Virus record (IMG/VR): IMGVR_UViG_3300021511_000002
Coordinates: 1-31,860 of that record
DNA length: 31,860 bases
Strand: one strand, 5' to 3'
Origin: a virus
This document shows positions 1 through 31,860 of the stretch, one piece after another (the stretch's first letter is position 1; every line of letters begins with the position of its first letter). The position numbers and the translations under genes were made by a program. Under the pieces are notes generated by a model. That model saw nothing but the letters and a program-made list of their open reading frames with translations. It did no database searches and was not told where the DNA came from.

Positions 1-29
1 GTCCAGATAACGTATGCTATCGGCGTAAT
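1..29. repeat. Terminal direct repeat, left copy (circular closure)
   Basis: Bases 1-29 are identical to 31832-31860. A minus-strand reading frame continues in frame across the join, which is the behaviour expected of a circular or circularly permuted genome cut at an arbitrary point, not of a true phage terminal repeat. The unique length is then 31831 bp. Confidence 0.93.
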
Positions 30-339
30 CAAGCCAGCCGTAAGCAGTTACGCTTGCTAGATGGTTGCGGAAATCGATAGTAACCTCATCTAGGGCTATT
101 TTCCCACCCCAGTAACCCTCAATATGCAAAAACAATATATCGCCAAGCGCCTTTGCGGTCTCCCACTGTGCCTGGTCTATCGTCAGGGATACCGATCCGC
201 TATCTATAGCGCCTTCCCCTACACTCCCCCCGTGATTTATAGATATGTTCTTTTCTACATATTTGTCAATCACCACGAACCTGGTTAAATCGCTGGCGTC
301 CAACACCCTAATCGTTACTATGTTGCTAATATTTCCCAT
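1..339 (-). CDS. Tail hub/tip protein, N-terminal 113 codons (continues at 31831)
   Basis: This is the start of an 892-residue protein whose remaining 779 codons plus stop lie at 31831-29492. The ATG at 337-339 overlaps the end of the tape measure gene (stop 326-328) by 14 bases, so the genes are coupled. The N-terminus (MGNISNIVTIRVLDASDL) continues through a beta-rich segment with alternating hydrophobics and no signal peptide. Lying directly downstream of the tape measure is the usual place for distal-tail (Dit) and tail-associated lysin/hub (Tal) genes. The reading frame is fixed by the junction: 339 bases is exactly 113 codons, and 31831 down to 31712 is exactly 40 more before the first internal GTG. 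The ribosome site is weak (GTAGGCG), which fits coupling. Confidence 0.85.
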   Translation of the reverse strand, partial: MGNISNIVTIRVLDASDLTRFVVIDKYVEKNISINHGGSVGEGAIDSGSVSLTIDQAQWETAKALGDILFLHIEGYWGGKIALDEVTIDFRNHLASVTAYGWLDYADSIRYLD

Positions 340-3300
340 AACGCCTACCATGCCTACGCATACTTTTAGACAGCTCTTTTGTGAACTTCTGCATTGCAAT
401 TTGGGAATCACTCAATAAAATCGGATTATTAATGTTAATGTTCTGGTTTTGGTTGCCAACGCCCATTTTTACCAACATTTCGCGCACGCCTGATAACGCC
501 TGGGGATTGTCCAGTGGAATTGCCAATTCTCTGCCCGCCTCTCCGATCTGTGCTGTAATCCCGCCGGGGGTCGCTACTAGACCGCCTTGGGCAAGTTTTG
601 AGAATGCGCCTTTGGCTACACCTGCCGCAAGATAAAAGGGTATAAATTGCGCGCTTGCCGCCAACGCCGCGCCCGCGGTAGCAAAAATCCCAGCGGGGAA
701 ACCTAATGTCTTTATTGCATCTTTTGCAGCGCTTGCCATCGCCTCTGTTCTCATCATATCGATGACACCAATCAATGCACTATACATCATATCGCCCAGA
801 CCAGTGAAGAAATCCCTAAAATTCACACTGGAATCGGCGATCCATTGCCCCGTTGTTTCGCCAAGTGAAGTAAAAACAGTAGCATACGCACCCGACCAAG
901 ATTCTAATCCCGCTTGGATTTTATCTTGCATTGCCTGTGTAGCTTCTGCCCTCTTATTCTCTCCGTCGTTCTCTATTTTTGCAATGTCCTTTTGGTGTGC
1001 TTTTGTTAATTGTTTTTTCTTGTTTTGATAGCTTTTAAGCCCTTTTATATTGTCTTTTTGGAATTTGTCTAGTCTTTTCTTGGCAGCTTTCAGCTGGAGC
1101 GCAGCCTGCTTTAGACCCTTTTTGTCACCAGCTTTTTTGAATGCGTCCCGCTTCTTAGTCCATTCTTTTATATCTTTTAGAAATACTTTCTCGGCTTCTG
1201 AAGTTATACCCTTGAGTTCCCTTGCTTTATTCTTTTCTATCACTAGCTCAAGCGAAGCGGAAACCAAAAGGAAATCTGTCTTCTCTTTATTGATTTCTTT
1301 ATTCTTTTTTGCATAATCCTCAAGAGACATTTTCCCCTTGTCAAATTCTGTATCAAGCTCGTCTTGCGCTTTTTTCCACGCTTTGTTTTTGGCAGCAAGC
1401 GCCTTTTCAGACGTATCTTGATGAGCTTCAAGAATTAAGTCATATCGTTCATTTATTTCTTCAACGCGTTCCAATTCCTCCTGTGAGAGTCCTGGCGCTT
1501 GCATAGATCCGCCACCGCCACCGCCACCGTTACTTTTTTGCTGTGAAGGGCCTCCGCCTGTTCTTTTGGGTGGTTTTTTTGTTGTTCTCCCCGTTACGGT
1601 TTCATCGGCGAGTCCTTGTGTATAATTTACACCGGATTGCGTTGTAATGATTATGCTGCCATCCTTGCCGACTGTTTTCCATTCGTTTGGTTTTCCAGTT
1701 GGCAAGCTTACTTGTCCCTCGCTATACTTGTTTTCTAACTCTTTACTCTTTAATTCTTTAACTCTCGCCGCCTCTTTTTGCAGACGGGCTGCCTCTCTAG
1801 CCGCTTCCCTCAATTTGCCAACCAATCCCTGCACAGCGCCCTGTATCCCTGTTATCTGGCTTATCCATGTGCCCGAAAATTTTGCTCCATTAGCTACCAT
1901 TTCAGCATTCTTAATTTCGCTGCCAACTCCCTGCCAGCCAGCTGCCATATCCTTCATTTTACTTATGGGTTTACTGGCAAAATCTAAATCAGACATATTC
2001 ATAAGATCAGACTTGTGTTGTTTTAATGCTGCCCTATTTCTATGAATTGCTTGAATTCTTTCATCAGAAGCCTTGACACCTTTTTGCCGCAATACAACCT
2101 CCTGTGCTGTCAACCCCTTGAGCACTGCTTCCGTCGCTTCTATTGCGGTTTTGCGATCCGAAAAAGAACGCGTGCCAGTCTCCATATCATCTATCATTTG
2201 ACTGGCAAATTGCCTGGCGTTTGCAGCATGCTCTTTTTGCTCCTGGGCAAATCGCGCACGTTCTTTTGCTGCTTTTTTTAGTATATCTTCTGTGCTTTTA
2301 ACAATATTATATAATTTCGTTAACTGGCTCACAGTAAACGTTATCGCTGCCGCTAGCGCCATCATTTTGACCTGCGCACTCAATCCAGCGAAACCCCCCT
2401 TAAGATTTTTAAGAGCCTTGCTAGAACCGCCAATATGGGTGTTAAGATTGCGAAATCCCGTGACCATACGAGTTGCCATTCCACCCATCGGACCTAGTGC
2501 GGCGCGCATCACAAGCATTTGCACAGCTGCGTTTCGAATTGGTTTGGGAACGGCATCAAAAAGTCCTGTAAGACTTTTTGCTATAGCAGCTATGGGTTTT
2601 AAAACTGGAAGAACCGCCTTGCCCAGGTCAGTCAAGATTGCCATGCCTGTCTTTTTTAGCAATTTCAATTGATTTTCTATAGACTCTTTTTGAATTTCAA
2701 ATGCCCGCTGGGTTTCGCCAGTTTTATCCATACGCGATCTGACTTCTGTTAGCTTTTCGAATTGATTAACCAGCGCCTTGACTGCCTTTTGTGCCCTGAT
2801 ACTAGGAATGATTGCCTTCCAATCTTGTGCCGAAAGATTCGCTGCCTTTAATTTCCCGATTGTCTTTATAATCCCATCAGCCTGGACATCTATAGTAATC
2901 CCCAGCTCTTCGAGGCGTTTTTTTGCACCTGTACTAGGAGCGTCTAAAGACAGTATAGCCCGATTCATAGCCGACATTGCCCGCGGTGTTTTTATTCCTG
3001 CCAATGTAAGCGTTGCAATGGTTGACATGAGATCTTTTAATGGAATTTTTGCCATATTGGCGCTTGAAACGATTTGCCCGATTGATGACGCCAATTCAGG
3101 CATAGTTGTTTTGCCTAACTTTACTGTGTTGAACATTGTATCATAAACGTTTGTCAATTCGCTTGTTTCGAGCTTATACGCGTTAAGAATAGTTGTTCCC
3201 AAATCGGCAGCTTCGCGAACTGAAGTCAAACCACCCATAGCAGCATAACTCGCAACCCGAAGCGCCTCAAACATCTGCTCATTCCCATGCCCTGCGGACT

Positions 3301-3601
3301 GCAGATCATACATGCCCGCGGTTAGGTCCCCAAAATCAATAGGAATATCAGACATTGCCCGCAGTTTCTTTTCCATTCGCGGTAGAGTTCTCGCCGCGGT
3401 CTCATCCATGAGGGTAGCAACATCGCGCAGTCCAGTATCCAGCTCGGTCAGCCCGCTAATTAATTGACTGGCAAATGGGATCGCATTAAGCGCAAGCATC
3501 GCGCCCTGGATATTCTGCAATCCGCCTACGGAAGATTGTATTTTTTGCTGACTCTCAGCCGAGTCAACCGAAATCTTAATCTTAATGTGGTTTTCTGCCA
3601 T
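326..3601 (-). CDS. Tail tape measure protein
   Basis: A 1091-residue protein that sets tail length and is expected inside the tail tube. Residues ~50-230 resemble the TP901/PhageMin_Tail region (helical, with the segments TAGMYDLQSAGHG, REAADLGTTILNAYKL and KTPRAMSAMNRAILSLDAP). Residues ~440-640 and ~700-900 are long charged coiled-coil-like helices separated by a Gly/Ser-rich linker (~680-710). Near the C-terminus are a hydrophobic, membrane-insertion-like segment (~985-1025) and the common tape-measure ending AQGGLV...IGEAGRELAIPL. At roughly 0.15 nm per residue the tail would be about 160 nm. The only ribosome-site-like sequence is a run of 11 G directly before the ATG. Confidence 0.93.
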   Translation of the reverse strand: MAENHIKIKISVDSAESQQKIQSSVGGLQNIQGAMLALNAIPFASQLISGLTELDTGLRDVATLMDETAARTLPRMEKKLRAMSDIPIDFGDLTAGMYDLQSAGHGNEQMFEALRVASYAAMGGLTSVREAADLGTTILNAYKLETSELTNVYDTMFNTVKLGKTTMPELASSIGQIVSSANMAKIPLKDLMSTIATLTLAGIKTPRAMSAMNRAILSLDAPSTGAKKRLEELGITIDVQADGIIKTIGKLKAANLSAQDWKAIIPSIRAQKAVKALVNQFEKLTEVRSRMDKTGETQRAFEIQKESIENQLKLLKKTGMAILTDLGKAVLPVLKPIAAIAKSLTGLFDAVPKPIRNAAVQMLVMRAALGPMGGMATRMVTGFRNLNTHIGGSSKALKNLKGGFAGLSAQVKMMALAAAITFTVSQLTKLYNIVKSTEDILKKAAKERARFAQEQKEHAANARQFASQMIDDMETGTRSFSDRKTAIEATEAVLKGLTAQEVVLRQKGVKASDERIQAIHRNRAALKQHKSDLMNMSDLDFASKPISKMKDMAAGWQGVGSEIKNAEMVANGAKFSGTWISQITGIQGAVQGLVGKLREAAREAARLQKEAARVKELKSKELENKYSEGQVSLPTGKPNEWKTVGKDGSIIITTQSGVNYTQGLADETVTGRTTKKPPKRTGGGPSQQKSNGGGGGGGSMQAPGLSQEELERVEEINERYDLILEAHQDTSEKALAAKNKAWKKAQDELDTEFDKGKMSLEDYAKKNKEINKEKTDFLLVSASLELVIEKNKARELKGITSEAEKVFLKDIKEWTKKRDAFKKAGDKKGLKQAALQLKAAKKRLDKFQKDNIKGLKSYQNKKKQLTKAHQKDIAKIENDGENKRAEATQAMQDKIQAGLESWSGAYATVFTSLGETTGQWIADSSVNFRDFFTGLGDMMYSALIGVIDMMRTEAMASAAKDAIKTLGFPAGIFATAGAALAASAQFIPFYLAAGVAKGAFSKLAQGGLVATPGGITAQIGEAGRELAIPLDNPQALSGVREMLVKMGVGNQNQNININNPILLSDSQIAMQKFTKELSKSMRRHGRRYGKY

Positions 3602-3602
3602 G

Positions 3603-3613
3603 CCCCCCCCCCC
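3603..3613 (-). promoter_or_regulatory. G11 tract acting as ribosome site of the tape measure gene
   Basis: On the minus strand 11 consecutive G end one base before the ATG of the tape measure gene. No other AGGAG-like sequence lies between the upstream stop (3623) and the start. A change in tract length would alter pairing and spacing to the start. Confidence 0.5.
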
Positions 3614-3622
3614 TTACTTGAC

Positions 3623-3838
3623 TTATTCTCCGCTAAAAACCTTCACCAATATATCAATAACAGTATTAACAGGGTTCGCCTTATATTTTTCAATCTGTCT
3701 ATCTATTCCATATTGATATAATAAAGTCAACCTGGTCAAAGGCTGGATTGTTATGTATTCCCAGCTCCAGCCATATTCGGCGATTAGCGCTTCTAACATC
3801 TCAATCGTTCTGTCAACTACGATCATTTCCCACTCCAC
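3623..3838 (-). CDS. Tail assembly chaperone, frameshift extension (gpT-like)
   Basis: A 71-residue open frame (GTG start MEWEMIVVDRTIEML) that lies -1 relative to the preceding chaperone gene. The frame is open back through the slippery run at 3850-3859 (it reads ...KKKVIDPVEWEMIVV), so it is more likely made as the C-terminal part of a ~233-residue fusion than on its own. Its place between tail tube gene and tape measure is that of lambda gpG/gpGT and its relatives, which chaperone the tape measure. The sequence is helical, with EALIAEYGWSWEYI similar in feel to other T-domains. Independent initiation at the GTG is possible but less likely. Confidence 0.75.
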   Translation of the reverse strand: MEWEMIVVDRTIEMLEALIAEYGWSWEYITIQPLTRLTLLYQYGIDRQIEKYKANPVNTVIDILVKVFSGE

Positions 3839-3846
3839 AGGGTCTA

Positions 3847-4323
3847 TTACTTTTTTTTTCCCTCTTTTTGATTTGTGAAATGTCGCCCGAAAAAAGCAGC
3901 ATCCGTAAAAAGGTCAACACAGTTTTTTTCGATTTCATCTCGAATCGCGCTGATCCCATAATCCTCAATTAACGTTGCCCAAAAAAGCGCAGATAATCTC
4001 TCAATCACTGGAGTTGGCTTTGGTTCGCTATGCTCATCCTGTCGTAGATATATATAGAGCAACCGCTGAAAGATAGACACGAAATGATTAGATTCCTGTT
4101 CCGTTAGATCTATTTTGCCGCGCCCCCGATCCTTTATGGAATCAAAAATCATGCCAATTTCTGTTAGCAAGCCCAGTTGCTGCATTAGAAAAAACCCGCG
4201 GTAATTCAAACAATGGAACTCTAAATCCAAAAAAGTAAAGGTCTCCCTGATGCTTGCTTCGGCATTCTTGACAACCTGGAGATACTTGGCATTGTTAATT
4301 TTTTTCGCCTTCGTTTCGTTCAT
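3847..4323 (-). CDS. Tail assembly chaperone (gpG-like)
   Basis: A 158-residue, mostly helical, acidic protein. Not recognised by sequence, but identified by position (tail tube > this > frameshifted ORF > tape measure) and by its 3' end. The last codons GGA AAA AAA AAG TAA contain the classical -1 slippery heptamer A AAA AAG, which lets a fraction of ribosomes read into the 3623-3838 frame. Ribosome site AGGAGTG lies 8 bases before the ATG. A 480-base non-coding gap separates it from the tail tube gene upstream, unusual in this compact genome. Confidence 0.75.
   Translation of the reverse strand: MNETKAKKINNAKYLQVVKNAEASIRETFTFLDLEFHCLNYRGFFLMQQLGLLTEIGMIFDSIKDRGRGKIDLTEQESNHFVSIFQRLLYIYLRQDEHSEPKPTPVIERLSALFWATLIEDYGISAIRDEIEKNCVDLFTDAAFFGRHFTNQKEGKKK
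3850..3859 (-). promoter_or_regulatory. -1 ribosomal frameshift site (A AAA AAG)
   Basis: On the minus strand A9-G ends the gpG-like gene. The zero-frame codons AAA AAG fall in the dnaX-type heptamer A AAA AAG, and the -1 frame is open for 233 codons in total. This arrangement is well established for siphovirus tail chaperones. Confidence 0.75.
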
Positions 4324-4375
4324 TTCTACACTCCTGTCTCAGTGTTTAAAAAATCGTCAAAAAACCTCGTTTTTA

Positions 4376-4395
4376 ACCCGCTCTGTCAGCGAGTC
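4376..4395 (-). repeat. CGCTGACAGAGCGG repeat, copy 1
   Basis: The minus strand reads GACTCGCTGACAGAGCGGGT, a short imperfect hairpin (CGCT/AGCG). Near-identical to 28037-28054 on the plus strand and related to 4501-4519. Confidence 0.6.
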
Positions 4396-4438
4396 TGTGA
4401 AAAAACCGCTTCAAACCCGCATGGTTGCGTTGTTTAAA

Positions 4439-4496
4439 GCAAGACAACGGTATACTGTCATCTCTCAAGTCCCCAATCACGATATACCGTCATCTC
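4439..4496 (-). repeat. Palindromic repeat R1, two copies
   Basis: Copies at 4439-4464 (minus: GATGACAGTATACCGTTGTC) and 4475-4496 (minus: GATGACGGTATATCGTGATT). Both share the GATGAC lead and the TATA-centred palindrome seen at 19.4-19.6 and 26.5 kb. Confidence 0.65.
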
Positions 4497-4500
4497 TCGC

Positions 4501-4519
4501 CGACCCGCTCTGTAGGCGA
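4501..4519 (-). repeat. CGCTGACAGAGCGG repeat, diverged copy
   Basis: The minus strand reads TCGCCTACAGAGCGGGTCG, sharing ACAGAGCGGGT with the copy at 4376. Confidence 0.4.
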
Positions 4520-4628
4520 ATAGCTTGGCAACCAACATTTTCTGCCCTTGTAACTGACTGTCTTTCAACACGTTACACTCGCTTCATTTTTTTATTTTTA
4601 CGCAACTTTTTTCCTCTTTTTTTTCATT

Positions 4629-4653
4629 CGCAAACCACGCTATAGCGTCGTTT
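4629..4653 (-). repeat. Palindromic repeat R1
   Basis: The minus strand contains ACGCTATAGCGTGGTTTGCG, identical over these 20 bases to the copy at 19437-19456. The central 12 bases are a perfect palindrome. Confidence 0.75.
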
Positions 4654-4759
4654 CGGCGTCCATTCTAAGCGCACAAAAAGATTTTTTAATAGCATAGCAT
4701 CAAAAAACATTTTTCTTGTTTCCCGTGCGTTTTAGACGCCCTCTACGCCGTTTTTTTGT

Positions 4760-4777
4760 TTGGCATGGTTTTTGTTC
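4760..4777 (+). promoter_or_regulatory. Oriented sigma-54-like motif, copy 1
   Basis: TTGGCATGGTTTTTGTTC: GG and the TTGT step are 12 bases apart, as in -24/-12 elements. Reads against all genes. It is in non-coding DNA, 28 bases from the next copy. Confidence 0.5.
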
Positions 4778-4787
4778 GCCTTTTTCG

Positions 4788-4805
4788 TTGGCACAGTTCT
4801 TGCTT
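4788..4805 (+). promoter_or_regulatory. Oriented sigma-54-like motif, copy 2
   Basis: TTGGCACAGTTCTTGCTT is a near-perfect -24/-12 element (TGGCAC-N5-TTGC). It overlaps the stop codon of the tail tube gene on the other strand. Confidence 0.55.
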
Positions 4806-5625
4806 AGTAAGGCTTGGCAATTCCAGAAGTTACTGAATCCCACGTGCTATCGTCTCCGCTCGTTCCATCGCTCCTGGGATAGAGCAACACTTTTAGAGTC
4901 AGCGGTTTCTGAAAAGTATGCGCCGAAATGTCAACGCTACTTTTCTCAGAAATAAAACAGCGATATAAACTGTAAAGCGTTATCGTATCTTTTCCGCCCG
5001 CGGTCCTGCCATACGATGTTATGTTGAGTTTTATTAATCCAGGCAGATCATCTAGCTTATGTGTGATCTGGATATTGTCAGTTCCCGCGACAGCATAAAG
5101 ATAAGTAGCCTGACATTGAGTCAAAGTTTCCGCCGCTGCAAATGTAACCACCGCGCCAGCTAGACTATACGATTCTCCCACCACTTCGCTGCCAACCGCC
5201 ACCTCTTTATATCTTATATATTCGCGAGTTCCTGCAACATGCTTGTCCACAATTAATACGCAATCCAAAGACGGCGGATTTGCGAGTGTAAATGTTGGCG
5301 GCGCCCCTGCGGGAGTTATTGTTTCTGGTTTTGTAATCTCGTAACCAGCTACCGCGCCAACTGTCGCGCCTGAAAGAAGTGCCTCGATATCCGGCGAAAC
5401 GCCAAAAAGTGAAATCGTAGCCTCCTCCTCTAGATGCATGGTAACACCTGGAATCGTATTTCGCAAATTGACTGTGCTTTCGTCAGTTATTGTTTTCTGT
5501 TTCGAGCCAATTTTTAAATCTTTAACCTGATAAGCTCCATAAAAAATATTCCCGTCTATGTCCTTGATTCCGCAGATCGGAAATCTGCCATACTCGGTTA
5601 TTGGTGTTCCTCTGCTTACGCCCAT
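4804..5625 (-). CDS. Major tail (tube) protein
   Basis: A 273-residue, beta-rich protein. It begins MGVSRGTPITEYGRFPICGIK with alternating strands. A Gly/Ala/Pro-rich linker (residues ~85-110, ITPAGAPPTFTLANPP) is followed by a strand-rich domain (ESYSLAGAVVTFAAAETLTQ) that resembles an Ig-like insertion, and the C-terminal part completes the tube fold. Size and position (after the tail-completion proteins and before the chaperones) are those of a siphovirus tail tube protein. Strong ribosome site AAAGGAG. No family motif is diagnostic, so the call rests on order and fold-like pattern. Confidence 0.75.
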   Translation of the reverse strand: MGVSRGTPITEYGRFPICGIKDIDGNIFYGAYQVKDLKIGSKQKTITDESTVNLRNTIPGVTMHLEEEATISLFGVSPDIEALLSGATVGAVAGYEITKPETITPAGAPPTFTLANPPSLDCVLIVDKHVAGTREYIRYKEVAVGSEVVGESYSLAGAVVTFAAAETLTQCQATYLYAVAGTDNIQITHKLDDLPGLIKLNITSYGRTAGGKDTITLYSLYRCFISEKSSVDISAHTFQKPLTLKVLLYPRSDGTSGDDSTWDSVTSGIAKPY

Positions 5626-5643
5626 TTTTCACTCCTTTTTTTA

Positions 5644-6096
5644 CTACTTACGCCAGGTTTTACTAGCAGTAGCACGGTAGTTTATATCAAATTCTGTATG
5701 TCTTTCTACTTTTGCTTGCCCTTTATATGTTAATGTCACATAACCACACTCCATACTGGGATTATAACAGTCGAGAACGTTGGAAGGCAAAAATCCGGAT
5801 AACAAATCAAAAAGCACGCCAGCCCGAAGTGAATCTTGCATACTTTCCTCTGCGCGATCAATTATACGATTGACCAATGTTAACCTAACCGTGATCTCAA
5901 GAAACCCTTCCTCTGTTTTCTCGGCGCATTTCCAAATCGCCATATATAGCCCAATTGGAGCTGGTATGCTCATGTCGTCATGCACAAAAACCTCAATATC
6001 CGCTATATAAGGATAGTCCACAAGTCCTTTATGATTATCTATCATGGTTTTTATGTCATATCTAACCTGACTTAGTAGGCTATAAACATTTATCAT
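5644..6096 (-). CDS. Tail terminator/completion protein candidate
   Basis: 150 residues, alpha/beta, starting MINVYSLLSQVRYDIKTMI. Not recognised directly. Lying between a Mu gpG/phage_tail_S-like protein and the tail tube gene, with a size near 150 residues, it fits the tail terminator that caps the tube at the neck. The start ATG overlaps the end of the upstream gene (AGATGATAAATG), indicating translational coupling. Confidence 0.5.
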   Translation of the reverse strand: MINVYSLLSQVRYDIKTMIDNHKGLVDYPYIADIEVFVHDDMSIPAPIGLYMAIWKCAEKTEEGFLEITVRLTLVNRIIDRAEESMQDSLRAGVLFDLLSGFLPSNVLDCYNPSMECGYVTLTYKGQAKVERHTEFDINYRATASKTWRK

Positions 6097-6527
6097 CTAT
6101 TTATTAGTTTATTTAAGTGTCTTTTAACCATATTAATGACTCTCCGTTCAGATTTTTTATCCGCAATGAAAAAAGGACGCGCTGGAACGCCATGCCCAAA
6201 TTGATGTTTCTCAGCATAATGTATATATGGCATGCCAATGTTAAGATCTTTCCCCTCTCTTATATATCTCCCAGGCCGAAGCGCTGCCTTACGCATTTCG
6301 CCCGTCCTCACCAGTATACTCTTTTTGCCATATCCACTTGCAATTTTCTCAGCTAAATAGCCCGCGCTGAGCGGCGCCCAGTTTTGTTGTTTAAATTGTC
6401 GCCTGATAGAGCGCCTGACTTCCAGGTCAACCGTTGACGCAAGAATTTCGAACACTTTTACACCTACCCCCCCCATGAGTCTTTTCATTTTTTCTGAAAC
6501 CTCAACCAGACCCTCTATTTTTATCAT
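6093..6527 (-). CDS. Phage virion morphogenesis protein (Phage_tail_S / Mu gpG-like)
   Basis: 144 residues. The central signature WAPLSAGYLAEKIASGYGKK, followed by ILVRTGEMRKAAL and by HYAEKHQFG...VPARPFF, is typical of the phage virion morphogenesis family (Pfam Phage_tail_S), a neck/head-tail joining component. The ATG overlaps the stop of the upstream gene (ATGA), so the neck genes are translated together. Eight consecutive G on the minus strand encode Gly residues near position 19 and could slip. Confidence 0.85.
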   Translation of the reverse strand: MIKIEGLVEVSEKMKRLMGGVGVKVFEILASTVDLEVRRSIRRQFKQQNWAPLSAGYLAEKIASGYGKKSILVRTGEMRKAALRPGRYIREGKDLNIGMPYIHYAEKHQFGHGVPARPFFIADKKSERRVINMVKRHLNKLINR

Positions 6528-6919
6528 CTCTCTATCCTTGCCGACCCAATTTTTCGCAAATCCGCACCATAGCTATCCCAAGAAACCCGTCCCATCTGGA
6601 TGCGCGAAGCCATTCTATCCCGTTCACGCATCCGTTTTTTTAAATCTTCCGAGCCGATTAGCATGCTATTCCGATCATGTATCCGCTGCAATAATTCACA
6701 AATTGCAACCTGTCTATACATTTCTTGCATAGCATCAGGAGCTGAACCCGCATCCCAAATATCAAAAAACTGTGAGAAGTTGGCATGAAATCTCGCTTTC
6801 AAATTCACTTCCGCGAAATCAAGGCAAGACTCTATATCCACATCCGTCCATGCAGTGGTCGCAGCAATCATTTTCAGACGATCGTTAATACTACTAACGG
6901 TAACTCCCCACCATGCCAT
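6524..6919 (-). CDS. Head-tail connector, Mu gp36-like (DUF1320-like)
   Basis: 131 residues, helical, starting MAWWGVTVSSINDRLKMIAA, with the pattern of connector proteins that sit under the portal (helical N-terminus, FAEVNLKARFHANF, C-terminal YGADLRKIGSARIE). Similar in length and layout to Mu gp36/DUF1320. It overlaps the following gene by four bases. The start lies only a few bases after the upstream stop, with no strong ribosome site. Confidence 0.65.
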   Translation of the reverse strand: MAWWGVTVSSINDRLKMIAATTAWTDVDIESCLDFAEVNLKARFHANFSQFFDIWDAGSAPDAMQEMYRQVAICELLQRIHDRNSMLIGSEDLKKRMRERDRMASRIQMGRVSWDSYGADLRKIGSARIER

Positions 6920-6922
6920 GTT

Positions 6923-7402
6923 TTATTTTCCCGCTCTCTTTTTTGGCACGATTTTTCTTGAAAAAACCCGTTTTCCCAAAAAAGTCGTATATGTATTCCC
7001 TTCCAGCTCCTTGCCATATTTGTTTATTAAATATTTAAGAAACCACTCAATGGCGACCAAAACATAATCCCAGATGTGATCGGGTAAATCCCAACCAATA
7101 ACAACCTCAACAAAATATTCAAGAACCGAGACTATAAACTCAGCACGCTCTGCTTTGGCAAGGTTTTTGCTAACGCTCCAAACGATCTGAACTAAAGCAT
7201 AGCCCAATTCCAGCACCATCTTCGCAGACCATTCACCTTTTACGATGCTTTTGATGCTTTTCTCAATCACGGCAAAATGTGCATGGTATTCTGAATACTT
7301 TTCCTTGTATTTTTTCAAAACTGCTGCGTTTTTCGCCTCTTTTGACAGGTTTTTTCTTGCCAAGTTCGCTGCCTGCTTAATTTTGTGTAGTTGTAAATTC
7401 AT
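6923..7402 (-). CDS. Hypothetical protein, helical
   Basis: 159 residues, not recognised. The first ~60 residues are Lys/Ala-rich helix (KIKQAANLARKNLSKEAKNA). Residues ~65-135 hold three hydrophobic stretches (MVLELGYALVQIVWSV, FIVSVLEYFVEVVIGW, WDYVLVAIEWFLKYLI) that are amphipathic helices or membrane-associated. The C-terminus is basic (PKKRAGK). Ribosome site AAGGAG. It sits between the lysis cassette and the neck genes. Two sigma-54-like motifs (6943 and 7155) are embedded in the gene on the opposite strand. Confidence 0.7.
   Translation of the reverse strand: MNLQLHKIKQAANLARKNLSKEAKNAAVLKKYKEKYSEYHAHFAVIEKSIKSIVKGEWSAKMVLELGYALVQIVWSVSKNLAKAERAEFIVSVLEYFVEVVIGWDLPDHIWDYVLVAIEWFLKYLINKYGKELEGNTYTTFLGKRVFSRKIVPKKRAGK
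6943..6960 (+). promoter_or_regulatory. Oriented sigma-54-like motif, weaker copy
   Basis: TTGGCACGATTTTTCTTG has a perfect -24 half, but the -12 half is TTTC instead of TTGC. Embedded at the 3' end of the 6923-7402 gene. Confidence 0.35.
7155..7172 (+). promoter_or_regulatory. Oriented sigma-54-like motif
   Basis: TTGGCAAGGTTTTTGCTA has GG/GC spacing exactly 12. On the coding strand it encodes SKNLAK, a different codon phase from other copies. Confidence 0.5.
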
Positions 7403-7406
7403 TTTT

Positions 7407-7919
7407 TCAACTCCTTAATAACAGCCATATAAGGCTGATTGTCAAAAAATTCAAACCGAGCTCCCACCCGATCGCCTGCCAAAGCCCCATACGTCCACGC
7501 TGCCAGCGCTTCACACGCAGAGGAAAAAATCCGTTATGGCAAAACCAGAAAGATTTTGCACGCCCAAACACTATCTTATAAATGGCTTCTGTGAGGTCAA
7601 CCAAATTAGCTAGCACAAATCCCCAGATTAGAAAGACAACGCCCTCTACGCGGGTCAGTGTTCCTATCTGTAAGGCTAACACAACGCACAACGCGAGCCA
7701 AAGGGGATAATAGTTCACAATTAAATTATAAGCCCGCCTTAGCCATGTCTTTTCCCTACGATACCAGCCACCACGCGGGTAAAATTCTGGATACAGATCG
7801 CAAAGGAAATGAGAACAGAACCCCAGTGGGATAAGATAAAGATAGGGATTCTTAACGCCCATTTTGATCAAGACTGCCGCAAAAAGCATGCCAACCGAGC
7901 CGTGCATCGTAGTATACAT
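7407..7919 (-). CDS. Integral membrane protein, possible membrane-bound hydrolase-like
   Basis: 170 residues with about four membrane segments (residues ~5-30, ~68-90, ~93-112, ~150-168). His6 (MHGSVG), then SHFLCDLYPE, give an H...H...D pattern reminiscent of the YdjM/DUF457-type membrane-bound metal-dependent hydrolases. The match is partial, so the function is uncertain. A basic loop (RVKRWQRGRMG) precedes the last helix. It directly follows the lysis genes (TAAATG junction), so a role in lysis or envelope interaction is possible. Confidence 0.65.
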   Translation of the reverse strand: MYTTMHGSVGMLFAAVLIKMGVKNPYLYLIPLGFCSHFLCDLYPEFYPRGGWYRREKTWLRRAYNLIVNYYPLWLALCVVLALQIGTLTRVEGVVFLIWGFVLANLVDLTEAIYKIVFGRAKSFWFCHNGFFPLRVKRWQRGRMGLWQAIGWELGLNFLTISLIWLLLRS

Positions 7920-8024
7920 TTACCCTTCCCCTTTACGTCGGATTTTACTCACCACTAGGTCGTCTACGAGCATTTTGACCAATTTCCAGATGATGCGCAC
8001 AATTAAACGCTTTTTTCCTACCAC
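7920..8024 (-). CDS. Small basic hypothetical protein (34 aa)
   Basis: GTG start overlapping the stop of the M15 peptidase gene, stop TAA immediately followed by the ATG of the next gene. This fit at both ends is the main support. The product (start MVGKKRLIVRIIWKLV) is basic with a short amphipathic helix. A G-rich stretch upstream (GGGGCGGG) could serve as ribosome site. No function recognised. Confidence 0.45.
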   Translation of the reverse strand: MVGKKRLIVRIIWKLVKMLVDDLVVSKIRRKGEG

Positions 8025-8533
8025 GACGCGCCCGCCCCTAGCCAATCGCGTTTTTTATACCCAAAATCTACATGCACTCCCCACACATAAGCACCTATAC
8101 CCATCTTGTCTGAGTAAACTTTACATGCAAAATGTCGTTTCCAAAAGAAATCTACCTCATCCCGAGACAACAAAGCGGTATTTTTCCAAAATTTACGTAT
8201 ATAATTCTTATACTCTCTTAAGCTTCCCTTAATAGGCACAGAATCCATAGCCCGAAATTCCATGTGCTTGCTCTTCTCAGCCCCCCCCACCGCCTGGTTG
8301 TTCTCAGGGCTTCGATATCCACTTATGATACGAATCGGGCCAAAACGCAAACGCAAAAACTCAAGGAAAATGAGCGCCTGTAAGCAGTTCCTCCACAGCC
8401 TCTGAGGTGGTAGATTATAAACCCTTTGACCCCGAACCAAACATAACTCATGTGCGTTAAAATGCGCTATCTCGTTGTCAGTCAAGAAGTTATCAAGCCC
8501 AACATAGGTATCTGGATAAGTTTTAACGCGCAT
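8018..8533 (-). CDS. Endolysin, peptidase M15 family (murein peptidase)
   Basis: 171 residues. Peptidase M15A zinc-binding pattern: SGYRSPENNQAVGG followed by SKHMEFRAMD (His and Asp ligands, replacing the usual S-x-H-x-x-G-x-A-x-D with Glu at the Gly position), and a C-terminal VHVDFGYKKRDW with the third His ligand. M15 enzymes cleave peptide bonds in the murein stem or cross-bridge. I chose the ATG at 8533 (MRVKTYPDTY) because AAAGGAG lies just before it; an upstream ATG would add ten residues with no ribosome site. It overlaps the holin-like gene by 11 bases. There is no signal peptide, so export would rely on the holin. Confidence 0.88.
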   Translation of the reverse strand: MRVKTYPDTYVGLDNFLTDNEIAHFNAHELCLVRGQRVYNLPPQRLWRNCLQALIFLEFLRLRFGPIRIISGYRSPENNQAVGGAEKSKHMEFRAMDSVPIKGSLREYKNYIRKFWKNTALLSRDEVDFFWKRHFACKVYSDKMGIGAYVWGVHVDFGYKKRDWLGAGASW

Positions 8534-8780
8534 CTTTCTCCTTTCCAGCCCATAATAGATCAACTTTTACCTTCAACCCGCTAATGCACTTTAATTGTTG
8601 CTTTATTTCCCGCAAGTTCCGTTCTATATTCAAAAACTTCTCGTTTGCAACGCCTTTTGAACCATTCCCAATAACGCCCGAAGCCTGCAAAAGTAAATAG
8701 AGAAGGAGCGTAAAAACCGAGCTCCCACTAGCTGTTGCTATCCCGCGTGCGTTCCCGTTTTTTAACAGATTTCCTACCAC
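8523..8780 (-). CDS. Holin-like membrane protein
   Basis: 85 residues: one hydrophobic segment (residues ~13-38, GIATASGSSVFTLLLYLLLQ) followed by a charged coiled-coil-like helix (NIERNLREIKQQLKCI). Together with its overlap with the endolysin gene this is the usual arrangement of a one-segment holin. The start is GTG with GAGAGGGG upstream. No holin family can be named. An XhlA-like or spanin-like role is an alternative. Confidence 0.6.
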   Translation of the reverse strand: MVGNLLKNGNARGIATASGSSVFTLLLYLLLQASGVIGNGSKGVANEKFLNIERNLREIKQQLKCISGLKVKVDLLWAGKEKDAR

Positions 8781-8874
8781 GCTTTTCCCCTCTCTCTTTA
8801 TACTGTTTTTTACCCCTTTTTAGGGAAGGCTTTCGCCCCCCCCCTCCCCTTAGGCTATTTCTTTTGGCACGCAT
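8728..8874 (-). CDS. Small Arg/Lys-rich ORF (48 aa), doubtful
   Basis: ATG three bases after the stop of the upstream gene (TAATAATG), 48 codons, overlapping the holin-like gene in another frame by 53 bases. The product is almost entirely basic (MRAKRNSLRGGGRKPSLKRG). A G9 run (8836-8844) encodes its GGG and could slip. It may be a nucleic-acid-binding peptide or simply the leader of the holin-like gene. Confidence 0.3.
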   Translation of the reverse strand: MRAKRNSLRGGGGRKPSLKRGKKQYKERGEKRGRKSVKKRERTRDSNS

Positions 8875-8876
8875 TA

Positions 8877-9209
8877 TTAACTTCCAAAAAAACCGATATA
8901 GCTAACCTTAGGCGCGCCGGCCGAATAAAGAACGACGTCAAAAAGCTCCAAGAAAAGCGAATCCAAAATCAGCTCATCATACTGATTCCGCAGCCAATGC
9001 GTGGTGAGATCGTTATCCCAAATTAGTGCAGCTCCCGCATCACGCGCAACAATCTGGACACCCAAAGCCACTGCAGAATGCAGTGTAATCACAGCACGGG
9101 TCGTCCCCGTAGCGAATTGCAGTATTGTTTTGGTCGCAGCGACAAGCGTTACTTTCGCATTCGCAGTAGAAATTGTCTTTCCGTATAGTTTCCTCGCTGG
9201 TGTGCTCAT
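8877..9209 (-). CDS. Hypothetical virion-associated protein
   Basis: 110 residues, beta-rich, with many Ala/Thr/Val strands (VTLVAATKTILQFATGTTRAVITL). Not recognised. It directly follows the major capsid gene with a strong ribosome site (AGGAGGGG), so a capsid accessory or fibre role is possible. It ends just before a half-copy of the sigma-54-like motif (TTGGCACG at 8864-8871). Confidence 0.7.
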   Translation of the reverse strand: MSTPARKLYGKTISTANAKVTLVAATKTILQFATGTTRAVITLHSAVALGVQIVARDAGAALIWDNDLTTHWLRNQYDELILDSLFLELFDVVLYSAGAPKVSYIGFFGS

Positions 9210-9219
9210 CTGCCCCTCC

Positions 9220-10245
9220 TTATGGTATAATTTTTAGAGCCTTGACACACATCGGGTTAACCAGGATCGGAATGCCGTAATAACTGATCTGCTCCCAGTA
9301 TTTATAGGGCTTCTTCTCCCCTGATTTTACCCCACCACCACTATTTACGCCGTAGCCTACCCGACCCGTACTAGGATCAACAACTCGCGCTAATACCCAT
9401 GCTTTTCGAGAATCCCTAGGCATAAAATAAATCACATTGTCCGTCAAAAATGGAAGACCTGCATGCACTAGCGGCGTTCCGCTGATTTTTCCCCATCTGC
9501 CAGCATGTTTTTGCCAATCTAATCCCTGCCAGCCCCTAGGGACTTGTCCTGGACGTCCATACATGAGGTCACTCTTAATCCCCTCATCCATAGCTCCCCA
9601 ATCACCAGTTATTGCCGTCCGAATCGTCTTGCCCGTTGTATTATTGTAAAATGCAATAACTTCATCAATTCCATTCTCATTTAGCGTATCCAAAATTCCT
9701 GCCAAATCACCGTAGACATCAGAACCAGCTGCAAGCCAAGACACAGCAACCGTAGTTAGGATCGTATGTCCAGTTACATTCATATCTACGCCAGGATCTA
9801 TGGCATCCACGCCTGCAACCTGCGTAATCGTTCCCAAACTTCCCTGCTCAGCAATAGCATGCTCCAGGCGAGCCTCTATAGACCGCTGACAAGCGTTCCT
9901 CATCAGCGCTCTTGCCTTCATTTCGCTCAGTGGGTTACCCGCCTCGTCAGTCAGTCCGTTCTGCACCATGTCAGCCTGCGAGAGGCTCTTTTCGATCAAC
10001 ATGGGAAGCGCATTTACCTCTTTTTGACCTGGACGCTGATCGTGTAGCTGCTGTGCATTAGCACCTATGGTAGAGACCCCACCCATCTCACCTTTTTGCA
10101 TACCTTGAGACACGCCTAGACGTCCCGTAGGATAATTCTTCGCACTTTTTTGAAGGTATTTGAGCAACGGATGGGAACTATAAATTTCTGCAGTATTAAG
10201 CGCAAGAACTTCTGGTGTCGCCTTAACTATCGTTTTGCTTAACAT
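9220..10245 (-). CDS. Major capsid protein
   Basis: 341 residues. Position after protease/scaffold and decoration gene and a strong ribosome site (GGGGGAGGTAAAAA) point to the abundant shell protein. The N-terminal arm (MLSKTIVKATPEVLALN), the helix KARALMRNACQRSIEARLEHAIAE, the strand-rich middle (TGHTILTTVAVSWLAAGSDVYGDLAGILDTL) and the ending PYKYWEQISYYGIPILVNPMCVKALKI match the general HK97-fold pattern, closest by eye to the lambda gpE/DUF-type capsids. The family assignment is tentative; the role is not. Confidence 0.82.
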   Translation of the reverse strand: MLSKTIVKATPEVLALNTAEIYSSHPLLKYLQKSAKNYPTGRLGVSQGMQKGEMGGVSTIGANAQQLHDQRPGQKEVNALPMLIEKSLSQADMVQNGLTDEAGNPLSEMKARALMRNACQRSIEARLEHAIAEQGSLGTITQVAGVDAIDPGVDMNVTGHTILTTVAVSWLAAGSDVYGDLAGILDTLNENGIDEVIAFYNNTTGKTIRTAITGDWGAMDEGIKSDLMYGRPGQVPRGWQGLDWQKHAGRWGKISGTPLVHAGLPFLTDNVIYFMPRDSRKAWVLARVVDPSTGRVGYGVNSGGGVKSGEKKPYKYWEQISYYGIPILVNPMCVKALKIIP

Positions 10246-10258
10246 TTTTTACCTCCCC

Positions 10259-10600
10259 CTAAGCCGTAGCTTTTCTGAAATTAGCCCAAACAGGATCGCT
10301 CTCGATATTTACATGCCAATTCGCGACCTCCGCAGTATCAATTACCCCTGCCGTGATCGCAGTCGCATCAATATCATTCACACCATCCATTAGCACTTCA
10401 TATCGCAAAAACCCAACACACACTAGCACATTTGTGTAGACGATATATTTCCCACCACTCAAGGCTAGCGCTAGCAATTTTGGTATGGTTTTTGATCCGC
10501 CATAAACCTGTGCAGCTGCAATAACCCCGCTGCTAGTCCTGTCTACCTGGTAGATGCCATCCGCTTCATATCTCTGTTCCCTCAGATTTATACTGCCCAC
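10259..10600 (-). CDS. Head decoration protein candidate
   Basis: 113 residues, beta-rich, starting with GTG eight bases after AGGAGG-like GGAGGT. Size, composition (MGSINLREQRYEADGIYQVD, KLLALALSGGKYIVYTNVLVC) and location between scaffold and major capsid genes fit a lambda gpD-like or DUF2190-like capsid cement protein. A sigma-54-like motif (10480) is embedded on the opposite strand where the gene encodes SKTIPK. Confidence 0.6.
   Translation of the reverse strand: MGSINLREQRYEADGIYQVDRTSSGVIAAAQVYGGSKTIPKLLALALSGGKYIVYTNVLVCVGFLRYEVLMDGVNDIDATAITAGVIDTAEVANWHVNIESDPVWANFRKATA
10480..10497 (+). promoter_or_regulatory. Oriented sigma-54-like motif
   Basis: TTGGTATGGTTTTTGATC differs from the 16825 copy mainly by one C to T. 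It is inside the decoration-protein gene. Confidence 0.4.
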
Positions 10601-10601
10601 G

Positions 10602-11066
10602 TTAGACCTCCATTCCCTGTTCGCGCATCGACTTCATTTCATCTGCAGGTGTGGTTTTGCCCGTTTCTTCAGCACTTAGCTGAATTTTTTTGATTGGAAG
10701 CGATTTGGCTACTAATTTTCGTTCTTTTATTAAATAAGCTGCAAACTGTAACTTACTTTCTCCCGAAAAAGCAGACAATTTTTTCAACTCGGCTTCTGAA
10801 AAATCCCCAGATAAAGTCTTCACTGCCCTATCTATGCTTTTCTTCACAGATTTAGCAGAAAACTCTACGCCCACAGCAGCCTTATCGTCCTCTTTAGGAG
10901 CGTCTTTTTCCTCAGGCTCTTTTTCGTCCCTTAAACTTTCCACTGCCTTCTCAAGGACTACAACCCGCTCCGTAAGAGCCTCTACAAGCGCAACAATCTC
11001 CTCAAGGGTAGGTTGATCCTCAATCTCTTTTTCTTCGTCCTCTATCGGTATTTCCTTGTCTGGCAT
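10602..11066 (-). CDS. Scaffold protein from internal start within the protease gene
   Basis: Inside the 366-residue protease/scaffold gene an in-frame ATG (MPDKEIPIEDEEKEIEDQP) is preceded by GGGGGGC, a good ribosome site. The 154-residue product would be a highly acidic, coiled-coil scaffold with a basic-helical C-terminus (YLIKERKLVAKSLPIKKI), the usual capsid-binding end. Nested scaffold genes of this kind are known in lambda (C/Nu3) and Mu (I/Z). Inference from sequence; not proven. Confidence 0.55.
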   Translation of the reverse strand: MPDKEIPIEDEEKEIEDQPTLEEIVALVEALTERVVVLEKAVESLRDEKEPEEKDAPKEDDKAAVGVEFSAKSVKKSIDRAVKTLSGDFSEAELKKLSAFSGESKLQFAAYLIKERKLVAKSLPIKKIQLSAEETGKTTPADEMKSMREQGMEV

Positions 11067-11702
11067 AATGCCCCCCTTTTTTTGACTTAATTTATTCAAA
11101 TCGTATTCCCTTGTTATGTCATTTATCCCCGCATCAGCTGGCGGGACAATCCCCAGCCAATCGCAACACAACAAACGTAACCGCCCATCATATCTGAAGT
11201 TACCAATCACCACGCTTCTGTTTGTCCACCGCTTTTTTTTGAAGATCGCATCCCCAACCTTTAGAGGAATGTATTCAACATCTCCATATAATTGATGTCC
11301 TGTTTGACTTTTCTCAACATACAACCTGGTGATGAGACCCGCATGCGCAAGCCCACCGCTATGCAGTATATCCTGAGTTCCATGCCCGATCCCCATCGGA
11401 ACAGTTGCCGTGCTTGCGTTAGCAATGCTTACGAGGTCCTCACGCTCATATACATGTCCGTTATGGGTCCCCGTGCTAAGCAGCGGCAAACGCCCACAAG
11501 TCCAATAATCGGCGTGTCTAACAGGCTTGTTCTCTATATTCTCGCGCTGAAAACGCAATTGCCATTTTTGCTCTTTTTCTCCGTGTTCAAAAACCTGCTC
11601 AACACCCATAATCGCAGCCCGAAGCGCTTCCTTCGCACTCGCCTGCCTGCTCAGCTCGCTTTCATATAAACTTTTGTATAAACTCTCTGCACTAAATTTC
11701 AT
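10602..11702 (-). CDS. Prohead protease-scaffold fusion (Mu gpI-like)
   Basis: 366 residues. Residues ~60-215 look like a Mu gpI/S49-like or S78-like capsid maturation protease: GRLPLLSTGTHNGHVYEREDL, VPMGIGHGTQD, an LYGDVEYIP strand and NRSVVIGNFRYDG. Candidate catalytic residues are the His in GIGHG and the Ser in NRSV; I cannot assign them with certainty. The rest is acidic scaffold. The ATG overlaps the portal-MuF stop by four bases (AATGAAAT). Confidence 0.72.
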   Translation of the reverse strand: MKFSAESLYKSLYESELSRQASAKEALRAAIMGVEQVFEHGEKEQKWQLRFQRENIENKPVRHADYWTCGRLPLLSTGTHNGHVYEREDLVSIANASTATVPMGIGHGTQDILHSGGLAHAGLITRLYVEKSQTGHQLYGDVEYIPLKVGDAIFKKKRWTNRSVVIGNFRYDGRLRLLCCDWLGIVPPADAGINDITREYDLNKLSQKKGGIMPDKEIPIEDEEKEIEDQPTLEEIVALVEALTERVVVLEKAVESLRDEKEPEEKDAPKEDDKAAVGVEFSAKSVKKSIDRAVKTLSGDFSEAELKKLSAFSGESKLQFAAYLIKERKLVAKSLPIKKIQLSAEETGKTTPADEMKSMREQGMEV

Positions 11703-13750
11703 TTTTGAATGTCTACCTGCTGAAAATGTATTCCATCCTCCAAAACTTCCTCTATTGATACCATACTCAACATACTTCTGCAGCCCGTGTGAAGAGGCGG
11801 TCTAATTTCGTCAATGCGGGGATCGTCGTATCTGTAATACCCCCCTGAAAGAGTCTCACAAACATCAGTCTGACGCCTGTCCTCAACCCCAATAAATTCG
11901 CATCCTGGAACGAGATCAGCGGGTAAGTATTTTCGCCTATACGCGTCCTGTTCCAGTTCTAGAAAACGCGTAAATTGTGTACTAGACATCGTATTCGCTC
12001 TTTGAAGCGAAAATCTCGCGCCGAAAGCCCGTAACTCCGCTGGTGTCAAGCCCTTAGACGCCTTCTCGGCTGCCATGCGCTGGAAATCCGCAGCGCTAGC
12101 ATAGACAAGGTTTTCGTTCTCACCAAGATAACGCAAAAAATAATCCCTACCAAGACGCTTACCGTCTTGGGTCCGCAACCACGCAGACATCGTTAGCGGG
12201 ATATCTCCTGCCAGTTCTTCTGTCATCGGAAGCCCGAACCTCATAGCAAGAACCATGCCAACTTGACGCGCAATCCAAAGCCGCATGCAAGTCAAGACTT
12301 CAGATAGGCTCTTATTGATTTTTTCCAGAGCGCCAACCTCCGCAAAATAGACAAGCGCTTGCTTTTTCATCCTATCCGCGATCTCAGATTGATAGGGATC
12401 CTGTCTTCTCATTTCCTCATAACGGTTCTGAGCCCATTTCCGACCCCTTAACTTTACACTCAATTTCTGCAACTTTTCCACAGGGGGGGTAGGTGCGATT
12501 TCAACCACGCTGCCCGCTGGCAATCCCAACGCCATAGAAACAACACCAGCATCAACACGCCAGCCCGCATTTTTCGCTTTCACATAATTATCCATTTTCT
12601 CACGCCTACTCACATCAGGCAGCTGCCAGTCTATGGACAGTTTGCTACCCATTATTCCCAGACTCTCCAAATATGGCTTGAAAACCTGAGCTATCAGTTC
12701 CTTTTCCAGTATTTTTGCATAACTCGATATAATGTTTTGCATAATTGGTTCTTGTGCTAAAGCTTGCGCATACGTTCCATATTTACTTTCCATGATCAGA
12801 CTCGTGCTGCCTATGATACCCCGTGCCTGCTGTCGTGCAAATAAATCGATAAGGTCTTGCATTAATGTCGGCTGCACAGACCCCAGAGGGAGAGCACTAG
12901 TTTTGAGCCCGTCGGGAATCCCAACGTTGAAAAGCTCCTCTATCCCTGCCATATCCAAAAGATAGCGTTCCTTTTCTGCCTGATCTACCTGTAGATACTC
13001 CCCGTCCTTGCCCATTACGCGCTCTGTCATGAGTCGGGGTATAGCCAGCTTTTTAGTGTAAATCTCAGCGGCTTTCTGGACGTTCTGACGGCTTTGGAAC
13101 GGCTTAAAAATCGGTCTAAAAACAGACATACCCCAAAGACAGCGGGGAAGCGAAACCCCTCGCAAAATCAACAATCTAGAAAGCGGAACGTAGTCAACAG
13201 ACCGCTCTTTTCCGTCTACTACCACCTCATAAGTCCCCGTCATCTGCTGCCAAACCACGCCAACGGGCTCGTATTCGTCAGTCAATTCAAAACGCGTTGG
13301 CGTCGGCAATAGACGCAATCCCTTGCAGATCGGATTCCCCGCTGCATCGGCATCCCAAAGAATCTCACTAAAAGACGTTCCACAGATCAGAGCCCATCTA
13401 AACGCGTCTCCAATCCCCGTTAGCAAGTCTCCAGCCGTCTCTAGTAGCCTCTCTATCGCCCCATGAGGTGCACCCCGCACTATCATCCCGCCACTGACAA
13501 CATAAGAAACCAATAAGTCAATTAAAATTTTGCTTAAAAAATCGTCCTTATACATATCCTCATAAACCGTTTCACCATATTTCACTTGATTCGGGTCAAG
13601 CGCTTCCTTCTGCAAATTCTCTGAATCCACGACCTCCACAGATGCCCTGTAAGCCTGCATAGCTGCCAATTTACGCTGTATGGACGGAAAAAACATCCCA
13701 ACATATTTACTGCGCGTGGTTTTGCCTAAAAGCTTTTGTATGAATTTCAC
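11699..13750 (-). CDS. Portal protein (Mu gp29/DUF935-like) fused to MuF head-morphogenesis domain
   Basis: 683 residues. Residues ~40-420 resemble Mu gp29/DUF935 portals: WALICGTSFSEILWD, LPRCLWGMSVFRPIF, ARGIIGSTSLIME, YAKILEKELIAQVFKPYL. Residues ~555-680 are a MuF (SPP1 gp7-like) domain ending with the Cys/His pattern VCETLSGGYYRYDD...RPPLHTGCRSML. In most phages portal and MuF are separate genes, so the fusion is notable though not unique. The portal ring is the DNA gate; MuF is a minor head protein delivered with DNA. One minus-strand copy of the TTGGCATGGTTCTTGCTA motif lies within it (12244-12261). Confidence 0.88.
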   Translation of the reverse strand: MKFIQKLLGKTTRSKYVGMFFPSIQRKLAAMQAYRASVEVVDSENLQKEALDPNQVKYGETVYEDMYKDDFLSKILIDLLVSYVVSGGMIVRGAPHGAIERLLETAGDLLTGIGDAFRWALICGTSFSEILWDADAAGNPICKGLRLLPTPTRFELTDEYEPVGVVWQQMTGTYEVVVDGKERSVDYVPLSRLLILRGVSLPRCLWGMSVFRPIFKPFQSRQNVQKAAEIYTKKLAIPRLMTERVMGKDGEYLQVDQAEKERYLLDMAGIEELFNVGIPDGLKTSALPLGSVQPTLMQDLIDLFARQQARGIIGSTSLIMESKYGTYAQALAQEPIMQNIISSYAKILEKELIAQVFKPYLESLGIMGSKLSIDWQLPDVSRREKMDNYVKAKNAGWRVDAGVVSMALGLPAGSVVEIAPTPPVEKLQKLSVKLRGRKWAQNRYEEMRRQDPYQSEIADRMKKQALVYFAEVGALEKINKSLSEVLTCMRLWIARQVGMVLAMRFGLPMTEELAGDIPLTMSAWLRTQDGKRLGRDYFLRYLGENENLVYASAADFQRMAAEKASKGLTPAELRAFGARFSLQRANTMSSTQFTRFLELEQDAYRRKYLPADLVPGCEFIGVEDRRQTDVCETLSGGYYRYDDPRIDEIRPPLHTGCRSMLSMVSIEEVLEDGIHFQQVDIQK
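12244..12261 (-). promoter_or_regulatory. Sigma-54-like motif, only copy in gene direction
   Basis: The minus strand reads TTGGCATGGTTCTTGCTA, matching the consensus as well as the plus-strand copies. It encodes VGMVLA in the portal-MuF protein. It could be chance, or the one sense promoter of the set. Confidence 0.3.
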
Positions 13751-13756
13751 CTAACT

Positions 13757-13785
13757 ACACTATATATTCCCCTTAATCCTGTCAA
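13757..13785 (-). promoter_or_regulatory. Candidate sigma-70-type promoter upstream of portal gene
   Basis: TTGACA (13780-13785) overlaps the terminase stop codon. TATAGT follows after 15 bases, or TAGTGT after 17. It sits in the 31-base gap before the portal ATG. The TTGACA is also part of a palindrome (TCCTGTTGACAGGA, 13777-13790), a possible operator. Confidence 0.35.
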
Positions 13786-15164
13786 CAGGAGAACACATTT
13801 ACTCGCGCAGGCGAAACATACTCGCTATGTTTCGATCTCTTCCCTGCCCGCAAATACAGAATCCCCTGCGTAATCGTGTCCACTATATCATCATGCTCAC
13901 CACGTGGAAACAACAGCAACTCATCAACCGCTTCCGTAAGTCGTTGATTGACAAGGACTTGACCAGATTCAAAAAAGGGCAATACCATGTTAACATAATA
14001 TATCTTGTTATGCTGCTTACCCACGCCCTTGACAGGTAAATCCCACTGCTCCCTATAGTATTGCACGCCCAGTTTTAGGGTCATCACGTCCTCTATTACC
14101 GCTATCTTAAGCAGACGGTGTCGGTCTATTAGCTGCTGACCTAGCATAGCACTCTCCCGCAGACTATCCCAACGCCCACGCAGCATGTCCATAATGTAAT
14201 AGCAGCCGTCCTTACCCTTGCCGATCACGGTCATAACGGTATAATCCGCGGCTTCACTTTTCCCAGCCGCTATATCCACACTAAGAATTGAATACTCAAT
14301 GTCCACAGGAACGCTCTCATCGTAAGTCCTTATCCACTCAGGCTTGATCATATACCCCCCTGTGTTATGGGGATTCATTTGATATTGACAGGCAAATATG
14401 GCGCTCCCCAGTGCTTGCTTTTTGTCCGCTAGGAATTCGTCAGACAAAATCGCTGGGTATCTGCTCTTACCCTGTTCATTATAGATATCATGAGCGTAAT
14501 CATTACCAGGCAAGCCTTGTCGCATTAACCTGTGATACTCATCCGCTACATGGTAACGAGTGCCATAATAAAGACGCTGCGACTTCTTCCAATCTACTAG
14601 CGTAGGGTATATCGTGGTCGCCAAACGATACCGCAGAGCATCCCTCTGGGCTCTGGTCTGGCTATTCTCATTATCCACTATATCGTCAAGGTCGAGAAAC
14701 TCAAAATGCTTCTGAGTCCACTGCCCCGTCAAGCCCGCGCCCCAGACCGTCGGCTCGGTCTGCATGCTATCACGCCGCGCTATCGTCCATAATTCCAGAT
14801 GCTTGCTGCGCTCCGCATCGAAAACGCCTGGAAAGATCGCATTGAGTTTCTTGTTGTTTTCCCATTGATGTCGCACCTGGTCTAATATCATGGCAGCTTG
14901 GCGCTCCGTATCCGAGCACAAGCCCTGTCTAGCCAATGGATAGTGTAGCATCCTATAGACCCGTATAGCCGTCCCTAGCACAGTCTTGCCAGAGCCGCGT
15001 GCTCCCAGACAGACATAGGCACGGGCATCCCATAGATCATAAAGCATGCGCCTATGTTCAGGATAAAATGTAAACTGCGGAAACAGAACATCCGTCAGAA
15101 GCGTCCATAACCCGTCAGGAGCGGTCAGTATGTATTTGGCTAGGGATTCATACCTATTTTTCAT
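13782..15164 (-). CDS. terL: Terminase large subunit
   Basis: 460 residues, ATPase-nuclease that packages DNA. ATPase domain: Walker A LGARGSGKTVLGTA (residues ~53-66) and Walker B FEFLDLDDIVDNE (~155-167). RNase H-like nuclease domain: SILSVDIAAGKSEAADYTV (first Asp, ~294), IAVIEDVMTL (~357) and the terminal acidic motif RGEHDDIVDTITQGI (~427). All three acidic positions are present, so the enzyme should be active. It overlaps the small-subunit gene by four bases. Confidence 0.95.
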   Translation of the reverse strand: MKNRYESLAKYILTAPDGLWTLLTDVLFPQFTFYPEHRRMLYDLWDARAYVCLGARGSGKTVLGTAIRVYRMLHYPLARQGLCSDTERQAAMILDQVRHQWENNKKLNAIFPGVFDAERSKHLELWTIARRDSMQTEPTVWGAGLTGQWTQKHFEFLDLDDIVDNENSQTRAQRDALRYRLATTIYPTLVDWKKSQRLYYGTRYHVADEYHRLMRQGLPGNDYAHDIYNEQGKSRYPAILSDEFLADKKQALGSAIFACQYQMNPHNTGGYMIKPEWIRTYDESVPVDIEYSILSVDIAAGKSEAADYTVMTVIGKGKDGCYYIMDMLRGRWDSLRESAMLGQQLIDRHRLLKIAVIEDVMTLKLGVQYYREQWDLPVKGVGKQHNKIYYVNMVLPFFESGQVLVNQRLTEAVDELLLFPRGEHDDIVDTITQGILYLRAGKRSKHSEYVSPARVNVFSC

Positions 15165-15634
15165 TTGGCACTCTCCCTGTCCACTATTTTTACCATGAGC
15201 GCCTGTAATTGTTGATCAACCTTAGGGTCGATCACCACAGTGTTCTGGATATTGACGACATCACGCAGGTTCTCGCCCAATCCTGGTGCAAAGAGTCTAA
15301 AATACATCTCGATAGCCGCAAGAGCTGCCTTATCGTTGCCTTCTTTAACCACGGTCATTAGACGATCGTAAACGTCTACGATGTCGTCCGCTGCCCGAAG
15401 GCTTAAACGCATGGTTGCCATGCTAACGGCGCGCCTGGACTGCTTGAGCCTGATCTCCTGAGCCATGATCTCAATCGTGGGATCGTTAGACAACCAGATA
15501 CGGAGAGTGCCATAGGAAATCCCCAGCCCCTGCGCAACCTTATTCTGATCGTTTTGCATAGCTAATCCCAATGCGATCCGTTCACGTTCATTTTTCGTCG
15601 CCTTTGCCAGATACTGGTTCTTTTCTGCTTTCAT
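15161..15634 (-). CDS. terS: Terminase small subunit
   Basis: 157 residues. N-terminal helix-turn-helix (MQNDQNKVAQGLGISYGTLRIWLSND, residues ~26-51), a central helical oligomerisation region and a C-terminal tail (QQLQALMVKIVDRES) that would contact the large subunit. It is the first gene after the repeat-rich non-coding segment, which is therefore a candidate for both the late promoter and the packaging site. Ribosome site AGGTAGG. Confidence 0.85.
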   Translation of the reverse strand: MKAEKNQYLAKATKNERERIALGLAMQNDQNKVAQGLGISYGTLRIWLSNDPTIEIMAQEIRLKQSRRAVSMATMRLSLRAADDIVDVYDRLMTVVKEGNDKAALAAIEMYFRLFAPGLGENLRDVVNIQNTVVIDPKVDQQLQALMVKIVDRESAK

Positions 15635-15759
15635 GTTTTACCTACCTTTTCCAGGTTTGTGTCTATAAAATCCTGTTTTCACACCTATCCCCCCTATAGC
15701 CTAGCCTATACCCCACTGCCCCAAAAACTGCTGCCTAGTAAGGAGAACCACCAAAAAAG

Positions 15760-15776
15760 AATGCCGACCACTTCCA
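15760..15776 (+). repeat. Inverted GGTCGGCATT box, left
   Basis: GAATGCCGACCACTTCC is inverted relative to the two boxes at 16169-16193. Confidence 0.55.
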
Positions 15777-15802
15777 GAACCTGTTGGCAGCCATAGAGTT
15801 AC
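15776..15802 (+). repeat. 27-bp direct repeat, copy 1
   Basis: Begins AGAACCTGTTGGCAGCC and ends GAGTTAC. Differs at two positions from 15854-15880, 78 bases away. Each contains CCTGTTGGCAG, close to the CCTGTTGACAGG palindrome at 13777. Confidence 0.8.
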
Positions 15803-15829
15803 AGGAGAATTTCGCGTAATATGAACACC

Positions 15830-15845
15830 GAAGTGGCTAGTAAGG
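15830..15845 (+). repeat. 16-bp inverted repeat, left arm
   Basis: GAAGTGGCTAGTAAGG; its perfect reverse complement is at 16196-16211. An 11-base version of the right arm also occurs at 16105-16115. Confidence 0.8.
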
Positions 15846-15853
15846 TTTTCGGT

Positions 15854-15880
15854 AGAACCTGTTGGCAGCCAATGAGTTAC
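15854..15880 (+). repeat. 27-bp direct repeat, copy 2
   Basis: See 15776-15802. This copy reads AATGAGTTAC where the first reads ATAGAGTTAC. Confidence 0.8.
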
Positions 15881-16084
15881 GCGAATGTGGGCGGCATTTC
15901 TCCAAAAACACCAATGTTAGTGTATTTTTATATCGGCTAATAGTCACTTTTAGACAATTCATATTAACCCCCCCTGTGCCATCTTATACACTATATACCA
16001 TACTAGGTTTACATAATATATTTTACTAGTATTCATGATTTCAGTAGTATGCCATACCAGATTAAATATAACTCTTTACTATGC

Positions 16085-16133
16085 AAGGACTTAGCCCAGA
16101 TTTTCTTACTAGCCATTTTTTTATTAAGTCCTT
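16085..16133. repeat. Inverted repeat AAGGACTTA / TAAGTCCTT
   Basis: Arms at 16085-16093 and 16125-16133, loop of 31 bases that contains CTTACTAGCCA. It could be a cruciform or protein-binding pair. Confidence 0.55.
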
Positions 16134-16168
16134 CCCCTAAATCGTTGTATAGCATGGAGTTACACACC

Positions 16169-16193
16169 GTGGTCGGCATTAATGGTCGGCATT
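16169..16193 (+). repeat. Tandem GGTCGGCATT boxes, right
   Basis: Two copies (GTGGTCGGCATT and ATGGTCGGCATT) 13 bases apart, inverted relative to 15760-15776. Confidence 0.6.
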
Positions 16194-16195
16194 TT

Positions 16196-16211
16196 CCTTA
16201 CTAGCCACTTC
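16196..16211 (+). repeat. 16-bp inverted repeat, right arm
   Basis: CCTTACTAGCCACTTC, reverse complement of 15830-15845. Confidence 0.8.
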
Positions 16212-16265
16212 CCTAAGCCTTTGCACAGCAAGGACATACCCCACCTGGTGAGCTTTTTTGCACCT

Positions 16266-18467
16266 TTAGAAATCGGGTTCAATAAATTCCTCATTTTCTT
16301 GGTCATTTTCCACAATTTCCTTATTCTGGGTTATTTGCACAGTTTTCCAAATTATCCCCATCACGTATTTGGCTCTTTTCCCGTTCATTTGCACTCGTTT
16401 TATTCGTGCATTTTTCCCACATTCAAGCAACTTCCTGGTAAACCAGGCAATTTCGATATCCTTAGAAGAATAGCTCCTAAAATCTGCATAGAGATCATCA
16501 CATGGGATACCTGCGCCTTCGCCGTCCTCGAGATTATCCAGAAACCAGTCTAGCACTGGATTATCCCGACTGAGGGCGATCATGGTATGCTCTTCATTGT
16601 CTTCGGGGTTTGCCCAGCCGTTTTTGAGAAGGTCAACATAGCCCGCTAGCGCCTGGTTAAGGATTCCTGGCAGTTCCTTTTTGATTTCCGTGATGATTTT
16701 GGTTTCCATGATTTGCTCTTTCTCAGCCCTGAACCGATGTGGGAAATAAATGATCTGAATACGATCCCTCATGGCTTGCTGGCTGAGCAGATACTTGGGT
16801 AGCGAGTTTGCAGTGCAAACGATCTTGGCATGGTTTTTGAATTCTGTGGACATAGCATATAAGGCGCGTCCTGTAATTACGTCGCCGCCGACCAGAGCCT
16901 TTAGGAGTTCGGTATTTTCCAGGCGCTTGCTAGGCAGCTCAGGGGAAAAACACGTGGTCATGTTATGCAGTCGGATTACTTCGCGCTCCTCTTCCAGCAG
17001 CTTATTCAGCGAAACATTCACACAGTTCTTGCCCAATATGGTTTGCATGATATGAACATAGGTGCTCTTGCCCGTTCCAGCGCCGCCGAGCAAGACAAAG
17101 AACTTCTGGAATTTCGTGCTTTTCACGAGACACAACCCGAGCAACTGGTTTAAGGCGCGGTTTTTTTGTGAGTTACCCCCAGCCAATCCGTCAACGATCT
17201 TGTTATAGTAGTGAGCTTTGGCTCGAGAATTATATTCTATATCTATCCCCGCAGTGTGAAACTGCTCTTTTTCTTGCTGATTTCGTGTAAATGTCCACTT
17301 ATTGTTAACAATGCGCAGAATCCCGTTGCGAACCACAACCGTCTCGGGATGCGTGGGCAACTCGTTACGGGCTATATGATTCTCCATGCCAGCTAAGATA
17401 AGCATACGCAATCGGTCTAACCAGGTGTCAGAAAATTGATAGAGCAACATCTCTTGGGACAGCATGGTTTTCAGATTGTCGGTTGAGTAAGGTTGCCAAA
17501 AGTTGGCTTGTTCTGAGAATTTATACGTTGTATTGGGGTTGTTCATGGAAATAAGTTCATTTTTTCGCATGATTTCAAGCGCCATACGGATTATGGGTTT
17601 AAGTGAGCGCTGTTTTTCCACCTGCTTAGCCGCGCTCTGCACTAGCGCCTTGACCTCGCTATCGGGGAGCGGTGGCTTGTTTGTCTTGTGGTTTTCTGCC
17701 CGAATCTGGGCAAGGACAATATCTATGCCAAGAGAAGCGGGTGGTTTGAGCAGATCTTTAGCACGCCCAAACAGGAGCTTGTTTCGCTTGCCTTCTGTTA
17801 CGTTTATTTTGGCACACTTTTTGCGAACTGGAAAGCTGCGAAAATGATAGCGTTCTGTGTGCTGTGTCCATAGCGTGGTATCCACCCCGCGCTTGTGGTT
17901 GCGCGATCCGGGCAGGCGCAAAATACGACTGGAGTTGCGGACGCTCACGTCCACGTCCATGTCAGTCTGATCAAAGATCGTGCCAAGAATGGGGTATAGC
18001 GTGGAAAAAAGGTAGTCAGTAGCCTGTTGCGGAGTGAGTGCAGCGCGTAACAGCCAGATCGCCTGTATCCCTGCGCCAGTGTGTAGGATATAGTTCGGGG
18101 TTGGCACGTCTTCGTCTTCTATGATTAAATTGCCATAGTATAATGCAGCACCTGTATCAATTGGTTGGTGTCCAGCACTGTCTATATCGCACCACAGCGA
18201 AGTAATCTCATGGACGTCTATATCTTTGCCCCCTGAGTATGGATTGCTTGGCAGGACAGCCCTTCTGTTGACGCCATAATAGACATTCTTTTTTGAAACT
18301 TCAAGCCAATTATTGATTAACCACTGGTTGCAGATTTTAGGCGTTTTAAAATAAAATTGCTCACCTCGCTGAAAATGTCCTTCACGCATAAAAGCAAGCT
18401 CTATATAACCCTTAACCTGCGCTGGAAAAACGTTCTTTAAAAATTGCGTATATTGTGTGTCTTCCAT
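16266..18467 (-). CDS. Primase-polymerase / D5-like SF3 helicase fusion
   Basis: 733 residues. The N-terminal AEP-like primase has LWCDIDSAG (residues ~96-104, catalytic Asp pair), a HTGAGIQAIW motif (~134-143) and RILRLPGSRNHK (~182-193). The C-terminal D5-N/SF3 helicase has Walker A LGGAGTGKSTYVHIMQTIL (~458), ETLLKALVGGD-like NTELLKALVGGDVITGRALY and sensor-like KIVCTANSLPKY. It would unwind DNA and prime replication. I start it at 18467 because AAGGAATTCTCTAATG gives a ribosome site just downstream of the previous stop. The frame is open a further 73 codons upstream, but that stretch overlaps another gene and looks non-coding. Two sigma-54-like motifs are embedded (16825, 17809). Confidence 0.92.
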   Translation of the reverse strand: MEDTQYTQFLKNVFPAQVKGYIELAFMREGHFQRGEQFYFKTPKICNQWLINNWLEVSKKNVYYGVNRRAVLPSNPYSGGKDIDVHEITSLWCDIDSAGHQPIDTGAALYYGNLIIEDEDVPTPNYILHTGAGIQAIWLLRAALTPQQATDYLFSTLYPILGTIFDQTDMDVDVSVRNSSRILRLPGSRNHKRGVDTTLWTQHTERYHFRSFPVRKKCAKINVTEGKRNKLLFGRAKDLLKPPASLGIDIVLAQIRAENHKTNKPPLPDSEVKALVQSAAKQVEKQRSLKPIIRMALEIMRKNELISMNNPNTTYKFSEQANFWQPYSTDNLKTMLSQEMLLYQFSDTWLDRLRMLILAGMENHIARNELPTHPETVVVRNGILRIVNNKWTFTRNQQEKEQFHTAGIDIEYNSRAKAHYYNKIVDGLAGGNSQKNRALNQLLGLCLVKSTKFQKFFVLLGGAGTGKSTYVHIMQTILGKNCVNVSLNKLLEEEREVIRLHNMTTCFSPELPSKRLENTELLKALVGGDVITGRALYAMSTEFKNHAKIVCTANSLPKYLLSQQAMRDRIQIIYFPHRFRAEKEQIMETKIITEIKKELPGILNQALAGYVDLLKNGWANPEDNEEHTMIALSRDNPVLDWFLDNLEDGEGAGIPCDDLYADFRSYSSKDIEIAWFTRKLLECGKNARIKRVQMNGKRAKYVMGIIWKTVQITQNKEIVENDQENEEFIEPDF
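16825..16842 (+). promoter_or_regulatory. Oriented sigma-54-like motif
   Basis: TTGGCATGGTTTTTGAAT, within the helicase domain. The coding strand reads FKNHAK. Confidence 0.45.
17809..17826 (+). promoter_or_regulatory. Oriented sigma-54-like motif
   Basis: TTGGCACACTTTTTGCGA keeps both invariant GG and GC. The coding strand reads RKKCAK. Confidence 0.5.
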
Positions 18468-18478
18468 TAGAGAATTCC

Positions 18479-18880
18479 TTAAATGTTGACCAAAAAAGAC
18501 AGACAAGTTTCTATGATGAGCTCCAGTTCCCCGTTGTTTTTCATTACCCCCTGCGTTATATGTCTTAAGCGGTATACGTATCCGTAGGCGTGCTTTAGAT
18601 TTTGGCACGGTTCTTGCTTGTCTAAATTTATTGGCGTTAGCCAAGTTTCTGCAGTCCGCAGGCAGCAAGCGGCTACCTGTGCGCATTCTGATCGCGCCAT
18701 TTTTTTCAACGCGCCTTGATATTTATTTTTATCCATTCTAATGCACGCGTTAACAAATTCATCAAGCTCAATTAAAATAATGCCTAAAGACATCTCAACG
18801 GAGAGGTGCTCATCGGGATGCTTCGCTTTTGCATGTTGTAATTCTTCCCTAATTAACGCTTTGGCTTGTATTTCGTTCAT
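18479..18880 (-). CDS. MazG-like nucleotide pyrophosphohydrolase candidate
   Basis: 133 residues, all-helical. The central pattern SLGIILIELDEF...ARSECAQVAACCLRTAETW resembles phage MazG-like proteins (E-x-x-E on one helix, then E...QVAA on the next), which hydrolyse nucleoside triphosphates to control pools. The acidic set is incomplete compared with classical MazG (ExxE12-28ExxD), so this is tentative. It overlaps the upstream gene by four bases (ATGA), with AAGGAG ahead of it. A perfect sigma-54-like motif (18602) lies inside, antisense. Confidence 0.5.
   Translation of the reverse strand: MNEIQAKALIREELQHAKAKHPDEHLSVEMSLGIILIELDEFVNACIRMDKNKYQGALKKMARSECAQVAACCLRTAETWLTPINLDKQEPCQNLKHAYGYVYRLRHITQGVMKNNGELELIIETCLSFLVNI
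18602..18619 (+). promoter_or_regulatory. Oriented sigma-54-like motif, best match
   Basis: TTGGCACGGTTCTTGCTT matches the textbook -24/-12 sequence (TGGCACG-N4-TTGCT) at every conserved position. It is embedded in the MazG-like gene, antisense, encoding QEPCQN on the other strand. Confidence 0.6.
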
Positions 18881-19254
18881 TGTGCACTCCTTTGTTTTGC
18901 CAACTGTTCCACCGATTCTTTCGTGTAGTATGGTTTTCCAAACATGAACACGCGTACCAATATGCCATCAAGGATTAACTGGGATAGATTCCGATAGTCA
19001 ATATGGGTTAAGTGTTTCATCTGTTTAGAGGTATAGCTCTGATCGCGTATTTTTTTAATTCTTAATGCTTCTTTATGTGGGATTTCCCAACGCTGTTGTA
19101 AATAATTAAATTTGGCGTCCAGCTCGTAGGTCACCGCGCCGTCTAGCCCCACATGATAATAATGCAGCCAAATCCTTGTTCGTGCTTTTCTAATTCCTAT
19201 TAGCTGGCTAAATTGTTGGAGCGTGAGCATTTTTGGCATGGTTTTTGATTCCAT
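18877..19254 (-). CDS. Helix-turn-helix-like hypothetical protein
   Basis: 125 residues starting MESKTMPKMLTLQQF, chosen because AAGGAGAAAAAAG precedes that ATG (an upstream GTG/ATG extension lacks a ribosome site). The segment LTLQQFSQLIGIRKARTRIWLHYY resembles a MerR/Xis-type or phage regulatory HTH. The C-terminus has a second helical unit (HLTHIDYRNLSQLILDGILV). It is the only clear DNA-binding-like candidate beside the repeat-rich gap at 19.3-19.9 kb, so it could be the regulator of those sites. That is inference only. Confidence 0.6.
   Translation of the reverse strand: MESKTMPKMLTLQQFSQLIGIRKARTRIWLHYYHVGLDGAVTYELDAKFNYLQQRWEIPHKEALRIKKIRDQSYTSKQMKHLTHIDYRNLSQLILDGILVRVFMFGKPYYTKESVEQLAKQRSAQ
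19233..19250 (+). promoter_or_regulatory. Oriented sigma-54-like motif
   Basis: TTGGCATGGTTTTTGATT overlaps the first codons (SKTMPK) of the HTH-like gene. Confidence 0.45.
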
Positions 19255-19385
19255 CTTTTTTCTCCTTAAATTAGTGTTTCCGCTTCCGCGAAGACATCTC
19301 CACATATGATATAGTTTTCCATTGGTTTATTCATTTCAGGATGCTAACGATTATATCGTTTTCCCTTGAAAACGTGCATTCTGGC

Positions 19386-19403
19386 TTGGCACGGTTCTTG
19401 ACC
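19386..19403 (+). promoter_or_regulatory. Oriented sigma-54-like motif
   Basis: TTGGCACGGTTCTTGACC, in non-coding DNA 35 bases before the first R1 repeat of this cluster. Anything transcribed from it would run through all four repeats and the hairpin region. Confidence 0.5.
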
Positions 19404-19429
19404 TGGAGCAGCTTCTAAAAAGTGCCCAA

Positions 19430-19621
19430 AACGATGACGCTATAGCGTGGTTTGCGAACAGAAACCCTGCAACCCGTTGAGACACAATCCCTTGCGCAGC
19501 AATAACGATATATCGTGGTTTGCGGGGTCTTTTGCTGTAACCCACTACAAGCCAAACGCTTACGAAACAGTAACGATATATCGTGGTTTGCGGCTTTCCG
19601 ATGACGCTATAGCGTGCTTTG
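19430..19621 (+). repeat. Palindromic repeat R1, cluster of four
   Basis: Copies at 19430-19458 and 19598-19621 carry GATGACGCTATAGCGT; copies at 19501-19525 and 19569-19593 carry TAACGATATATCGTGGTTTG. Each has a 10-12-base palindrome centred on TATA, followed by GGTTTGCG (GCTTTGTG in the last). If transcribed, each can fold as a short hairpin with outer AAAC/GTTT pairing. Confidence 0.75.
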
Positions 19622-19745
19622 TGTTTTTTGGTTCTATAAGCGGGTTCGCAAGGGGTTTTAGAAAAATGCCGCCATAACCCCTTGCCTACTAACAGGTTAT
19701 GGCATGCGCGAAAGAAAGTTGTTTTCATGCATAGAAAAAGTGCCC

Positions 19746-19880
19746 GCAAACCCGCATGGCTTCGTGGTTTATATAAGCCCGTAGAATGATTTTCTAATGT
19801 TATGGTATTAGAAAACGGACAAACTCGCTTAGCGTGGGTTTTTGGGCTGCTTACGGGCTTTTGGGCTTTTTTGGTGCAAA
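19746..19880 (+). ncRNA. Possible structured RNA or terminator complex
   Basis: Nested complementarity: AAGCCCGTA (19775-19783) pairs with TACGGGCTT (19852-19860). Inside are GATTTTCTAAT/ATTAGAAAAC (19788-19816) and a CGC/GCG hairpin (19826-19836). Before it is AAACCCGCATGGCTTCGTGGTTT, another AAAC/GTTT hairpin. The plus strand then reads GGGCTTTTTTGG, a weak terminator end. No homology known to me; inference from pairing only. Confidence 0.3.
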
Positions 19881-19886
19881 AGAGTT

Positions 19887-19904
19887 TCGGCACGGTTTTT
19901 GTTA
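19887..19904 (+). promoter_or_regulatory. Oriented sigma-54-like motif
   Basis: TCGGCACGGTTTTTGTTA lies between the hairpin region and the stop of the 19908-20210 gene. Confidence 0.45.
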
Positions 19905-19907
19905 CCA

Positions 19908-20210
19908 CTACAGAATCCCTTCCAATTTCAACGCCTCCCGCAGTTCTTTCTCCATTGCCAAAAATTCATCTGGACTAGAACTATATGCAACGTTTGCGCA
20001 ATAATAGTCCAGATAACATCCGATGCCCGTTAGATCGGCAGTCAATGCTCCCAACGAACGGAAGCCGATTGGGCACACATCATGATTCGCAAAATACAAC
20101 CAAAACGCGTATCCCATCTCTTTATCATTTTCTAGTAGAATTTCGCAATGCTTTTTGGCGAGAGTTTCAAATAAATCAATCCACTTTTCGGTCTTATTTT
20201 TTGTTACCAT
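19908..20210 (-). CDS. Hypothetical protein
   Basis: 100 residues, not recognised. Acidic, helical N-terminus (WIDLFETLAKKHCEILLENDKE), a central Cys/aromatic part (YFANHDVCPIGF, GCYLDYYCANV) and a helical C-terminus (AMEKELREALKLEGIL). Good ribosome site (AAAGGAG). It is the last gene before the 19.3-19.9 kb non-coding gap. Confidence 0.75.
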   Translation of the reverse strand: MVTKNKTEKWIDLFETLAKKHCEILLENDKEMGYAFWLYFANHDVCPIGFRSLGALTADLTGIGCYLDYYCANVAYSSSPDEFLAMEKELREALKLEGIL

Positions 20211-20271
20211 TCTGGATACTCCTTTCGGTTTTTCAATTCTTTTAGGATACGATTTTGGTTCTATTCATTAT

Positions 20272-20349
20272 TCACCATGCCTTGCTAATAGTCATATTTG
20301 GATGTTTTCCTATCCATTGTTGCTCTTTTAAGAATTTAGGCGTCTCCAT
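20272..20349 (-). CDS. Micro-ORF (25 aa)
   Basis: ATG overlaps the stop of the preceding 48-residue gene (TAATG) and is preceded by AAAGGAG. Product METPKFLKEQQWIGKHPNM plus six residues; unknown. The strong ribosome site and coupling are the only support. Confidence 0.4.
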   Translation of the reverse strand: METPKFLKEQQWIGKHPNMTISKAW

Positions 20350-20495
20350 TATTCACTCTCCTTTGATTCGAAATATTCACATTTGGGGTTACCGTTCTTA
20401 AGCCATTCCTTATAATACATGCAATAGAGGCGTAAATTCAAAAATTGTGCAAAAGTGCATGCTGCACATTTCCAATTCTTAGATGTCGTTTTCAT
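20349..20495 (-). CDS. Small Cys-rich protein (48 aa), zinc-binding candidate
   Basis: MKTTSKNWKCAACTFAQFL... with Cys at 10, 13, 25 and 39 (WKCAAC, LYCMYY, PKCEYF), a possible single zinc site. Ribosome site AAAGGAAATG. Lies in a run of tiny genes and shares its Cys-rich, aromatic character with the next gene upstream. Confidence 0.6.
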   Translation of the reverse strand: MKTTSKNWKCAACTFAQFLNLRLYCMYYKEWLKNGNPKCEYFESKESE

Positions 20496-20498
20496 TAT

Positions 20499-20723
20499 TC
20501 ATTTCCTTTCTTTTGGGGTGTCTTCGCTCCCCATGCGTTTTTTTGATTGTATGCGGAAAAGGAAGTCTATCAAAACCCTTCTGAGCGCACTCAACGCTAT
20601 GTAGGCGTGTTTTACATTCTCGGGCGTGTAGCACTCGGTCTGCATGTGGGTTGTTCCCCAGCATACACATTCACCTTTTTCATAATTTCTACAATTCCAG
20701 CATCCGTTACCCTTTTTCTTCAT
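20499..20723 (-). CDS. Small Cys-rich protein (74 aa), zinc-ribbon-like
   Basis: Starts MKKKGNGCWNCRNYEKGECV followed by CWG...ECYTPENV: five Cys in the first 35 residues, in the CxxC-x7-CxC...C spacing seen in small phage zinc proteins. The C-terminal half is basic and helical (RRVLIDFLFRIQSKKRMG). Ribosome site GGGGGAGG. Function unknown. Confidence 0.65.
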   Translation of the reverse strand: MKKKGNGCWNCRNYEKGECVCWGTTHMQTECYTPENVKHAYIALSALRRVLIDFLFRIQSKKRMGSEDTPKERK

Positions 20724-20735
20724 TCTTCCTCCCCC

Positions 20736-20867
20736 TTAGCGCATCAGCGCGGTTATAACAAAATCTATGCCAAACTCTAGAAACAACCATGCCCCCCCGC
20801 AGCCTAGTGCGATTCCGACCAACACTCCGATCAGCAGCGTGGTCGCAGTGCGCTTGCGCAGGTTCAT
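20736..20867 (-). CDS. Small membrane protein (43 aa)
   Basis: MNLRKRTATTLLIGVLVGIA followed by LGCGGAWLFLEFGIDFVITALMR: a basic N-terminus then one transmembrane segment with a small-residue GCGG motif. ATG overlaps the stop of the upstream gene (TATGA), preceded by GGGAGG. Could be an inhibitor or superinfection-exclusion type micro-protein, but there is no direct evidence. Confidence 0.6.
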   Translation of the reverse strand: MNLRKRTATTLLIGVLVGIALGCGGAWLFLEFGIDFVITALMR

Positions 20868-21094
20868 ACCTCCCACCCCTCAGTCAGCTCATAGATCCAA
20901 TAGCCCATCTCGTCTTTCCAGCGGCGCACCTCCCCGCGCTTGTGCATGCGCTTTAAAAGTGCTCTCAACACAGACATGCTTAAGTTCTCGCAATGATACC
21001 ACAGCCCACGTAGGGTTACCCCCCCCTCCCCAATCAGCGCTGCGTTGTTCATATGGTTACGGACTGTTTTTCTTGCTTTTGACATTTTTTTCAT
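20864..21094 (-). CDS. Winged-helix-like hypothetical protein
   Basis: 76 residues: NHMNNAALIGEGGVTLRGLW, then CENLSMSVLRALLKRMHKRG and EVRRWKDEMGYWIYELTEGW. The order helix, helix-turn-helix, then a beta-wing (VRRWKDEMGYWIYEL) suggests a DNA-binding winged helix of the kind used for phage regulators. Ribosome site GGAGATAAG. Confidence 0.6.
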   Translation of the reverse strand: MKKMSKARKTVRNHMNNAALIGEGGVTLRGLWYHCENLSMSVLRALLKRMHKRGEVRRWKDEMGYWIYELTEGWEV

Positions 21095-21109
21095 TATCTT
21101 ATCTCCTTT

Positions 21110-21517
21110 TTAAAACAATGTAAAATTCTCATTAGACATGTTTTGCACTTCATTCCATTCAGAAACCCACGCCGCGATTTCGCGTCTAAAATAGATACCC
21201 ACTACAGACCTATGGCATTCATTGACATTTTTCTCATGGCAAAATAGAAACAATTTGTCAACGTCTAACCGCAATATATGCTTGACAGACATAATAGCTT
21301 CAGTATCAATCAGTTGTTGCATAAAGCGCCTGCGAAAAGAATCACCTAAGCCATGCTGCTTACCATATTTTTGTAGTCGTTTACTGGGCATCAACTGAAC
21401 TAACTCAGGGATCGCAGCATAGTCTGGAGTGTATCTTGCTATGCTGTATTTTAGGGCTTTGGGATATATCTTTTGAATTTTGTCAAGCAACCCAAAATAG
21501 CTAGTGTAAATTATCAT
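21110..21517 (-). CDS. DUF488 family protein
   Basis: 135 residues. It starts IIYTSYFGLLDKI and ends the core with FLFCHEKNVNECHRSVVG, the characteristic DUF488 motif (C..EK....CHR). The family's biochemical role is not settled. Between ERCC4 nuclease and HTH genes in the early operon it is probably part of DNA metabolism or host takeover. Confidence 0.85.
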   Translation of the reverse strand: MIIYTSYFGLLDKIQKIYPKALKYSIARYTPDYAAIPELVQLMPSKRLQKYGKQHGLGDSFRRRFMQQLIDTEAIMSVKHILRLDVDKLFLFCHEKNVNECHRSVVGIYFRREIAAWVSEWNEVQNMSNENFTLF

Positions 21518-21538
21518 TTTTGCAATTCCTTATTTTTT

Positions 21539-22051
21539 TTAACCTTTTTCCACCGAAGTGTTACTTTGTCTACCATTTCTTATTCTCCTTAGTGCATTAG
21601 CACGTTTATAATGTAATTTCAACATTTTCCAGGCTAACTCATTGGCTATCATGCGGTTGCCCGCTAAGTAGATCGGCATGCCATACTTTTTTTGCCATAA
21701 ATAGACTGTTCCGATTACCGAATGGGTGTGTATATGAGATATATAGTTATGATCTAAAACATCTTCCCATGACCCCTCAATAATACATACCAGCATGGTT
21801 TGGCTTTCTTGCGCACGTTCATATTCACGGGCAAACCTGGCACGGTTTTTGCCTATAGATTGACAAAAATCATCAAGTGTTTTACGTTCAATTGCCAGGT
21901 CTAGATAGTCAGCAAGAGCATAATCCCCGACGTCTAGCTTGCGGATTTCTACAACAGCTTGCGGAAATTCCCATGCCAACTGCTCCCTAGTGTCCACGAT
22001 GATTTTTATGCGCGGGGGCGTAACCCCCGCAGTATCAAAGAGTTGGCTCAT
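21539..22051 (-). CDS. ERCC4-domain nuclease
   Basis: 170 residues. Nuclease core: IKIIVDTREQ (first acidic strand), LDVGDYALADYLDLAIERKTLDDF (GDY...ERKxxxD catalytic signature) and MLVCIIEG. The XPF/ERCC4 fold cleaves branched or flap DNA; stand-alone phage forms act in recombination or replication repair. ATG overlaps the preceding stop (ATGA). One sigma-54-like motif (21837) lies inside, antisense. Confidence 0.9.
   Translation of the reverse strand: MSQLFDTAGVTPPRIKIIVDTREQLAWEFPQAVVEIRKLDVGDYALADYLDLAIERKTLDDFCQSIGKNRARFAREYERAQESQTMLVCIIEGSWEDVLDHNYISHIHTHSVIGTVYLWQKKYGMPIYLAGNRMIANELAWKMLKLHYKRANALRRIRNGRQSNTSVEKG
21837..21854 (+). promoter_or_regulatory. Oriented sigma-54-like motif, strong match
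   Basis: CTGGCACGGTTTTTGCCT has perfect TGGCACG-N4-TTGC spacing. It overlaps the codons GKNRAR just after the catalytic ERK motif of the nuclease gene. Confidence 0.55.
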
Positions 22052-22191
22052 TCGAAGGCAGCTTGAATAAACTGTTCCAAGAACTTACCTACTAGCATTT
22101 GCTCTTTTGCGGCTTCCTCTTTGATTTTATATCTAGTTTGGTCAGAACATGGAAAACTCATCATTTTAATCTTTTGTGGAATATTTTTCAT
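22048..22191 (-). CDS. Small hypothetical protein (47 aa), ribbon-helix-helix-like
   Basis: MKNIPQKIKMMSFPCSDQTR... followed by YKIKEEAAKEQMLVGKFLEQ and FIQAAFE. One short strand then two helices resemble an Arc/MetJ-type repressor, weakly. Very strong ribosome site (AGGGGAGG) and coupling to the ERCC4 gene. Confidence 0.6.
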   Translation of the reverse strand: MKNIPQKIKMMSFPCSDQTRYKIKEEAAKEQMLVGKFLEQFIQAAFE

Positions 22192-22203
22192 TTTTCACCT
22201 CCC

Positions 22204-22638
22204 CTAAAAAGGGTCTACGGAATAATTTTCTTGCTCGTTAACCATCGGGGTAGCTGATCGTATATATTTATTCACAAAGTCACCCTTTTGTTTGATTTCT
22301 ACTAACACATTGTATTTCAACAGCTTACCACTCTTCACTAGCGTGGGAAGTTCCTCACTTAATTTCTTAAACTTTATGTCAAATTTGCCCAAATCCCATT
22401 TAAGAAACTTGATGTATTCAGGCGCTATCGTCCATGTCTTTTGGATCGTCCCCTTGTCAGTCTGGATTAGCATTTCTAGTATATGCCAATCGCCCTTTGC
22501 AGTGGTTAAGTTCTTGAACTGCAACGAGATAGGGCGTCCTATGTATTTTCCAGGAATTTCTAGAAACGTAAACCCGTCCTCAGCCACTTCGTATTCTTCA
22601 TCGCACTGTTCTAATTCATCATTTAGATATGTTGACAT
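22204..22638 (-). CDS. Probable single-strand DNA-binding/recombination accessory protein (DUF669-like)
   Basis: 144 residues, a strand-rich middle (FTFLEIPGKYIGRPISLQF, WHILEMLIQTDKGT), helical segment and acidic tail (NEQENYSVDPF). Directly downstream of and overlapping the Sak4-type ATPase by 20 bases. In many phages this place is taken by a DUF669-like single-strand binding protein. Assignment by context and composition. Confidence 0.55.
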   Translation of the reverse strand: MSTYLNDELEQCDEEYEVAEDGFTFLEIPGKYIGRPISLQFKNLTTAKGDWHILEMLIQTDKGTIQKTWTIAPEYIKFLKWDLGKFDIKFKKLSEELPTLVKSGKLLKYNVLVEIKQKGDFVNKYIRSATPMVNEQENYSVDPF

Positions 22639-23326
22639 TCTTCTCTCCTTTCAATAATTTCTGTAAATTCTTAAAATTAAGTTCAATCTGTGGGGGCAGC
22701 TTTCCACTCCTATCTTTTGCCCTCCATTCTTTGTTTGGTTGTGTTTCGATTACGCGACTGCCATTAGATCTTACGCGTGCCAAAAAAATGAAGTCAACCT
22801 CGCCAAGCAAGCTAGTGAGCACGCTATGATGTAGGCTAGGCTCTGTTAACGTGGTTTGGGTTTTTTCGTTGCGTGTAAATTTGGCATGGGAAATAAACCA
22901 CACGCCTATGTCTTGCTGTAACAACCACTTGAGAGGACGCAAAAATCCATCCTTATGCAATGCGTAGCCTTTCCCCCATTTTAGATCCCCCTGATGCTCT
23001 ATTTTTTTATTCTTTAAAAACTTTTTTGTCCATAATCCAAAAAGGTTGTCAATGGTATCAACAACTAAGGTCTTGTATGGCAAGGACTTACGCCGCTCAA
23101 TAATATCCTTAATCGTTTCCGTGAAGCCGTCCCATGTCGTAATAGGCATGCGATAGGTTTCTATCGGCAGAAAATCTGCGCCGCGTTCTGTTAACAGAAG
23201 TAATGCCAACGGGTTATGCGCCGCGAAGGTTGTCTTGCCAACACCGGGCTCGCCATAGAGGAATACACGGCTGGCTTCTACCTTTTTCTTAGCTCCCGTT
23301 TTGGTCGTGGGTAGGTTCATTTTCAT
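22619..23326 (-). CDS. Sak4-type RecA-like ATPase (single-strand annealing/recombination)
   Basis: 235 residues. Walker A GEPGVGKTTFAAH (residues ~27-39), Walker B LVVDTIDNLFGLW (~79), a further sensor region WFISHAKF (~140) and an ALIGN-type C-terminal basic part. Length and layout match Sak4-like AAA/RecA ATPases that work with a phage SSB. The neighbouring Cas4-like nuclease supports a recombination module. Ribosome site AGAAAGGA. Confidence 0.85.
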   Translation of the reverse strand: MKMNLPTTKTGAKKKVEASRVFLYGEPGVGKTTFAAHNPLALLLLTERGADFLPIETYRMPITTWDGFTETIKDIIERRKSLPYKTLVVDTIDNLFGLWTKKFLKNKKIEHQGDLKWGKGYALHKDGFLRPLKWLLQQDIGVWFISHAKFTRNEKTQTTLTEPSLHHSVLTSLLGEVDFIFLARVRSNGSRVIETQPNKEWRAKDRSGKLPPQIELNFKNLQKLLKGEKNVNISK

Positions 23327-23342
23327 CCTTTCTGTAATTTTT

Positions 23343-24182
23343 CTAAAAAACTTGTTGGTATTTTTTTCTTCCCTTTCTACATTGATAATAGTTGTCTATC
23401 AAGTTTTGAATGTTGGCATGGTTTTCTATACATAACATGTTATATTGGCACGATCTGCCGTATTGCATGCATGCAGCGGGATTTTGTAGCCATCGCGCAA
23501 GATTCTCATTGTAACGTGAATTTACAAGGCTCGCAAAATGCCAGAGGTTATTTTCTGTATGAAGTAAGTCATCAAGAGTATATTGACAGTCAACACAGGG
23601 ATAAGCAAGATTTTTGTTTGTATAAAATTCTGTAAGCTGTTGCCTATACTCATCATGGGTCTCGTCAGGTTTCGTTTTTCGTCCTGTTTTCCTGCGGATC
23701 TTGCTCGGTCTTATTAGGATTTGGATTTTAACAGGCAAATTGTCGCCATGTTTTTGCCAATATGCATAAGCATAAATCCTTGCTTGCCATGACCTTAGCA
23801 CCTCGGCATACGAAAAATTGGCGTAGGTTTTGTATTCTAAAATTGTGAGCTGCCCTTCTATCTCCACTAGCGCGTCCAGGTAGCAGACCAGGCGTGTGCT
23901 TTCCAGTGGGATGTTTATCTCTTTTTCAACCTCTTTTGTTTCATAATAATGGGAATAACCCGCAATCATTGTTTCTGCAAGGATTTTTTGCTCTTGCGTC
24001 CATTCTGGACAGACTGCTAACTTGTTGCCTTGCAACGCGTTATGGATTACTTTCCCAAACTGGAGAGCAAACGCCTCTTCCTGCTCGCGCAATTCTATCC
24101 TTACTATCTTTTGCCAATAATACTTACGCGGGCACAGCAGGTAAGTATTAAGACTATTTGCACTGATCGTTATTTCGTCCAT
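23343..24182 (-). CDS. Cas4/RecB-like PD-(D/E)XK nuclease with Fe-S cluster cysteines
   Basis: 279 residues. N-terminal SANSLNTYLLCPRKYYW with the first cluster Cys (~17), catalytic strand CYLDALVEIEGQLTILEYKTY (D...ExK, ~103-121), and a C-terminal CMQYGRSCQYNMLC that supplies the other three Cys. This is the AddB/Cas4 layout of a 5' to 3' exonuclease. It forms a module with the Sak4-type ATPase 17 bases downstream. No CRISPR array is present, so it is a phage recombination enzyme rather than an adaptation factor. Confidence 0.85.
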   Translation of the reverse strand: MDEITISANSLNTYLLCPRKYYWQKIVRIELREQEEAFALQFGKVIHNALQGNKLAVCPEWTQEQKILAETMIAGYSHYYETKEVEKEINIPLESTRLVCYLDALVEIEGQLTILEYKTYANFSYAEVLRSWQARIYAYAYWQKHGDNLPVKIQILIRPSKIRRKTGRKTKPDETHDEYRQQLTEFYTNKNLAYPCVDCQYTLDDLLHTENNLWHFASLVNSRYNENLARWLQNPAACMQYGRSCQYNMLCIENHANIQNLIDNYYQCRKGRKKYQQVF

Positions 24183-24228
24183 TCCTTACTCCTTTCTAAG
24201 TTTTGGTTCTGTTCACTGTGTGCGTTTT

Positions 24229-24260
24229 TAAGCCCGTAAATAATCGCCCACACGGGCTTA
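24229..24260. other. Hairpin without U-tract before the Cas4-like gene
   Basis: TAAGCCCGT (24229-24237) and ACGGGCTTA (24252-24260) form a perfect 9-bp stem, but neither strand has Ts after it, so it is not a classical terminator. A 38-codon minus-strand frame (24170-24286, MHRHQVNGVKPVWAII) runs through it; it has no ribosome site. Confidence 0.45.
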
Positions 24261-24289
24261 ACGCCATTGACCTGGTGCCTATGCATGGC

Positions 24290-24424
24290 TTAATCCGTTA
24301 ATGCCTTATAGCAATCCCTGCAATATATCATGCCATACTTACTTTTTATGTCTTTTGGCTTTAGATTGATGCCGCACTCCGCACAGTGCTGCGTGGTTCT
24401 TTCGTCCTCTTTTGGCAGTCTCAT
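24290..24424 (-). CDS. Small zinc-ribbon protein (44 aa)
   Basis: MRLPKEDERTTQHCAECGIN then KYGMIYCRDCYKALTD: two CxxC pairs (residues 14/17 and 36/39) separated by ~18 residues give a textbook four-Cys zinc ribbon. ATG overlaps the upstream stop (ATGA). DksA/TraR-like or LIM-like micro-proteins of this size are common in phages. Partner unknown. Confidence 0.75.
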   Translation of the reverse strand: MRLPKEDERTTQHCAECGINLKPKDIKSKYGMIYCRDCYKALTD

Positions 24425-24579
24425 TTTTTCAACCAGTAATATACGCAACTATGTATATTAGTATTCTCTACAAGAATGTTTTTGATTTCTTCCTGGTCAA
24501 CTCCCGTGCTAAGGGACAGCTCCTCTAACGTCTGGTGTCTCTGTTCCAGTGCCTTGAGCACTTTTTCTGCATTATTCAT
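24421..24579 (-). CDS. Small HTH-like protein (52 aa)
   Basis: MNNAEKVLKALEQRHQTLEE, then LSLSTGVDQEEIKNILVENT, ending YYWLKK. The pattern helix, then LEELSLSTGVDQEEIKNIL (helix-turn-helix), then short hydrophobic strand is that of a minimal winged-helix. Strong ribosome site AAGGAG. It is the first gene after a terminator-like hairpin. Confidence 0.65.
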   Translation of the reverse strand: MNNAEKVLKALEQRHQTLEELSLSTGVDQEEIKNILVENTNIHSCVYYWLKK

Positions 24580-24603
24580 TTCTGCTCCTTCCATTTATTC
24601 CAA

Positions 24604-24645
24604 TAAAAAAACCCCTAAACCTGCTCAATGAGCGAGTCTAAGGGG
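24604..24645 (-). terminator. Rho-independent terminator (minus strand)
   Basis: The minus strand reads CCCCTTAGAC...GTTTAGGGG then seven T. The inner part (GCTCATTGAGC) extends pairing. It lies between the 24695 gene and the ribosome site at ~24590, so it would either end the first early unit or attenuate entry into the recombination genes. Confidence 0.75.
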
Positions 24646-24694
24646 CAGTGCACGTTGTTTTATGTGGCGTTGCTCACCACTGGTATAGCCCTAT

Positions 24695-24895
24695 CTAAGT
24701 AAACAATCTGGTTGACTGGTCAAAAACGAACCAGTCCTTCCCACCTCCCTTCAGGACTCCCTTGATGTAGCCCTTGTTTATTGATATTTTTACTACTTCT
24801 CGCTGGCGATCTATCCGCCAGCGTTTGCCATTTTTTGCCAAAATCCAGACGTGAGCGCCAATCACGCCTCCGATCTTGGCGTATTTATCCCTCAT
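24695..24895 (-). CDS. Hypothetical protein (66 aa)
   Basis: MRDKYAKIGGVIGAHVWILA... basic, strand-rich (WRIDRQREVVKISI, GGGKDWFVFDQS). Start chosen at the ATG overlapping the upstream stop (ATATGAGG). A GTG nine bases further up (24904) would add MEN. Not recognised; it may be a small beta-barrel. Confidence 0.65.
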   Translation of the reverse strand: MRDKYAKIGGVIGAHVWILAKNGKRWRIDRQREVVKISINKGYIKGVLKGGGKDWFVFDQSTRLFT

Positions 24896-25197
24896 ATTTT
24901 CCACCGCAGTGCCCTGCGCACCGCGGTCAAGCTAGTGCTCTGGCGCACTAGCTCTAGTCTGCAGCGGGTCTGTAGACTCTCCAAATCTGAAGTGTAATAA
25001 TAGCGTCTATCTCCTGACGCTATCCTGAGATCCCATCCAGCGGGAATCTCAGAATTCCTACAAAAAATATCTCCCAAGACAGGCAATAATGCCGTCTTGA
25101 GAACTCTCTCATCTCTGGTCCGGGGGTGATAATAATAACACATCCCCCGATCGTCTAGATCTTCAGTGCGCCGTCCGCACCTTTTACATTTCTTCAT
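24892..25197 (-). CDS. Hypothetical protein with N-terminal zinc motif (101 aa)
   Basis: MKKCKRCGRRTEDLDDRGMC then YYYHPRTRDER: Cys4, Cys7, Cys20 and His24 could bind one zinc. The rest is basic and helical (RCRLELVRQSTSLTAVRRAL). Preceded by the hairpin/AAGAAAGGA leader (25198-25233). Unknown role, early operon. Confidence 0.65.
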   Translation of the reverse strand: MKKCKRCGRRTEDLDDRGMCYYYHPRTRDERVLKTALLPVLGDIFCRNSEIPAGWDLRIASGDRRYYYTSDLESLQTRCRLELVRQSTSLTAVRRALRWKI

Positions 25198-25233
25198 TTT
25201 CTAATCCTTTCTTGCTCCCTCGAGCGAGGGAGC
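25198..25233 (-). promoter_or_regulatory. Hairpin + AAGAAAGGA leader, copy 4
   Basis: Stem GCTCCCT/AGGGAGC (extendable to 9 bp through CGAGCG), then AAGAAAGGATTAGAAA and ATG: 16 bases from stem to start. Confidence 0.7.
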
Positions 25234-25247
25234 GTGTATGGTAAAAA

Positions 25248-25583
25248 CTAACCTACTGCATACCCCGAGCAATGCACAATCCCGCGCATGCTATCGGTGG
25301 GTGCAGTGTCTAGTATGGCATAGACTCTCTCGTTTACTGCTTGTGGAGCTCCTGAGTTTTGCACAGTGTGAAAAATCTCAGCACGGTCAACCCGCATGAT
25401 GCTCTCTACATCATAGCCTTCGGAGATCAGACATCTAATAATGATTCTTGCTTCCTTATCTATCTGTTTTTTGTTCATTTCAGATCCTTTCTTGCTGCCC
25501 GTGAGGGCAGCGTGCATACTGGTTTCCAATTCTATGTCTTCTACTTTTTCAACTTCATTCATGATTCTCTCGGTTGCGTTCAT
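25248..25583 (-). CDS. Dual-start hypothetical protein (111 aa; 76-aa internal form)
   Basis: Long form starts MNATERIMNEVEKVEDIELE. A second in-frame ATG at 25478 starts MNKKQIDKEARIIIRCLISE. Each start has its own copy of the hairpin/AAGAAAGGA leader; the second leader is read through as coding sequence (HAALTGSKKGSE) in the long form. The common part (GYDVESIMRVDRAEIFHTVQ, YAILDTAPTDSMRGIV) is not recognised. Either two overlapping products are made, or an ancestral stop between two genes was lost. A further in-frame upstream extension to 25664 has no ribosome site. Confidence 0.6.
   Translation of the reverse strand: MNATERIMNEVEKVEDIELETSMHAALTGSKKGSEMNKKQIDKEARIIIRCLISEGYDVESIMRVDRAEIFHTVQNSGAPQAVNERVYAILDTAPTDSMRGIVHCSGYAVG
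25479..25511 (-). promoter_or_regulatory. Hairpin + AAGAAAGGA leader, copy 3 (inside a reading frame)
   Basis: Stem GCTGCCC/GGGCAGC with a four-base loop, then AAGAAAGGATCTGAA and ATG at 25478. The stem shares position but not sequence with copies 1 and 2. Confidence 0.7.
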
Positions 25584-25619
25584 TTCCAGTCCTTTCTTGA
25601 CCCCTCGCCTTGAGGGGTC
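25584..25619 (-). promoter_or_regulatory. Hairpin + AAGAAAGGA leader, copy 2
   Basis: Stem GACCCCT/AGGGGTC with a seven-base loop, then AAGAAAGGACTGGAA and ATG at 25583. Confidence 0.7.
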
Positions 25620-25636
25620 TTTCATGTGATTAACAA

Positions 25637-25981
25637 CTAAACTATCTCTCCATAGGCATAACAAAACTTAACCCCTTGCTTGCTCCATATTTTACCAGTG
25701 CCGCTCACCCTGAAATCCTTAAAACGAGTGCTGCCATTGACAGAGCCATATTCTACGGAAATGGTGGTGTTTTTTCCAGGTTTTACGCGAGAGCATAAAA
25801 CCCTGTATCCATCTTTGAATTCTTTTGCAATATATCTTTTTTTAGATGGAACTGGAACATGAACAGGAGATGAAAAACCAAAATCCTGGTCTTCCTTTAG
25901 CCATTCTCCATAACTTTGGAGCGGGCGCCCCAAACTATCCACTTCAACCGTCTCTTGATATTCCTGGTATCTCTTGTTCAT
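25637..25981 (-). CDS. Hypothetical early protein (114 aa)
   Basis: First gene after the candidate early promoter. MNKRYQEYQETVEVDSLGRP begins an acidic helical segment; the rest is strand-rich and basic (KKRYIAKEFKDGYRVLCSR, TTISVEYGSVNG, KFCYAYGEIV). Not recognised. The place at the head of the early operon suggests host takeover or regulation. Confidence 0.7.
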   Translation of the reverse strand: MNKRYQEYQETVEVDSLGRPLQSYGEWLKEDQDFGFSSPVHVPVPSKKRYIAKEFKDGYRVLCSRVKPGKNTTISVEYGSVNGSTRFKDFRVSGTGKIWSKQGVKFCYAYGEIV

Positions 25982-26016
25982 TCTAAGTCCTTTCTTGACC
26001 CCTCGCTTGAGGGGTC
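25982..26016 (-). promoter_or_regulatory. Hairpin + AAGAAAGGA leader, copy 1
   Basis: Stem GACCCCT/AGGGGTC with loop CAAGCG (6), then AAGAAAGGACTTAGA and ATG at 25981. Also shares the flank TGAAA with copy 2, so the pair arose by duplication. Confidence 0.7.
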
Positions 26017-26039
26017 TTTCACTTTCTTTTACTATATAT

Positions 26040-26068
26040 ATGGTAATATACGCGGTCTATTTTGTAAA
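26040..26068 (-). promoter_or_regulatory. Candidate early promoter
   Basis: TTTACA, 17 bases, TACCAT (TATATT lies five bases closer), followed by the AT-rich TATATATAGT. It is ~60 bases before the first early gene and reads into it. Confidence 0.45.
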
Positions 26069-26223
26069 GGACTTTCTTTATTTTTTTTGCTTTTTTTAAG
26101 ATTTATTTCATTTCCCCTAAGCCCTTAACAGTCAACGGATTACAGAAACGAGCAACCGCTTTATTCAATAAGAAATAACGAAAAACCACTTTTATGTCTT
26201 GCATTACGGCAATCATGAACTAG

Positions 26224-26262
26224 AGAGCATAAAAAAAGCACCTGGAAACGCGCTCTTTTTTT
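26224..26262. terminator. Bidirectional hairpin terminator candidate
   Basis: Plus: AGAGC...GCTCT then seven T. Minus: AGCGC...GGTGCT then TTTTTTT. Either direction can form a stem plus U-run. Confidence 0.4.
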
Positions 26263-26443
26263 GCAGTTGATTTTGCCACTAAAGACAAGGTAACCCCTTA
26301 CTGTCTAATGACTTGCGGGGTTTTCCTTATGAATTGCTTTACCTGTTCGTGTGAATTGCCTTGCTGTCAACAGGTTACACAAAAACTCCCCTAACCTGCG
26401 CAGCAGCAAGCGGTTACGGGAAACTTCATTTTTGACCTGCGAG

Positions 26444-26452
26444 TTATCCACA
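26444..26452 (+). promoter_or_regulatory. DnaA-box-like 9-mer
   Basis: TTATCCACA is identical to the high-affinity DnaA box. Single perfect copy in non-coding DNA, so it is suggestive only. Confidence 0.3.
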
Positions 26453-26512
26453 AATAAAGGGTTTCAGGCGCTTTTGCAAACCTTGCGCATTTTGAGGGTT
26501 TTTGTCATTTCA

Positions 26513-26539
26513 AAGATGACGGTATATCGTGGTTTGCAG
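26513..26539 (+). repeat. Palindromic repeat R1
   Basis: GATGACGGTATATCGTGGTT followed by TGCAG; matches the 19.4-19.6 kb cluster. Confidence 0.7.
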
Positions 26540-26639
26540 CGAGTTTTGTGCTTGATTGCGCACTCCTAAAAATCCAAAATAAGGACGTCAAAAAAACAAG
26601 GTCTCTTTACCCTTAGAATCTTTTTTTAAACGCTTAAAA

Positions 26640-26677
26640 GGGCTGTCTATAAAGGCAAATAGAGCACGCCCTTTTTT
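26640..26677. terminator. Hairpin terminator, stronger on plus strand
   Basis: GGGC...TCTAT/ATAGA...GCCC followed by six T on the plus strand and four T on the minus strand. A plus-strand terminator makes sense only if something is transcribed on the plus strand here. Confidence 0.45.
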
Positions 26678-26780
26678 ACACTGGCATCTGTGTATCAAAA
26701 TATCTTTTCATGCCCGTGTTGACCTGTTTCTGTTCGTTGCCATAACTCGCTGTCTATCAACATGTTAGCGGATATTTGCA

Positions 26781-26800
26781 GCAAAAAAAGCTTTTTTTGC
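26781..26800. repeat. Perfect 20-bp palindrome
   Basis: GCAAAAAAAGCTTTTTTTGC. Could terminate weakly in both directions or act as a bend or cruciform. Confidence 0.6.
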
Positions 26801-26818
26801 CTTCTTTGTCTTTTCCCA

Positions 26819-26871
26819 CAAAAAAAGAGATAGCCGCAGCTCGTTGACAGGTAACGAGTTACGGCATCTCT
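26819..26871 (-). terminator. Strong Rho-independent terminator of the late (tail) operon
   Basis: Minus strand: AGAGATGCCG, CTCGTT, loop, AACGAG, CGGC, ATCTCT, then seven T. About 16 paired bases with one internal loop and one bulge. It lies 19 bases after the tail fibre stop. Confidence 0.88.
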
Positions 26872-26889
26872 CCTTTCTTAAGGGATATG

Positions 26890-28005
26890 CTAAAGGACGT
26901 TGCCGATTTTCATCATAAATTCTGCCGTGCAAAGGTGGTAATCCCCTAGCGTTGCTGTCCCCGTGTTGGTTATGCAAAATTGTAGCCGATCCCCCGCAGA
27001 CAACGGTATAGCGAGCCCCGTGGTGGCAACGGTATAAATTTCTGCCGCCGCCCACAAAACGAATAGCCCGCTAGGCGCCCCATTGATATAGACTTCTATT
27101 TGCACTTTTTCGCCTAGCCCAATAGATGGATCGTTTCCGTAAACATTAGCAGCTAGATTATTGACGCGCCTGTTACGACTGCCCCCCCAGCGCACGCCTA
27201 GTCTCCAGAGTTGCCCAGATTCAGGCACGATATACGCGTCCTCGCTACTATCTCCACCGATCGCTGTGTAATCGTTTGTGGATAGTCCCGTGCCAAAAGT
27301 GCCACAAACTACCTGAGGATATATGTTTGCTGAATTTAGTTTTGTTTGAGAAATCGCTGCAGCTGCTATTTTTGGCTCAGTAACATTCAAGGCAAGTATT
27401 TTTGGCGTGGTTATAATATCATCTTGTAGATGAGCAGTCTCAACTGAACCAGGATATATGTCGTCAAGCCCATAAACACATGAGCTTAAATCATGTCCAG
27501 CCGTTGACCCGTCTCCCTTACCAATCAGCGTGATTGTTGCATTAAGTCCCAAAAGTAATCTATAATCAGGAAAAACCTTAATTCCAGGCGGATTCATCAG
27601 ATTTTCTATTAATCCAGTGGGGAAAGTTGGCACGGCATCGTAATCCTTGAGTTCTATTTCAGCTTTTCTAGCGCCACCACAATCTTGCGATATGCTAGTG
27701 CGCCATACATAGAGGGTCCCACCATAGTTTATTGAGATCTGTAGCCGATCTCCGAGCTCGAAGAAACCCGCCAATAGAACCGTCCAGCGCGCTGCCGTGA
27801 GTTTTGAATTACCATAATTAACAGATCCTTCTGCGAGATATGTTGCATCATTACTTTTTATTGTCCGCTTGCCTACAGATAGCGCCAAATCTTCTATATT
27901 GCGGTTGACCTGATCCGCGTCAATAGCGTAGTCTTCACTGGGAGTCGCCGGAGTCGGATCATTCTCAAACCACCACGGGACATAGTTTCTTGCTTTTTGC
28001 GTCAT
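26890..28005 (-). CDS. Tail fibre-like protein
   Basis: 371 residues. The N-terminal part starts MTQKARNYVPWWFENDPTPA. Residues ~185-235 have the repeating fibre-shaft pattern (GSVETAHLQDDIITTPKILA then LNVTEPKIAAAAISQTKLNS). The C-terminal ~130 residues are beta-rich (TNF-/collagen-like head feel: GTFGTGLSTNDYTAIGG, RLQFCITNTGTATLGDY). It is the last gene of the late operon, followed by a strong terminator, which is typical of receptor-binding fibres. ATG overlaps the upstream small ORF stop (TAATG). Confidence 0.75.
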   Translation of the reverse strand: MTQKARNYVPWWFENDPTPATPSEDYAIDADQVNRNIEDLALSVGKRTIKSNDATYLAEGSVNYGNSKLTAARWTVLLAGFFELGDRLQISINYGGTLYVWRTSISQDCGGARKAEIELKDYDAVPTFPTGLIENLMNPPGIKVFPDYRLLLGLNATITLIGKGDGSTAGHDLSSCVYGLDDIYPGSVETAHLQDDIITTPKILALNVTEPKIAAAAISQTKLNSANIYPQVVCGTFGTGLSTNDYTAIGGDSSEDAYIVPESGQLWRLGVRWGGSRNRRVNNLAANVYGNDPSIGLGEKVQIEVYINGAPSGLFVLWAAAEIYTVATTGLAIPLSAGDRLQFCITNTGTATLGDYHLCTAEFMMKIGNVL

Positions 28006-28145
28006 TATTTATCTCCTTTTGCGCATTGCGCGTTTCGACTCGCTGACAGAACGGATCTTCGTGTGTTCAAAACCTGGTATGCTGCGCACCTCTTTTGTCT
28101 AAAGACAACACTATATCGTTGTTTGTCCAATAAATCCTTGCGCAT
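28005..28145 (-). CDS. Small ORF (46 aa) linking two tail genes
   Basis: It begins and ends with TAATG overlaps to its neighbours, so ribosomes would pass through it. Product MRKDLLDKQRYSVVFRQKRC... ending QCAKGDK. Its start and end resemble the 28-residue ORF at 29406-29492 (MRKEF...DCAKGG), and the middle consists of an R1 repeat (28102-28128) and a GACTCGCTGACAGA repeat (28037-28054). A repeat insertion into a coupling ORF would explain it. Function unknown. Confidence 0.45.
   Translation of the reverse strand: MRKDLLDKQRYSVVFRQKRCAAYQVLNTRRSVLSASRNAQCAKGDK
28037..28054 (+). repeat. CGCTGACAGAGCGG repeat
   Basis: GACTCGCTGACAGAACGG; 17/18 identical to the minus-strand copy at 4376-4395. 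Confidence 0.6.
28102..28128 (+). repeat. Palindromic repeat R1, diverged
   Basis: AAGACAACACTATATCGTTG followed by TTTGTCC. The outer GACAAC/GTTG(TTT)GTC arms still pair, so hairpin potential is kept although the sequence has changed. Confidence 0.6.
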
Positions 28146-29416
28146 TATGTTCCCCAAAAGGCGCGAATGTTGTCTATCTCTATGTCAGTCAAGCACTTAT
28201 GGGCAAGCCCTATTTTCTCTATAATTGGTCTAACTGCGGGATTGGCATTACAGCCGATTATGTATTTCCTACTTCCCGCCGCTGGAAAATCAAACGCGGT
28301 AGAACCAATCACAAATGAATAGTTCCACGATCCTGCTCCTAGTTCGTGGACATCTATCATGAGCGCTCCCGCTGAAAAGTCCATGCGGACACAAATATCA
28401 GACCAAGTTTGGGGCATGAGAATAGGTGCTGTATCCCTACCTGCCCATGCAGCGGATCGCCAATAACTAGTTCGTAGCAAAGAATTATAAATTACTTGTT
28501 GAAATGCGCCCAATGCGCCAAACCCCTGAGCCTGGATCGTTACGTCGGAGCTAGTCTTAGTACGAATTAACCAGGTGAAATCTTGCGCGTCTGCACCAAG
28601 AAAAAATACCCCATCAACCATATTCATAACGGACGTCCACGCACCCGGTATATAATAACTACTTGCATTATTTGTTCCAAAAGGTGCATTATAGCCATCG
28701 GTCAATATATTATATGCATTTCCAGTCGTTAACGGATTATAACGTCCATGCTTATCGTAATATCTAACATTACCCGTAGTATCATCTCTTATCTGAATAA
28801 TACAATCTAACGCTGCCTCGGCTCGCTCATGACAGACACACGTGCCCCAGGTATATAGATTTGACGTGCCAACTTCTGTAAAATACCCTAACCTGTAGCC
28901 TGTCAACGGGTTAACAGGATCGGGCACAATAGTGGTGTCAATCGGATAAAGCTGTGTAGCAATTAAGTCGAGCGAGACCTGGTGGCCAACCAAAACTGAA
29001 TTTAAATAGTTAAATTCAACATTTTCAACATAGACCTTATACCCTAGTTGACTGTTTCCAGTGGGGTAAAAGGTGAGCACGCAACTCGTTGCTAGCCAAT
29101 AGTTTATGATGATGCGTAGATTGGTCTGGCTCTTGGGATCGGACAGATAGCTGTCCTCTATTACGCGATAAATATCAAAAGCGAGCCCCCAAGCGGGACG
29201 CCAGCCCAGCGGAAAAGCTCTAATAGAGCCGTCGACATAAGTTACAGGGTCAGCTTCCCAAACGATTTCCCCATTGTCTGAAATTTTAGCATATTTTAAC
29301 CGCACCCCCCCCCCCGCGACTCCAGGCTGTATATCTCCAGAGGCATCAAGATAGCCCGTGCCCCAACATAGCACTGGATACCCTACGCCCCCGTATACTG
29401 ATGTATTAGGATACAT
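28145..29416 (-). CDS. Tail protein with C-terminal lectin-like domain
   Basis: 423 residues, aromatic and beta-rich. The last ~200 residues (GVFFLGADAQDFTWLIRTKT, WSDICVRMDFSAGALMIDVH, KIGLAHKCLTDIEIDNIRAF) have the concanavalin A/LamG pattern: jelly-roll strands ending with a short helix after a Leu-Thr-x-x-Glu motif. A receptor-binding or adhesin role at the tail tip is likely. Codons ~34-37 are a run of 11 G; a one-base slip would truncate the protein there. Ribosome site AAAAGGAGGG. Confidence 0.72.
   Translation of the reverse strand: MYPNTSVYGGVGYPVLCWGTGYLDASGDIQPGVAGGGVRLKYAKISDNGEIVWEADPVTYVDGSIRAFPLGWRPAWGLAFDIYRVIEDSYLSDPKSQTNLRIIINYWLATSCVLTFYPTGNSQLGYKVYVENVEFNYLNSVLVGHQVSLDLIATQLYPIDTTIVPDPVNPLTGYRLGYFTEVGTSNLYTWGTCVCHERAEAALDCIIQIRDDTTGNVRYYDKHGRYNPLTTGNAYNILTDGYNAPFGTNNASSYYIPGAWTSVMNMVDGVFFLGADAQDFTWLIRTKTSSDVTIQAQGFGALGAFQQVIYNSLLRTSYWRSAAWAGRDTAPILMPQTWSDICVRMDFSAGALMIDVHELGAGSWNYSFVIGSTAFDFPAAGSRKYIIGCNANPAVRPIIEKIGLAHKCLTDIEIDNIRAFWGT
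29305..29315 (-). repeat. G11 homopolymer inside the lectin-like tail gene
   Basis: Eleven G on the minus strand encode Gly-Gly-Gly near residue 35. It is one of the two longest homopolymers in the window and lies early enough that any frameshift abolishes the product. Confidence 0.6.
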
Positions 29417-29492
29417 TTTGCCCTCCTTTTGCGCAATCTTTTTTGCCCTGTTTGGCTCTATACCTACATCTTCGCATAAATTCCTTGCGCAT
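29406..29492 (-). CDS. Small ORF (28 aa) linking tail hub and lectin-like gene
   Basis: ATG overlaps the hub stop (TAATG). It reads MRKEFMRRCRYRAKQGKKDC then AKGGQNVS and ends ten bases inside the next gene. Very basic. Its last codons carry the ribosome site of the next gene, so translational coupling may be its main job. Confidence 0.4.
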   Translation of the reverse strand: MRKEFMRRCRYRAKQGKKDCAKGGQNVS

Positions 29493-31860
29493 TATTCCTC
29501 ATTCCACTCGCGCCTAAAATATTTATGTGCGGTAATGTGATCAACTTCTCTGGTCATTTCATGATCATAGGATACGATCATATATTGTGTTCCCTGCCAA
29601 TATATTAGCGAACCTATTTGAATGTTGTCGTTATGACATATGGTAATTTCCAACTTTTGAAGCCAAACCCTAAGCCATTCATACCATAATTCTCCAATTG
29701 AAGATGCCAATAAAGCCGAATCAATATACTCTCCATACACTGAATGGGCAACTTCTTCTTGATACGCTATCGGAGGCGCAACTGGATAACGCCATTGACC
29801 CATATCAATGTAATCCGCTATAGCACCTGTATCATATGGCGTATATGTATAGCTATCGGTAGTCTCTAAGACGTGTGCAACTAAGGCGTTACGGGGTTTG
29901 TTTCGCGAATAGAAGTAGGCAGCACTCCGATCCCATGAGATATCTAGCCAACAACACGCCATTGACGCCATATTTTGTATAATCTCACGTAACGATTGTC
30001 CTGTAAAATTAGGCGATCTTAATACTAATGTGAATTTTCCGAGCTGCACTAGAGACACGTCAGGATCATCACTGTAATCGGCTTCCATTGACAGCGCCGT
30101 TACAAGATTCATGCCAACATTTACCCATTGACCATAGCTGTTATATGAATAAGTTTCGACACGTTGCGCATCAACGTTGCCCTGCAAATCCACACCAATA
30201 ATCTCTATATACTCACTTGCCAGTTTATCCCAATAATATGTCCAGAACCGCTTATATGGCGTATCCGTTCCTGGTTTGGTCGCAGAATATGCAATACCAC
30301 CATAAAGGGTATTGGAATATGTTACTTTTGTATATGTCGTGGTTGAAAAAACATATCGATAAAGATGATAACCGCCACTACGCCGAAACCATAATAGCGC
30401 AGTGTCCTCTCCCTGTGCGACCGCTATGGATATGGGAGAGCCAGAATCTCTCCTAGCATATACAGGCGTAGTGGTTATCGTGGTCAGGTCTATATCCCAA
30501 GTGTATGCATCCCCGATCCCCGTTATATAACGATCCGTGTCCTCATAGACCGCACCATATCCATATTGTTGCATCTGACCTTGCCCATAAAGCGTATCTA
30601 ACAATGAGCTTCCTGGTATTTTAGTGGTAGTATTCACATAAGATACATAGACCCGTTGGGAAAAATTATCATAGGATAAATGAATGATTTTACCCGACCA
30701 ATACACCATGTTTGTCAACACATGTGAATATCCAGACATCCCATAACCGCTAGAAATCACATCAGTAACAGTAGCATTTTCCAAATCAGAAACATCCATT
30801 TTTACAATATATTCACCATCGGTATCACTGGAAAGCCCAAGCCAAAGCCATTGCGTGCTGGGTTCATGCACAATACTTCGAATTTCCCAGTCCTGTGTTG
30901 ATGCAGAATATGAATACCAGACATCGCCTGTGCCCTCATAAGATGCGCCACTCTGATCTTCGCAAAAGTCATAAATGCAGTTTTTGCCAGTGGGGTAATA
31001 CTCGCCCTGCTCATTCACATAACACCTAAACCAGCGCATGCCAAAAAAGACATTCTCACCCACTGCACAAAACGGTTGTAAGATTCCCGCAGAATTACTA
31101 GATGCCGCGGCTGAATATCCTCGAGCAAGCGTGCTAAGCGAAGCATCGCCTTCTGTTGGCAAAGAAAGACTTATGTGTCGACCTGGCTCAGGAATCCCCA
31201 ACTGCTCAAGAGCGTCGTTTATAACGGCTTTAACGGCGATATTCTTTTTCCACCGTTCCGAAATGCGAAATCGCAACTTTTTTTGACGCCAGACTTTTAT
31301 GCTTAAACTACATAACGGCGAACCGCTAGGCTGCGCCTTCTCAGTAGTCGAAAAAACTTCTTTACAATAAATTTCTTGCAGATACGTGCCAGGCACTAGT
31401 ATAGCATAAATAACATAATCCCCATTATAATCATCTAATCCATCTACGGTAATAATACCACCTAGATCGGCAGCCGTAAATACGCCAAAAGGTGTATCAA
31501 CGGGGATCGTAATTACAGGACGCCAATGCGTCCCCGTTATGGCAATAGACCCATAACGTCCTTGCATTTCTATTGATGGCGGATCGGGCAATCCGTCAAG
31601 AACTAACGCCTTAACGCCTTCGACCTTTTGTATACCACTTACGGTATATTCTCCCTCTATCGGCGCTTCTCGTTGTGTCTTGTAGGGATCGTTTTTTAAG
31701 AATGTAACCACACGACCACGCTCTGCATGCGCACCCTTAAAATAATCTACAGCAAGATTCGGAAAAAATAAAGGCGCGCTCCCAAAGAGTTCGCCATTTA
31801 TGCCATATAACTTAGCCTGGTCAAAAATTTTGTCCAGATAACGTATGCTATCGGCGTAAT
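29492..31860 (-). CDS. Tail hub/tip protein, main part (gene continues at 339-1)
   Basis: Codons 114-892 of the junction-spanning gene (bases 31832-31860 duplicate 1-29). The middle (~300-640 of the full protein) has repeated strand blocks rich in Tyr/Trp (DWEIRSIVHEPSTQWLWLGL, YGAVYEDTDRYITGIGDAYT, DTALLWFRRSGGYHLYRYVF) that look like a beta-propeller or carbohydrate-binding insertion. The last ~180 residues (REIIQNMASMACCWLDISWD, NIQIGSLIYWQGTQYMIVSY, ending AHKYFRREWNEE) resemble the C-terminal hub domain of siphovirus tail proteins. It would form the tip below the distal tail ring. No peptidase motif is evident, so lysin activity is not claimed. Reading from the internal GTG at 31711 alone would miss 153 N-terminal residues. 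Confidence 0.8.
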   Translation of the reverse strand, partial: YADSIRYLDKIFDQAKLYGINGELFGSAPLFFPNLAVDYFKGAHAERGRVVTFLKNDPYKTQREAPIEGEYTVSGIQKVEGVKALVLDGLPDPPSIEMQGRYGSIAITGTHWRPVITIPVDTPFGVFTAADLGGIITVDGLDDYNGDYVIYAILVPGTYLQEIYCKEVFSTTEKAQPSGSPLCSLSIKVWRQKKLRFRISERWKKNIAVKAVINDALEQLGIPEPGRHISLSLPTEGDASLSTLARGYSAAASSNSAGILQPFCAVGENVFFGMRWFRCYVNEQGEYYPTGKNCIYDFCEDQSGASYEGTGDVWYSYSASTQDWEIRSIVHEPSTQWLWLGLSSDTDGEYIVKMDVSDLENATVTDVISSGYGMSGYSHVLTNMVYWSGKIIHLSYDNFSQRVYVSYVNTTTKIPGSSLLDTLYGQGQMQQYGYGAVYEDTDRYITGIGDAYTWDIDLTTITTTPVYARRDSGSPISIAVAQGEDTALLWFRRSGGYHLYRYVFSTTTYTKVTYSNTLYGGIAYSATKPGTDTPYKRFWTYYWDKLASEYIEIIGVDLQGNVDAQRVETYSYNSYGQWVNVGMNLVTALSMEADYSDDPDVSLVQLGKFTLVLRSPNFTGQSLREIIQNMASMACCWLDISWDRSAAYFYSRNKPRNALVAHVLETTDSYTYTPYDTGAIADYIDMGQWRYPVAPPIAYQEEVAHSVYGEYIDSALLASSIGELWYEWLRVWLQKLEITICHNDNIQIGSLIYWQGTQYMIVSYDHEMTREVDHITAHKYFRREWNEE
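31832..31860. repeat. Terminal direct repeat, right copy (circular closure)
   Basis: Identical to 1-29; see the left copy. Confidence 0.93.

Follow-up and report, generated by a model that had tools for sequence, protein, structure and literature searches.

Why is each of four start codons in one small phage operon preceded by a hairpin that directly abuts the ribosome-binding site? The window, that is, the whole stretch of DNA analysed, comprises 31,860 bases and is a complete virus record; its minus strand carries all recognisable genes of the phage. The leaders are located at the beginning of an operon of ~1.4 kb, which extends from ~26040, after a gap of ~850 bp, to a probable terminator at 24646-24611. 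It is called the early operon from its position, and it is presumably transcribed as one mRNA from a putative transcript start of its own. The genes and signals that frame the question are the following:

326-3601, minus strand: tape measure
9220-10245, minus strand: capsid-like protein
13782-15164, minus strand: terminase
16266-18686, minus strand: primase
minus strand: ERCC4-type nuclease and Sak4-like annealing protein
23343-24182, minus strand: PD-(D/E)XK exonuclease
24611-24646, minus strand: probable intrinsic terminator of the early operon, a long stem followed by TTTTTTT (dG -18.9)
24695-24895, minus strand: gene 5, 66 aa, its start overlapping the gene 4 stop (ATGA)
24892-25197, minus strand: gene 4, 101 aa, CxxC near the N-terminus
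25248-25583, minus strand: gene 2, 111 aa
25637-25981, minus strand: gene 1, 114 aa, no recognised family
26040-26068, minus strand: candidate sigma-70-type promoter upstream of leader 1, TTTACA-17-TACCAT, 9/12 matches

The terminator was missed by a simple terminator scan. The promoter is a weak candidate, read from the sequence; the same scan returned 11 promoter-like sites where 6.9 are expected. The ~850 bp that separate the last late gene from the early operon (26040-26890) have no clear genes; they contain A/T tracts and a strong terminator-like hairpin (segment 26910-26761, z -6.4) and are a possible origin or packaging region.

Genes 1, 2, 4 and 5 have coding-like codon usage. No RNA-binding family or domain was recognised among the operon products, for which single-sequence structure models were poor (pLDDT 49-56), those of genes 1 and 5 too poor for use. 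The gene 4 protein has a weak WW-domain-like stretch at residues 50-75 (best E 0.005 in a phmmer search of the PDB); the Pfam WW model hits a different stretch, below its cut-off, and finding a WW domain in a phage would be unusual. A small overlapping frame that runs through leader 1 (from GTG to a TGA that overlaps the ATG) lacks a clear Shine-Dalgarno sequence.

The leaders themselves are four perfect hairpins of 7-8 bp, each abutting CAAGAAAGGA, which is followed by 6-7 nt and an ATG:

25974-26026, minus strand: leader 1, hairpin 26016-25997 (GACCCCTC-AAGC-GAGGGGTC; 8 bp, loop AAGC; MFE -16.4 kcal/mol), AAGAAAGGA 25996-25988, ATG 25981 of gene 1
25576-25629, minus strand: leader 2, hairpin 25619-25599 (GACCCCTC-AAGGC-GAGGGGTC; 8 bp, loop AAGGC; MFE -16.3 kcal/mol), AAGAAAGGA 25598-25590, ATG 25583 of gene 2
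25471-25521, minus strand: leader 3, hairpin 25511-25494 (GCTGCCC-TCAC-GGGCAGC; 7 bp, loop TCAC; MFE -15.5, centroid -14.8), AAGAAAGGA 25493-25485, ATG 25478
25190-25243, minus strand: leader 4, hairpin 25233-25214 (GCTCCCTC-GCTC-GAGGGAGC; 8 bp, loop GCTC; MFE -17.5 kcal/mol), AAGAAAGGA 25213-25205, ATG 25197 of gene 4

An earlier note on this DNA had reported these four leaders, and all of them were recovered, each on the minus strand. Its 7-bp stem is common to all as a seven-pair core, but an eighth pair, C-G, extends all stems except that of leader 3, which leaves loops of 4, 5, 4 and 4 nt; the range of 4 to 7 nt given earlier holds if seven pairs are counted. The note had overlooked that leader 3 and its ATG 25478 lie in frame within the ORF that starts at leader 2 (25583-25248). 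With this layout gene 2 may yield a 76-aa product nested in its 111-aa product; alternatively, its first 35 codons may have been added as a segment.

The register of hairpin and start site is tight. AAGAAAGGA stands directly 3' of each stem, the distance to the ATG is 6, 6, 6 and 7 nt in leaders 1-4, and the start context consists of CAAGAAAGGA, with its purine-rich ribosome-binding site, and ATGAAN after the 6-7 nt. The 10-mer CAAGAAAGGA occurs four times in the 31.9-kb record, always within a leader, and AAGAAAGGA occurs six times where 0.61 are expected. GAAAGGA alone is nothing out of the ordinary among the ribosome sites of this phage; it is therefore the hairpin together with the exact 10-mer that is special. 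Perfect stems of at least 7 bp within 7 nt of a Shine-Dalgarno sequence and ATG are found at the four leaders on the minus strand and nowhere on the plus strand, and most genes of the phage have no such leader. In 200 dinucleotide shuffles the mean raw count was 0.09 against 8 in the real sequence (two raw counts per leader), which corresponds to ~0.05 such leaders expected and 4 observed. A weak look-alike at 20495-20542 on the minus strand, consisting of a 5-bp TGGGG/CCCCA hairpin, AAAGAAAGGA and the ATG of a 48-aa ORF, was rejected as a fifth leader with a covariance-model score at chance level (E 1.2). In an Rfam search the window had no hit that reached the gathering score, and 24550-26100 had none at E ≤ 1. 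Reading leaders 1 and 2 as antisense terminators was likewise discarded: merely three T follow them, and copies 3 and 4 have none.

A hallmark of the four copies is that the stems change while the pairing persists. Three different stem sequences occur among the four leaders; in their alignment, four of the eight pairs show double-sided changes, three are invariant and copy 3 lacks the eighth, and no change disrupts the seven-pair core. Of the cells in the alignment, 96.9% are paired; sliding the partner arm by 1-3 columns lowers this to 44-52%, and none of 500 shuffles reached the observed value or covariation score, all this being based on four copies of one genome, two of them with identical stems, and thus on few independent changes. 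G-U pairs are absent from the leader stems, and the predicted stability of the local folds is nearly constant (~-15 to -17 kcal/mol) despite variable stems and loops. Pairing that is kept while the sequence changes points to the RNA fold as the thing selected. The flanks group copy 1 with copy 2 and copy 3 with copy 4, which suggests that the cassette spread by duplication.

The ribosome site itself appears to be left out of the fold. Local folds predict it to be mostly open directly 3' of the hairpin, and the leader-borne starts rank 1, 4, 9 and 12 among 38 start sites for predicted openness, i.e. the unpaired probability of -16..+3 in folds of -80..+40 (one-sided rank test, p = 0.007). They are predicted to be open in spite of lying in the operon, where folding is stronger than in the rest of the phage, and their openness is only moderately above that of other genes. 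The start of gene 5, which adjoins a 10-bp hairpin without the cassette (24927-24903), is predicted to be closed (0.17 over the Shine-Dalgarno region). According to the fold, this hairpin may hide the gene 5 ribosome site, and a closed site at a start that overlaps the gene 4 stop would be as expected of a coupled gene. The proposal that a fold next to, and not over, the ribosome site is under selection thus gains support from the compensated stems, the constant predicted stability and the open predicted starts.

The leaders do not stand alone, a point that the earlier note overlooked: the RNA of the operon they belong to is structured over its full length, coding sequence included. Hairpins are denser in the ~1.4 kb of the operon than anywhere else in the phage. 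The record has 24 perfect hairpins on its minus strand (stem of at least 7 bp, loop of 3-10 nt), and nine of them fall within the 1,380 bp of the operon, where 1.0 would be expected; folds of 600-670 nt reach z scores of -9.1 (25270-24600) and -7.3 (26045-25440; 20 shuffles each). Such scores may be misled by coding constraint, and synonymous codons were therefore permuted within each gene. The resulting z scores are -5.98 for gene 4, -3.44 for gene 5, -2.52 for gene 2 and -1.95 for gene 1, compared with -2.56 to +1.77 for 32 segments outside the operon. The coding RNA of gene 4 is predicted to form a chain of ~10 hairpins on the minus strand, several of them contiguous (25052-25025, 25024-24999, 24978-24956, 24954-24929 and 24927-24903). 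Isolated strong folds are also predicted on the minus strand outside the early operon, at 12061-12210 (z -6.0) and 16036-16185 (z -5.1).

Hairpins occurring away from start codons had been named beforehand as what would count against the leaders, and inside the operon this is partly so: perfect hairpins are also dense at places other than start codons, in genes 4 and 5, and the leaders are thus to be read as part of a structured message. In a strand-neutral stem scan G-U exceeds A-C by 10:1 within the operon, compared with 42:23 elsewhere, which is a hint, and only that, of selection on the sense RNA. An excess of sense over antisense folding energy was dropped as proof of such selection, the same bias being present phage-wide. 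A tentative idea is that selection has acted on the early transcript in its entirety as a structured RNA which is also coding, combining start-shielding hairpins with hairpin chains in the 101-aa and 66-aa genes. If so, secondary structure throughout the first mRNA might be a general phage device, for example an armour against nucleases or RNA-targeting defence, and the start-site cassette would be the opening that admits ribosomes into it. With structured coding RNA next to the leaders, one may also ask if the early mRNAs of phages are shaped to withstand decay or RNA-targeting defence.

The most likely mechanism for the leaders is the following: the four are copies of one ~50-nt translation-initiation cassette, in which a stable hairpin directly 5' of an unstructured, purine-rich ribosome-binding site would act in cis and independently of its sequence. 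By folding locally, the hairpin would leave neighbouring RNA unable to pair with the ribosome site, and the hairpin of leader 1, probably near the mRNA 5' end, would in addition shield the transcript from decay. Each early gene could thereby start translation independently inside a highly structured mRNA. That the leaders are cis-acting hairpins which insulate the ribosome-binding site and stabilise the mRNA is a proposition to which we give about even credence. Among the three roles suggested earlier, that of a 5' stabiliser setting expression is the best fit, and by analogy the leaders may act as engineered hairpins at this position are reported to do, namely as insulator and stabiliser (PMC6206723, PMC6993053). 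The leader hairpins may at the same time be one expression of the wider hairpin tendency in the operon.

Several other explanations have to be weighed against this function, which we infer from the arrangement of the leaders. It is rather doubtful that the early mRNA as a whole was selected for dense structure, for example against host or phage nucleases, with the leaders being just those hairpins that fit beside start codons: the hairpin density, the synonymous-shuffle scores of genes 4 and 5, the long folds and the G-U excess all agree with it, but it leaves the exact register of four hairpins and the identical 10-mer unexplained, and the difference between sense and antisense folding energy in the operon is not unusual. 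A translational operator, bound at its hairpin and 3' flank AAGAAAGGA by a phage or host RNA-binding protein that would repress or activate the early genes together, would account for the recurrence of one element at four starts of one operon with an identical 3' flank in all four. It also has a precedent in gp43 of phage T4, which binds a hairpin plus ribosome-site sequence (PMC3014915). We regard it as unlikely, since the operators of T4 and RB69 gp43 keep loop and upper stem (PMC3014915), whereas here the loops (AAGC, AAGGC, TCAC and GCTC) and the stems differ, and none of the operon products could be assigned to an RNA-binding family. Variable sequence, kept pairing, constant stability and a fixed register with an open site fit an insulator or stabiliser better than a sequence-specific operator, another of the roles suggested earlier.

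At the level of DNA, the palindromes could be binding sites of a protein, or be kept by template switching (quasipalindrome correction), with no function in RNA. They are symmetric on both strands and contain no G-U pair, and the related repeats of cluster K mycobacteriophages were judged to be likely DNA sites (PMC3203893). Nevertheless, three different stem sequences speak against one DNA-binding site, and neither version predicts the fixed spacing to ribosome site and start codon or an orientation that follows the genes, which makes a purely DNA-level origin improbable. The remaining role suggested earlier, a processing site where the early transcript would be cut, leader by leader, by RNase III or an endonuclease of the phage, would suit the position between cistrons. 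Usual RNase III substrates have stems longer than the 7-8 bp found here; there is no long double-stranded stem in the leaders, which disfavours this enzyme. T4 RegB cuts early mRNAs within their ribosome sites (PMC3014915), but its sequence is GGAG and the leaders read GGAC or GGAT. Processing is accordingly the least probable of these explanations, and a very remote one.

Relatives of the operon were sought at several levels. Protein scans of viral contigs with gene 1, gene 4, Sak4, terminase, primase and capsid, scans of genome contigs with terminase and gene 4, and blastn and tblastn searches of phages with the operon revealed no relative of the operon or its proteins in collections that may lack the very nearest records; there were only distant matches to terminases (26-28%) and Sak4 proteins. 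The DNA pattern GAGGGGTCAAGAAAGGA gave a single chance match in an unrelated high-GC record, and a looser pattern of the ribosome-site motif matched at least 119 stretches. Among the matches listed, one group of phage records unrelated to the window (L099, L058, L087, L031, L078 and L098), with a hairpin, AAGAAAGG and ATG, is the only one to show a compensated hairpin in several records. The stem is GTTAAAGA/TCTTTAAC in three of them, GTTAAATAA/TTATTTAAC at the matching place in the three others and GTTGATAA/TTATCAAC at a second gene of L099, pairing being kept in each case. The L099 hairpin lies downstream of a promoter-like sequence, as leader 1 may do. Common to this group and the window phage are a hairpin, a purine motif and an ATG in this order, with compensated stems; the group differs by A+T-rich stems and AGG loops, and no relationship between the phages was seen. 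Since the purine motif was the query that led to these records, its presence in them is no independent evidence; their hairpins are. The hairpin-leader architecture recurs in unrelated phage records.

Among known systems, the nearest are start-associated repeats of actinobacteriophages; the organisation is similar to the Start-Associated Sequences (SAS) and Extended SAS (ESAS) of cluster K mycobacteriophages (Pope et al. 2011, PMC3203893), which also occur in Microbacterium cluster EF (PMC7302621): a strongly conserved motif resembling a ribosome site is repeated before several phage genes, and in cluster K about half of the motifs have an inverted repeat immediately upstream (PMC3203893). The window phage likewise has a motif repeated at start codons, in four copies, each with an inverted repeat adjoining it upstream. 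The SAS motifs GGGATAGGAGCCC and GGGAAAGGACCCC differ from CAAGAAAGGA, which is found at all four sites, so that none of them matches the 13-bp cluster K SAS GGGATAGGAGCCC with up to two mismatches. The ESAS repeats are 17 bp long, imperfect and conserved in sequence, and their departures are reported as not supporting RNA pairing (PMC3203893), whereas the arms here are 7-8 bp long, perfect, variable and compensated. Microbacterium cluster EG has 8-10 short inverted repeats of 18 bp, located 14-22 bp upstream of start codons; in the parts of that report consulted they have one conserved sequence, GATCAACCNNGGTTGATC, with a 2-nt centre, look like a protein site and, unlike the leaders, come with no report of compensated variation (PMC7302621). 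Start-associated repeats have thus been known in several phage groups without a function, RNA pairing having been judged unlikely in cluster K.

The operators of T4 genes 43 and 32 share with the leaders an RNA structure upstream of the ribosome site of an early phage gene. They are single sites bound by a known protein, with a conserved loop and upper stem in the case of gene 43 (PMC3014915), whereas the leaders are a repeated cassette whose loops and stems vary and thus offer no conserved hairpin sequence for recognition. There is also an engineered parallel: RiboJ-type insulators and synthetic 5' hairpins place a short stable hairpin just upstream of the ribosome site, and for the one left by RiboJ a stabilising effect on the mRNA and a part in exposing the site have been proposed (PMC6206723, PMC6993053). 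In the predicted folds, the leaders have the same arrangement, with a hairpin directly upstream of an unpaired ribosome site. RiboJ is an engineered single 5' copy that follows a self-cleaving ribozyme; the leaders are natural and fourfold, three of them apparently intercistronic or internal, and no ribozyme was seen. If the reading as insulator and stabiliser is correct, they would be a natural counterpart of the hairpin insulators of synthetic biology.
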